Source: Strigamia acuminata (Eukaryota; Arthropoda; Chilopoda; Geophilomorpha; Linotaeniidae). Taken from it: 64,000 nt of DNA. This document shows positions 1 through 64,000 of the stretch, in pieces (the stretch's first letter is position 1; every line of letters starts with the position of its first letter). The stretch covers positions 307,460 through 371,459 of the forward strand of contig CASHSZ010000002.1 in assembly GCA_949358305.1 (NCBI GenBank), written 5' to 3'. The notes beneath the pieces are model-generated. The model did no database searches, was not told the origin of the DNA, and was given only the letters and a program-made list of their open reading frames with translations. The translations under genes and the position numbers were made by a program.

Positions 1-291
1 CCCAGATGACGTTCTTTCCGTTCTCCATCTGAAATGTAAAAATTAGATTACCGTAAATTAAATACAAACGAGAATTGAACAGCAAAACACAATCAATGAA
101 AAGGAAAGGAAGGTGAATAAAACCACAGATCAATCAAACAATGATAAACCGAATTATTCTCTTTTCATTTCTGGCAAGCGAGAATATGGCGACGAATTCC
201 GCGCCTCTCCACGCTTCCACTCGTTTAGACACAAGCGGACGAATGGTCGGATTGTTGAAACAATTGTTGTCGTTGTCAATTGGTTGATTGG

Positions 292-328
<37 letters not shown>

Positions 329-583
329 TGATAAATAGATAAACGGCATAAATACTTTCAACTTGCTCAGCAGCGAAGCACGTGGCGGCGCGGAATCAGC
401 GGTCAGGTATGGCGGATTTCGATAACGACGCTGCTTGGTGAGCGGAGTTACAAAAAAATAAAAATTTGAAAGCATCGTGAAACAAATAGATGAATAAACA
501 AATAAACATAAATATATAAATAAACAAATAAATAAATAAAATAGACAAAAATAAACAAACAACGTCGCATCACGCGCGGGATT
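1..583. other. Gene-free AT-rich stretch with GATA microsatellite
   Basis: No coding exon is supported here. A GATA tetranucleotide run lies at about 294-328, and AAAT-rich runs lie at about 500-550. Long open frames on the minus strand are low-complexity translations of these runs. The stretch lies upstream of the putative promoter and 5' UTR exon of the coiled-coil gene at 1397-2001. Confidence 0.6.
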
Positions 584-683
584 CCATGGTTGTCGCCAGA
601 TGCCGCGTCGAATCACTCGCGCGCTCGCCATCAGTAGTGTGGACCCCGTGTCGTGAACAAGTGAACAAGTGGAACGATTAGAG
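584..683 (+). promoter_or_regulatory. Putative promoter and 5' UTR exon of the coiled-coil gene
   Basis: A non-coding exon appears to end at 683, followed by a GTAAATTAACC donor. The region resembles 29460-29556 upstream of the paralogous gene near 30 kb: both have a GTTG(C/T)CGCCA-like core about 90 bases upstream and a donor followed by TTAACCATTT. The inferred 5' UTR intron runs 684-1391, ending in a T-rich tract and AG five bases before the ATG. The transcription start site is not determined. Confidence 0.4.
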
Positions 684-877
684 GTAAATTAACCATTTTC
701 CCGGTAAACACTCGTCAGTTGGCGTTTTTACACGCGGTTCGCGGCCCTGGACTGCATTGCTTTTTGCGGCAGGTGAGCGTCGGGACCGCGGTGCCGTTTT
801 AAAACCGAGACGGTATCGTGTACCAGGGCCACGGTACTTTGAAAAACTCGTGTAACGCGAACCGACTTTGTCGTACA

Positions 878-1073
878 ACGAGAAAATACAAGATTCTCAC
901 TTTTTCTCGGTTTTGCTTTCATTTGATTAATTCTTATGTTACGTTTCAATGCAATTTATCTCATTTCAGAAAACTACAAGACACGAATAAAAAGAAGATT
1001 TTTTCGTCTGTTTCTTATTGCATGGCGGGTTAAGCCTATATATAAGATTTTTCTCATTTAATTAGAAATAAAC

Positions 1074-1106
<33 letters not shown>

Positions 1107-1223
1107 CTTTTTATATGTGTCTCGCAGACTTCTGAAATAAGATAAATTGTATTGAAACCAAAGGTAAGAATTAACCAAATGGAAGTAAAACCGAGAAAAT
1201 ACGAGAACTTCGTATTTTCTCGT
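878..1223. repeat. Imperfect inverted repeat inside the 5' UTR intron
   Basis: Arms at about 878-1004 and 1097-1223 are reverse complements over roughly 127 bases, at an estimated 80-85 percent identity. Shared blocks include CGAGAAAATAC, TTTCTCGGTTTT, GGTTAATTCTTA-like and AAAAAGAAGATTTTTT. The spacer of about 92 bases contains a long A run (about 1075-1102). Transcribed through the intron it would form a long hairpin. It may be a decayed MITE, but clean target duplications were not seen. Confidence 0.6.
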
Positions 1224-1396
1224 GTTTTCTCGCATTGTTCCGCGGTAGGCATCAAATGTACCACGTCCAACACGTACATGTACGCGCGTAGACTTGCGCG
1301 AACAATATGTGCGCGGATGTTTTATTCGACGTCCCACGTTTTGGTTCTTTTTGTTGCGATTTTAATTTTTATCTTTTTTTTCACATCGAAGAAAAT

Positions 1397-2001
1397 ATGG
1401 AAAAAGGAAAGAGAGGAGAAAAGCCGTCCACAAAGTCGCATCTGTCACCCGTCGTCCTTTTGGAACGCATCGACTTCATGGAGGCGTGGAGCCACACGCC
1501 AAACTTAAGCGCCGCCAGTAGTTCCGTGCATGATGCACGCGAGCGAAAAACTAATGATCCCACGAAGATCAAGGGGGTATGTGTCCCATTCCGATATTTA
1601 CTCTTTTGTCTTTTTTATTTGACCTTTTTTTTTTTTTATTTTTTTTTTATATTTATTCGTTCTTTTCTCTCTTTCTCCAGTCGCTCGGTCGAAGACAGAC
1701 GAAGGTCCAGGAGACGGCAATGGCGGCGACGGAGGAAAGGGTCGAAAAAATGATGGAGGGACTAGAGGAGAGAATTGAGGAGTTGATAGACAGGACGGAA
1801 CAAAGACTCAAGAAAATGGTGAAGGCGACGATGGAGGAATTTGAGAAAACATTTGAAGAAGCAGAGGAAAAATGGTGGAAGGCGATGGAGGGAACGATGG
1901 GTTGGATAGAGGATGTCGTTGACGACGATGATGACGAAGGCGCTGAAGAGGCAATTGGTGGTTTCAATTGTCAAAGATGTGACACAACTCTTATGGGATA
2001 A
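1397..2001 (+). CDS. Small acidic coiled-coil protein, family member 1
   Basis: Two coding exons, 1397-1576 and 1681-2001, with a 104-nt intron (GTATGT donor, polypyrimidine tract ending TTTCTCCAG). The first exon is exactly 60 codons, so splicing is phase 0 and gives about 166 residues. Residues 61-140 form an amphipathic Glu/Lys/Met-rich helix with repeated V/M-E-x-M/L spacing, predicted coiled coil. They are followed by an Asp/Glu run and a C-terminal C-x2-C pair. Function is unknown and no enzymatic motif is visible. The genes at 7172-7858 and at 30051/37519 share its layout: 5' UTR intron just before the ATG, phase-0 intron after a basic patch, second exon with coiled coil and acidic tail. 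The ATG was chosen because it follows the inferred UTR acceptor by five bases and keeps the exon phase. Confidence 0.65.
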
Positions 2002-2172
2002 AAACAACAATCCCCCATCTCATTGTCTCGTATTGTTTGTTTATATTGCGTATATTTTGTTTCTCATTGTAAAAAAAACATCTCATCGGGTGATTAAATA
2101 TACGTCTTTATTTTATTTATTTTATTTATTTATCTGTTTCTCTTCTTTTCTATATTTTAGCACAATTTATAA

Positions 2173-2395
2173 TCGACCCAGAGTGGTCGAGTGGGCAGGA
2201 CTACCTGCCGCATGGAGCCGTGGACTCTGGGTTCGAGTCTCGCTTCCGCGATCTTACGTTTGCTTTGTGCAGAAAAAAGGAAAGAAAGAGACTGACTGAC
2301 TGCTGGGCGACAATGATGATGGTCCGAGAAATTCAACCCTTCTTTATTTTGTTTTAATTTTTATCCTATCTATCTATCTATCTATCTATCTAATT
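2173..2395 (+). mobile_element. tRNA-derived SINE-like element, copy 1
   Basis: The sequence has pol III promoter elements: a TGGTCGAGTGG A box near 2184 and a GGTTCGAGTC B box near 2231, spaced as in a tRNA. A 3' body follows and ends in a TATC tetranucleotide run (about 2366-2391). A related copy in opposite orientation lies at about 38100-38336 and shares CCCAG, TGGTCGAGTGG and GGGTTCGAGTCTCG. No clean tRNA cloverleaf extends across it, so a SINE or tRNA pseudogene is preferred over a functional tRNA. Confidence 0.55.
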
Positions 2396-2639
2396 TTTTT
2401 TTTTTTTAATTTAAAACAATTACCGTCAGAGTGCGTTACCGTCGGAGATTTTTTCGTGATTGCCGTGCGCGCGAGAAAAATTGCAACCGACAAACTTTCC
2501 CACATTGAAATTGGAAAACAAAATATATGGGGAGATCCACGTAGACAAGTAAATCAAGATTAACTTGGTTTCGGAATTTATAGGACACCTTTTAACGCGG
2601 GAAACGCAAAAATCCGCATCGAATGGACACTTTGGCGTC

Positions 2640-3195
2640 CATCGAAGGGCACGGCTTACGTCGGGTGGCGTGGCGGTTCTGGGAAATTACATTACAGGCC
2701 ACGTGACCAGGTACAAAGTCCTGCGCACAAACGCTCGAGCGGAGTTGAATAAAAGTCCTTGAAATATATAAATCGATTTATCGACAGTGGAACTAATTCC
2801 ACGACGAGTGCCCCAACGATTAATTAGATTATCGAATTGGGTGCCGTCTGAGTCGAAGATCGCGAACGCCCCGATCGGTTTACCATTTTAATTTCAACTC
2901 GCAGTACACGTTGCACCATCGTAGACGATGCGAGTTTGTATAATCGCGTTCGACGAGTTTGCATACACTTTGAATTCGTTCGCTTCGAGCCATCATGGAG
3001 ATCCGAGGGTTTCGGTCGAAATTTCCTGAATCGATTTGAAACGGTATTTCCCACCCACGGGTGTTCTGCTCCACCACGAACATTCCGGCGACCATTGCGG
3101 CGACCATTGCGGCAACGAGCGCCTCACCTACGGTGAATGCGGGGCAGCTGGCACCGACGAGTGTCGGCAGCCCCAACAACTTGTTCCAAAATAAG
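2640..3195 (+). repeat. R1 non-coding repeat, copy 1
   Basis: This copy is homologous over most of its length to 4556-5045 (very similar from GTTGCACCATCG to CCTGAATCGATTTGA) and more distantly to copies near 6.0, 15.8, 16.9 and 17.5 kb. It ends with a hairpin followed by TTGTTCCAAAATAA. No open frame is conserved between copies, so the repeat is non-coding as read. Confidence 0.65.
3141..3174 (+). other. Conserved R1 hairpin, copy 1
   Basis: A 34-nt imperfect palindrome: five outer pairs (GGGGC with GCCCC), one A.A mismatch, then eight inner pairs including G.U, closing a short loop. Five other R1 copies have the same layout with changed but still pairing bases (4984-5018, 6183-6204, 15985-16018, 17069-17092, 17634-17671). 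It is followed by the conserved tail TTGTTCCAAAATAA. Confidence 0.6.
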
Positions 3196-3231
3196 CCCAC
3201 AGACAGACACACCTATAAAGCGTGTTTATTT

Positions 3232-3495
3232 CAAATAATTGTGCAAAAACACCCATTTAATTGTTTATTTATTTGTTCCTCGTGATACGCGCGTGGCCTG
3301 TGCGTTGACGACGTGTTCGCGATTTCACGACGGAATTCGTGGATCCGTTCGTCGGGATTGGACTTTTGGGTGTCGGGTGAAAACGACCGACCGGGGACGA
3401 AATTCGAGGCGGAGAAGGGAGAAGGGAGCAAACAAGCGCGCGCGCAAGACGCCAAACGGAGTAAAAAAAATATCCAAAGAAGATGACTAAACTTT
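3232..3495 (+). repeat. R1-associated downstream module
   Basis: Shared with 6468-6715: it begins ATTGTGCAAAAACAC and AATTGTTTAT, continues through a GTGGATC(C/T)GT(C/T)CG block, and ends near GGAGTAAAAAAAATA or GGAATAAAAAATACCCA. A more degraded relative lies at about 8500-8680. No conserved reading frame was found. Confidence 0.5.
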
Positions 3496-3922
3496 ACTTT
3501 ACTTTACTTAATTTTCGAATACTATGAGCACCCGGGATTCCATACTAAGGTCGAAATGACTAAAGTCGAAATCCCGTTTCGACCTAATTCGTTTCGACCC
3601 AGGTATCCCATCTAGTCTAAAATAAAAACAAACTCGCTGTTCACTGAAATATCTATATTTAAAGTTTTTACAGTTTTTACAGTTTGCAGAATGTTATAAA
3701 AAAAAAAAAAAAATAAAATAAAATAAATAAATAAATAAAAATAAAAATAAAAACAAATAAACAAATAAAACGGAATAAAACGAAACGATGAAACAACGAT
3801 ACATTGAAGCGACGATTATATGGTGGAATAACGCCGAAAAAGTTACGCGAAAACGACAGTTATTTATTTGTATAACATTTTTTTCCCACATTTTTTACCC
3901 CATTCACACATAGGATTGCCAT
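3496..3922. other. Non-coding stretch
   Basis: It contains a CTTTA run (about 3491-3510) and a small cluster of TCGAAAT and TTTCGACC direct and inverted motifs at about 3540-3605. An AAAT/AAAAT-rich segment lies at about 3700-3765. No gene is supported. Confidence 0.5.
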
Positions 3923-4466
3923 TTATTGACACTTGTACATTTTATCTGGATATTCGACCAAGTACAAATTTGTCCATGGAACAAATCCATACTCGAATGG
4001 GATGGTGACGCCAAGTTTACGGTCTTTGAAGAATCGATCAAACCGCGCGCAAGACATATTCGAGTCCCAAAGGAAACGCATCCCCAAGACGAGAGTTCTT
4101 TCTTTCGTCACGACGATGAAGTTGGTTTCGGTGCCTCGATTCACCCACTCGACGTTCATCTTGATCTGTCCAATTATTTGGAAATGGTCACCAACGATGT
4201 TTTTTAGGTACCGGTGTCTATCGTCGTCGTCGTCTAGTTCGCGGATACTGTCCCGAGGGTAGCCCGTTTCTTCGAATAAACGTTCGTCGATGGCGCAGAA
4301 GCGCGACCACTCGATTACCAGGGCATTACGCGCGAGATTCCCTATCTTCACCTTGAGCAAGGGATGTTCGTTCGTGGGTTCAAGCGGTTTCGGCTGAATA
4401 AGAGAAGTTTTAGATTAAAAATTATACGAAACAATTCGTATCTGTTTCTGGAATTACCTGGAACAT
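3923..4466 (-). CDS. Retropepsin-like protein lacking the catalytic Asp-Thr/Ser-Gly motif
   Basis: Two exons on the minus strand, 4466-4458 (Met-Phe-Gln) and 4393-3923, with a 64-nt GTAATT...TTATTCAG intron; phase 0; about 159 residues. The second exon resembles the retrotransposon-type aspartic protease fold. A first strand (LKVKIGN) leads into ALVIEWSRFCAIDERLFEE, where family members have a D-T/S-G triplet followed by S-x-I-x-x-x-L. Then come a flap-like region (VGDHFQIIGQIKMNVEW) and a late LVLGMRFL motif equivalent to the usual (I/V)LGxDFL. The catalytic triplet reads E-W-S, so proteolytic activity is not expected. It could be a decayed Gypsy-type protease or a domesticated inactive one. 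It lies between two R1 copies. Fold assignment is inference from motif order only. Confidence 0.5.
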
Positions 4467-4555
4467 GGTTCAATGTTGCGAGGAACGCCAACGAGACGCG
4501 GAAAACAGTCTTGTATCGTGTCTGAACTTGATTTGGATGCAAATGAGACACGGGT

Positions 4556-5045
4556 TACGTCAGATGGCGTGGCGGTTGTGAGAAATTACATCACACAGGC
4601 GCTCGCGCGGAGTTAAATAAAAATCCTCGAAATATAGAAATTGATTTATCGACGGTGGAACCGATTCCACGTCGAGTGTCCCAACGATTAATTAGATTAT
4701 AGAACTGGGTGTTGTCCGAAACGAAGATCGCGAACGCTCCGATCGGTTTACGATTTAAATTTCAACTCGCGGTACACGTTGCACCATCGTAAGCGATGCG
4801 AGTTTGTATAATCGCGTTCGACGAGTTTGCAGACACTTTGAATTCGTTCGCTTCGAGCCATCATGGAGATCCGAGGGTTTCGGTCGAAATTTCCTGAATC
4901 GATTTGATACGGTTGTTCTGCTCCGCCACGAACACTCCCTGGTTCGTCGAAATATACTCCAAAGTGGGTTCGTCGGAGAACACGGGGCAGTTGGCGACCG
5001 ATGCGCGCCGACAGCCCCGACAAATTGTTCCAAAATAAATCCAAG
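4556..5045 (+). repeat. R1 non-coding repeat, copy 2
   Basis: The closest match in the window to copy 1 (2640-3195), sharing nearly all of the central 170 bases. It carries its own hairpin at 4984-5018. In that hairpin one inner pair is U.A where copy 1 has C.G, and another is G.C where copy 1 has A.U. It is followed by TTGTTCCAAAATAA. Confidence 0.65.
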
Positions 5046-5168
5046 CTACCACAACGTTGTTTTCGATACGCGCGTTCCTACACGCGATGACGCGCGTGAT
5101 GCGATGCGGGTGAGTGTGACACGGGTTTTCGAATTGGGCGTCGACGATGATGTTTGTCAACGTGGATA

Positions 5169-5643
5169 TGTTGGGTTGCAAACCCATTTTGAAGTGCTTA
5201 AATATTTGTTCCTGTGTTACGTGTTTTATTGGTTACACAATTTCCGAGTATGTGTAACAAGTGTGTTGTAAATTAATGTCCCGATCCAGTGTTCAACCGA
5301 TAATGATTTTTATCAATGCTTGTTATGTACCGCGGTTGAATATTCTCTCCTTTACAGCACACGTCCCTGATGTCGTCTGCTTGAAAAAGCGATTTGTGTT
5401 TTATCCTTTTTCCTTGGTTTATCGATTATTAATGTCGGTGTTTTTACTTGCGATTGTAAAGGACAAATCATTGGAAACTTGACAATGATTTATCCTATGT
5501 TGTTTGAGAGGGCAAATAGCCTCTAACCGTGTATCACCTGATATTCTCACGAATTAAAGATGGCGCACGCATGTCGGTTTCGCGCACCGTTTCAACTGAT
5601 GTTTCTTTTGATTTCGTTTGCAGAATTGCCAGGAATAACCCCA
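5169..5643 (+). mobile_element. Solo LTR of the copia-A family
   Basis: The sequence starts TGTTGGGTTGCAAACCC and ends GGAATAACCCCACA. It matches the LTRs of copia-A (8690-9167 and 15199-15676) in reverse orientation over about 475 bp with scattered differences. No internal element sequence is attached. The flanking five bases are GGATA on the left and GGAAC on the right, so the target duplication is imperfect. A 73-codon open frame inside it also occurs in the other LTRs and is not a gene. Confidence 0.85.
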
Positions 5644-6232
5644 CAGGAACGCAGTTAATTACCGACGAGAATTGAAAATGTAATCGTTTTTGATAAAAAG
5701 AAACCCTCGTAACGTTGAAACGATAAAGAGAACGCAAAATTCGGATTCGAATTCAGGTTCGATCCGCGAACTGTCGAGGCGCGACATGCCAAGCGTGGAG
5801 GGGAGCGTTTATCGCTCATAGGTGCCCGATGATCGGAGACGGGTGGGTGATGGGTGGGTGATCGGTACCAGACAGACACAAAACAGAATAAAATCTACCC
5901 CCGTACTTCGGTCGTCACTAAGATTACCTTCGCAGTGACCGACTAGAATAAGAGTTTTGCAAAATATCCGTCGTTTCATATTTTAATTTTGTCTTTCCGG
6001 CGTCTCGCGCCATCGCTTTCGACGTGAGTTTGTGTCATTGCGTTCGGTGGATTTGCAAGCGCCTCTAGGTCGATCGAGACCAGACACGCTTACTTCAGAG
6101 TAGGGACCACTCCACCACAAACATTCCGAGGGTATTGGCGCGCAAAAAGGACGGGGTCCTATCTTCTCGCCACGCAGAATACGGGCAGCCAGCATTGGCA
6201 GCCCCCAATAACTTGTTCCAAAATAAGATCGA
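5644..6232 (+). repeat. R1 non-coding repeat, copy 3 with upstream module
   Basis: The left part (5644-5870) matches about 16470-16690: GACGAGAATTGAAAATGTAAT, a GGTTCGATCC motif and GAGGCGCGACATG. The right part carries the R1 core (TTTCCGGCGTCTCGCGCCATCG) and a shortened hairpin at 6183-6204, then AACTTGTTCCAAAATAA. Non-coding as read. Confidence 0.55.
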
Positions 6233-6254
6233 GTTGATTAGATTCCTTCACTCG

Positions 6255-7060
6255 TCCCGTAAATACCGTAAATTTCGTAAATGTCACAATACGTGGTGAA
6301 AATGATGCGTCACGTGTCTTATCGCGCATTGGGTCACATTTAAACGCGCGTATCGTTAAGGGTGTCGCGTTCATGGTGGTACATTGGTGCCGGGATGTTC
6401 AGATACGCGCTCCCGTACGCTTCCACGGCGTTGGTATTGTTTGGTTATAGCGATTGTTTGTTCCAAATAATTGTGCAAAAACACTAGTTTAATTGTTTAT
6501 ATATTTAATCCTCGGGAGATGCGTGCGACCTATACGCCGACCCCAAGCTCGTGATTTCGCTGCGGATTTCGTGGATCTGTCCGGGCTTTTGGGCGCCGGA
6601 CAAAAAAAGTTTGATTGGAAATGGGTCCCCGGACGGAGAAAAGAGAAAGGAGTAGACACGCGCGCGTGGGACACCCTGTGGAATAAAAAATACCCATGGA
6701 AGACAATGAAAGTTTAATCCCACAATCGTCGAATCGGTTTCGTGGTTTGCGCTCCAACTGTTAATTAGATTATCGTCGTTGGGACCGATTGAAACAAATG
6801 TTTTGTGAAAAATTTGCAGTTTCAGATTTTAACTTTATCTCCCAGACTTCTTGCCCCATCGCTGTCTACGCTGTCTACGCGAGCCAGACGACAATATGAG
6901 TCCTGAGGTCCGAGAGCGAGTCTGCATGTCCCAGGGGACGACATGCGAGTAGCCACTCGTGCGCCCCTTGCCATCGCCAGACATGCTTTCGCCAAAGTAT
7001 GAACCGTGACAACAACTATATTAAAACAATGTTTATTCGATCGAAAGAATCTATACAACA
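6255..7060 (+). repeat. R1-derived modules
   Basis: About 6255-6445 matches 16085-16300 and 17740-17965: a CGTAAATGTC-like start, GCGCATT, CATTTAAACGCGCGTA, and the end GGCGTTGGTATTGTTT. About 6468-6715 matches the module at 3232-3495. About 6716-6960 is a degraded R1 core (GTTAATTAGATTATCGTCGTTGGGACCGA). No gene is supported. Confidence 0.5.
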
Positions 7061-7171
7061 ATTATGAGTACACTTGTCAATTTATTTATCTATTTATTTG
7101 ATAGAATCTTGGTTGTGGTCACTGTCGGTCACATCGTAACCATCGTCTCCAGGGCCCATCACCCCTTCTCC

Positions 7172-7858
7172 CTACCACTCCTTTTCATCACCGTTATCAT
7201 CGAGTCCTTCGTAACCACAGCCATCTTCCTCCTCCATCATGTCCACCATGTCCATCTCCATTTCCTTCACCTCCGCCTGCACCGCCTCTAGCTTCTTCCC
7301 CACCGACTTCAACACGCACAACGTCTTCGTCTTCTTTTCCTGCCATCTCGCCGCTTTCTCCATTCGCTCCGCAACCACTTTGTCCAGTTGCTCCGCCAAC
7401 ACCTTCTCCATTCGCTTCGCCATAACCTTCTCCACCACATTCTCCGCCACATTCTCCACCACATTCTTCACCACATTCTTCACCACATTCTCCATTTTTT
7501 CTGTTATCACCGCCTCGACCCTTGTTGCCAATCTCTCTTCCCGCAGCACCGAAGGTGAAGACGGCGGCGGCAATGATGTCTCTCTTCGCGACTGGAAAGG
7601 GAAAGGGAGAAAAAAAAAAAAAAAAGAGAATAAGCAAATAAATAAAACCCAAGACGTGGCGCGTACCCTCTTGATCAGCGTCAGTTTACCCCTTTTCTGC
7701 CTGCCTGGACGCTTGGACAAAGCGGGATCGAGCGGTACCGACGCGATAGCGGCAGTCGACGACGGCGATGTGGTTCTAGTCCGCGTCGCACGGAGAACGG
7801 GCGTCGAGATGGACGATGTTTCCCCTTCCCCTTTCACCTTCCATGTTCCTGTCATCAT
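7172..7858 (-). CDS. Small acidic coiled-coil protein, family member 2
   Basis: Minus-strand gene with coding exons 7858-7667 (64 codons) and 7591-7172. They are separated by a 75-nt phase-0 intron (GTACGC donor, CCCTTTCCAG acceptor), giving about 203 residues. The first exon ends in a basic patch (SKRPGRQKRGKL, possible nuclear localisation signal). The second has a long run of E-N/K-V-V-x-x-V and V-A-E-R-M-E-K heptad-like units, predicted coiled coil, and an acidic tail. A 5' UTR intron acceptor (CGTTTTCAG) lies five bases before the ATG, with a candidate donor near 8103. Architecture matches the genes at 1397-2001 and 30051/37519; the primary sequence is only loosely similar. Function unknown. 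Confidence 0.65.
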   Translation of the reverse strand: MMTGTWKVKGEGETSSISTPVLRATRTRTTSPSSTAAIASVPLDPALSKRPGRQKRGKLTLIKRVRATSWVLFICLFSFFFFFLPFPFQSRRETSLPPPSSPSVLREERLATRVEAVITEKMENVVKNVVKNVVENVAENVVEKVMAKRMEKVLAEQLDKVVAERMEKAARWQEKKTKTLCVLKSVGKKLEAVQAEVKEMEMDMVDMMEEEDGCGYEGLDDNGDEKEW

Positions 7859-7863
7859 GGTCT

Positions 7864-8283
7864 CTGAAAACGAAAAAAACGCGATAGATAAAATCAAAAG
7901 AAAAAGAAAAAAAAACAAAAAAAACAAAAACAAATGGGTTATTAAATTGAGCTTCATTTTCTGTTAGCAACAATGACCAAACAAACAAATTTTTTCTGCG
8001 CGCGCTCACGGATACAATACGTGCATAATTGGGCGGGAATAATTGACAAATGATACCACAAAACACTTGGCTCATTCGCTCGTTCACTCGCTCGCTCACT
8101 CACGTTTAACGAAACGAAACAAAACACGCAACTGCAAACGCAAACTGTCTTTGCCCGGCTCTAGCTCGATTTAAAAATGGCGACAATTGAAGCGAAGCTT
8201 CGTGCTTCACTGCAACGTGGTGTCGACGAGAGCTTGAGCGAGAGCGAGAGTGAGAGCGAGAGAAAGCGAGTGAGTGGGTGAGC

Positions 8284-8317
<34 letters not shown>

Positions 8318-8689
8318 CCAAGTGGAGCATGCGTGGACTGGCGACGATATTTCCGCAGTCGTTCAATTTGGCGTGGGTTTACAACTCCGCTTATTTGGTC
8401 GCTGATCGAGTCGGCACGCACTTTAAACATGTTGACGGCAAACAATACACGCGGGAAAAAAAATAACGCTAAGTTGTACGTAAGAAGAGTCTTCATTATG
8501 AATAAATGCAAAAGACCGAACCCCGAATATTCGAGTGTCCACACAACCTATCGTCCACCGGGTCTTGGTGTCCGGGTAGAAAGAGGGAGGGGACGGACGC
8601 GCGCGTACCGGACATTGCCACTCGGAACAAAAAATGTGCATAATAGGGAAAACGATCAAAGTTTAATTTCCTGATCTTGGAGTCGGTTC
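7864..8689. other. 5' UTR intron and promoter region of the minus-strand gene, plus R1 remnant
   Basis: Minus strand: a candidate 5' UTR donor (AAACGTGAGTGAG) at about 8104/8103 would give a 240-nt UTR intron. An AAGT tetranucleotide run lies at about 8283-8318 and a GAGCGAGA-rich stretch at 8230-8275. From about 8500 to 8689 the sequence is the left part of an R1 copy that was split by copia-A; its right part resumes at 15677. Confidence 0.4.
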
Positions 8690-9167
8690 TGTGAGGTTAT
8701 TCCCGGCAATTCTGCAAACGAAATCAAAAGAAACATCAGTTGAAACGGTGCGCGAAACCGACATGCGTGCGCCATCTTTAATTCGTGAGAATATCAGGTG
8801 ATACACGGTTAGAGGCTATTTGCACTCTCCAACAACATAGGATAAATCATTGTCAAGTTTCCAATGATTTGTCCTTTACAATCGCAAATAAAAAACACCG
8901 ACATTAATAATCGATAAACCAAGGAAAAAGGATAAAACACAAATCGCTTTTTCAAGCAGACGACATCAGGGACGTGTGCTGTAAAGGAGAGAATATTCAA
9001 CCGCGGTACATAACAAGCATTGATAAAAATCATTATCGGTTGAACACTGGATCGGGACATTAATTTACAACACACTTGTTACACACACTCGGAAATTGTG
9101 TAACCAATAAATCACGTAACACAGGAACAAATATTTAAGCACTTCAAAATGGGTTTGCAACCCAACA
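8690..9167 (-). repeat. copia-A 3' LTR
   Basis: On the minus strand it runs TGTTGGG to CCTCACA. A possible ATTAAA polyadenylation signal overlaps an AAAGATGGCGC motif at about 8768-8781. It matches 15199-15676 over all 478 bases as read. Confidence 0.92.
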
Positions 9168-9180
9168 AATCCCCCTTTGC
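9168..9180 (-). promoter_or_regulatory. copia-A polypurine tract
   Basis: On the minus strand the sequence reads GCAAAGGGGGATT immediately before the 3' LTR. This is the expected position and composition for the plus-strand DNA primer site. Confidence 0.8.
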
Positions 9181-9185
9181 TTAAA

Positions 9186-12100
9186 CTATTTGTCCATAAC
9201 AAAAATGTGTTCGCAAAGAGTGTTTAACCTTGGTTTCGCTAACCATTTGGTTAAAATATCTGCCACGTTCAGAACCCCGGCAATGTGTCTAATAGAAAAC
9301 GTTCCTTTTTCGAACCAGTCACGGACGAAATGCAGTTTGACATCTATATGTTTATTAGCGCGGTTTTCTATTCTATTTTTCGTATACTGAATCGCCGGCA
9401 TACTGTCGGCATATACGCACGGGGTTGCGCGTTCGACACAAAACATAATGTCTGCGTCGTACAGTCGGTGAAGCCATATAATATCCTTCACCCCATCGAC
9501 CACGGCCAGAAATTCACTCTCCATGATCGACAGGGAGGTCATTGTCTGCTTATGGCAGTTCCATGAGATTGGAACCCCCCCTAGGTACACTATATGGCCC
9601 CCAAAGCTTCTTCTCTTGTCTTGGTCTAGGGCGAAAGACGCGTCAGTGTAGACAGTAAGGGAATCATTCCTACAATTCGATAAATCGATGGCATAGTTTG
9701 GTGTGTTCCCTAAATATCGCAATACCTGCATCAGCATTCCAACATGACGCGCCGAATGTTTTTCATTGTATTGCGAGAGGACTATAACCGAAAAGAGGAT
9801 ATCAGGCCTAGTCCTGCTCGCAATAAAAAGGAGACTCCCGACCAAGTTCCTGTACGGAAATACCGTGTTCACCCGTTCACCCTCTTTAACTTGCTGGATC
9901 ATTGTGCCAGGGGTCACTGGCACTCGCACACGGTGACACGGATCCACTCCATACATCTTACACAGCTTTTCTATGTACTTTCTCTGGTGAATACGGATTC
10001 GCCCCCCGGATCTGTCGAATTCGATGCCCAACAATAGGGTCACCGGACCCAAATCAACAATGTCGAAGAAACCGCGAATCCATTTCAGGACGCATTTTTC
10101 GACATAATCGTCTCTTGAAAAGAGTACGATATCGTCGACGTAGAAAATGATTACTGCTTCGTTGTCCAGAGAATAGACACAGTTCAGTCCTAGCATTGGC
10201 TCAAATCCCAATTGGAGCAGACAATCGTGGAGCGCTTGGTACCACATTCGTCCGCTCTGATGAAGGCCATATAAGGCCTTCAGCAGCATCCAACACTTAT
10301 GTCGGTTTTTCGCTGTCCTGTAACCCTTGGGGACTTCACAATATTGCACTGTATCGAGGTCGCCATAGAGGTAGGCGGCCTTAATATCGATGTGCACGTC
10401 ACGCCAGCCCTTAAGCACTACCAGAGTGCAGAAGAACACGATAACGAGGACGAAATTGACAACGGGGGAAAATACCTCCGTAAAGTCAATTCCAGGCCTC
10501 TGTTTAAACCCTTGGGCCACCAATCGGGCCCGGTAGCGTTGAATTGCTCCGGTGTGATCGCGTTTCATCTTATATATCCATTTTGTCCCCAAAAGCTGTA
10601 CGTCTTTAGGCTTGTCAATTTCACGATAGACTTCTCGTTCATCAAAAATGTCAATCTCGTCCTTCATCGCCCCTTCCCAGTAGGGTTTGTTAATGCCCTC
10701 GATCGCCTCCTCGTAGGTGTCGGGCTCAATTGCACAAAACCCCGCAAAAGGTAAGGGTTCCTCCCCTTCTAACGTTTTGAAGTCGAAAAGGTTCGGATCG
10801 TATGCGTAACCTTCTCCATCGCACCACCGTGCAACATCAGTTCGACTTCTAAGTTTGTCATCATTGGGCGAGAAATAAACAACGTCAACTTTTCCAGCCG
10901 TTGCCCCGGCTTTCCGGACAGACTGGATTCTCCTCCATTTCGTCATATCCAGCGGCAATAACATTGGGTCTGGGGTTTCTTTCTCTTTCACCTTTCCCTT
11001 TTTACCCGAACCACGACGAGTTTGTACCCCAGGAGGGGGTGCCAGATCTGGATCCTCATCGTCGTCAGGATAAACGTTTAAGAAATTTTCATCATCCCCC
11101 TTCGCCCCACCAATTTCTTCAACTGGATTATCTCCATCAATACCCTGCGCCCCACCAATTTCCTCATCATCCCCAATAGGATCAACTCCAATTGCAGGCA
11201 ACTCAATTGTCCGCTGCACATTTGGTCTCAAAGCAGGTCCTGGGGTTCTAGGTGGAATAGGGGGCGGAATGGGCGGTGGGATAGGAGGTGGCATAAAGGG
11301 TGGTGGCTGTCCAACAGGGACAACGGAATCATCGTCATCTTCCTCGGTGTCGGAGGAAGAGTAGCCAAAACTCTTAAATTCTTCGGATCCCCCTTGAGGT
11401 TGTCGAACTGGAGTCTGTAATCTCTTCCCAACCTCGTACCAATACGAGTCCTCGAAGATCCGCACGTGTTTTGACGCAAAAACTTGATTTGTTTTAGGGT
11501 CCCAGATCCTATAGCCCCTAGTGGAGATGGCATAGCCAACCAATGCTCCTGCCCATGCCCTACCCTCCAATTTGCTTTTGCGAGTCTGGGATGGAACATG
11601 AACAAAAGTCTTCGACCCAATGCATTTAATGTGTCGTAAAGATAGTTTCTTATTGAAAAATATCGAGTAAGGTGTTTTGCCTTCAATCCCCTGGTGAGGA
11701 AACCTATTCTTTAAGTAGACGATAGAAGTCGCCAATTCAGCCCAAAGGGGATAGGGGAAACTGTTCTCGAGCATCAAAGCCCTCACCCCGCTAATAATTG
11801 TACGGTTGGCCCTTTCAGCCACGGAATTCATTTCCGGAGAATATGCATTTGTTCGAATGCATTTTAATCCTATCTTGGAAGCGTAAGTGTCCCAATCCCG
11901 AGAAATAAATTCCCCGCCATTATCAGTCTTAATACATTTGACTTTCTTAGAAGTCGTTCTTTCCACTTCAGTTAGCCATCGTTTGAAATGACCCAAAACC
12001 TCCCCTTTGGTTTTCATCATAATTATCCACATATACCGTGAATAGTCGTCCACGAGAATAAAATAGTAATTAGCCCCACCTAAGGAAGGACCCTGTGATT

Positions 12101-14012
12101 TCCCCCAGACATCCATGTGTACAATGTCTAAAATCCCTTTGGTTGAAATCGCAACTATAGGGGGAAAGCTTGCTCTCGTGCTTTTGGCGGTTGCACATGC
12201 GTCACAGGTAGACAATTCCTTAGTGGACAGGTTAATTCCAAATACGTCATCAGACTTTTCTAATTTTGAAATGCCTTTAGCATTGAGATGGCCCATCCTC
12301 GAATGCCATGTGTCCATGGTTTGGGGCCGCTCCTGGTTTCTAACTTTCACATCATCGGCGTTTCCGCCGTTAGCTTTCGCTGTCGCATTAGCTTGGGGAA
12401 TATTCACAGGAGGTGTCTGAACCTCATTCCCCGCTTTCGGCAAATTAATCGCCGCAGGCGCTGACGTTTTCTCGCTCACTTGCGCACTCAAATTAGCTGC
12501 GGACGTCCCTTTATCCGACTTACTCAAACTTTTTAGTAATGCGTTCTTATAGTCTAAAATGGTTAGTAACGGTTGCACAAATCTTTCATCCTTTACAGAT
12601 GATTTGATCAAGTCGAGGACAGCAGCCGCATTCTGTTGCGCAGTTAATGCAGCTGTGTTTACATTCCCAACCTCGATACGACAGTTAACTTTATACAATC
12701 TATTCGAAGTTCGAACTGCCGTAATCGATGGTTCCTCGATCTTATCTTTATAAATAAACATTTCCCCATTTTTGACAAATGTGCACATCCCAGCCTCATC
12801 GGTGCGTCCAAGTGAGATGAGATTCTTCCGAAAATTGGGTGCGAAGAAAACATTCTTCAAAGTAATGTCCCTATGTCGGGTTCCATAAAGCGTGGTGATG
12901 ACAACATTGCCGACTCCTTCGATTTTCGATTTGCCTTCACCTTGTTGTACGCTGAAGTTAGACAGCGGTCTAAAGTCCGAGAACCAACTCCGGTTGAAAG
13001 AGAAATGGTCGGTCGCCCCTGTGTCCACGTACCATTGAGAATCACAATTGCCGTGCGACACAAGGGATAATGGCTGTGCAGGTTTTTCCTCCAATACTGC
13101 CGAGTATAAAGTGTGGGGCTCATCCGCATACGGGTCCAGCTGTGTGAGATTTGCTCTCTGTTGCCCTTTTCCACGGCCCCTGCCACGTCCACTTCCTCGA
13201 TTTAATTGGGCCGGCGAACCAGCAGCGGCAGGAAAAGTCCCAAAAGCTCCTTGCTGTTTTGGAGGCGACGGGCACTCTCTAGCGAAGTGACCCGTCCCTC
13301 CACAATTAAAACAAGTGCCCCGTGAGGGCCCAGTAGCTGTTGAAGGTTTCCCACGTGGTTTCCATTTTTGCTTGGCAAATAATGCAGTATTGTCCATTTG
13401 TTGAGTTAGGACACCGAATTCGTTGCTTGATTCGTAAAGGCGATTGTATTCGCCAAGCAACCTCTCTTTCACGTTTTTAGCCGTGAAGTCAGCATCTTCC
13501 CAATGATACGCTGTCTGTTTAATGTTCTCATATTGTGGGGGTAAGTGGTCCAAATACTGGAAAGCGTGGAACTCGTCGGAGACGTCGATTTTCACGTCTT
13601 TTAATTCCGTGACCTTCCGATCGACTCGCCCCGTGAAAACGAGCATTTCCTCGCCTTCTAACATTTTCATGTTCAAAAAGTCACGGCGCAGTCGAGCGCG
13701 GCGTGCCCTCGTCGTCGGTTGATAAGCGTTTTTTAACGCTTCCCAGACTTTTGCAGCAGTGGGACAAGAGACGGCAATAACTTGCTGAGGTTCCGCGCAG
13801 CTCATGCAAAGGGTTGACATGGCTTTGTCCTCCCGGACTTTGAAGTCTCTTTTCTCCTTGGCTGTGGCGGTGTCAGGCGGTTGTTTCTCCGTGCCATCCA
13901 CGTGACCCCAAACACCGTTGTATTTGAGGAGCAGCTGAACCTGCACCGACCACGTAGCATAGTTCGTACCGTCGAGTTTCTTAATATCCTTATAGTCGTC
14001 GTGTTTTGACAT
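9186..14012 (-). CDS. copia-A Gag-Pol polyprotein with an inserted MBD-like domain
   Basis: One open frame of 1608 codons from the ATG at 14012; an in-frame upstream GTG at 14030 is less likely as start. Domain order with approximate residues: copia Gag 1-220; CCHC zinc knuckle 234-247; retropepsin with D-T-G at 330-332; GAG-pre-integrase H-H-C-C 570-606; integrase D634, D697, E733 (35 residues between the last two); Pro/acidic linker; an MBD/TAM-like segment 1023-1080; reverse transcriptase with YVDD at 1291-1294; RNase H with TDAS near 1456 and MESE near 1498. All catalytic residues are present. The MBD-like segment shows W, R-K-x-G, AGK-D-V, F-S-P, L-R-S-R, A-R-W and F-D-F in the order and spacing of methyl-CpG-binding domains; this domain is not part of standard copia Pol. 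The frame closes just before the polypurine tract. Confidence 0.93.
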   Translation of the reverse strand: MSKHDDYKDIKKLDGTNYATWSVQVQLLLKYNGVWGHVDGTEKQPPDTATAKEKRDFKVREDKAMSTLCMSCAEPQQVIAVSCPTAAKVWEALKNAYQPTTRARRARLRRDFLNMKMLEGEEMLVFTGRVDRKVTELKDVKIDVSDEFHAFQYLDHLPPQYENIKQTAYHWEDADFTAKNVKERLLGEYNRLYESSNEFGVLTQQMDNTALFAKQKWKPRGKPSTATGPSRGTCFNCGGTGHFARECPSPPKQQGAFGTFPAAAGSPAQLNRGSGRGRGRGKGQQRANLTQLDPYADEPHTLYSAVLEEKPAQPLSLVSHGNCDSQWYVDTGATDHFSFNRSWFSDFRPLSNFSVQQGEGKSKIEGVGNVVITTLYGTRHRDITLKNVFFAPNFRKNLISLGRTDEAGMCTFVKNGEMFIYKDKIEEPSITAVRTSNRLYKVNCRIEVGNVNTAALTAQQNAAAVLDLIKSSVKDERFVQPLLTILDYKNALLKSLSKSDKGTSAANLSAQVSEKTSAPAAINLPKAGNEVQTPPVNIPQANATAKANGGNADDVKVRNQERPQTMDTWHSRMGHLNAKGISKLEKSDDVFGINLSTKELSTCDACATAKSTRASFPPIVAISTKGILDIVHMDVWGKSQGPSLGGANYYFILVDDYSRYMWIIMMKTKGEVLGHFKRWLTEVERTTSKKVKCIKTDNGGEFISRDWDTYASKIGLKCIRTNAYSPEMNSVAERANRTIISGVRALMLENSFPYPLWAELATSIVYLKNRFPHQGIEGKTPYSIFFNKKLSLRHIKCIGSKTFVHVPSQTRKSKLEGRAWAGALVGYAISTRGYRIWDPKTNQVFASKHVRIFEDSYWYEVGKRLQTPVRQPQGGSEEFKSFGYSSSDTEEDDDDSVVPVGQPPPFMPPPIPPPIPPPIPPRTPGPALRPNVQRTIELPAIGVDPIGDDEEIGGAQGIDGDNPVEEIGGAKGDDENFLNVYPDDDEDPDLAPPPGVQTRRGSGKKGKVKEKETPDPMLLPLDMTKWRRIQSVRKAGATAGKVDVVYFSPNDDKLRSRTDVARWCDGEGYAYDPNLFDFKTLEGEEPLPFAGFCAIEPDTYEEAIEGINKPYWEGAMKDEIDIFDEREVYREIDKPKDVQLLGTKWIYKMKRDHTGAIQRYRARLVAQGFKQRPGIDFTEVFSPVVNFVLVIVFFCTLVVLKGWRDVHIDIKAAYLYGDLDTVQYCEVPKGYRTAKNRHKCWMLLKALYGLHQSGRMWYQALHDCLLQLGFEPMLGLNCVYSLDNEAVIIFYVDDIVLFSRDDYVEKCVLKWIRGFFDIVDLGPVTLLLGIEFDRSGGRIRIHQRKYIEKLCKMYGVDPCHRVRVPVTPGTMIQQVKEGERVNTVFPYRNLVGSLLFIASRTRPDILFSVIVLSQYNEKHSARHVGMLMQVLRYLGNTPNYAIDLSNCRNDSLTVYTDASFALDQDKRRSFGGHIVYLGGVPISWNCHKQTMTSLSIMESEFLAVVDGVKDIIWLHRLYDADIMFCVERATPCVYADSMPAIQYTKNRIENRANKHIDVKLHFVRDWFEKGTFSIRHIAGVLNVADILTKWLAKPRLNTLCEHIFVMDK

Positions 14013-15184
14013 CACGACGACACAATGCACAATAATAATGAAGGATGCACGAAAAAATCACTAAATTCGGAAATTATTCCGCACAAAACACTTCACTAGA
14101 ATCAAATCACACAGTGCACACTTGTCACCCACCAAAAATGAAGGCGAAAAAACAATTCCACCCGTGGGCAAACCGCTATAAGAGCGGCGATCAAACCTTG
14201 ACTGGTCGTTCCCCAACTCTTCCGTCCGACCTCCTAGGGTCGCGGGATCGGTTGGGTGGCCGTGAACAAGCCCAGACAAGAATACAGTGCCACGTGCCCG
14301 ACTGGACGTAGGGTGGCACCGATACTAAGAGGGGACCAAAAACAAAAACTTAAAATTAACAAAGTTTCACGACAAAATGGTAAATACACTTTTGCGTTGT
14401 TAAGATGGGCGGATTGCGGGATCCGATCGTCGCAATCGCTTCCGTCCAGCGTAGAACGTTGTTTAGACGTTATCGGTGCGCGGAAATGGGGCTGACGCGC
14501 TACCGCTCGCACACGTCCGTGCAAAGCGGGGAAAAACGATCCAAAATCGTCGTCGCGCCCGTCCGCGCCTTCGTGTAGCACTCCGGGGTGCAAAACACGG
14601 CTTTTCCGGTCAAATATTGTCGTGTACGCAGACTTATGCGTACAGAGACACTCGAAATTGGTTTCCACCGTCGACGGCGATGAAAATCCAAACAAAAATG
14701 GCCGCTGGTGAGGATTTGTTCTCCACCGGCGATCCACTGCTGATTTCCGATCGTTTTCGGTAATTTTCGCCTGATTCGGGGCGAAAATGCGTCGTATCGA
14801 CGTTGATTCTCGTTGTTTCGGCGAGAATAATCGTCGTCTCGGCAAAAAGCTGGCGTCTAGGCGTGTATCGGCCCGAAAACACGTCGTTGCTACGTCGGCT
14901 GCACTGCCGAATCCAAAATGGCCGCCGAAGAAAATTTGCTTCGTAACGGCGTGGAAAAGTGCTTATTTCGCACTGAAAATAAATATTTCGACACCGCTTA
15001 CTGTCGTAATAGTCCGTTGTACTGTCCGCACACACAATCCCGACGATTTGAAAAAGTTGGCGAAGTTATTTCGCACGTCGCCGGCGATTCGTGTCTGCAA
15101 CGACCTCGGCCGACGTCCTGCACTCGTTTCGTCTCGAAATGTTCCGGAAAACTCCCAAAAACTGCTGGCCTTATCGTCGCACAG
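14013..15184 (-). other. copia-A leader (untranslated)
   Basis: About 1.17 kb between the primer-binding site and the Gag start. It has GC-rich segments and several GCCGCCAT/ATGGCCGC motifs (for example near 14699 and 14918), resembling motifs in the leaders of copia-B and copia-C. Short open frames here are not shared with the other elements. It probably holds packaging and dimerisation signals (inference). Confidence 0.6.
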
Positions 15185-15196
15185 CCTCTGCTACCA
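15185..15196 (-). promoter_or_regulatory. copia-A primer-binding site (initiator Met tRNA)
   Basis: On the minus strand TGGTAGCAGAGG starts two bases after the 5' LTR. It is complementary to the 3' end of metazoan initiator tRNA-Met (CCTCTGCTACCA). The same 12-mer occurs in copia-B and in every visible copia-C unit junction. Confidence 0.85.
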
Positions 15197-15198
15197 CT

Positions 15199-15676
15199 TG
15201 TGAGGTTATTCCCGGCAATTCTGCAAACGAAATCAAAAGAAACATCAGTTGAAACGGTGCGCGAAACCGACATGCGTGCGCCATCTTTAATTCGTGAGAA
15301 TATCAGGTGATACACGGTTAGAGGCTATTTGCACTCTCCAACAACATAGGATAAATCATTGTCAAGTTTCCAATGATTTGTCCTTTACAATCGCAAATAA
15401 AAAACACCGACATTAATAATCGATAAACCAAGGAAAAAGGATAAAACACAAATCGCTTTTTCAAGCAGACGACATCAGGGACGTGTGCTGTAAAGGAGAG
15501 AATATTCAACCGCGGTACATAACAAGCATTGATAAAAATCATTATCGGTTGAACACTGGATCGGGACATTAATTTACAACACACTTGTTACACACACTCG
15601 GAAATTGTGTAACCAATAAATCACGTAACACAGGAACAAATATTTAAGCACTTCAAAATGGGTTTGCAACCCAACA
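15199..15676 (-). repeat. copia-A 5' LTR
   Basis: Same 478-bp sequence as 8690-9167, adjacent to the primer-binding site. It is expected to drive minus-strand transcription of the element. Confidence 0.92.
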
Positions 15677-16700
15677 GGTTCCGCGATTTGTGTTCCGACC
15701 AATAATTAGATTATCCTCGCAGCGACCTACTGGAACAAAGATTTTGTGGAAAATCCGCCGTTGTATATTTTATTTTTTCTTTTCCGGTTGTCTCGCACCA
15801 TGTAATCGACGCGAGTTTTTGAGATTGCGCTCGACCGGACTTTGCGAACATTCTCAGAGCGTTCCGGGCCCTCGCGGATATCCGGAGGGTTCCGGTGTGT
15901 GGCATCGGTTTGATTGCGCTCGTTTTATTCTGCGTCGTCACTGGCCAGACGCGAATGGTCGGAGGGTCGCGTTCGCGACAAATAGGGGCAGTTGGCGCCG
16001 ACGAGCGCCGGCAGCCCCGACACATTGTTTCAAATAAAGCTCCTGTCGAGTTGATTCGATTCGATTCGTATCGTGTTAATTTATCTCTGCGATCTACGCG
16101 GTTGAAACAATGCCCCGCTCTTCTACCCCGTATTGCGCGCCTCATCGCGCATTAGATCGCATTTAAACGCGCGTACAATTAAGGGTGACGCGATCACGCC
16201 GCTAAATCGACGCACACTTTACTCACGGATGCGCACCGGCACTGAAACGTCCAGAAACACGCTTCTACACGTTTCTACGGCGTCGGCATTGTTTATTTAT
16301 TTGTTTATTCGTTTACTTATTTATTAATTCATCTATTCGGACCTCGTGGTGTGCAAATTGCGGAAAGGTCCCTCATTTTTAGCGTTACGGCGGCCTGTGT
16401 ATTGGTCCCGTGTTCGCAATTCTGACTTGAACGCAGCCAATCGACCGAGACCCGACGTCAAATTCGATAGCAACGCGTCGGAATGCAAATAACTATCGAC
16501 GAAAATTAAAAGTATAATTGTTGAATAAAAGGAAACTGACGTAATGTTGAAACGCTAAAAAATACGTAAAATTAAGATTCAAATTCGGGTTCGATCCAGG
16601 TCAGATTAAGTCAGATCAGATCCACGAACTCTCGAGGCGCGACATGTTTATCGCTTAAAGATACCTGGCGATCGACGATGGGCGGACGACTGGAGTTCGA
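15677..16700 (+). repeat. R1 non-coding repeat, copy 4 with downstream modules
   Basis: Right part of the R1 copy split by copia-A. The core runs from ACCAATAATTAGATTATCCTCG to a hairpin at 15985-16018, then ATTGTTTCAAATAAAGC. About 16085-16300 is the module shared with 6255-6445 and 17740-17965. About 16470-16690 is shared with 5644-5870. No conserved frame. Confidence 0.6.
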
Positions 16701-16709
16701 TTTCCCGAT

Positions 16710-17125
16710 CATGGGATCAGTTTCGCGGTTCGTGCTCCATTGTTTAATGAGATTATCTTCGTTGGGGTCGATCCCAACAAAAAAATTGAAAACAAATTAC
16801 ATTTTACATTTTAGAACTGGCTTCCGGACGCCTCGCACCATCCCCGGCGACGCAGTTGTTGTCGTTGGATTCGACCGACTCTGCGGACATTTTCAAACCC
16901 AGACCAGACACACTTGTTTCGAACAAGGAGCCATCAAGCGCTGAGCGCTTAAACGGACCTGTTTCGTCCTTTTCGTGTCTCAATACCCTCGGGGTGTTCG
17001 TGGTGGAGTAGATGTCATTTATGCGTTGTAAAAAGTGTTTTCTCTATTGCATCGGCATACGGGCATACGGGGCAGCTGGTGACGGCAGCCCCCAATAAAT
17101 TTGTTCCAAAAATAAGTTCCCGTCG
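16710..17125 (+). repeat. R1 non-coding repeat, copy 5
   Basis: Core motifs GTTCGTGCTCCATTGTTTAAT, GATTATCTTCGTTGGG and CCTCGCACCATC. The hairpin at 17069-17092 is shortened to ten inner and outer pairs around the A.A mismatch and closed by a GTGA (GNRA-type) tetraloop. It is followed by AATTTGTTCCAAAAATAAG. Confidence 0.6.
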
Positions 17126-17289
17126 AGTCGTGTCGATTTCTCTTTCTCTCTCTCTCTGGTCCGCCGTGATCGCGCTTCATTGCGCTAAATTGCCGCCAGA
17201 ACGCGCTACCGTCGCAACAAACATTTTTGGCGTCCATTAAAGGACGCGGATTACGGGTCACGCGAACGGGCGTCAAATCCCGCGCGCAA

Positions 17290-17990
17290 ACGATCGTGTC
17301 GAGTTAAATAAAAGAATAGAAATCGGTGACAAGTGTTGCACGAAACGAGGCCACGAACGCCTCTATTGGTTTACGATTTTATTTTCACCCCATTGTACTC
17401 GACGCGCCAGCGTAGGAGAAGTGAGTTTTCGTCACTACGTTCGATGGATTTGCAAACAAACAGACAAACAAACAAACGGTTTCAGACCGTTCCGGGTCCT
17501 CGCGGATATTCGGAGGGTTCCGGTGGTGGATTTGTCTCATCACTTTTAATCTATCCTGTGTTGTCATCGGCCAAACCAGTGCCGGTTTGCACGGTACAAA
17601 GGGTCGTGCAAAGGGTCGCATTCGCGGCAAATAGGGGCAGCTGGTGTCGACGGACGAGCGCCGGCAGCCCCGACACATTGTTCCAAAAAAAAGCTCCTGT
17701 CGGGTTGATTCGATTCGATTCGACTCGTGTTAATTTATCCCTGCGACCCGCCCCCGTAAATGTCGTAATACGCGGTGGAAACGATGCCCGCTCTTCTACC
17801 CCGCATTGCGCGCCTCGTCGCGCACTAGGCCGCGTTCAAACGCGCGTACTATTAACGGGTGACGCGATCTCGCCGGTAAGTCGACATGCGCTTTACTCAC
17901 GAATGCGCGTCGGCACCGAAACGTTCGGAAACATGCTTCCGCGGTGTCGGCATTGTTCATTTATTAAATTATTTGTTTATTCATTTATTT
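17290..17990 (+). repeat. R1 non-coding repeat, copy 6 with downstream module
   Basis: Core from GAGTTAAATAAAAGAATAG to the hairpin at 17634-17671 and CGACACATTGTTCC. The following module at 17740-17965 matches 16085-16300 closely (CTCTTCTACCCCG(C/T)ATTGCGCGCCTC). Two large insertions or deletions distinguish it from copy 4. Confidence 0.6.
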
Positions 17991-19942
17991 AAACTCCGTG
18001 GTTGATTGATTGATGGGCGTGTGGATTTCGCGATTTGCGTTGGCCCTGTGTTCACAGTTTTGATTGATTTGAACGCAGCCAATCGAACGAGACCCGACAT
18101 CAATCTCGATAGCGACGCGTCGGAACGCAAAGAACTGCTCACCGAGAATTGAAAGTGTAATTGTAAAACAAATAATCAACAAATAATCAATGTGGAACAA
18201 TCATCGTGTAACATTTTATTAATAAATAGTATTTTGAAAAAAAAAAAAAAAAAAAAAAAAAAAACAACAACAACAACAACAACAACTAATTTATCTTTCG
18301 ATGCGAGTAAATTACAAACTTTGTCTTTGAGTTTTAGTCACCCCAAAAGTTGAATCAAATTTTCAATTTAATTATTAATTCCATCTATCCGTCTGCCTGT
18401 CTTCTCCTTGCAGCACCCCGGGTCCGCAGCGATGGGACGCGCGCCGTCGACGAGCGTGTACGTGCTGAGCGGCCCATTGCCCGGCATCGCAACGGAGCAT
18501 TTCGAGCGACCAGACTCGGTGTCGTCGTAGAGGAGACACAGACTGCACGTCCTTCTTGTTGACGCACCAGGAGCTGATACCATCGTCCACTAGGAGGCAA
18601 CACGCCACGTCTAGGTTGCAATTAATCAATCAGTTTAACAAAATCCTGCAATCATAAAACGTCTGGTTAAAATTCAAATATTTATACATTTTCTGATCAT
18701 ATTTCACCCATCCAACAACTCGTTTCGTTCCAGGTGTCGCGAAACACTCGATTTTATATCTAGTCGGTCACTTGTTTTTCTTCCACCTGAAATTCAAGAT
18801 AAATTAATTCAATTCGTTCAAACCAAATAAATCAACTCGTATTAAAAAGATTCGATCCGCATTATTTCACTCGGTTTAACATCGTTAACCTGTATGAAAA
18901 ATAGAAATAAAGTCATAAATCAGTTTTTTTCTACATGCACCCGTAATTTCGATGGATGAACGGTCCTTCAGCAACGTTGTGCGAAAAACAATGCACGCAA
19001 ATTCGTTAAATTTCCTCCAGATTCTGTAACATCGATTCGAATGGCCTTGTGTGTATGCGCGCGCGAGTATGTATGTGTGTCAACACGCAAGAACGACGCG
19101 AGGACTCCGTGTGGCACCTGTCGCGAGCAACCGAGAATGACACGTAGCAAACCGTCTGCGCATCGTGTTTCCTGCAAAAATGAGAACAATCTGTTTTTTA
19201 ATACGCTGTCAGAAGTATGTGATGTAAAAAGAACTCATCTAATTGCCCTTCCTTTCCTATTTTCCACTCTCTGTCGCTTCGTTGTCGACAAATGCGTCCT
19301 CGTTGTCCCTTTCTATTTCCAATATAGTTGTGAGAGGACCGCGGTGCGTCCTATTCTCTCCCCGATGGACCCGCATTATTGTCCTAGAAAAAACGTACAC
19401 TCTTCAGTTTATTTCCCCGGGATTTATTTGAACTCAGGCATCCGAATTTTACTCACCTGTTGTGCTTGTTTTCGCGGCTTTTTTTTCCTCCCGGGCTCCG
19501 ACCTAGTTTGTCTTCATCCGCTGACGCTTATTTCTCGTCGTTTCCAACGGCGGCCATTGCTTTTGTTGCGAGTCTTCTCTGTTTTCGGGTTTTACCAATT
19601 CCCGTCCCGAACTGCTCCCGTCACCATCACTTTTAGACAGTTTATGCCCGTTTAGACTGTCGACTCGAATAAACGTTTATTAGTTCCTGCCAGTTAATCG
19701 AAGCTAGTTAGGTCGTTTTCACGACCCGATGTCACTCGAACGGATTTATTAGCGCCTCTCTACCGTCTTTTGCCCGTTTCAATCGAGTTTTAGTGTTACC
19801 CACTTCTCCCGATGTTCTCCGTCTTCGAAGAATTTACTTATTGTTTACTCTATTCGTCGATAATAAACAGTCAAACTTAAACACCGCCCAGTCTCTCGTC
19901 GCACGCCGGACCAACCGGATGTTACACCTGCATTAGTTAAAA

Positions 19943-19973
<31 letters not shown>

Positions 19974-20068
19974 ACAACGCCATCTATTGGGCGTGAATGC
20001 AACACACGATTCCACGGGGTTCCCATTGAATTTATTTATGTGGCCGCGCGTAGACAGTAAATAAATAA

Positions 20069-20110
<42 letters not shown>

Positions 20111-20533
20111 TTATATATACGCAATGTTTTCTCCATTCGAGTAAACTTGTACTTTTATTGCCCTTTTGTACATGTGACGTCGCCTCTGGTCAACGTTTTT
20201 GACCCACGATAAAAACTCCAAAATAAACAAATGAGTAAAGGGGACAGAAACCCGAACTTGTTGGTTTGTTTAAACGCGACTGGAGTGAAGTGGGCATCAC
20301 AGCACCCCGCTCACGATCGCGCGCTCGAAATTATAACGGAGCCCAAAATATTATCGTCTGACCCAAAATTGTTTCGTTTTTAATTAAAAAACGATCACAT
20401 AGCCGACTCCAAAACCAAAACATCGTAGCTCTTAAAAACGGGTGTAAATCGGAGACTTTGAATCAAAATCATTCGCGGAATCGCCAACAGGTGTCGCGTC
20501 AACAAACTGGTAGCGAGCATACATGAACTGGAA
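17991..20533. other. Mostly non-coding interval with microsatellites
   Basis: About 18000-18200 is an R1 tail (GAATTGAAAGTGTAATTG). An A run with CAA repeats lies at about 18238-18284, an AAAT run at about 19939-19975, and a TA run at about 20072-20118. A minus-strand stretch at about 19620-19926 has LTR-like features: a TGTAACATCCGG start, an AATAAACGTTTATT block, and a TGGTGAC-like sequence after its end. It was not matched to a partner. Apart from the small candidate exon at 18414-18530, no gene is supported. Confidence 0.4.
18414..18530 (+). CDS. Possible isolated terminal exon
   Basis: After a good acceptor (TCTTCTCCTTGCAG) there is a 38-codon open stretch ending in TAG. It reads HPGSAAMGRAPSTSVYVLSG and then PLPGIATEHFERPDSVSS. 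No upstream exon was found, and antisense frames are also open. It may be a gene remnant or chance. Product unknown. Confidence 0.2.
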   Translation, partial: HPGSAAMGRAPSTSVYVLSGPLPGIATEHFERPDSVSS

Positions 20534-23500
20534 ATGGAAGCGGGAAGTTTATGCTCGGTCGCGTCTCCGCAGGTAAATTTGGGCGGCTTTTACGAATTTT
20601 TGCGATATTTTTGTCAATGAATCGCGTCCGTGGTCGTACGTGTGCACACGTGTGGTCGTCGAACAACGCGCATGGATTTTTGTGTTTGGTCGCGGGAGTG
20701 TACGTGAGTGAGCGTTTGCGGTGTAACGTGGATGATTTTTACCCGATCGACGGCGAACGAGGTTTATTAAAATTAGACGAATGTATACATTTTTTATTTA
20801 TTGATTTATACACGATTCATCGATTCATATGCACACGTGTATACCGTATTGGTCCACTCGTTGCCACGCACCGTCGTCGAGCACGGATTTGTGGTCGTTT
20901 TCAAATCGCGCGTTTAGAGCGGAATATGCCGACACAAACGAAAAATGTTTTTATTTTTATTTTTATTTTTTATTTTCTCTCCCTTACAGACATCCGACGC
21001 AAACAAAGAGACGGAAGGTGGGAAGATGGAAAATGAAAAATTAGAAACCGAGGAGGGGTCAACCGAAGTTGCAACCACGATGACGGTGAGTGGAAAAATT
21101 GTCTCACGATTAACAATATTATTATTATTATTATTATTGATGAAAAATAGATAAACAAACACATAAATAAATAAATATTTCTGCCTAATTCGCGAAATAA
21201 AAATAGAAAATAATTTATTTATTTCCGCGCGGACATTAAAAATTGATTCATATCACGTGTAAAAATTTCATTTTTTTAAATTTAATTTTTTTGTCCCATT
21301 TATGCGCGATCTCTTATCTGTGCCAATTTTAAGCAATGACAAACGGTCCCGATTCTCCAACCATTTAACAGCATCGAATGCCAATTGCAAAGTAGTGATC
21401 AAATTTTTCTTCCGACAATTAAATCTGAGATCCGTGGAGAGGGGCCACGTCGGGATAGGAATAAATTCTAATATCCGCGTGGAAATGGGCACGGTCCGGG
21501 GTACGGACCCGCTATTTTCCATTTTTCTAAACTTTCTTTGTTTTATTTTATTTTATTTATTTATTTTTTAAACGCTGATTTATTCATACACATTCGTATC
21601 GTTCCAGGACACGGAACCGCACGTGGACGAGAGGTTGGTCACTGTGGAAGCGTCGACGGCGGTGAGTGAAAGAATTGGCCCATAATCAAAATTAATTTTG
21701 CGAGGATAAGCTTTCGTTGCTGGTTCTGGCGCGATCGACGCAATTGTGACCCATTCTCCCATGTTTGTGCGCGCGAAAATACGCGAACACGCGCGTCCAA
21801 TTTTTTGTCGTTCGACGCCCCGCGTCTCAATTTGTTTTACGTGTCCACTCCCTTCCCTCCCCCCCCCCCATCCCCCCCCCCCATTTTTTTTTTTTCTTTT
21901 AATTGATTTTTCTTTTTCTTTTTCTATTTTTATTCTTTTTTTTATTTTTATTTTTTTATTTATTATATTTGCTCGTTTTTAATCAGGCCACAATGGACAC
22001 ATCTCGACGACGTCCAGTGGAGTCGATTCTGGACGACTCGCAATCGCAACCAACAGAGCCGATGCTGGAGGAATCCCAAGACACGGAATTCAGCGAGTCT
22101 CAACCCTCCGAGTCCAGGGTGGTGTTGTACCACGAAAGGCTGGTGGAGAGGGTGGTGGAGAGGGTGGTGGAGAGGCGGGTGGATAGGCTGATAGAGAGGC
22201 GGGCAATAATGGAGGCCATCGTTGGAGATGCAGGGACGGTGAGTGAATTAGAATTAGAAAAATAGAAATTATACACCGTATATCTCCAAATAGTGCATCC
22301 ACACGCTATCTGGGGACAAATTTTCTCATGTGTACGATCAGAAGCCCGCGCGCGTTATTCGTGAACTAAAATTGTCCCACCGAAGACACGTGTACAAATC
22401 GAGGATACCGTTTATCTGTAAATAGCGCACCCGTGCGCTATTTAAAAATAAATGGTCCCGTGCGTTATTAAAGACCTGCGCTTCAATTCAAACAAACATG
22501 AAAAATTATAAGATTACGAAATTCGTCAATATTTAACAAAATTAACCAATTTTTTTGTCAAATTTGGTCAAAATTTAGTCAATTTCCATCAAAATTCGTC
22601 AATTTTCAACAACATTTCGTCAATTTTTTAACAATATCTTCGGAGACTTGACTATTGGTCCCGCGCGTAACGACGATCATGTTTCGGAAACGTAACAATC
22701 GGCCCCATGCGCTATACGGGACCCACACGTTATTCACAAAATCCGCATTCATCCCCACGCCTTAAAACAAGTCCGCGCGCTATCAAAGACCCGCAGAGTA
22801 ATCACAGATATACTGTATACAGTATATGCATTTTTTTTTCTGTTTTGTTTCTTTTTCTTTTCAATCCGTTTGAATATTCACATTTGCTTGTTTCCTGTCA
22901 GGCCGCGTCCGAAGTCATGTCGAACGTCTTGTTTCGAGTCGCACAATGCATCGCGTCTTCCGGGGCACCGGACCATGAACCCGCAACTGCAACGGTAGGC
23001 TAAAGAATCAAAGTCGAGTTTACAAGAGTGTTCTTGACTCTCATGTTTCCGACACGATCGGCGCAGACGAAATGTGAAAACGACCAACCAACGCGCGTCA
23101 TCTCGAGTTAGGCGCGCACATCAAATGCGTGCTCTTTACCGACACATTTAATGTCAGGGTCTATTTAAATTTAATTCATTTATTGGTTAATTTTTTCCTT
23201 TTCTTTTTTTTATTACAAGTTAGTCATTTTAATTGTGGGCGTCTTTTTGGCCCCCTTTTTTCATTTTTATTTATTTATTTATTTATTTATTTATTTTTTA
23301 ATTATGCACACATTTGTAATTATATTTACTCGTTTCTTACCAGGACGGACCCAACGACGACGGTGCCTTGGACCTATCACAAAGCACGGGGCATTCCGTG
23401 TGGTCATCGAGCCTGCCACAAACGTGAGTTCCACGCGCTCTTCGGGTCTTGCACGCAACGTCTCACAATTTATTTATTTATTTTTTTTTTTTAGAGAAAC

Positions 23501-25948
23501 GGATGGGACGGCGGATGAGATTGTGGGGGGGGTTGTGGATGAGATCGTGGAGGAGGTGGGGAAGGCGAGGGCGGCGGAAGAGACTGTGTCGGAGACGGAA
23601 AAGGAGATGGCGGTGGAAGAGACTGTGTCGGAGACGGAGAAGGAGAAGGCGGTGGAAGAGACTGTGTCAGGGAAGGAGGTGGAGAAGGAGACGGTGGTGG
23701 AAGAGACTGTGTCGGAGACGGAGAAGGAGAAGGCGGTGGTAGAGACTGTGTCGGAGACGGAGAAGGAGAAGGCGGTGGAAGAGACTGTGCCGGAGAAGGA
23801 GGTGGAGAAAGAGATGGCGGTGGAAGAGACTGTGTCGGAGACGGAGAAGGAGAAGGCGGTGGAAGAGACTGTGTCAGGGAAGGAGGTGGAGAAGGAGACG
23901 GTGGTGGAAGAGACTGTGTCGGAGACGGAGAAGGAGAAGGCGGTGGTAGAGACTGTGTCGGAGACGGAGAAGGAGAAGGCGGTGGAAGAGACTGTGCCGG
24001 AGAAGGAGGTGGAGAAAGAGATGGCGGTGGAAGAGACTGTGTCGGAGACGGAGAAGGAGAAGGCGGTGGAAGAGACTGTGTCGGAGACGGAGAAGGAGAA
24101 GGCGGTGGTAGAGACTGTGTCGGAGACGGAGAAGGAGAAGGCGGTGGAAGAGACTGTGTCGGAGACGGAAAAGGAGAAGGCGGTGGAAGAGACTGTGTCG
24201 GAGACGGAGAAGGAGAAGGCGGTGGAAGAGACTGTGTCGGAGACGGAAAAGGAGAAGGCGGTGGAAGAGACTGTGTCGGAGACGGAGAAGGAGAAGGCGG
24301 TGGTAGAGACTGTGTCGGAGACGGAGAAGGAGAAGGCGGTGGAAGAGACTGTGTCGGAGACGGAAAAGGAGAAGGCGGTGGAAGAGACAGTGTCAGGGAA
24401 GGAGGTGGAGAAGGAGACGGTGGTGGAAGAGACAGTGGAGGAGATGGGAATAGTGTGGCCGGAGATGGAGGTGGAGTTGGAGAAGGAGAAGGAGACGTGG
24501 AAGGAAACGGCGGTGGAAGAGGCAGTGGAGGAGAAGGAAAAGGAGAAGGAGACGGCGACGGAACCGAAGAAGAGGAAGTGTGTGAGGAAAGGGGGTGCGA
24601 AAAAGAAACGGAAGACCGTTGAGAAGGTGGAAAAGGAAGTATTCGAGGTAACGTAGTAACTGACCATTTTATTTTGACAATCAACGTGATCGCGTTCCAA
24701 TTTGAAATTGAAAAGCGATCACGTTGATTTGACGTAAATTAATAATTCCCGCGCGCGCACTATAATTTAACCCGCAAATTTAATTTGCCGCGCGCGCATT
24801 GAGCGGATTGATCGTATGAATCCGACCCGCGCACAAACTTGGATTCGACATGCAATATCGTATATTTATTTGCCCGTCTGTTTGTTCGTTTATTCATTTA
24901 TTTATTTTTTTTTTTTTCTCCAGTCGTTGCCCAGCACATCAGGGTGCACTTGGACGATGCCAAGCGTTGTGACGGTCCCGTCGTCACCAGACCTGTCACC
25001 GCCGCGGTCGCCACCACTTCAACCAACGGCGACATTAGGCAAAATGCCTTTAATGTGCCCCGTCGTGAGGTTGGAACGGCTGCAGTTGCCGATCCTCACA
25101 CCAATGCCACGTCCTGTCATGTCGGCGCCGTGCCCGGTTATGTCGACGCCGTGTTTCACCGTGCCACCATCTGAGCCCATCGCCCCCCCGCCGCCGCAAG
25201 AACAGCAACTGGCGCGTGTCATCGCCAAGCCGCGAAGATCCGCGTCGAAGCGGCCCGCATCACCGTCATGGGAACCCGCGTCGAAAAGGTCGGAGACTCG
25301 AGTCACGCGGTCGACGGAAAAGGTAACCTGTCTGGTCTATTTGTCTTTGATCGTTTGTTCAATCGTTCCTTCCATTTCTTTCAGATACGAAAGGCATCTG
25401 CATCCCAGGGCTCGGTGGTGCCGTCTGGCAGGGCAGGACCGAGTGGGCTTCCGTCCAACCTTCCGTCCAACTTGTCGATGGAGTTGGATCGACGGTTCGG
25501 AGAGTTCCAGAAATGGGTGCTCCGGAAGGTGGGGGAGGTGGAGACGGGGGCGGTGCCAACACGGCAACGACGCCAGGGTGGAGGGAAAGGAAAGAAGGGA
25601 GAAAAACTCCGGACAGAGGGCGGGAAGTCGTTCTATTGTGCTCTGTGCGCCAAACAACCGGGTAATGAGAAACATACATTTGCTTATTTGTTTGTTTGTT
25701 TATTTTTTGTCTAATTTTTATTTTTTTTTTATTTTTTTTTTTCCTTTCCCCTCCCGCGTACCTTAGGGGTGTCGAAATACGGATATTTCAGCGAGGACGC
25801 GTACCGCCATTGGCGCCAACATCACCACCTAGACGCAGTTAAGCGCGAGGATGAAATCTCCAAGAGAGTCAGGAAGCATCTGCGGGACTATTCGCGTAGA
25901 CCCGATCTCCTGTTGCCGGTGGGTATTTAATCAATTAGTCGATTCGTT

Positions 25949-25999
<51 letters not shown>

Positions 26000-26986
26000 T
26001 TTTTTCCTCTGTTTCCTAGAAGTTGAAAAAAATGCACAAGGCCCTGAAACGGTGCCCATTCTGCATTGCGAGGCCTGTGGTTGACCGACTAGAGGACCAC
26101 TGGTTGGTCAAACACAGATATCGCATTGCATGGGCACCGGGGATGGGAGAGGGAGAGGGAGAGCGCGTCGGAGACAACGACGACGACGACGACGACAACG
26201 ACGGTGATTCGGCGTCACGTTCATCATCTTTTCAACGAGGCGATGCGCAGGGAGAGGAACGGGTGTTGCGATCGAGGGTGGTTCCCGTCGCGGAAGGGGG
26301 CAGCGAACCCAACAGCGATCCCAACTATTGGGACGATAACCACGAAATGAAAATCTTTCGCGACGGGAGCATGCGGTTCTCCATTCATTCGCTTACTCTC
26401 CTGCTCTTTACGATACGGGCTCAGGTTCAGGCGGAACAAGTATATATATTTTTATTTTTATTTTTATTTTTATTTTTATTTATTTATTTATGTATATATT
26501 TTTTTTATTTTTTATTTTTTTTTTTAGTATTGGGGCGATCCCGACATCAAGACCCACTTACTCCGGATGCTGGGGATGTTAAACCAATGGAACGACATGT
26601 CGGTGAGTGAATCTACCGCGCGCGTCTACGTCGACACTTTTCGGATATTGATTTTCCCGTTTTATTTGCAGAATAAAGATTTCTCGTTCGTTGATGAGGT
26701 GCTGATGAAGGAGAGGTTTGTCGTCGTCGGCGAGCCCGAGAACGACGAAGGAGAGGGGTGTGGAGAAGAGAGACGCCGGGAAGAAGAGCGTGAAACAGGT
26801 GAAAGGTGTGAAGAGGAAAAAGAAGACGACGAAGATTACAGAAACTCTGAATTTGAGGACGATGCGGAAAGTGATGAGGACGAAGACGAAGAAAAGAAAC
26901 TGGCGAGGAAGGAGAAAGAGAAACGGGCAAGGAGCAAGAGAAAGAGGAAAGGAAAGGGAAAGTCGAGCGCCGGAAAGAAAAAGTGA
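20534..26986 (+). CDS. 13-exon gene: repeat-rich nuclear protein with two C2H2-like zinc fingers
   Basis: Coding exons: 20534-20572, 20990-21085, 21608-21661, 21987-22238, 22902-22994, 23344-23423, 23495-24647, 24924-25322, 25385-25661, 25767-25918, 26020-26439, 26528-26602, 26672-26986. Every intron is GT-AG. All junctions are phase 0 except exon 6/7 (phase 2) and 9/10 (phase 1), and the frame closes through all 13, giving about 1134 residues. Parts in order: acidic N terminus; Arg/Glu helix (L/V-V-E-R-V-V-E-R, residues about 113-135); about 21 tandem 13-15-residue [13 protein letters not shown]-type repeats (about 230-513); PKKRK-type basic signal (about 560-580); Pro-rich exon; C2H2-like finger C807-C810-H829-H833 spanning exons 9/10; second finger C877-C880-H892-H897; Glu/Asp then Lys/Arg tail. 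A nuclear role is inferred. The family is not recognised. Confidence 0.7.
23568..24420 (+). repeat. Exonic coding minisatellite (39-nt unit)
   Basis: About 21 in-frame copies of a 39-nt unit (starting GCGGTGGAAGAGACTGTG), with five 45-nt variants. All units encode Glu/Val/Thr-rich 13- or 15-mers. A five-unit block (about 207 nt) is itself duplicated in tandem, which is a higher-order repeat. Long antisense open frames over this region (about 400 codons) are a consequence of the repeat and are not genes. Confidence 0.9.
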
Positions 26987-27991
26987 ATTCGCCTAATCTG
27001 CTCCTCAAATGTACGAATACATGTTTTAAATTTAATTTTAATTTATTTCACTCCTTTAAAACTCGTTCTTTTTTTACAGACAAATGGGCACGTCGGTGTT
27101 TGATAGCGACGCAATCGTGTTGTTCGTTGTTCGAGCGCATCATTTTTCGGCACCCCCAATCACAACGATGTCTTCTCTCGCACACGTGGAATGTGGCAGC
27201 CTCGTCCACGTCGAGTCTGGTTCGAGTGGACTCTGACAAAACAGCGAAGCTACTCGAATTCTCGACGTCAGTGTGTTTGGTGTCGTCGTTGTTTCGGTCA
27301 CACGAGTGGCGCCCTCTTCACGTCCGCGCGGAGAAACGCTAAAAATTGCGGACAGCGTTCCAAAACAATCAACGGTCATTCACAGCGAATTACTAATCTG
27401 ACAATAATTTCTGTGTTCTTGGTGTTGTTTTTGATTACGGTGTTGTTCTTTTTAACAATCAAGCATGGTTCTGCGTTTAAAACACACCGATTTTATTTCT
27501 TTTTGTGCTTGTTTGTTTTTTTTTTTTTTTTTTTTTTTTAATTTTATTAGATTTCAAACAAACAGTTTTCCGGATCGAAACTAATTTTTTTTTTGCTTAT
27601 ATTTAATACTTCTGATAAAAAATAATAATTTATATTTTTCTGAGTTTACAACTTGCAGTTTTATTTTAGTTTTGGTGTGGTAGCATTTAATATTTGCGTG
27701 TTTGTTTGTTTGAATCTCGATTAGTCTGGTATAAAAGATGTTATGTTATGTTTGTTTATTTAATGCTGAATTTTAACAATATTGATTTAAAAAAATAATC
27801 GATAGATAATTTAACATGTGCATGTTAATTACAAACGAGTTTTAATGATTAAATATGATTATGAAAATTAAAATTAAAATTGAAAACGATTTGAAAAATT
27901 AAAAATGATTTATTCACAAAAAAATAAAGAAATATGTATATATATATATATAAAAACGAGTTGTTTACAAAAAAAAAAAGAAAAAAAAAAA
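26987..27991. other. Intergenic AT-rich stretch
   Basis: Downstream of the 13-exon gene. An acceptor-like TTTTTTTACAG at about 27070-27080 could mark a 3' UTR intron. A long T run lies at about 27519-27539 and a TATA-rich run at about 27935-27952. No coding exon is supported. Confidence 0.4.
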
Positions 27992-28408
27992 TTAAAAATT
28001 AAAGTGACGAGTTGCCATCTCGGCCGCGAACAAAGTTGCCCGTCGCACCTCCTCGGCTGCTTCGGATGAGGCTACGGCGGCATCGACAGCCTCTTCAATG
28101 GCGGCCACGACGTTGGGGTCAGTGACGTTGGCCGACGCGACGACCCCTGCCACCGCCGCCACCGACTCCCGTGTCGCTCTGACTGACTGCGACAGAGTCA
28201 TGGCCGCTGCGGCAGCCGCCGTGGCCACCATGCTCAAAGACAACGCCGGGTCCCGCACTTGGGCGGCAAACTCAACCGACCCGGTCGCGCGCGCAGTTGC
28301 ACGCGCGCGTCCTTCCGCCTCCGCCGACGCACGAAGTGCCGCAATTCGATGTCGCATTATCGGCGGCCGTGGTGGCGGCGGAAGGCTGCAACAAAGAATA
28401 AATAAATA

Positions 28409-28447
<39 letters not shown>

Positions 28448-28625
28448 CGACCAATCGTGTCAATTTGCAATTTACTCACCTCGGTTGGGCGTCGCGTCTA
28501 AGTGCAAACTGCTGAGGGCGGGGTAGGGGCGACGCCCACATCTCGTTAATCGAGGGGACACCCCTCCACGCCGCCCTACCCCGTCCTCGGATTCGACGCG
28601 ATCGTTCATCATCACTGTCTGCCAT
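27992..28625 (-). CDS. Alanine-rich two-exon protein, function unknown
   Basis: Minus-strand exons 28625-28480 and 28385-27992, with a 94-nt intron (GTGAGT donor, TTGTTGCAG acceptor). The first exon ends with two bases of a codon and the second supplies the third, giving about 179 residues. The N terminus is acidic then Arg-rich (MADSDDERSRRIRGRGRAAW). The rest is Ala/Val/Glu-rich, predicted helical, with an A8 run. The start follows a TTTCCTAG acceptor directly, so an upstream UTR exon is likely. The gene lies tail-to-tail with the 13-exon gene. The choice of frame rests on splice phase; the alternative MMNDR frame does not continue into exon 2. Confidence 0.55.
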
Positions 28626-28648
28626 CTAGGAAACAAAAATATAAAAAA

Positions 28649-28705
<57 letters not shown>

Positions 28706-29459
28706 ATAGATAAAAGATAATAAAAGTTGAACGAAATAAGCGGAGAAGAAACTTGAGTCGAAGCTGGGATGCATGTTGACGGAACATATAAACCCGATGT
28801 CGGCAATAACACTGCACCGAGGATGATTTAACAACTTGAAATTGGAAATTCTGTTTTGAATTTTTAAATTTACCGTCTATTTGTTTGTTATTTTGATTGA
28901 TTTTGTAGTGTTTTGTTTTGCGTTGTTCGGTCAGGCTAGATTGGACGTTGGTTTTCGAGTTATTGTGCCACAGTTGTTGCCGAAATCTGGTATGTATGTC
29001 GCGTTCCGTCAACACGGAGGCGAGAAACACTCGCTACGCTTCATCGCGCCCGTCTGTCTAATTATTTGTTTGTTTGTTTGTTCGCTCCTCCTCAAATTCG
29101 TCTATCGAACAATTGTTCAAACCCTCGATCGATAAATTGCCGAATTGATTCAATTCGGACAAATTCCCTCCGGAAACAATCGATTGTTTACTTACGGTAA
29201 ATGCGCGAGTCGAGGTGCGATACCGGGATGCCAATGATGCTTCGTTTGCTTCGCTGTGGTTAATGGTTCCGACACCGGGTTAAACGCGTCGCTAGCGTCG
29301 CGCGTATACAACCGCGCGTGTTTGAAAAATAAAATGGGTGAAAATTAAAGAAAAAATATTTATTGGTGAATTATTAAAATAATTGATAAATTAATTAATT
29401 AAAAGAAAAAGAAAAAGAAAAAAAAAAATAAAATAAAATAAAATAAAATAAAATAAATA
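28626..29459. other. Intergenic stretch with AAAT microsatellites
   Basis: AAAT runs at about 28649-28709 and AAAAT runs at about 29427-29457. The region between the two divergent genes has no supported exon. The long Tyr/Leu/Phe open frames on the minus strand are microsatellite translations. Confidence 0.45.
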
Positions 29460-29556
29460 AATAAGTTTGGCCGTTGCCGCCATCTGTCGCGTGGACTCAT
29501 CCACTCACTTGCTCACACTCGCTCACTGTCGACCAACCGTGTGAGAACGTTAAAAG
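29460..29556 (+). promoter_or_regulatory. Putative promoter and 5' UTR exon of coiled-coil family member 3
   Basis: Resembles 584-683 upstream of family member 1: a GTTGCCGCCATCTGTCGCGT core, then an AAAAG/GTAAGTTAACC exon end. The inferred UTR intron is 29557-30045, ending in a long T tract and AG five bases before the ATG at 30051. Confidence 0.4.
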
Positions 29557-30072
29557 GTAAGTTAACCATTTCACATATTCACATACACACATACACACAC
29601 AAAACTCGCCCACCCGCACTCCTAAATGCACGTCCAAACACGCGCCCAAACGCATATCCACGTGGAATTTGGCGAGCCACGCGCGTAGCCATTTTTTATT
29701 TTTCCGCCCCACGTTGTTGTTGTCGCCGCCAACAGAAACCAAGCGATATTGAGTTTAACGTCTCGCGCGGGGTTTTCGTTTTCTCTTTTTTCGGGAATTC
29801 CCGGTTCCCAGTACCGGAATAGCGTCTTTTCTTTCTTTTTCTTTTCGTCATAAATTATCGTTTTTATCAATTTTTTAGTCAGTCAAAAGTGGCCATTCTC
29901 GTCATTGAAATGTAATAAAATATAACGTTTCGTTGACAAAAATGGCGTCTCGATTTCCAGGTTCCCGACATTAAAACCATAATCCCGCGTGTTTTGTTTT
30001 CACTTTATTACTTTTTTTTTTTTATTTTTTTTTTTTTCATGGAAGAAAAAATGGAATCCACCATGTCGTCTC

Positions 30073-30537
30073 TATTGGTTTGCGATGAATTATTTGCGAT
30101 AATTATATTTGTTGTGCATTTCCGAATAGGCACAATAAGCGCGTTACTTCATATATTGTTACGAATGGTCAGCCAGTTGATTCTGCTTTTTAAACTGCGC
30201 TTGTTTCGTACTCCAACTGGCTGTGTCTATGTGATAACGCGCGTCCCGTCGTCTGCTTGTTAAGCGACGATCGTTTAATTTGGTTTGGTATTGTTTATCG
30301 ATTACTTTAGTCTTTACGTTGTATTATTGTAAAGAATAAATCTATTTGGTTATACTAATAGATTTGTTCTCGTTGTTACTCTGTAACCTGAGTTGAGATC
30401 AAATAGCCTCAACCCAGATCACTTGTTTTATGCTTTCATGGTGAATAAAGATGGCGGTCGCGTGTTGCGAACTAACCGCACTTTATAATCGGTTTGCAAG
30501 TTATTTCCGCATGCTCCAGGTCCAAATACGCTCTTCA
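30073..30537 (+). repeat. copia-B 5' LTR
   Basis: 465 bp. It includes AATAAAGATGGCGG at about 30444-30457, which combines a polyadenylation hexamer with a YY1-like motif. The left boundary is set by the GTCTC target duplication. Confidence 0.9.
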
Positions 30538-30539
30538 AA

Positions 30540-30551
30540 TGGTAGCAGAGG
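30540..30551 (+). promoter_or_regulatory. copia-B primer-binding site
   Basis: TGGTAGCAGAGG starts two bases after the LTR. It is complementary to the 3' end of initiator tRNA-Met. Confidence 0.85.
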
Positions 30552-31659
30552 ATTGGCGACGACCAGCGCCGGCCAATTTTAGAAGAATTGAAGAGAAACG
30601 GACATTTTTCCGACTCCAAGAAGTCGCGAAGTGCGCGCCCGCCCAATTCGTCGTGAAAACGGATTTTCGGTGCGGCAAACGTCTGGATTACGTGTGCGGA
30701 CCATTCTGCAAAGGAATAGGATTCCAACGGTGTAAGGAACATTTATTTCGAACGATTTAAACTGTATTTTTGCCGATATAACCGGGCTTTCTCGGGCGGC
30801 GCCATTTTTGTTGAGCTTCGCTGCAGAATACGGCGAAGTTAGTGTGTCTACGCGTGTGTACGGACCGGCACACGCACGCCCAACGATTCTACAACGGAAT
30901 ACGTCGACAGGACGGTATTTTGGAGCAAAGAAGCGTCCCAAAACCGTCAATTTTTTCGAGAAATCACCGTGAATCGACGATTTTGTTACGGCGGCCATTT
31001 TTCGTCAAAAATAGACGGAAAAACGACGATTTGATTCACCGAGAAGTCCTGCACACGATAAGCGTGTGTGTGGGCAATTGTTTCCGTACCTCGCACCAGG
31101 AAAGCGAGTACGAAGGCGCAGACGGGCGCTACGACGATTTTCTCCGCGCTTACACGGATGTGTGTACGCGGATTGCACGTCAGCCGATTCCGTGCGAAGA
31201 CATCGTGAAGCCGACGTTTAATTCAACGTGGGAACCAGTTACGACGCGTGAAACCCGTAACTGGCCAACTTCACATCGGAAACTGTATTTTTCGAATTTT
31301 TCTCGTGAAACTCTGTTATTTCTTAAGGTTTTTGTGTTGGGTCACTTAGAATATTCTGTACCCTTCGGGCAGTCGCCCCAGTACAGTCTCATTCCAGTCT
31401 GGGCTTGTCCGTGGCCAACTAGTCGTCCCGCGTCCCCCAGGTGGGCCGGTCGGAAGCTAGTAGGGCGACCAGATTTGGGTTTTTCATCTCACTTATTGAG
31501 GTGCCCCTTGGGAAGTGTAAAATTATTTCGCCTTCAATTTTTGGGGGCAAATTGCTTCTCCGTGCGACATATTCACGTGTATTGTGAATATTTGTGTTTT
31601 TCTTCGGAAATTTTGTGATTTAGCGATTTGTGCGTCGTTTTTCGTCGAATTTTCTCAAC
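30552..31659 (+). other. copia-B leader (untranslated)
   Basis: About 1.1 kb before the Gag ATG. It contains GGCGGCGCCATTTTTG (about 30795) and GGCGGCCATTTTT (about 30992) motifs. Open frames here are not shared with copia-A or copia-C. Confidence 0.55.
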
Positions 31660-33543
31660 ATGGCAAGTTGGGATCGCCGGGACGACTATAAGGACGTGGA
31701 AAAATTGAATGGAACGAACTATTCGACGTGGAGTGTTCAAATCCAACTCCTTTTGCAATCATATGGAGTTTGGGGCCACGTGACTGGCAAGGAGAAGCCC
31801 TTGCCAGCCACGGCTTCTGCAAAAGAAGTTAGAGAGTTTGACAAGCGCGAGGAGAAAGCGCGCTCCACCATTTGTCTGGCTTGTGGAAAAGCCCAACAGG
31901 TAGTGGCTGTGGCACACGAAGGGGCCAAAGAGGTTTGGGAAGCGCTCAAAGCTGCTTACCAGCCCACTACCAGGGCACGCAAAGCCCGACTTCGTCGCGA
32001 ATTTCTCATGTTGAAACTCCATGAGCAAGAGGAAATGATGGTTTTCCTAGCCAGAGTCGACAGGAAGGCGCTGGAACTGAAAGACGTCAAAATAGACATT
32101 TCCGACGAATTCCTGGCCTTCCAGTACCTGGATCTGCTGCCACATCAATACGAAACGGTCAAGCAGACGGTCTACCACTGGGGAGACCCGGAATTCACCT
32201 CGAAGGCCGTCAAAGAACGTTTATTAGGCGAATATAATCGCCTCTACGAGCAAACGGATGAATTTGGTGTTTCATTGGGCACAATTGAGAATACGGGTGC
32301 CTATTTCACCAAAGGCAGATGGCAACGTGGCCGGGGGGGAAATGCCCCCAGTTCTCCACGCGTCTGTTACAACTGTGGCGGAACAAATCACTTCGCCCGG
32401 GAATGCTCGTCCCCACCAAAACAGCAACAAGGTGCTACGAGAGGAAACCCGACAGGACAGTTCAGCAGGGGCAGTCAACGAGGGAAGAGTCGTGGGAAGA
32501 GCCAGCAGACGGCCAACGTCACGCAAATGGACATTTTTAGCAATTCCCCGGTGTCTTATTTCTCCGCAGCGATTTGCCAAGAACAACCCCCTGTTGTAGT
32601 GTCTTTATTGTCGCATGCGAACTACGATTCGCAATGGTACGTCGACACAGGTGCGACGGACCATTTTTCGTTCAACAAAACCTGGTTTTCGGACTTTAAA
32701 CCATTGACTGGTTATTCTGTTCAACAAGGAGACGGAAAGTTGAAAATCGAGGGCATTGGAAATGTGACTTTAGTTTCGATTAATGGACAACAAACACGTG
32801 AACTAACGTTGAAAAACGTTTATTACGCACCCAACTTCAAAAAGAATTTGATTTCTTTAGGTCGTACGGATGAAGCTGGGGCGACAACCATTGTGAAGAA
32901 TGGTAGAATGTTTATTTATGATGTGACAATTGATGACCCTTCTATCACTGCGATCCGTACGAGTGATAGGATGTACAAAGTCAATTGTCGCATTAATGCA
33001 AAGAATTCTGTAAACACTGTTGCATTGTCTGCGCAACAGAGTGCAACAGTGGCATCTAGTCCACCTTTAGCGGGTGAAGAAATTGTTAAATCTTTACTAA
33101 CACACGTTGATTTTAGAACCGCATTAACCCAAAATTTGAGTAAATCAGGGAAACCTGTACCTGCGAATGAGGGGCAAGCGAAAACTGCGAATAATGCGCC
33201 AGCGATCGTTGCAAACAATGCGAGTATGGGAATTTCGAATCAACAATCGAGTGTTTTGAATGACACACAGTCTAGCTTAGTGGCCAGCAAGGGCAATAAG
33301 CCCAAGGATGCGAAAATTTTGAGAACAATTGTGCAAAACAATTTAACAAATGGAAATGGGGTTGTAAATGGAAAGAATACTCCCATTAAACCAGATAAAC
33401 CCCAAACGATGGACATCTGGCACTCTCGGATGGGACACCTTAATGCAAAGGGAATTGCATTGTTAAACAAATCTACTGAAGTGTTTGGTTTGAAGCTGTC
33501 CAACACGGAATTGTCGAGTTGTGATGCCTGTTCGAGGGCGTAG
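31660..33543 (+). pseudogene. copia-B polyprotein, upstream half (Gag-protease-GAG-pre-integrase)
   Basis: The ATG at 31660 opens 627 codons ending at TAG 33541-33543. Approximate residues: Gag 1-220, CCHC knuckle 236-249, retropepsin D-T-G at 329-331, then the GAG-pre-integrase zinc-binding motif, both H and both C present. The TAG falls three residues after the second pair of zinc ligands (C-D-A-C), where copia-A has a lysine codon. The downstream frame is in phase, so this is a single substitution. Upstream in-frame GTG at 31630 is not needed as start. Confidence 0.85.
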
Positions 33544-36504
33544 AGCACACGTGCCAGTTTCCCCCCCATTGTGAACATTTCGACCAAAGGGATTTTGGAA
33601 ATCGTCCATTTAGACGTGTGGGGCCCTTCACCAGTTAAGAGCATAGGTGGGGCGTTCTACTATTTGGTCATGGTCGATGACTTTTCACGATTGATGTGGA
33701 TCGTGATTATGAAGAAAAAGAGCGAAGTTTTGGGCCATTTTAAGAAGTGGTTAACCGAAATTGAAAGAACGACTTCTAGGAAAGTCAAGTCGATTAAAAC
33801 TGACAATGGAGGGGAATTTGTGTCCAAACAATGGGATGAATATGCCGGTGGCATTGGACTGAAGTGTATGCGAACGAACGCATACAGCCCTGAGATGAAC
33901 TCAGTCGCTGAAAGAACGAACCGGACTATTCTTGGTGGAATTAGAGCTTTAATGATTGAAAATAGTCTTCCTCCATCCCTGTGGGCAGAACTCGCAGTTT
34001 CTGTCGTTTATTTAAAGAACCGGTTTCCACATGCGGGATTGGGGGGAAGAACGCCTTATAATGTGTTTTTCAATAAGAAATTATCCCTACGACATGTCAA
34101 ATGCATTGGTGCTTTGACTTATGTGCATGTCCCTTCGCAGACAAGGGCTGGGAAGTTACAAGAGAGAGCATGGGCGGGGGCCTTAGTTGGATATGCCTCT
34201 TCCACCCGTGGTTATCGGATTTGGGATCCGAACAAAAACCAAGTTTTTCTCTCAAAACACGTTAAAATTTTGGAACAGAATTTCTGGTACGAGAATGTAA
34301 AGAATCCCCCATCTGGCCCATCACCTGCTACTGACGATTCAGATTTATCAGGTGAAGAGTCTTGTAATGACTCTGACACGGACAGTGTTCACAGCGAACC
34401 TATCCCTGAAGAAGAGGTCAAAGTGGTTGAAAAACTCGTGGAGAGACCCATTCAGGCCAGACCACCTGGGGGACCCGACTATGTAGATGCCATGCAATAC
34501 ATCATTGGAGATATACATGGCCTAAATTTTGATGAAATCGGTGGGGCGAAGGGGGATGATAGGGATTTCTTCAATATTTATCCCGACGACGATGAAGGAG
34601 AAGTTGAAGAGGAAGTTGAGGACCCAGATGCAAGTCCTCAATTGTCGCCCCAATTGTCACCCACACCCCCTCGTCGGAACCCGCCTAGAAAAGGGAAAGA
34701 CATTGGCGAACGCACAGCTTCAACGAGTGACTTGTTGCCTCTAGATATGACTTTGTGGCAAAGACGGCAGACTGTACGTCAAAGCGGGGCAACAGCTGGG
34801 AAAGTTGATGTTTGGTACATCACACCAAAGCACGAGAAGCTCCGCAGCCGTGTTGAGGTTGTCCGTTGGTGCAAAGCCGAGGGATATGAATATAAATCGG
34901 AATTGTTTAACTTCAAAGATGTGACTATCGGTTTTGCTGGTTGCTGCTCTGTCGAGCCGGACACGTACGAAGAAGCGGTCAAAGGCGCCAGCAAACCTGA
35001 TTGGGAAAACGCGATGGAAGACGAAATAAATATCTTCAAAGAGCGTGAGGTTTATGTCGAAGTCGACAAAGACCAAGTTAAAGACAAAACCTTATTGGGA
35101 TCAAAATGGATATACAAGTTAAAAAGGGATCACACGGGTACGATTAGAAGATATCGTGCTCGTCTCGTTGCACAAGGCTTCAAGCAGAAGCCAGGCATTG
35201 ACTTTACTGAGGTATTTTCCCCAGTAGTCAATTTTGTGTTAGTCATGATGTTCTTCTGTGTCTTAGTGGTACTGAGGGGCTGGCGTGACGTACACCTTGA
35301 CATTAAGGCCGCATACCTATATGGGGACCTCGACGAAGTGCAATATATCCACATCCCAAAAGGATATCGAACGACTGAAAACCAACACAAATGTTGGGAA
35401 TTGAGAAAGTCTCTTTACGGGCTCCATCAGTCTGGTCGTATGTGGTACCAGCGACTCCACGACCAGCTGATTGAAATTGGATTTGAACCGGTCTTGGGTC
35501 TCAATTGCGTGTATAGCTTGGGCACTGACGCTATACTTATTTTCTATGTCGATGACATAGTATTGTTTTCAAAAGACAACATAGCAGAGGAGTGCGTTTT
35601 GGATTGGATTCAACAATTATTTGAGATTGTCAATTTGGGCCCCGTCACCCTTTTGTTAGGGATAGAGTTTTGTAGGGACGGGGAGAATATCTTTATTCAT
35701 CAACGCGCTTATATTGCAAAGTTGTGTAAGCAATATGGGATTGACTCTTGTCATCGAGTTAGAGTGCCTGGCACTCCGGGCACCATGATCCAAAAGGTTC
35801 AGACGGGGGAACGTGTCAATTCGAGTTTTCCGTATCGGTCTCTTGTCGGCAGTTTGCTCTTCATTGCTAGTCGCACAAGACCCGATATTTTGTTTTCGGT
35901 GATAGTGTTGTCTCAATACAACGAGACTCACTCGACTCGACACGTGAACATGCTGCTCCAAATCATGCGGTACTTGGGGAACACGCCAAACTTCTCTATC
36001 AACTTGGGAAACTGCCAAAGCGAAAATTTGACCGTTTATACGGATGCGTCCTTCGCATTAGACCAGGACAAACGTCGAAGCTTTGGTGGGCACATCATCT
36101 ACCTGGGAGGTGTCCCAATCTCATGGAACTGCCATAAGCAGACCATTACAGCACTTTCCATTATGGAAAGCGAATTTTTGGCGGTGGTCGATGGTGTAAA
36201 GGAGATAATTTGGTTGGAGCGCATATTTGGTGCGGATGTGATGATGGATGGGCTCAACCGGGAAATACCATGTGTTTACGCTGATTCAATGCCAGCGATC
36301 CAATATGCGAAGAATCGCATAGAAAATCGCGCAAACAAACACATTGATGTTAAACTGCATTTCGTGCGCGACTGGTTTGAAAAAGGTGTTTTTCGAATCA
36401 GACATATCCCGGGAACCCTTAACGTAGCCGACCTTATGACCAAGTGGCTATCTCGCGCAAAACTAGATGCATTGTGCGAGCATATTTTTGTAACGGCAAA
36501 GTAG
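33544..36504 (+). pseudogene. copia-B polyprotein, downstream half (integrase-MBD-like-RT-RNase H)
   Basis: Same frame as the upstream half. Integrase D near 33613, D near 33802 and E about 36 codons later are all present. An acidic linker follows (with IGGAKGDD and YPDDDE shared with copia-A). An MBD/TAM-like segment lies at about 34744-34920, with W, R-Q-S-G, TAGKVDVWYI-T-P, K-L-R-S-R, V-R-W and F-N-F in MBD order. The reverse transcriptase has YVDD near 35545 and RNase H has TDAS near 36040. The half lacks its own Gag and would need readthrough or another start to be translated. Otherwise it looks undamaged. Confidence 0.85.
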
Positions 36505-36521
36505 TTCATCGAAGGGGGATT

Positions 36522-36986
36522 TATTGGTTTGCGATGAATTATTTGCGATAATTATATTTGTTGTGCATTTCCGAATAGGCACAATAAGCGCGTTACTTCA
36601 TATATTGTTACGAATGGTCAGCCAGTTGATTCTGCTTTTTAAACTACGCTTGTTTCGTACTCCAACTGGCTGTGTCTATGTGATAACGCGCGTCCCGTCG
36701 TCTGCTTGTTAAGCGACGATCGTTTAATTTGGTTTGGTATTGTTTATCGATTACTTTAGTCTTTACGTTGTATTATTGTAAAGAATAAATCTATTTGGTT
36801 ATACTAATAGATTTGTTCTCGTTGTTACTCTGTAACCTGAGTTGAGATCAAATAGCCTCAACCCAGATCACTTGTTTTATGCTTTCATGGTGAATAAAGA
36901 TGGCGGTCGCGTGTTGCGAACTAACCGCACTTTATAATCGGTTTGCAAGTTATTTCCGCATGCTCCAGGTCCAAATACGCTCTTCA
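36522..36986 (+). repeat. copia-B 3' LTR
   Basis: Matches 30073-30537 with one difference noticed. It is preceded by the GAAGGGGGATT polypurine tract. Confidence 0.9.
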
Positions 36987-37519
36987 GTCTCCTGTCTCCA
37001 TTTTGCAGTGCGTCGACTATACGTCGCCGCCGTCGACGATCAGTTGTTCCCCGCCGCCGTCGACGATCATTTGTTCCGGGGCGTCTAATAAACGTCGCTC
37101 GGTGGATTCGAAGAAAGCGGGCACTCCCGCAAAAAGAAGAAGGGTCAGTATTCTATCAAAATTTTCGCCCACCTATTTATTTGTGTATTCGTTAATTCTC
37201 TTTCCTCGTTTTTCAGAGGTCGCTCTTGACACCAAGGACACCAGGTGCCAGGAAGGTGGAGAGAATAGTTGCGGACAAGATTGAGAAGGCGGTGATGAAA
37301 AGGATGGGGAGGATCGAGAAGACGGTGGCAAAAGGATTCGAGGAGATGATGGCAAGAATGGAGAGAGTTGTGTTGGGTATGGAAGCGAGGTGGCGAGAGC
37401 GCCTGGAGAAGATCGAAGAGGAGGAGGAAAGCGAAGGCGATGGAGAAGAAGATTGCGACGGGAGGGGAAAGGATGCCGGAAAGACTATCAACGACAGTGA
37501 TGGTTCGATGGAGTATTAG

Positions 37520-37640
37520 GGGGGGGGGAGGGGGTGCGCCTAAAGGAACAAAACTTTATTTGCTGTTCAGTTTATTCATTTATTCGGTTCATTCGTCCAT
37601 TTATTTATTTATTTGTCTGTTTTGCAATTGTTTCACTTCG

Positions 37641-37672
<32 letters not shown>

Positions 37673-38099
37673 TTTTCTCTTTCCTTTTTCTCAAATTATG
37701 GAAAAAGTTTGTATAATTTTATTTTCGTTCGGTCCATTAAACTAATGCATTCGATCGATTCAGTGTGACATTTTATTAAATTTGAATAAAAGATGTGAAA
37801 AAATGGATAAAACGCAATGATCGCGCGCGTGACCGAGCGCCTAATTGCGTGACCGTGACTATCCGCTTCCGTCACCGCTCCGGGAGATTTTCCGATCTTG
37901 TACGACATAGTAGATGGATGTGGCGTTGGTGGAACCCTTCAAAAATTTAAAAAAAAAAAAATAAATAAATAAATAAATAAATAAATAAAATATCATAGAG
38001 AAACAAAACAGATGAGAGATCCGTTCGTCGTTTAGTTACGACGACTGAATAAGTAGTTTAAAACGTAAATAAATTAAATAAAACCAAAAAAAAAAAAAT
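37520..38099. other. Intergenic stretch with microsatellites
   Basis: A G run at about 37519-37528, a GT run at about 37649-37671, and AAAT runs at about 37962-37990 and 38098-38114. No coding exon is supported; this is probably 3' UTR then spacer of the split coiled-coil gene. Confidence 0.4.
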
Positions 38100-38336
38100 A
38101 AGTAAATAAATAAAAGGGATCAAATCTTTCGACCCCTCCCCCCCCTCCCACAGGCCCTGGGGAAGGGAGTATGTGTAATGGCACGTACACATCGTCTTTT
38201 TTGAATATTTATCCCGTAGATATGAAGAAGATCGACTGAAACGAAAATTCGGGAGAGTCGAGACTCGAACCCACGACCCACGACTCCGTAAGGCGGGTGA
38301 CTACCCACTCGACCACCTGGGCCGACGATAAAAGGT
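38100..38336 (-). mobile_element. tRNA-derived SINE-like element, copy 2
   Basis: On the minus strand: CCCAGGTGGTCGAGTGGGTAG (A box) near 38322-38302, and GTGGGTTCGAGTCTCGAC (B box) near 38275-38258. A body of about 150 bases follows and ends in TTTATTTATT. It is related to the element at 2173-2395. Not called as a tRNA gene because no full cloverleaf and 3' stem were found. Confidence 0.5.
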
Positions 38337-38344
38337 CGCCGTTA

Positions 38345-38364
38345 TCGGTGTTGTTGTTTGTTGT

Positions 38365-38415
<51 letters not shown>
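38345..38415. repeat. TTG trinucleotide microsatellite
   Basis: A run of GTT units; on the minus strand it reads as a polyglutamine open frame that has no other coding support. Confidence 0.85.
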
Positions 38416-38649
38416 TTTTGTTTGCAATTAGTGTCACTAGGTATCGCGTCATAGCGCCGTAGTGTCACGACATTTCAGTTCGCCGCGCACGTGTGGCTGC
38501 CCCCTCGCTCGACGGCGTCACACAGCGAGTGGTCCAACTATTCTACTTTCCCAACAACCGGAAACTCGTGGCACAACAAACCAACATTGATGTTGCCACC
38601 ACCATCGTCGTTTTATTCTCTCAGCGGTGTCGAAATTGTCCGTTTTCAG

Positions 38650-39997
38650 ATGGAACCGAAGCGTGAAGAAGAGAGGCGACCAAGATGGCCACCTATTCCC
38701 GTTATCGTGGTAAGCGCGTTTACATGCTTATGAACCCGGGCTATTAAACGGAGTGGTACGGCGCGTATGTGCATATTTTTCTGATTTGATTGATTAATTA
38801 TTTCCAGGTCGATGACGAGGAAGGGGACGATGACGCCACCCTCACTATTGTCGCCGCCGCCGCCGCCGCCAACGTCAACGACGCACCGTTGTGCAGTGCT
38901 AAAGAGGAACCCGAAATCGAAGTGAGAATCTGTAATGTCGTGCCTTGGTTCACCTCGATTCATTAATTCGTCCATTTACTTACTTACTTACCCATCTACT
39001 GGTCTGTGTCTCTAGATTGGGGTGGTTGAGGTGGAAGTACCATGCGAGGGAGGAGGAGGAGGAGATGAGCGACCCGCGATGGAAGAAGATGTCGAGATGG
39101 AACGGGAACTCGCGATTGAGGAGAATCGGAAACGCGCGATTGCAGAAGATCTGGAACGCGCGATTGGAGAGGATTCGGAACGCGCGATTGGAGAGGATCG
39201 GGAACGCGCGATTGGAGAGAAACGGAAACGCGCGATTGGAGAGGAAGAGCGAGGAAATGGAGAATCAATGAGCGCGCGGTTTCTATTGGCGCAAATTCAA
39301 CAAACACGAGAGGAGCAGCGACGGTTGCGTCGAGTCGTGGATGACGAGTTGGGGGAGTTGAAGCGAGAGATAGGATCGCTTCGAGGGCAACTGGAGGAAA
39401 AAGAAAAATTGATGATCACAGAGAGGATGAAAGATCTGGATGCGTGGCACCAAAAAGAATACCGACAACAATTGAAATACCATAAGGAATACGAGGAGCA
39501 TCAATTACGATTTCGTCTCGCGCAACTGGAGCGAGAAAAAAAAATTCAGTTGGAGGAGTGGCGCGAAAAGGACCTAAAGAGGCAGAAGAAGTGTCGCGAA
39601 GAAGACCTGAGGCAGCAGCGGGAGTGGGCGATGCACCCACCCGGACAAGGAGTATCGTGGGCCCGGTATGTAGGAGGTTATGCGGAGCAGTTGAAAAATA
39701 ATTCAACGGAGCTAGGGGTTCGGGCGGCGAAGATAGAGGCGCTCGAAGTGCTGGTGGAAAGTCTCAAAGAGCGGTTGCGGAAGGAGTGGCAAATTCGACA
39801 TAACCAAGAACGGAGTTCGCGGTTGATCGCCAGATTCGTGAGTGTATCTATCTCTTTCTTTCTTTCTCTTTCTTTTTTTCCCCCTCCCCCTTCATTCTCT
39901 CTGTTTTTAGGGGTCGTGTCCAAAGTTGAGTCGTCCCCCGGATCTTTTCGACAAAGCCATTCAAACCGAGCAACCAGAAAAACCCGAAACAATTTGA
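38650..39997 (+). CDS. Four-exon coiled-coil protein with decapeptide repeats
   Basis: Coding exons 38650-38709, 38808-38921, 39016-39837, 39911-39997; three GT-AG introns, all phase 0; 360 residues. The ATG sits directly after a GTTTTCAG acceptor-like tract. Features: basic N terminus, acidic exon 2 with an Ala run, then at about residues 85-130 tandem E-R-A-I-G-E-D/E-type repeats (30-nt DNA unit GGAACGCGCGATTGGAGAGG). A long Glu/Arg/Gln-rich coiled coil follows (about 140-320), with a short Pro-rich C terminus. No enzymatic motif. Convergent with the piggyBac gene. Function unknown. Confidence 0.65.
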
Positions 39998-40062
39998 GGG
40001 CGACTCGGACGATACAAAAACCGACGCGAGACCAACGAGTCAATTGATGCCCATTCTTATTT

Positions 40063-40064
40063 TA

Positions 40065-40138
<74 letters not shown>

Positions 40139-40145
40139 TATTATT
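40063..40145. repeat. ATT trinucleotide microsatellite
   Basis: Nearly pure ATT run of about 83 bases between two convergent genes. Confidence 0.9.
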
Positions 40146-40273
40146 GTCATCTCATCATCGCCACCGCTGCATCTATCACACGATAAATAGATAAAAAAAT
40201 TGTTACATGTTCTGGTGGAAATCATAAAAGTTTATTTATTTATTGAGTTTTACAAACAAAAGAGCATAGAAAA

Positions 40274-42132
40274 TCACGGCAATCTACCGGCGCCGGCTTC
40301 GTGGAGTTGGAAACAATTGCGGTAGCGTGGGCGACATAGGTGGGTCCGGCAGGGAGCGCACCAGAAACTGCTCTCGTGGCGTTCTTTGTGGACCTCGCGA
40401 CACACCACGCATCGACAACTTTTCCCCGCGCGCTCCATTCGATGGACGACGGGTCCAGTAGGTAGGGCCGCGCGCGAGGCCGTGGTCGTCGTCCTCGTCC
40501 TCTCCCGAGCCAAGAGTTGAGCGACAAGTGCCCTTCGGAATTGTAATTGCGATCGATCGCCGCGCGCGGGGGCTGTGACTTCGCGCATGTTGATTCGGGC
40601 GTTGACACACACTGCGGGGAATAAATGGAAAACGACGAGTCGAGATTAAGATTGTAACGATAACAATAATGATAATAATCAGAGATTGGGGCCTTGATCC
40701 CACCTTGATTCAGCTTTTGAAAGAAGAAGTATCGGTGCCAATAACTGGACCGGCGTCCGATGTGGAATGAGGAGACGAGTCGGTTCAAGACGTCTACCCA
40801 ATGAAAATTTTCGATGTAGGACAGTGCGGGCGCCGGACATGCAATATCCACGTTCCTGCCACCGATACGACGCAAGACACGGCCGGCCGCTGACAGTGGG
40901 TCGACGTTCGTACTGAGCAAACTCACGGTGGTTGTGTCTCGCCACGCAGTGAGCACCAACCGACCGTTTTGTCGTTGTATGAAATCGCCTACAAAAAAAA
41001 AAAAAATGAGAGAGATAGATAGATAGATAGAATAAAAATTAATAATTGAATGAATCAAACGCGCGTTCACGTCCGAGCAAATGCGTTACCTCTCCGGTTG
41101 CCTTGATATCGTCTGAGTGTCGAAAAATCTGATGGCATCTGGGCCGAATTGGCCCGCAGCGTCCCCACGGCCATGGTGTTGTGGCGGGTGAAGAGGTGTT
41201 CGAATAACACGGCGGACGAAAATCGATTATCGCAGGCGATAGTGTACCCCATGCCGAGATAGTGTCTGGCCACGTATACGACGATGCGTCCGAGGACACT
41301 ACCCGGATACCTAGCAAGTTTGGAGTAAAGCAATCCGAGGTGAAATAGAAAAGACAATGAATTGACTCACTCTGGTTCCGGCTCTTCGTCCGGGTCAAAA
41401 TACATCTTGGTGCGCTTACCCAAGTGCACCTCGTCGTTCAGCACGTAGCCGGTGCCCGCTTCGCACAACGTGAAAAGTTCAAATCCCCATTTGATGGGTT
41501 TGGCCGGTTGGAAGACCTGGAAGAAATTTGCCGAACGAATGAACAAATGTAGACAACTGGATGAATAAATAAATGTACGCACTTTTATCTTTGATCGACC
41601 TCGAAAGGCGATCATCGACTCGTCAATGCAGAGCGTCGTCCTTGGTTGCCGACATGCGCGGAAGCGTTTGTTGACCAGGTCGGCGAACAAGCGAACTTTC
41701 ATCGCGCGGTCGTCCTGTTCGCGTTCTTTCAAAAATGACACCCTTTCCGCCGTTGTGCTGCCGCCATCGGGGCCGCGTGCAGAGCCGGTAACGTGCAACC
41801 GTTGGTAGGACGGTTGCGTGCCGTAATGAAGGTACCGCGAAATCTCCTGAAACCTCTTGTGTGTCATGGCTCGCCCAACGGCCGGTGCACCGAGATCACC
41901 GACGTTGCTGCTCGACCAGTAGTGTCGCAATTCGGGTTGTTTGTTGTAGCCGGCCAAGACGTGGATCCCTAGATATACATAAAACTCATCGAGCGTTAGA
42001 GGGCGGACCCGCGCGCGCGCCCTTGTCGCTGTCCCTCTCGGTTGTGGCGGGTGTTGCGGTCGAGACGGAAGTCGGGGCTGTCGCCCGGCGGCCAGCTCGG
42101 CTGCCCTTCTGTCGGCCGCGGTGATACATATA
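40274..42132 (-). CDS. piggyBac-type transposase with four introns, 5' end truncated
   Basis: Minus-strand exons 42132-41583 (5' incomplete), 41516-41371, 41310-41090, 40988-40704, 40611-40274. Introns are 66, 60, 101 and 92 nt, all GT-AG, and the frame is continuous across every junction. DDE_Tnp_1_7 features in order: LTLDEFYVYLGIHVLAGY; first Asp in CIDESMIAFRGRS; KPIKWGFELFTLCEAGTGY; second Asp in ACDNRF; third Asp in FHWVD. A C-terminal Cys-rich zinc ribbon follows (C-x2-C...H...C-x2-C...C...H). The catalytic Asp triad looks intact. The apparent start codon lies inside the terminal repeat of the transposon at 42133-43463, so the true N terminus is missing here. No piggyBac terminal repeats or TTAA were identified. 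It may be a domesticated host gene. Confidence 0.8.
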
Positions 42133-43463
42133 CTAGTCAAATCCATATATCCTCATACTCCTGTGAAAGTGATAGAAGTAAAATATTTGGATCGACCTCA
42201 AATTAAATCTAGTTTTAATCAAATCTTGAAATTTTAAGCAGTTAAATAGATACATCTGAAGAAAGTATAAACAAAATTTCATGCCAATCGAGCTTGAATT
42301 AATAAAAATAGAAGCATATTTCAAAGTAACATTTGATTCATATATCCTCATACCAGCTTGCACATGGTACAAATATCTTCATACTCTGTATTTTAATGTA
42401 AAAATATTTACATTCACAAAATAGTTTTATGTAAATATGATCTTGCTAGTAAGAATAGCATAAAACCTTTCAATTATAGATATTTTGTCAGTAAAATGTC
42501 TCCAAAAAAGGCTGTTGTGAGCGCTGAAACATGACTGTATTGGACAAGTTGCACATTGACCTGGGTATTTTCCTTTTAAAACTTATAGTATTCCCTTTAA
42601 GAACAGCAGTATGTTCTTGATTTCATCTTTTATCATACTGCTACTGGTTAGCGAGTTCATATGACCACTGAAAAAACCTGATATCTGGTTTATCAAGGCC
42701 TGAAAATTTCACCCATATGTGCCACAGAACCGCCACTCAATTTTTCACCTGTTTGCACATCATCATCAACTTCCAGTCATGCCAATTGCTTCTCCTACAT
42801 CTAAATTAAGTTATTTTAATGCAAAAATGTGACAAAGTACATTAACACATCTAGAACATTGTTTTTCATATGATGATCAAATGCTCAATTTTTATTTTTC
42901 TCTGCCACTGGTGCTTTGTAATTGTAAGACACATAAAAATAGTACAAGACGTGCCCAAAAGCTGTATTATATCTGACATTTTACCTGCTACTAGCCTAGC
43001 ACATGTTACCAGGGCACAAATGTCATTTAGTTCTGATCAATGTGCAACTTGTCCAAAACAGTCATGTTTCAGCGCTCACAACAGCCTTTTTTGGAGACAT
43101 TTTACTGACAAAATATCTATAATTGAAAGATTTTATGCTATTCTTACTAGCAAGATCATATTTACATAAAACTATTTTGTGAATGTAAATATTTTTACAT
43201 TAAAATACAGAGTATGAAGATATTTGTACCATGTGCAAGCTGGTATGAGAATATATGAATCAAATGTTACTTTGAAATATGCTTCTATTTTTATTAATTC
43301 AAGCCCGATTGCCATGAAATTTTGTTTATACTTTCTTCAGATGTATCTATTTAACTGCTTAAAATTTCAAGATTTGATTAAAACTAGATTTAATTTGAGG
43401 TTGATCCGAATATTTTACTTTTATCAGTTTCACAGGAGTATGAGGATATATGGATTTGACTAG
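42133..43463. mobile_element. Non-autonomous DNA transposon (MITE-like) with 427-bp terminal inverted repeats
   Basis: Ends read CTAGTCAAATCC at both termini and are flanked by TA (42131-42132 and 43464-43465), consistent with TA target duplication as in the Tc1/mariner group. Inverted arms at 42133-42559 and 43037-43463 are each 427 bp with few mismatches; the 477-bp centre has no transposase frame. The two near-identical 79-codon frames in the arms are artefacts of the repeat. It is inserted at the junction between the piggyBac gene and the first copia-C LTR. Confidence 0.85.
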
Positions 43464-43928
43464 TAGAAACTATAGACCATGTGTGTGCGCAAGAATGGAG
43501 CCAGTAATTCGTTTTCCAATGTCACCATACCAGCACAGTGGTGGCTGACATCTTTATTTCATAAAAGCATGAGTGACAGTGCCTGATTCGAGGCTATTTG
43601 CCCTCAATCATCGATTACACGTTAAAAGTAGAACAAATCAATGGGAATTGATTTGTCCTTTACAATAAATCAAGAACCTGGCATTAACAATAGATAATGC
43701 ATTCAAAATAAACAATAAAGCTCATTTGAGCAGACGACGATACAAATAACAATCGTAGTAAACGAATCGGTCACATTAACGTTACAAGCTATATAAAAGC
43801 CATTATTAACCGACTCACTGGTCCGGGACATTACACGATAATTAAGCATACTGCGCCAAGCCGCACTAATACGAAAAGGTGCGACATTACAATGATAAAC
43901 ACCATACGGTTGGTCAAAAACTCCTACA
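43464..43928 (-). repeat. copia-C LTR, unit 1 (outer end disrupted by the MITE)
   Basis: On the minus strand it starts TGTAGGAGTTTTTGACC and ends ...GTCTATAGTTTCTA at the MITE boundary. Related in layout to the copia-A LTR: a GAGGCTATTTGCCCTC block, GATTTGTCCTTTACAAT and AGCAGACGACG are shared. Followed (minus-strand upstream) by the polypurine tract CAGAGGGGGAAT. Confidence 0.85.
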
Positions 43929-44049
43929 ATTCCCCCTCTGAACAATGTATGGTTACACTCAAACAAAAGGAAAAACCACAAGCCCATCTATTCGATTGTT
44001 CCACTACTTCCCAAACGGGGGGAAAAACCCTGGTCTGATTGAATAACGG

Positions 44050-45852
44050 TCAGAACACAACAGATTCATCTCTAATCAATTCTGCATTTTTGAGTTCAAT
44101 CAACCGCTCATTATGGACGGGATATGCAGGGTACGTCGGATTCCTGTTATAAAAATCGAATAGGCCTGTATCAAAAACATAACCTTCCGCAACACACCAC
44201 CTTTCCACATCACTTATATTCTGAATCTGGTCACCGCTCGGTGAGGAATAGATAACACTAACCCATTCTGTGTAACTGTCTACTTGGTGTGTTGTGGATT
44301 GTCTTCTCCACCTACTCATGTCTAAGTATTGTTTAAGCCTCGCACCCGTGTCATCTTCAGCGGTGAGACTTAAGCACTGTTCTATTTTAGTTATTTCATT
44401 TTCCAATATCGGTTCATTCACCGTCAACTGACATTCATTGTCATTTGTTTCCATTAAAGCAATATTCCTGTTTTTCTTACATCTCTTCTTACGCCTTTTT
44501 GTCTTTCCACATTCCCCCTCTGTCCTAATGAATTTATATTCACTCACACCTATCGGTTTCTCTGGCGGTGTCGGGGAAATGCCACCTTCTAATGACGCCG
44601 AAGAAATCTCGTGAACTTTCAAGGGGTCAACTTGTTCAAACCCTTCATCAGATTTGGGCTCAAGTTCCAATGCAAACTGTCCTAATCTTTCGCTTCTGTC
44701 CGCAATAATCTCGGAATTATTCATGTCAATCTCCTCATGTACTAACTCTGGAGGATTTTCTACCAGGAATTCAATTCCTTTATCACTAACTTTTCCTTCT
44801 CGTTCCAATTCTTTTAGTTTCTCTTTAATTTCCCCCTCTGTCTCAGCCAGTTTCCTCTCACTTAAGGATGGGGAAATTTCATCCTCTACTGTGTCCACTA
44901 AAGTGGGAGATTCCTGCTCATAAGTGAGGCTCTCATAAAATTCCTCGTCACTTCCAAAATGTTCCCCCTCGTTTTCAATACTTTCGCAATTAACAATGTA
45001 AACTTCTCCGCTCGGTAACAATGGGAGGTTTTCCTCATAGACTCCTTCGCTGTCAACTTCCCTATGTGTTGACAATTTAACTTCATCAACTTTAGAAAAC
45101 GCATCCGCTTTAAAATCAACATGTGTCTTTACGAGATCACACTCAATTTCTCCTAGAAGTTCCTCCTCGTTTTCAACACTTTCGATGCTTGTGCACTCAT
45201 TAGTGCCTACGTCTTCGCTTAACGACGATGGGGGATTCTCAAATTCTACTCGTAATTCAAGCTGTGGAGATGTTGGCACCCCAACAACCGTCGATGGAAT
45301 TTCCATTCTTTCATTCCCGATATCATCTGTTGTTTCATCTCTATCGAGAAATTCCAGAGAGGGTTTTACTTCCCCCTCGTGCCAATAACTCCACTCATGT
45401 ATCTTTAAGTTGTTAGTTTGAAAAACTCTGTCTCTTTGCGGGTCCCAGACCCGATATTTTCTTTGTGGACTAGAATATCCAACTAGAGCGCCCAACCATG
45501 AACACTTCTGTCCGTTCTTAACATGAAAAACCTCAACTTCTGACCCAATACACCTAAAGTGTCGCACAGAGATACATCTGTCATACAATACATTGTATGG
45601 GGTCTTCCAACCTAAATCAGTCCTGGGGGCCCTATTCCTCAAATAGACTATTGTGTTGGCAATCTCCAACCACAAATTACCTGGAAATTTATTTTCTACA
45701 ATCAAATCCTCTACTGTGTTTTCGATGTCTGTATTAGCCCTCTCAGAGATGGGGTCAGCCATTGGGTTCTCAGAATCTACTCTATCAGTTGTAATTCCGG
45801 AATTCCTCATTACTTCTACCCATGCTGTTAATTCTTTTGGGGAAAGATCCAT
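44050..45852 (-). CDS. copia-C frame 2, unit 1: integrase remnant plus MBD-like C terminus
   Basis: 600 codons from an ATG just past an in-frame TAG. Residues 1-130 align with the C-terminal half of the copia integrase. The third catalytic Glu position is kept (ISERANTD, as VAERANRT in copia-A), as are WLEIANTIVYLRNRAP and the GALVGYSS/WDPQ block. A long Glu/Ser-rich linker follows. Residues about 510-567 match the MBD-like segment in position and framework (LDMSRWRRQ, VIYSSPSG, DVERW, FDF), but residues expected to contact methyl-CpG are changed. The frame stops exactly where reverse transcriptase begins in copia-A and -B. No RT or RNase H exists anywhere in the unit. Product, if made, would be a non-enzymatic protein of unknown role. 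Confidence 0.7.
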   Translation of the reverse strand: MDLSPKELTAWVEVMRNSGITTDRVDSENPMADPISERANTDIENTVEDLIVENKFPGNLWLEIANTIVYLRNRAPRTDLGWKTPYNVLYDRCISVRHFRCIGSEVEVFHVKNGQKCSWLGALVGYSSPQRKYRVWDPQRDRVFQTNNLKIHEWSYWHEGEVKPSLEFLDRDETTDDIGNERMEIPSTVVGVPTSPQLELRVEFENPPSSLSEDVGTNECTSIESVENEEELLGEIECDLVKTHVDFKADAFSKVDEVKLSTHREVDSEGVYEENLPLLPSGEVYIVNCESIENEGEHFGSDEEFYESLTYEQESPTLVDTVEDEISPSLSERKLAETEGEIKEKLKELEREGKVSDKGIEFLVENPPELVHEEIDMNNSEIIADRSERLGQFALELEPKSDEGFEQVDPLKVHEISSASLEGGISPTPPEKPIGVSEYKFIRTEGECGKTKRRKKRCKKNRNIALMETNDNECQLTVNEPILENEITKIEQCLSLTAEDDTGARLKQYLDMSRWRRQSTTHQVDSYTEWVSVIYSSPSGDQIQNISDVERWCVAEGYVFDTGLFDFYNRNPTYPAYPVHNERLIELKNAELIRDESVVF

Positions 45853-45864
45853 CCCAGGGCCAAA

Positions 45865-47415
45865 CTAAACTCCATTTACAGTTCCTCTCAAGCATTTAAT
45901 TTCACCTAACCAGTTTTGAAATTCCACTAAAATGCTGTTTTCCTTTAATGGTCTAAACCATGTGTACTTAGAACAATCATCAATTATAATGACATATCTT
46001 TCCCCTGTTGGGGCCCTCCAAATACTCAAATGTATAGCTTCTAAAACTGTCCTGTCATTATCCCTTTGTGTTGGGAGAATTCTAACTTTTGCTGGTTCTA
46101 TTGGATCAGTATCCACTAAATGAACCCCATAAACATTTCTTGACCCATTCATGTTAAGAACAATGTCTTTATCTAAATACCCCATGCGGGTATGCCACAA
46201 TTCTAATGGGAGGACCCGGTCCTTTTCAAACTTTTCTTTCCGCTTTGTCACATTTCTAAGATTCTTTTTCTGGTTTTTAGCACCAGAATTCAAGGGATTA
46301 TTCTGTTTAATTCCAGTCATACTTGACTTTTGGTTTCTCAAACCCCTTTGAGATTTCCCTGAAATCTCCCTTAAAAGTTCACTTCTAATTGGGTCCCCCT
46401 CTCTCTTTCTATTTTGAACCCGGTTCAAAAATTTCATTTTTGCTGATCTATTCCTATTTCCATTAAGGGGGTCACCGCCATTAATTGTGGTTACACAATT
46501 TAATTGTTTATCATCTAAACATCCCTTATTCAATTTATTCAATTTCCTGCTCTCTTCTAACGATGGGGGATTCTTTCCTTCAGTTTTTACAAAAACCCTT
46601 TGCTGATTCTGCCTACAAGAACCTTGAATGTTAATTTCATTAACCCTGTCCCCCTCGTTCTTTTTAATCTCTTTATTCCGAACCTTGTTCGAATATTCCA
46701 TTTCAGTCAGTCTAGGCCCAGTTTCTTTCTTTGTTTTAACTGCATTGAGGGGCTTACCACCTTTAATTGTGGTGAAATTCAATTTCTTATTTCCATTTCT
46801 AGCTTTCATTTGAACCTTGTTCAAAAACTCTAAATTCCCATACCTATGTTGGGATTTGATGTTTCGTACATCATCACTCGGGATTTTGCTCAAATCATCC
46901 GTGTTATTCGAAATTCTATTCGAATCAACCATTTCGTTGCCTTGATTCACGTTGTTAGTGCCCCGCACTTTGCTATTACTAACCTCATCCGCTTCTCTTT
47001 CATGCACATGCATTTTGCAAGTTGCTAGCATTAAATCAACAATGCCCTTCATCACAGTATCTAAGTTGTCTGTTAGTGCGCTCTTATTAACTAAATACGT
47101 TAGTAACAATACAATTTTATCCGAATCTAGATCGGAATTCAAATCCAAAAATTCTCTTTCTTTTACAAGAACTTTCATTTCCTCTTCAAATTGTTCATTA
47201 AGTGCGCTATGCACTGTTTGTCCATTAATGACACTCTGTTCCTGTGTTTTCACCTTCAGTTGTGCCTTGTGTGTGTCGACCATTGTCTCTTTGTTGCTGG
47301 CATTCACTTTGTCTGTTACAGACCTTCTCGTCGCACAAAACACTGTGTGCACAAAACTTGAGCCACACAACCACACCACACTCACTAATAAATTTAGTGA
47401 TGGCACAAAACACAT
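45865..47415 (-). CDS. copia-C frame 1, unit 1: linker plus dead integrase N-terminal half
   Basis: About 516 codons from the ATG at 47415; an open GTG start exists at 47607. The N terminus is strongly hydrophobic (LNLLVSVVWLCGSSFVHTVF), like a signal anchor. Then comes a region resembling the copia-A linker between protease and GAG-pre-integrase, with three diverged copies of an L-N-x-x-T-T-I-x-G-G-x-P-L-N motif near 46790, 46500 and 46290. The end is integrase-like (LWHTRMGYLDKDIVLNM...), but the second zinc His is Tyr, both zinc Cys are lost (E-P-A-K), the first catalytic Asp is Ser (IHLSIW), and the second is Val. It ends at TAG 45865-45867, in frame with the next ORF, where copia-A has the conserved Glu of DNGGEF. 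No gag or protease. Confidence 0.65.
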   Translation of the reverse strand: MCFVPSLNLLVSVVWLCGSSFVHTVFCATRRSVTDKVNASNKETMVDTHKAQLKVKTQEQSVINGQTVHSALNEQFEEEMKVLVKEREFLDLNSDLDSDKIVLLLTYLVNKSALTDNLDTVMKGIVDLMLATCKMHVHEREADEVSNSKVRGTNNVNQGNEMVDSNRISNNTDDLSKIPSDDVRNIKSQHRYGNLEFLNKVQMKARNGNKKLNFTTIKGGKPLNAVKTKKETGPRLTEMEYSNKVRNKEIKKNEGDRVNEINIQGSCRQNQQRVFVKTEGKNPPSLEESRKLNKLNKGCLDDKQLNCVTTINGGDPLNGNRNRSAKMKFLNRVQNRKREGDPIRSELLREISGKSQRGLRNQKSSMTGIKQNNPLNSGAKNQKKNLRNVTKRKEKFEKDRVLPLELWHTRMGYLDKDIVLNMNGSRNVYGVHLVDTDPIEPAKVRILPTQRDNDRTVLEAIHLSIWRAPTGERYVIIIDDCSKYTWFRPLKENSILVEFQNWLGEIKCLRGTVNGV

Positions 47416-49144
47416 TTTTCCAATTATTTGCAGCACTTTCACTAGAAACACTTTTCCACTTTGCAAATACACAAAAACAACAATTTTCCCTTCAAAAATA
47501 AAGCGAAAATGCACAACTTCCCTTGGGCTAATCTCACTAAGTGAGATGCAAAACTCCAACACAGTATTTCCCAAGTTCCGACCGGTGCACCTGGGCCCGC
47601 GGGACACTTGGTGGCCAGAAATAGCCTGTGTGGAAATAGGACCTTGCTACTCGACTGAGTAAAGGGCAAGGAACAAACAAAATGACCCCAAAACAAAAAC
47701 TTATAAACTATACAAAGTTTCACGACAACCCAAATAGTCAAACAATAAAATGTTGGCACGTTGTCTTCTTTGCGGGACTTTTGCGTCGCAAAATCCCACG
47801 TTGACGCCGCTGTAACGTCGATCCGAATGCTGAATTTCACTTGTGCACCTGGCACAAGACTTAACCTGTCCCCCGATGCACAGATACCCGCCACGGGCCA
47901 ATCTGCGATGCGTTTGTGCCCGTCGCACCAAACACGTCCAAAAACTCGAAATTCTCGCCAAAAATTCCGTGACGTCGTCCAGACGTCTGTCGCTGCCTCG
48001 GTAAACGTTTACCTGACGTTATTCCACGTTGGAATACTTCCTCTCGATGAGCGACGTCTCCAAAACGTTTCGGCAATCCAATCTCGATCGCCGTCGACGA
48101 AAAATGCTTCGTTTTCGCCGAAAAATGTTCCGAATCGTCTCGAAACCAGTCCCAATCGATTCCTTGGCTCTTTATGAGGTCCCACGTTGTATTTTCCAGC
48201 GCTGGGATCCACTCGTCGACTCGAAAACAGTCCAAACACGGCCTCAGACTTGTATCGCACTGGGCGCCGCCATTTTGGATCGGCCTGCTCCACGCATCTC
48301 GGCAAAAAATACAACAAATAAATGATTATTTTCGATTGCTTACTGTCCTTTTTGCAGTTCTTCGTCGTTCCAGACGTTGTTTTACGCGATTTCCTGTTGA
48401 AATCCGTTGATATTTCGACACTTTAGGGTCGAATGCGACGCCGCTAGTTCGTAGCGTGCCTCGTCGCTCTCGAAAATCAGTCCAAACTGGTCGTTTATCG
48501 TGTCCCGGACACGAAAATCTTCTCTGTCCACCGAAATACGTTTCCCAAACGTCTTCGAATCGGTGGGCACGTATTTAATACGTGAATCGTGCTTCAAAGC
48601 GCTGGCGAACTGTGTTCGCACTCGTCGCCGGCCAAAAACCTTGTTTCCGACCGAAAACTGTTCTAATTCGGTTCCAAACCGCTTTCAATCGTTTCCTACG
48701 ATCCTTGTGTGGTCCCACGTTGTAATTTTCAGCGCTGGGATCCACATTAAATGCACAAATCGGTGCAAATTCGCTCCTCAAACACGAACGGTGCTGGGCG
48801 CCGCCATCTTGGTATGACGCGCCATCGTTGATTTAAATCGACGAAAAAGGCTTGTAAACTGCCAAATAAAATTGAAAATACAATTCTCAATGTTCCTACT
48901 GTCTTTCCTCGTTGATTTCCGTCGAAATCCTTCGAAAACCGCTCTCGCTGCTCCGGTCGCAATTCGCCGACTTCTCTGCCGAACCGAGCACGCGAATCCT
49001 TGTTCGCCGTGCGGAAGAATCGTCTCTCGATTGCCGCCCGTCGCTCCGGTGATTCCCGTCGACGCGCGAAAGACGTTCCCGGCCAGAATTTCGTCGCGAA
49101 TCCGAATTTCTACGTTATATTAACGTTGCGCACACGAAAACCAC
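47416..49144 (-). other. copia-C leader, unit 1
   Basis: About 1.7 kb between the primer-binding site and frame 1. It contains two related modules at about 48174-48296 and 48708-48815. Each has TCCCACGTTGTA, TTTTC or TTTCC, CAGCGCTGGGATCCAC and, about 70-90 bases further, TGGGCGCCGCCAT(C/T)TTGG. Differences from the other units occur at about 48284-48307 and 48472. No shared coding frame was identified. Confidence 0.55.
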
Positions 49145-49157
49145 CCTCTGCTACCAC

Positions 49158-49624
49158 TATAGAAACTATAGACCATGTGTGTGCGCAAGAATGGAGCCAG
49201 TAATTCGTTTTCCAATGTCACCATACCAGCACAGTGGTGGCTGACATCTTTATTTCATAAAAGCATGAGTGACAGTGCCTGATTCGAGGCTATTTGCCCT
49301 CAATCATCGATTACACGTTAAAAGTAGAACAAATCAATGGGAATTGATTTGTCCTTTACAATAAATCAAGAACCTGGCATTAACAATAGATAATGCATTC
49401 AAAATAAACAATAAAGCTCATTTGAGCAGACGACGATACAAATAACAATCGTAGTAAACGAATCGGTCACATTAACGTTACAAGCTATATAAAAGCCATT
49501 ATTAACCGACTCACTGGTCCGGGACATTACACGATAATTAAGCATACTGCGCCAAGCCGCACTAATACGAAAAGGTGCGACATTACAATGATAAACACCA
49601 TACGGTTGGTCAAAAACTCCTACA
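49158..49624 (-). repeat. copia-C LTR, unit 2
   Basis: 467 bp, complete. Minus strand TGTAGGAG...TTTCTATA. It is bounded by the polypurine tract at 49625-49636 and by the primer-binding site at 49145-49156 of unit 1. Confidence 0.85.
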
Positions 49625-49745
49625 ATTCCCCCTCTGAACAATGTATGGTTACACTCAAACAAAAGGAAAAACCACAAGCCCATCTATTCGATTGTTCCAC
49701 TACTTCCCAAACGGGGGGAAAAACCCTGGTCTGATTGAATAACGG

Positions 49746-51548
49746 TCAGAACACAACAGATTCATCTCTAATCAATTCTGCATTTTTGAGTTCAATCAAC
49801 CGCTCATTATGGACGGGATATGCAGGGTACGTCGGATTCCTGTTATAAAAATCGAATAGGCCTGTATCAAAAACATAACCTTCCGCAACACACCACCTTT
49901 CCACATCACTTATATTCTGAATCTGGTCACCGCTCGGTGAGGAATAGATAACACTAACCCATTCTGTGTAACTGTCTACTTGGTGTGTTGTGGATTGTCT
50001 TCTCCACCTACTCATGTCTAAGTATTGTTTAAGCCTCGCACCCGTGTCATCTTCAGCGGTGAGACTTAAGCACTGTTCTATTTTAGTTATTTCATTTTCC
50101 AATATCGGTTCATTCACCGTCAACTGACATTCATTGTCATTTGTTTCCATTAAAGCAATATTCCTGTTTTTCTTACATCTCTTCTTACGCCTTTTTGTCT
50201 TTCCACATTCCCCCTCTGTCCTAATGAATTTATATTCACTCACACCTATCGGTTTCTCTGGCGGTGTCGGGGAAATGCCACCTTCTAATGACGCCGAAGA
50301 AATCTCGTGAACTTTCAAGGGGTCAACTTGTTCAAACCCTTCATCAGATTTGGGCTCAAGTTCCAATGCAAACTGTCCTAATCTTTCGCTTCTGTCCGCA
50401 ATAATCTCGGAATTATTCATGTCAATCTCCTCATGTACTAACTCTGGAGGATTTTCTACCAGGAATTCAATTCCTTTATCACTAACTTTTCCTTCTCGTT
50501 CCAATTCTTTTAGTTTCTCTTTAATTTCCCCCTCTGTCTCAGCCAGTTTCCTCTCACTTAAGGATGGGGAAATTTCATCCTCTACTGTGTCCACTAAAGT
50601 GGGAGATTCCTGCTCATAAGTGAGGCTCTCATAAAATTCCTCGTCACTTCCAAAATGTTCCCCCTCGTTTTCAATACTTTCGCAATTAACAATGTAAACT
50701 TCTCCGCTCGGTAACAATGGGAGGTTTTCCTCATAGACTCCTTCGCTGTCAACTTCCCTATGTGTTGACAATTTAACTTCATCAACTTTAGAAAACGCAT
50801 CCGCTTTAAAATCAACATGTGTCTTTACGAGATCACACTCAATTTCTCCTAGAAGTTCCTCCTCGTTTTCAACACTTTCGATGCTTGTGCACTCATTAGT
50901 GCCTACGTCTTCGCTTAACGACGATGGGGGATTCTCAAATTCTACTCGTAATTCAAGCTGTGGAGATGTTGGCACCCCAACAACCGTCGATGGAATTTCC
51001 ATTCTTTCATTCCCGATATCATCTGTTGTTTCATCTCTATCGAGAAATTCCAGAGAGGGTTTTACTTCCCCCTCGTGCCAATAACTCCACTCATGTATCT
51101 TTAAGTTGTTAGTTTGAAAAACTCTGTCTCTTTGCGGGTCCCAGACCCGATATTTTCTTTGTGGACTAGAATATCCAACTAGAGCGCCCAACCATGAACA
51201 CTTCTGTCCGTTCTTAACATGAAAAACCTCAACTTCTGACCCAATACACCTAAAGTGTCGCACAGAGATACATCTGTCATACAATACATTGTATGGGGTC
51301 TTCCAACCTAAATCAGTCCTGGGGGCCCTATTCCTCAAATAGACTATTGTGTTGGCAATCTCCAACCACAAATTACCTGGAAATTTATTTTCTACAATCA
51401 AATCCTCTACTGTGTTTTCGATGTCTGTATTAGCCCTCTCAGAGATGGGGTCAGCCATTGGGTTCTCAGAATCTACTCTATCAGTTGTAATTCCGGAATT
51501 CCTCATTACTTCTACCCATGCTGTTAATTCTTTTGGGGAAAGATCCAT
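49746..51548 (-). CDS. copia-C frame 2, unit 2
   Basis: Same 600-codon protein as 44050-45852, residue for residue as read, including the degenerate MBD-like C terminus and the absence of RT. Confidence 0.7.
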   Translation of the reverse strand: MDLSPKELTAWVEVMRNSGITTDRVDSENPMADPISERANTDIENTVEDLIVENKFPGNLWLEIANTIVYLRNRAPRTDLGWKTPYNVLYDRCISVRHFRCIGSEVEVFHVKNGQKCSWLGALVGYSSPQRKYRVWDPQRDRVFQTNNLKIHEWSYWHEGEVKPSLEFLDRDETTDDIGNERMEIPSTVVGVPTSPQLELRVEFENPPSSLSEDVGTNECTSIESVENEEELLGEIECDLVKTHVDFKADAFSKVDEVKLSTHREVDSEGVYEENLPLLPSGEVYIVNCESIENEGEHFGSDEEFYESLTYEQESPTLVDTVEDEISPSLSERKLAETEGEIKEKLKELEREGKVSDKGIEFLVENPPELVHEEIDMNNSEIIADRSERLGQFALELEPKSDEGFEQVDPLKVHEISSASLEGGISPTPPEKPIGVSEYKFIRTEGECGKTKRRKKRCKKNRNIALMETNDNECQLTVNEPILENEITKIEQCLSLTAEDDTGARLKQYLDMSRWRRQSTTHQVDSYTEWVSVIYSSPSGDQIQNISDVERWCVAEGYVFDTGLFDFYNRNPTYPAYPVHNERLIELKNAELIRDESVVF

Positions 51549-51560
51549 CCCAGGGCCAAA

Positions 51561-53111
51561 CTAAACTCCATTTACAGTTCCTCTCAAGCATTTAATTTCA
51601 CCTAACCAGTTTTGAAATTCCACTAAAATGCTGTTTTCCTTTAATGGTCTAAACCATGTGTACTTAGAACAATCATCAATTATAATGACATATCTTTCCC
51701 CTGTTGGGGCCCTCCAAATACTCAAATGTATAGCTTCTAAAACTGTCCTGTCATTATCCCTTTGTGTTGGGAGAATTCTAACTTTTGCTGGTTCTATTGG
51801 ATCAGTATCCACTAAATGAACCCCATAAACATTTCTTGACCCATTCATGTTAAGAACAATGTCTTTATCTAAATACCCCATGCGGGTATGCCACAATTCT
51901 AATGGGAGGACCCGGTCCTTTTCAAACTTTTCTTTCCGCTTTGTCACATTTCTAAGATTCTTTTTCTGGTTTTTAGCACCAGAATTCAAGGGATTATTCT
52001 GTTTAATTCCAGTCATACTTGACTTTTGGTTTCTCAAACCCCTTTGAGATTTCCCTGAAATCTCCCTTAAAAGTTCACTTCTAATTGGGTCCCCCTCTCT
52101 CTTTCTATTTTGAACCCGGTTCAAAAATTTCATTTTTGCTGATCTATTCCTATTTCCATTAAGGGGGTCACCGCCATTAATTGTGGTTACACAATTTAAT
52201 TGTTTATCATCTAAACATCCCTTATTCAATTTATTCAATTTCCTGCTCTCTTCTAACGATGGGGGATTCTTTCCTTCAGTTTTTACAAAAACCCTTTGCT
52301 GATTCTGCCTACAAGAACCTTGAATGTTAATTTCATTAACCCTGTCCCCCTCGTTCTTTTTAATCTCTTTATTCCGAACCTTGTTCGAATATTCCATTTC
52401 AGTCAGTCTAGGCCCAGTTTCTTTCTTTGTTTTAACTGCATTGAGGGGCTTACCACCTTTAATTGTGGTGAAATTCAATTTCTTATTTCCATTTCTAGCT
52501 TTCATTTGAACCTTGTTCAAAAACTCTAAATTCCCATACCTATGTTGGGATTTGATGTTTCGTACATCATCACTCGGGATTTTGCTCAAATCATCCGTGT
52601 TATTCGAAATTCTATTCGAATCAACCATTTCGTTGCCTTGATTCACGTTGTTAGTGCCCCGCACTTTGCTATTACTAACCTCATCCGCTTCTCTTTCATG
52701 CACATGCATTTTGCAAGTTGCTAGCATTAAATCAACAATGCCCTTCATCACAGTATCTAAGTTGTCTGTTAGTGCGCTCTTATTAACTAAATACGTTAGT
52801 AACAATACAATTTTATCCGAATCTAGATCGGAATTCAAATCCAAAAATTCTCTTTCTTTTACAAGAACTTTCATTTCCTCTTCAAATTGTTCATTAAGTG
52901 CGCTATGCACTGTTTGTCCATTAATGACACTCTGTTCCTGTGTTTTCACCTTCAGTTGTGCCTTGTGTGTGTCGACCATTGTCTCTTTGTTGCTGGCATT
53001 CACTTTGTCTGTTACAGACCTTCTCGTCGCACAAAACACTGTGTGCACAAAACTTGAGCCACACAACCACACCACACTCACTAATAAATTTAGTGATGGC
53101 ACAAAACACAT
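51561..53111 (-). CDS. copia-C frame 1, unit 2
   Basis: Same protein as 45865-47415, with the same TAG stop at 51561-51563 and the same catalytic and zinc-ligand losses. Confidence 0.65.
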   Translation of the reverse strand: MCFVPSLNLLVSVVWLCGSSFVHTVFCATRRSVTDKVNASNKETMVDTHKAQLKVKTQEQSVINGQTVHSALNEQFEEEMKVLVKEREFLDLNSDLDSDKIVLLLTYLVNKSALTDNLDTVMKGIVDLMLATCKMHVHEREADEVSNSKVRGTNNVNQGNEMVDSNRISNNTDDLSKIPSDDVRNIKSQHRYGNLEFLNKVQMKARNGNKKLNFTTIKGGKPLNAVKTKKETGPRLTEMEYSNKVRNKEIKKNEGDRVNEINIQGSCRQNQQRVFVKTEGKNPPSLEESRKLNKLNKGCLDDKQLNCVTTINGGDPLNGNRNRSAKMKFLNRVQNRKREGDPIRSELLREISGKSQRGLRNQKSSMTGIKQNNPLNSGAKNQKKNLRNVTKRKEKFEKDRVLPLELWHTRMGYLDKDIVLNMNGSRNVYGVHLVDTDPIEPAKVRILPTQRDNDRTVLEAIHLSIWRAPTGERYVIIIDDCSKYTWFRPLKENSILVEFQNWLGEIKCLRGTVNGV

Positions 53112-54850
53112 TTTTCCAATTATTTGCAGCACTTTCACTAGAAACACTTTTCCACTTTGCAAATACACAAAAACAACAATTTTCCCTTCAAAAATAAAGC
53201 GAAAATGCACAACTTCCCTTGGGCTAATCTCACTAAGTGAGATGCAAAACTCCAACACAGTATTTCCCAAGTTCCGACCGGTGCACCTGGGCCCGCGGGA
53301 CACTTGGTGGCCAGAAATAGCCTGTGTGGAAATAGGACCTTGCTACTCGACTGAGTAAAGGGCAAGGAACAAACAAAATGACCCCAAAACAAAAACTTAT
53401 AAACTATACAAAGTTTCACGACAACCCAAATAGTCAAACAATAAAATGTTGGCACGTTGTCTTCTTTGCGGGACTTTTGCGTCGCAAAATCCCACGTTGA
53501 CGCCGCTGTAACGTCGATCCGAATGCTGAATTTCACTTGTGCACCTGGCACAAGACTTAACCTGTCCCCCGATGCACAGATACCCGCCACGGGCCAATCT
53601 GCGATGCGTTTGTGCCCGTCGCACCAAACACGTCCAAAAACTCGAAATTCTCGCCAAAAATTCCGTGACGTCGTCCAGACGTCTGTCGCTGCCTCGGTAA
53701 ACGTTTACCTGACGTTATTCCACGTTGGAATACTTCCTCTCGATGAGCGACGTCTCCAAAACGTTTCGGCAATCCAATCTCGATCGCCGTCGACGAAAAA
53801 TGCTTCGTTTTCGCCGAAAAATGTTCCGAATCGTCTCGAAACCAGTCCCAATCGATTCCTTGGCTCTTTATGAGGTCCCACGTTGTATTTTCCAGCGCTG
53901 GGATCCACTCGTCGACTCGAAAACAGTCCAAACACGGCCTCAGACTTGTATCGCACTGGGCGCCGCCATTTTGGATTCGGCTGCTCCACGCATCTCGGCA
54001 AAAATACAACAAATAAATGATTATTTTCGATTGCTTACTGTCCTTTTTGCAGTTCTTCGTCGTTCCAGACGTTGTTTTACGCGATTTCCTGTTGAAATCC
54101 GTTGATATTTCGACACTTTAGGGTCGAATGCGACGCCGCTAGTTCGTAGCGTGCCTCGTCGCTCGAAAATCAGTCCAAACTGGTCGTTTATCGTGTCCCG
54201 GACACGAAAATCTTCTCTGTCCACCGAAATACGTTTCCCAAACGTCTTCGAATCGGTGGGCACGTATTTAATACGTGAATCGTGCTTCAAAGCGCTGGCG
54301 AACTGTGTTCGCACTCGTCGCCGGCCAAAAACCTTGTTTCCGACCGAAAACTGTTCTAATTCGGTTCCAAACCGCTTTCAATCGTTTCCTACGATCCTTG
54401 TGTGGTCCCACGTTGTAATTTTCAGCGCTGGGATCCACATTAAATGCACAAATCGGTGCAAATTCGCTCCTCAAACACGAACGGTGCTGGGCGCCGCCAT
54501 CTTGGTATGACGCGCCATCGTTGATTTAAATCGACGAAAAAGGCTTGTAAACTGCCAAATAAAATTGAAAATACAATTCTCAATGTTCCTACTGTCTTTC
54601 CTCGTTGATTTCCGTCGAAATCCTTCGAAAACCGCTCTCGCTGCTCCGGTCGCAATTCGCCGACTTCTCTGCCGAACCGAGCACGCGAATCCTTGTTCGC
54701 CGTGCGGAAGAATCGTCTCTCGATTGCCGCCCGTCGCTCCGGTGATTCCCGTCGACGCGCGAAAGACGTTCCCGGCCAGAATTTCGTCGCGAATCCGAAT
54801 TTCTACGTTATATTAACGTTGCGCACACGAAAACCACCCTCTGCTACCAC

Positions 54851-55317
54851 TATAGAAACTATAGACCATGTGTGTGCGCAAGAATGGAGCCAGTAATTCG
54901 TTTTCCAATGTCACCATACCAGCACAGTGGTGGCTGACATCTTTATTTCATAAAAGCATGAGTGACAGTGCCTGATTCGAGGCTATTTGCCCTCAATCAT
55001 CGATTACACGTTAAAAGTAGAACAAATCAATGGGAATTGATTTGTCCTTTACAATAAATCAAGAACCTGGCATTAACAATAGATAATGCATTCAAAATAA
55101 ACAATAAAGCTCATTTGAGCAGACGACGATACAAATAACAATCGTAGTAAACGAATCGGTCACATTAACGTTACAAGCTATATAAAAGCCATTATTAACC
55201 GACTCACTGGTCCGGGACATTACACGATAATTAAGCATACTGCGCCAAGCCGCACTAATACGAAAAGGTGCGACATTACAATGATAAACACCATACGGTT
55301 GGTCAAAAACTCCTACA
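54851..55317 (-). repeat. copia-C LTR, unit 3
   Basis: 467 bp, same sequence as 49158-49624 as read, offset by exactly 5693. Confidence 0.85.
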
Positions 55318-55438
55318 ATTCCCCCTCTGAACAATGTATGGTTACACTCAAACAAAAGGAAAAACCACAAGCCCATCTATTCGATTGTTCCACTACTTCC
55401 CAAACGGGGGGAAAAACCCTGGTCTGATTGAATAACGG

Positions 55439-57241
55439 TCAGAACACAACAGATTCATCTCTAATCAATTCTGCATTTTTGAGTTCAATCAACCGCTCAT
55501 TATGGACGGGATATGCAGGGTACGTCGGATTCCTGTTATAAAAATCGAATAGGCCTGTATCAAAAACATAACCTTCCGCAACACACCACCTTTCCACATC
55601 ACTTATATTCTGAATCTGGTCACCGCTCGGTGAGGAATAGATAACACTAACCCATTCTGTGTAACTGTCTACTTGGTGTGTTGTGGATTGTCTTCTCCAC
55701 CTACTCATGTCTAAGTATTGTTTAAGCCTCGCACCCGTGTCATCTTCAGCGGTGAGACTTAAGCACTGTTCTATTTTAGTTATTTCATTTTCCAATATCG
55801 GTTCATTCACCGTCAACTGACATTCATTGTCATTTGTTTCCATTAAAGCAATATTCCTGTTTTTCTTACATCTCTTCTTACGCCTTTTTGTCTTTCCACA
55901 TTCCCCCTCTGTCCTAATGAATTTATATTCACTCACACCTATCGGTTTCTCTGGCGGTGTCGGGGAAATGCCACCTTCTAATGACGCCGAAGAAATCTCG
56001 TGAACTTTCAAGGGGTCAACTTGTTCAAACCCTTCATCAGATTTGGGCTCAAGTTCCAATGCAAACTGTCCTAATCTTTCGCTTCTGTCCGCAATAATCT
56101 CGGAATTATTCATGTCAATCTCCTCATGTACTAACTCTGGAGGATTTTCTACCAGGAATTCAATTCCTTTATCACTAACTTTTCCTTCTCGTTCCAATTC
56201 TTTTAGTTTCTCTTTAATTTCCCCCTCTGTCTCAGCCAGTTTCCTCTCACTTAAGGATGGGGAAATTTCATCCTCTACTGTGTCCACTAAAGTGGGAGAT
56301 TCCTGCTCATAAGTGAGGCTCTCATAAAATTCCTCGTCACTTCCAAAATGTTCCCCCTCGTTTTCAATACTTTCGCAATTAACAATGTAAACTTCTCCGC
56401 TCGGTAACAATGGGAGGTTTTCCTCATAGACTCCTTCGCTGTCAACTTCCCTATGTGTTGACAATTTAACTTCATCAACTTTAGAAAACGCATCCGCTTT
56501 AAAATCAACATGTGTCTTTACGAGATCACACTCAATTTCTCCTAGAAGTTCCTCCTCGTTTTCAACACTTTCGATGCTTGTGCACTCATTAGTGCCTACG
56601 TCTTCGCTTAACGACGATGGGGGATTCTCAAATTCTACTCGTAATTCAAGCTGTGGAGATGTTGGCACCCCAACAACCGTCGATGGAATTTCCATTCTTT
56701 CATTCCCGATATCATCTGTTGTTTCATCTCTATCGAGAAATTCCAGAGAGGGTTTTACTTCCCCCTCGTGCCAATAACTCCACTCATGTATCTTTAAGTT
56801 GTTAGTTTGAAAAACTCTGTCTCTTTGCGGGTCCCAGACCCGATATTTTCTTTGTGGACTAGAATATCCAACTAGAGCGCCCAACCATGAACACTTCTGT
56901 CCGTTCTTAACATGAAAAACCTCAACTTCTGACCCAATACACCTAAAGTGTCGCACAGAGATACATCTGTCATACAATACATTGTATGGGGTCTTCCAAC
57001 CTAAATCAGTCCTGGGGGCCCTATTCCTCAAATAGACTATTGTGTTGGCAATCTCCAACCACAAATTACCTGGAAATTTATTTTCTACAATCAAATCCTC
57101 TACTGTGTTTTCGATGTCTGTATTAGCCCTCTCAGAGATGGGGTCAGCCATTGGGTTCTCAGAATCTACTCTATCAGTTGTAATTCCGGAATTCCTCATT
57201 ACTTCTACCCATGCTGTTAATTCTTTTGGGGAAAGATCCAT
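55439..57241 (-). CDS. copia-C frame 2, unit 3
   Basis: Identical as read to 49746-51548. Confidence 0.7.
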   Translation of the reverse strand: MDLSPKELTAWVEVMRNSGITTDRVDSENPMADPISERANTDIENTVEDLIVENKFPGNLWLEIANTIVYLRNRAPRTDLGWKTPYNVLYDRCISVRHFRCIGSEVEVFHVKNGQKCSWLGALVGYSSPQRKYRVWDPQRDRVFQTNNLKIHEWSYWHEGEVKPSLEFLDRDETTDDIGNERMEIPSTVVGVPTSPQLELRVEFENPPSSLSEDVGTNECTSIESVENEEELLGEIECDLVKTHVDFKADAFSKVDEVKLSTHREVDSEGVYEENLPLLPSGEVYIVNCESIENEGEHFGSDEEFYESLTYEQESPTLVDTVEDEISPSLSERKLAETEGEIKEKLKELEREGKVSDKGIEFLVENPPELVHEEIDMNNSEIIADRSERLGQFALELEPKSDEGFEQVDPLKVHEISSASLEGGISPTPPEKPIGVSEYKFIRTEGECGKTKRRKKRCKKNRNIALMETNDNECQLTVNEPILENEITKIEQCLSLTAEDDTGARLKQYLDMSRWRRQSTTHQVDSYTEWVSVIYSSPSGDQIQNISDVERWCVAEGYVFDTGLFDFYNRNPTYPAYPVHNERLIELKNAELIRDESVVF

Positions 57242-57253
57242 CCCAGGGCCAAA

Positions 57254-58804
57254 CTAAACTCCATTTACAGTTCCTCTCAAGCATTTAATTTCACCTAACC
57301 AGTTTTGAAATTCCACTAAAATGCTGTTTTCCTTTAATGGTCTAAACCATGTGTACTTAGAACAATCATCAATTATAATGACATATCTTTCCCCTGTTGG
57401 GGCCCTCCAAATACTCAAATGTATAGCTTCTAAAACTGTCCTGTCATTATCCCTTTGTGTTGGGAGAATTCTAACTTTTGCTGGTTCTATTGGATCAGTA
57501 TCCACTAAATGAACCCCATAAACATTTCTTGACCCATTCATGTTAAGAACAATGTCTTTATCTAAATACCCCATGCGGGTATGCCACAATTCTAATGGGA
57601 GGACCCGGTCCTTTTCAAACTTTTCTTTCCGCTTTGTCACATTTCTAAGATTCTTTTTCTGGTTTTTAGCACCAGAATTCAAGGGATTATTCTGTTTAAT
57701 TCCAGTCATACTTGACTTTTGGTTTCTCAAACCCCTTTGAGATTTCCCTGAAATCTCCCTTAAAAGTTCACTTCTAATTGGGTCCCCCTCTCTCTTTCTA
57801 TTTTGAACCCGGTTCAAAAATTTCATTTTTGCTGATCTATTCCTATTTCCATTAAGGGGGTCACCGCCATTAATTGTGGTTACACAATTTAATTGTTTAT
57901 CATCTAAACATCCCTTATTCAATTTATTCAATTTCCTGCTCTCTTCTAACGATGGGGGATTCTTTCCTTCAGTTTTTACAAAAACCCTTTGCTGATTCTG
58001 CCTACAAGAACCTTGAATGTTAATTTCATTAACCCTGTCCCCCTCGTTCTTTTTAATCTCTTTATTCCGAACCTTGTTCGAATATTCCATTTCAGTCAGT
58101 CTAGGCCCAGTTTCTTTCTTTGTTTTAACTGCATTGAGGGGCTTACCACCTTTAATTGTGGTGAAATTCAATTTCTTATTTCCATTTCTAGCTTTCATTT
58201 GAACCTTGTTCAAAAACTCTAAATTCCCATACCTATGTTGGGATTTGATGTTTCGTACATCATCACTCGGGATTTTGCTCAAATCATCCGTGTTATTCGA
58301 AATTCTATTCGAATCAACCATTTCGTTGCCTTGATTCACGTTGTTAGTGCCCCGCACTTTGCTATTACTAACCTCATCCGCTTCTCTTTCATGCACATGC
58401 ATTTTGCAAGTTGCTAGCATTAAATCAACAATGCCCTTCATCACAGTATCTAAGTTGTCTGTTAGTGCGCTCTTATTAACTAAATACGTTAGTAACAATA
58501 CAATTTTATCCGAATCTAGATCGGAATTCAAATCCAAAAATTCTCTTTCTTTTACAAGAACTTTCATTTCCTCTTCAAATTGTTCATTAAGTGCGCTATG
58601 CACTGTTTGTCCATTAATGACACTCTGTTCCTGTGTTTTCACCTTCAGTTGTGCCTTGTGTGTGTCGACCATTGTCTCTTTGTTGCTGGCATTCACTTTG
58701 TCTGTTACAGACCTTCTCGTCGCACAAAACACTGTGTGCACAAAACTTGAGCCACACAACCACACCACACTCACTAATAAATTTAGTGATGGCACAAAAC
58801 ACAT
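57254..58804 (-). CDS. copia-C frame 1, unit 3
   Basis: Identical as read to 51561-53111, ending in the same TAG (57254-57256). Confidence 0.65.
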   Translation of the reverse strand: MCFVPSLNLLVSVVWLCGSSFVHTVFCATRRSVTDKVNASNKETMVDTHKAQLKVKTQEQSVINGQTVHSALNEQFEEEMKVLVKEREFLDLNSDLDSDKIVLLLTYLVNKSALTDNLDTVMKGIVDLMLATCKMHVHEREADEVSNSKVRGTNNVNQGNEMVDSNRISNNTDDLSKIPSDDVRNIKSQHRYGNLEFLNKVQMKARNGNKKLNFTTIKGGKPLNAVKTKKETGPRLTEMEYSNKVRNKEIKKNEGDRVNEINIQGSCRQNQQRVFVKTEGKNPPSLEESRKLNKLNKGCLDDKQLNCVTTINGGDPLNGNRNRSAKMKFLNRVQNRKREGDPIRSELLREISGKSQRGLRNQKSSMTGIKQNNPLNSGAKNQKKNLRNVTKRKEKFEKDRVLPLELWHTRMGYLDKDIVLNMNGSRNVYGVHLVDTDPIEPAKVRILPTQRDNDRTVLEAIHLSIWRAPTGERYVIIIDDCSKYTWFRPLKENSILVEFQNWLGEIKCLRGTVNGV

Positions 58805-60543
58805 TTTTCCAATTATTTGCAGCACTTTCACTAGAAACACTTTTCCACTTTGCAAATACACAAAAACAACAATTTTCCCTTCAAAAATAAAGCGAAAATG
58901 CACAACTTCCCTTGGGCTAATCTCACTAAGTGAGATGCAAAACTCCAACACAGTATTTCCCAAGTTCCGACCGGTGCACCTGGGCCCGCGGGACACTTGG
59001 TGGCCAGAAATAGCCTGTGTGGAAATAGGACCTTGCTACTCGACTGAGTAAAGGGCAAGGAACAAACAAAATGACCCCAAAACAAAAACTTATAAACTAT
59101 ACAAAGTTTCACGACAACCCAAATAGTCAAACAATAAAATGTTGGCACGTTGTCTTCTTTGCGGGACTTTTGCGTCGCAAAATCCCACGTTGACGCCGCT
59201 GTAACGTCGATCCGAATGCTGAATTTCACTTGTGCACCTGGCACAAGACTTAACCTGTCCCCCGATGCACAGATACCCGCCACGGGCCAATCTGCGATGC
59301 GTTTGTGCCCGTCGCACCAAACACGTCCAAAAACTCGAAATTCTCGCCAAAAATTCCGTGACGTCGTCCAGACGTCTGTCGCTGCCTCGGTAAACGTTTA
59401 CCTGACGTTATTCCACGTTGGAATACTTCCTCTCGATGAGCGACGTCTCCAAAACGTTTCGGCAATCCAATCTCGATCGCCGTCGACGAAAAATGCTTCG
59501 TTTTCGCCGAAAAATGTTCCGAATCGTCTCGAAACCAGTCCCAATCGATTCCTTGGCTCTTTATGAGGTCCCACGTTGTATTTTCCAGCGCTGGGATCCA
59601 CTCGTCGACTCGAAAACAGTCCAAACACGGCCTCAGACTTGTATCGCACTGGGCGCCGCCATTTTGGATTCGGCTGCTCCACGCATCTCGGCAAAAATAC
59701 AACAAATAAATGATTATTTTCGATTGCTTACTGTCCTTTTTGCAGTTCTTCGTCGTTCCAGACGTTGTTTTACGCGATTTCCTGTTGAAATCCGTTGATA
59801 TTTCGACACTTTAGGGTCGAATGCGACGCCGCTAGTTCGTAGCGTGCCTCGTCGCTCGAAAATCAGTCCAAACTGGTCGTTTATCGTGTCCCGGACACGA
59901 AAATCTTCTCTGTCCACCGAAATACGTTTCCCAAACGTCTTCGAATCGGTGGGCACGTATTTAATACGTGAATCGTGCTTCAAAGCGCTGGCGAACTGTG
60001 TTCGCACTCGTCGCCGGCCAAAAACCTTGTTTCCGACCGAAAACTGTTCTAATTCGGTTCCAAACCGCTTTCAATCGTTTCCTACGATCCTTGTGTGGTC
60101 CCACGTTGTAATTTTCAGCGCTGGGATCCACATTAAATGCACAAATCGGTGCAAATTCGCTCCTCAAACACGAACGGTGCTGGGCGCCGCCATCTTGGTA
60201 TGACGCGCCATCGTTGATTTAAATCGACGAAAAAGGCTTGTAAACTGCCAAATAAAATTGAAAATACAATTCTCAATGTTCCTACTGTCTTTCCTCGTTG
60301 ATTTCCGTCGAAATCCTTCGAAAACCGCTCTCGCTGCTCCGGTCGCAATTCGCCGACTTCTCTGCCGAACCGAGCACGCGAATCCTTGTTCGCCGTGCGG
60401 AAGAATCGTCTCTCGATTGCCGCCCGTCGCTCCGGTGATTCCCGTCGACGCGCGAAAGACGTTCCCGGCCAGAATTTCGTCGCGAATCCGAATTTCTACG
60501 TTATATTAACGTTGCGCACACGAAAACCACCCTCTGCTACCAC

Positions 60544-61010
60544 TATAGAAACTATAGACCATGTGTGTGCGCAAGAATGGAGCCAGTAATTCGTTTTCCA
60601 ATGTCACCATACCAGCACAGTGGTGGCTGACATCTTTATTTCATAAAAGCATGAGTGACAGTGCCTGATTCGAGGCTATTTGCCCTCAATCATCGATTAC
60701 ACGTTAAAAGTAGAACAAATCAATGGGAATTGATTTGTCCTTTACAATAAATCAAGAACCTGGCATTAACAATAGATAATGCATTCAAAATAAACAATAA
60801 AGCTCATTTGAGCAGACGACGATACAAATAACAATCGTAGTAAACGAATCGGTCACATTAACGTTACAAGCTATATAAAAGCCATTATTAACCGACTCAC
60901 TGGTCCGGGACATTACACGATAATTAAGCATACTGCGCCAAGCCGCACTAATACGAAAAGGTGCGACATTACAATGATAAACACCATACGGTTGGTCAAA
61001 AACTCCTACA
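60544..61010 (-). repeat. copia-C LTR, unit 4
   Basis: 467 bp, same sequence as units 2 and 3 as read. Confidence 0.85.
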
Positions 61011-61131
61011 ATTCCCCCTCTGAACAATGTATGGTTACACTCAAACAAAAGGAAAAACCACAAGCCCATCTATTCGATTGTTCCACTACTTCCCAAACGG
61101 GGGGAAAAACCCTGGTCTGATTGAATAACGG

Positions 61132-62934
61132 TCAGAACACAACAGATTCATCTCTAATCAATTCTGCATTTTTGAGTTCAATCAACCGCTCATTATGGAC
61201 GGGATATGCAGGGTACGTCGGATTCCTGTTATAAAAATCGAATAGGCCTGTATCAAAAACATAACCTTCCGCAACACACCACCTTTCCACATCACTTATA
61301 TTCTGAATCTGGTCACCGCTCGGTGAGGAATAGATAACACTAACCCATTCTGTGTAACTGTCTACTTGGTGTGTTGTGGATTGTCTTCTCCACCTACTCA
61401 TGTCTAAGTATTGTTTAAGCCTCGCACCCGTGTCATCTTCAGCGGTGAGACTTAAGCACTGTTCTATTTTAGTTATTTCATTTTCCAATATCGGTTCATT
61501 CACCGTCAACTGACATTCATTGTCATTTGTTTCCATTAAAGCAATATTCCTGTTTTTCTTACATCTCTTCTTACGCCTTTTTGTCTTTCCACATTCCCCC
61601 TCTGTCCTAATGAATTTATATTCACTCACACCTATCGGTTTCTCTGGCGGTGTCGGGGAAATGCCACCTTCTAATGACGCCGAAGAAATCTCGTGAACTT
61701 TCAAGGGGTCAACTTGTTCAAACCCTTCATCAGATTTGGGCTCAAGTTCCAATGCAAACTGTCCTAATCTTTCGCTTCTGTCCGCAATAATCTCGGAATT
61801 ATTCATGTCAATCTCCTCATGTACTAACTCTGGAGGATTTTCTACCAGGAATTCAATTCCTTTATCACTAACTTTTCCTTCTCGTTCCAATTCTTTTAGT
61901 TTCTCTTTAATTTCCCCCTCTGTCTCAGCCAGTTTCCTCTCACTTAAGGATGGGGAAATTTCATCCTCTACTGTGTCCACTAAAGTGGGAGATTCCTGCT
62001 CATAAGTGAGGCTCTCATAAAATTCCTCGTCACTTCCAAAATGTTCCCCCTCGTTTTCAATACTTTCGCAATTAACAATGTAAACTTCTCCGCTCGGTAA
62101 CAATGGGAGGTTTTCCTCATAGACTCCTTCGCTGTCAACTTCCCTATGTGTTGACAATTTAACTTCATCAACTTTAGAAAACGCATCCGCTTTAAAATCA
62201 ACATGTGTCTTTACGAGATCACACTCAATTTCTCCTAGAAGTTCCTCCTCGTTTTCAACACTTTCGATGCTTGTGCACTCATTAGTGCCTACGTCTTCGC
62301 TTAACGACGATGGGGGATTCTCAAATTCTACTCGTAATTCAAGCTGTGGAGATGTTGGCACCCCAACAACCGTCGATGGAATTTCCATTCTTTCATTCCC
62401 GATATCATCTGTTGTTTCATCTCTATCGAGAAATTCCAGAGAGGGTTTTACTTCCCCCTCGTGCCAATAACTCCACTCATGTATCTTTAAGTTGTTAGTT
62501 TGAAAAACTCTGTCTCTTTGCGGGTCCCAGACCCGATATTTTCTTTGTGGACTAGAATATCCAACTAGAGCGCCCAACCATGAACACTTCTGTCCGTTCT
62601 TAACATGAAAAACCTCAACTTCTGACCCAATACACCTAAAGTGTCGCACAGAGATACATCTGTCATACAATACATTGTATGGGGTCTTCCAACCTAAATC
62701 AGTCCTGGGGGCCCTATTCCTCAAATAGACTATTGTGTTGGCAATCTCCAACCACAAATTACCTGGAAATTTATTTTCTACAATCAAATCCTCTACTGTG
62801 TTTTCGATGTCTGTATTAGCCCTCTCAGAGATGGGGTCAGCCATTGGGTTCTCAGAATCTACTCTATCAGTTGTAATTCCGGAATTCCTCATTACTTCTA
62901 CCCATGCTGTTAATTCTTTTGGGGAAAGATCCAT
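61132..62934 (-). CDS. copia-C frame 2, unit 4
   Basis: Identical as read to the frame 2 copies of units 2 and 3. Confidence 0.7.
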   Translation of the reverse strand: MDLSPKELTAWVEVMRNSGITTDRVDSENPMADPISERANTDIENTVEDLIVENKFPGNLWLEIANTIVYLRNRAPRTDLGWKTPYNVLYDRCISVRHFRCIGSEVEVFHVKNGQKCSWLGALVGYSSPQRKYRVWDPQRDRVFQTNNLKIHEWSYWHEGEVKPSLEFLDRDETTDDIGNERMEIPSTVVGVPTSPQLELRVEFENPPSSLSEDVGTNECTSIESVENEEELLGEIECDLVKTHVDFKADAFSKVDEVKLSTHREVDSEGVYEENLPLLPSGEVYIVNCESIENEGEHFGSDEEFYESLTYEQESPTLVDTVEDEISPSLSERKLAETEGEIKEKLKELEREGKVSDKGIEFLVENPPELVHEEIDMNNSEIIADRSERLGQFALELEPKSDEGFEQVDPLKVHEISSASLEGGISPTPPEKPIGVSEYKFIRTEGECGKTKRRKKRCKKNRNIALMETNDNECQLTVNEPILENEITKIEQCLSLTAEDDTGARLKQYLDMSRWRRQSTTHQVDSYTEWVSVIYSSPSGDQIQNISDVERWCVAEGYVFDTGLFDFYNRNPTYPAYPVHNERLIELKNAELIRDESVVF

Positions 62935-62946
62935 CCCAGGGCCAAA

Positions 62947-64000
62947 CTAAACTCCATTTACAGTTCCTCTCAAGCATTTAATTTCACCTAACCAGTTTTG
63001 AAATTCCACTAAAATGCTGTTTTCCTTTAATGGTCTAAACCATGTGTACTTAGAACAATCATCAATTATAATGACATATCTTTCCCCTGTTGGGGCCCTC
63101 CAAATACTCAAATGTATAGCTTCTAAAACTGTCCTGTCATTATCCCTTTGTGTTGGGAGAATTCTAACTTTTGCTGGTTCTATTGGATCAGTATCCACTA
63201 AATGAACCCCATAAACATTTCTTGACCCATTCATGTTAAGAACAATGTCTTTATCTAAATACCCCATGCGGGTATGCCACAATTCTAATGGGAGGACCCG
63301 GTCCTTTTCAAACTTTTCTTTCCGCTTTGTCACATTTCTAAGATTCTTTTTCTGGTTTTTAGCACCAGAATTCAAGGGATTATTCTGTTTAATTCCAGTC
63401 ATACTTGACTTTTGGTTTCTCAAACCCCTTTGAGATTTCCCTGAAATCTCCCTTAAAAGTTCACTTCTAATTGGGTCCCCCTCTCTCTTTCTATTTTGAA
63501 CCCGGTTCAAAAATTTCATTTTTGCTGATCTATTCCTATTTCCATTAAGGGGGTCACCGCCATTAATTGTGGTTACACAATTTAATTGTTTATCATCTAA
63601 ACATCCCTTATTCAATTTATTCAATTTCCTGCTCTCTTCTAACGATGGGGGATTCTTTCCTTCAGTTTTTACAAAAACCCTTTGCTGATTCTGCCTACAA
63701 GAACCTTGAATGTTAATTTCATTAACCCTGTCCCCCTCGTTCTTTTTAATCTCTTTATTCCGAACCTTGTTCGAATATTCCATTTCAGTCAGTCTAGGCC
63801 CAGTTTCTTTCTTTGTTTTAACTGCATTGAGGGGCTTACCACCTTTAATTGTGGTGAAATTCAATTTCTTATTTCCATTTCTAGCTTTCATTTGAACCTT
63901 GTTCAAAAACTCTAAATTCCCATACCTATGTTGGGATTTGATGTTTCGTACATCATCACTCGGGATTTTGCTCAAATCATCCGTGTTATTCGAAATTCTA
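62947..64000 (-). CDS. copia-C frame 1, unit 4 (5' end beyond window)
   Basis: C-terminal part of frame 1; by the 5693-bp period the ATG would lie near 64497. It has the same TAG and the same residue losses. Confidence 0.65.
   Translation of the reverse strand, partial: RISNNTDDLSKIPSDDVRNIKSQHRYGNLEFLNKVQMKARNGNKKLNFTTIKGGKPLNAVKTKKETGPRLTEMEYSNKVRNKEIKKNEGDRVNEINIQGSCRQNQQRVFVKTEGKNPPSLEESRKLNKLNKGCLDDKQLNCVTTINGGDPLNGNRNRSAKMKFLNRVQNRKREGDPIRSELLREISGKSQRGLRNQKSSMTGIKQNNPLNSGAKNQKKNLRNVTKRKEKFEKDRVLPLELWHTRMGYLDKDIVLNMNGSRNVYGVHLVDTDPIEPAKVRILPTQRDNDRTVLEAIHLSIWRAPTGERYVIIIDDCSKYTWFRPLKENSILVEFQNWLGEIKCLRGTVNGV

Follow-up and report, generated by a model that had tools for sequence, protein, structure and literature searches.

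A methyl-CpG-binding domain (MBD) is inserted between the integrase and the reverse transcriptase (RT) of copia retrotransposons in the genome of Strigamia acuminata, and the elements that carry it belong to a single RT clade. We read this MBD-fold domain as a predicted tether of the integration complex on CpG-rich DNA, acting in the young families of the window (the whole 64,000-nucleotide stretch analysed here) probably regardless of methylation, a reading to which we give even odds.

MBD-bearing copia elements of the window

Two LTR-bounded elements and a tandem array of a third copia family account for the relevant features of the window:

8690..15676, minus strand: copia-A, full-length LTR retrotransposon (LTR identity and target-site duplication GGTTC)
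15199..15676, minus strand: copia-A 5' LTR (LTR comparison)
8690..9167, minus strand: copia-A 3' LTR (LTR comparison)
9186..14030, minus strand: copia-A Gag-Pol, single open frame of 1614 aa (ORF list and Pfam)
10773..10940, minus strand: copia-A MBD domain, residues 1031-1086 (PF01429, 2ky8, AF2/Foldseek)
30073..36986, plus strand: copia-B, LTR retrotransposon interrupted by a single in-frame stop, 33541-33543 (LTRs, target-site duplication, ORFs)
34756..34920, plus strand: copia-B MBD domain (PF01429, 40.9 bits; 1d9n)
44152..44310, minus strand: MBD-like segment of the third copia, first tandem unit (PF01429, 13.3 bits, below cut-off)
49848..50006, minus strand: the same, second tandem unit (identical 600-aa frame)
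55541..55699, minus strand: the same, third tandem unit (identical 600-aa frame)
61234..61392, minus strand: the same, fourth tandem unit (identical 600-aa frame)

The LTRs of copia-A, 478 bp each, are 100% identical and accompanied by a 5-bp target duplication, GGTTC; those of copia-B (30073-30537 and 36522-36986, 465 bp) are 99.8% identical, with target duplication GTCTC. Both elements are thus young, as had been claimed in an earlier note on this DNA. The copia-B frames 31630-33543 and 33571-36504 share the same register and are split by the in-frame stop. Both elements display the Ty1/copia features of Gag, Pol_BBD, integrase ahead of RVT_2, LTRs and a short target duplication. In copia-A, Pfam recognizes successively gag, a zinc knuckle, Pol_BBD (Pol beta-barrel), rve, the integrase SH3 domain and, beyond a spacer, the MBD and RVT_2; the position of the MBD between integrase and RT is the one given in the earlier note.

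That note had proposed an MBD-pattern segment between the integrase and RT of both elements and had pointed to profile search and structure prediction as ways to verify it; each supports the proposal. Residues 1031-1086 of copia-A match PF01429 with 39.5 bits (E 4.4e-10) for a curated cut-off of 21, and with 44.2 bits when the segment is scored in isolation, while the copia-B domain reaches 40.9 bits, or 45.6 bits once excised. The nearest solved sequences in the PDB sequence search are MBD2 for copia-A (2ky8, E 8.5e-10) and MBD1 for copia-B (1d9n, E 6.2e-8). Additionally, the first 41 Foldseek rows obtained with the AF2 prediction of the copia-A domain are all MBD/TAM folds, and the predicted structure has the alpha/beta MBD fold. 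The flanking Pol domains and LTRs rule out a host gene, and a chance match to the MBD is ruled out by the repetition of the domain across many families with open frames.

The third family occupies window positions 43459-64000 as a tandem array of 5693-bp units (first period 5696) that are 99.9-100% identical; the edge of the array carries a 591-bp piece resembling a shared LTR. The array, which extends to the contig end, may correspond to a recent amplification or to an assembly effect. The Pfam scan found no RT in either frame of the unit (580 and 600 aa). Within the 600-aa frame, identical in all array units, the MBD-like segment scores 13.3 bits against PF01429 in place and 18.2 bits when excised, both under the cut-off of 21; its contact places read H, S, I and Q, all four contact residues being lost, and a PDB search with this segment returned no MBD. 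Dispersed relatives of this family are present elsewhere in the genome. Elsewhere in the window, a minus-strand open frame (41367-42146) resembles by eye a piggyBac-type transposase fragment, and tandem 39-bp and 123-bp units lie inside a glutamate-lysine-rich open frame (23561-24414).

Abundance, outside relatives and RT phylogeny

Every genome search was performed with 150 candidates scored. In the 237.5-Mb genome, the copia-A segment matches at least 150 places (150 of 1389 candidates scored), as does PF01429 (150 of 1092); merging both lists gives at least 202 distinct MBD places, or about 200, excluding one PF01429 row that corresponds to a host exon (C3:20309085). Letters were read for loci L001-L038. 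Among the matches listed, open frames of at least 1600 aa are found in 33 of the 37 rows at least 99% identical to copia-A and in 50 of the 55 rows of a family designated F3. The host MBD2/3 gene, located through its MBD_C domain (locus L083, region C5:5733299-5733592), has an intron-split MBD with Phe at the methyl-sensing place. The host exon set aside above (L105, C3:20309085-20309201) is a second MBD-like one and resembles by eye a BAZ2-type TAM domain.

Other copia elements of the same genome carry different motifs in the equivalent spacer between integrase and RT. The spacers were read in 30 of the 150 places of the RVT_2 list (L053-L082), and 28 of them (L053-L074, L076, L078-L082) contain either RGPGRPK and GRPSK (1388-aa family; L076 is similar) or KRGRPTK (1307-aa family), too little spacer being visible in L075 and L077. 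We take these motifs to be AT-hooks from their appearance; Pfam returned no row for them. The other 120 RVT_2 places are considered to be without MBD on the basis of their shorter frames and because no more than 2 of the 150 have an MBD row at a distance of 5 kb or less.

Outside this genome, a protein search with the RT region retrieved 149 related proteins, of which the best 120 were examined. A protein search limited to the MBD stretch gave no matches, and a scan of viral contigs found none. Precomputed Pfam annotation places an MBD in 7 of the 120 proteins, 4 of them annotated Araneus ventricosus (spider); the presence of an MBD in spider copia proteins is therefore already known from automatic annotation. 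Our own MBD model, built from ten sequences, scores at least 29 bits in 17 of the 120, and 15 of these do not belong to the model-building set. Eight of the 17 pass the Pfam listing or cut-off (the seven precomputed ones and P0022), P0009, P0010, P0017, P0018 and P0019 fall under the cut-off, and P0011, P0013, P0016 and P0020 have no Pfam MBD row at E 0.1. Six further relatives (P0003-P0008) possess only a faint MBD-like segment of at most 12.5 bits in our model, so labelled from these weak scores and from alignment by eye; Pfam gives no MBD row for P0003, P0004, P0005 and P0007 at E 10, nor for P0006 at E 0.1.

A tree built from 53 RT rows places all 26 rows with an MBD or a faint MBD-like segment on one side of a branch supported at 100/99 and recovered in 100% of 200 bootstrap trees. 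They comprise 5 rows from the S. acuminata genome and 21 from outside, two of which are from the spider (P0014, P0015). The remaining rows, including five AT-hook-like rows of the same genome, fall outside this clade, which received an SH-aLRT of 99 in a quick tree of 60 rows. The two trees drew 60 and 53 of 117 RT stretches, the second omitting long or distant rows; P0037 and P0042 are absent because their RT stretch is too short. Four high-copy families (copia-A, F3, copia-B and a 1577-aa family) together form one RT clade (100/100). The search for the same insertion in other copia elements, suggested in the earlier note, leads to about 200 genome places and to outside relatives of which the 21 in the tree belong to one RT clade, and a single acquisition is the simplest history. 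The note had known of no described copia lineage with this domain, and none was found in the open literature searched (titles and abstract starts).

Contact residues, target DNA and possible roles

In MBD proteins, CpG is read by a pair of arginines and methyl selectivity comes from a tyrosine; most of this selectivity is lost in MBD3, where Phe occupies the place of the tyrosine (PMC5240623, PMC9520026). Contact residues were read in the four high-copy families, the 90%, 71-73% and 1567-aa families lying outside this reading. The two CpG-contacting arginines and the aspartate (R, D, R) are intact in copia-A, F3, copia-B and the 1577-aa family (L016-L019), while the methyl-sensing Tyr is replaced by Val in copia-A and F3, by Trp in copia-B and by Ile in the 1577-aa family; the alignment thus agrees with the residues that the earlier note had assigned to copia-A and copia-B. 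In the alignment of the 17 outside MBD relatives, of which four Araneus rows are near-copies of each other, R, D, R are present in 17/17, with Tyr in 16/17 and Phe in 1/17. Tyr is also retained in L009-L012 and L014, families of this genome labelled low-copy from their list placement and their short or broken frames. The MBD is under purifying selection between copia-A and F3 (dS 0.84, dN 0.058, dN/dS 0.07), a case made by one good pair; five further MBD pairs give finite dN/dS of 0.15-0.45 at dS 1.1-2.1, and 4 of 10 pairs are saturated. For the RT, dN/dS between copia-A and F3 is 0.06 at dS 2.1.

In the mechanism we propose, the MBD would still be part of the integrase tail once the protein has been processed, bind CpG-bearing DNA and hold the pre-integration complex there, and the domain would in this way choose the target DNA. 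By inference, the MBD may thus steer integration. The ancestor of the clade would have read methyl-CpG, and loss of the Tyr may have rendered CpG binding methylation-independent in the young families, as is known for MBD3.

The chromosomal distribution of the elements is ambiguous in this respect. Within 3 Mb of the ends of eleven large contigs (29% of the sequence) lie 114 of the 183 placed copies of MBD copia, compared with 24 of 147 RVT_2 copia without evident MBD. This clustering was entertained as proof of targeting and is weakened by the RVT_1 control elements, 70 of 142 of which lie in the same zones. The end bias of MBD copia exceeds that of these controls by only a small margin (p 0.02 and 0.05), and across 1-Mb bins its counts correlate with those of RVT_1 elements (rho 0.54) and not with the RVT_2 list (rho -0.17). 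The third family and its relatives, whose window units lack the contact residues, are end-clustered in 13 of 21 cases (from 22 of 150 rows, those with at least 57% identity, a single window unit standing for all four). TTAGG telomere repeats, which point to an arthropod, are found at 3 of 14 contig starts. MBD copia therefore shares its compartment with other repeats, and with RVT_1 elements concentrated in these zones too, survival may account for its placement.

This overlap lends some weight to a role of the domain in the life cycle of the element, such as RT folding or stimulation, nuclear entry or partner binding, the end clustering then resulting from survival in repeat-rich DNA; we regard this as possible, if rather unlikely. 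Such a role would be consistent with the six outside relatives of the clade that retain just a faint MBD-like segment, and with Ty1, whose integrase both stimulates RT and bears its nuclear signal through the final 115 residues (PMC9673352). However, a mere scaffold would have no need for the R, D, R set, kept in the four high-copy families and in every outside relative with an MBD.

The base composition of the DNA surrounding the insertions bears on methylation. CpG o/e is 1.25 in the window, 1.49 outside its three elements and 1.21 in the joined flanks of MBD copia, with TpG and CpA ratios of 0.92-1.06 in the window and joined flanks. Values for individual flanks span 0.37-1.93, 4 of 20 lying at 0.37-0.73; taken as a whole, this compartment shows no sign of CpG loss driven by methylation. 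With 60 CpG/kb, the joined flanks are close to the window (61/kb as a whole, 74/kb outside the elements). AT-hook-like copia provided a comparison, into which 25 of the 30 RVT_2 loci were entered (without L070 and L075-L078), reduced to 23 by the loss of L073, with no recognisable end, and of L082, a duplicate. Next to 20 MBD insertions, the 3' flank contains more GC (0.45 versus 0.325, p 1e-5) and more CpG (61/kb versus 29/kb, p 7e-4) than next to these 23, a difference that holds in 12 insertions more than 3 Mb from an end (GC p 8e-4, CpG p 0.03). The 23 AT-hook-like insertions lie in AT-rich DNA, with a GC of 0.29 near the site and 0.34 farther away (p 0.03). Flank CpG o/e does not differ between the two sets (1.16 versus 1.04, p 0.25), and the increase in CpG on approaching the MBD insertion site falls short of significance (p 0.23). 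The GC- and CpG-rich flanks of MBD insertions resemble the composition of the window and compartment background.

The earlier note had envisaged a reader of methylated CpG directing new copies into methylated DNA. Methyl reading is likely for the clade overall, given that Tyr persists in 16 of 17 outside MBD relatives and in L009-L012 and L014. For the window copies this claim finds no support: V, V, W and I at the Tyr place of the four high-copy families read, the Phe of the host MBD2/3 and a CpG o/e of 1.2-1.5 in the window and joined flanks, notwithstanding the four low single flanks, make methyl-directed insertion improbable. Loss of Tyr with R, D, R kept, together with the lack of overall CpG loss nearby, leads us to prefer a CpG tether indifferent to methylation. 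A later role, in which the domain of an inserted element would influence how its own CpG-rich copies (58-62 CpG/kb) are silenced or expressed, seems very improbable, as a location beside integrase would better suit a pre-integration task.

A broader and more doubtful scenario can be drawn: a host-type MBD would have been captured once by copia, far back in the evolution of animals, and used to tether integration; as host CpG methylation faded, active families would have lost one Tyr and turned to plain CpG reading, and MBD and AT-hook copia would now split the genome by base composition.

Comparison with known systems

The domain resembles MBD2/MBD3 and MBD1 (PF01429) in sequence, predicted fold, the two CpG arginines and the aspartate. 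It differs from them in its copia Pol context, absent from these proteins, and in the V, W or I found at the Tyr place in the high-copy families, where MBD3 has Phe. The copia Pol proteins of Araneus ventricosus (P0014, P0015, P0037 and P0042) similarly carry PF01429 (by automatic annotation) and retain R, D, R but, unlike the high-copy families described here, also retain Tyr; P0014 and P0015 share the RT clade of the MBD copia of this genome. AT-hook-like copia also possesses a DNA-binding-type motif in the equivalent integrase-RT spacer and differs by its AT-rich flanks and by an RT outside the MBD clade.

The textbook example of a chromatin reader captured by retrotransposons is the chromodomain of gypsy integrases. 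In these chromoviruses, as here, a chromatin or DNA reader adjoins the integrase tail; theirs is a chromodomain in Ty3/gypsy, whereas here an MBD is found in the copia superfamily, ahead of RT in accordance with the copia order. A CpG reader at the equivalent position in a copia clade would constitute a second, independent case of capture. MBD copia offers natural variants with or without the methyl-sensing residue, and AT-hook-like copia a built-in comparison in the same genome, so that target choice by DNA composition versus methylation becomes directly testable.

Among copia-type elements, a parallel is provided by Ty1 and Ty5, whose targeting part lies at the integrase C-terminal region; for Ty1, a targeting domain within this region is described in PMC9673352. 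The MBD occupies the place matching the Ty1 targeting domain. The targeting parts of Ty1 and Ty5 are short stretches binding host proteins, whereas that of MBD copia would be a folded reader of DNA.
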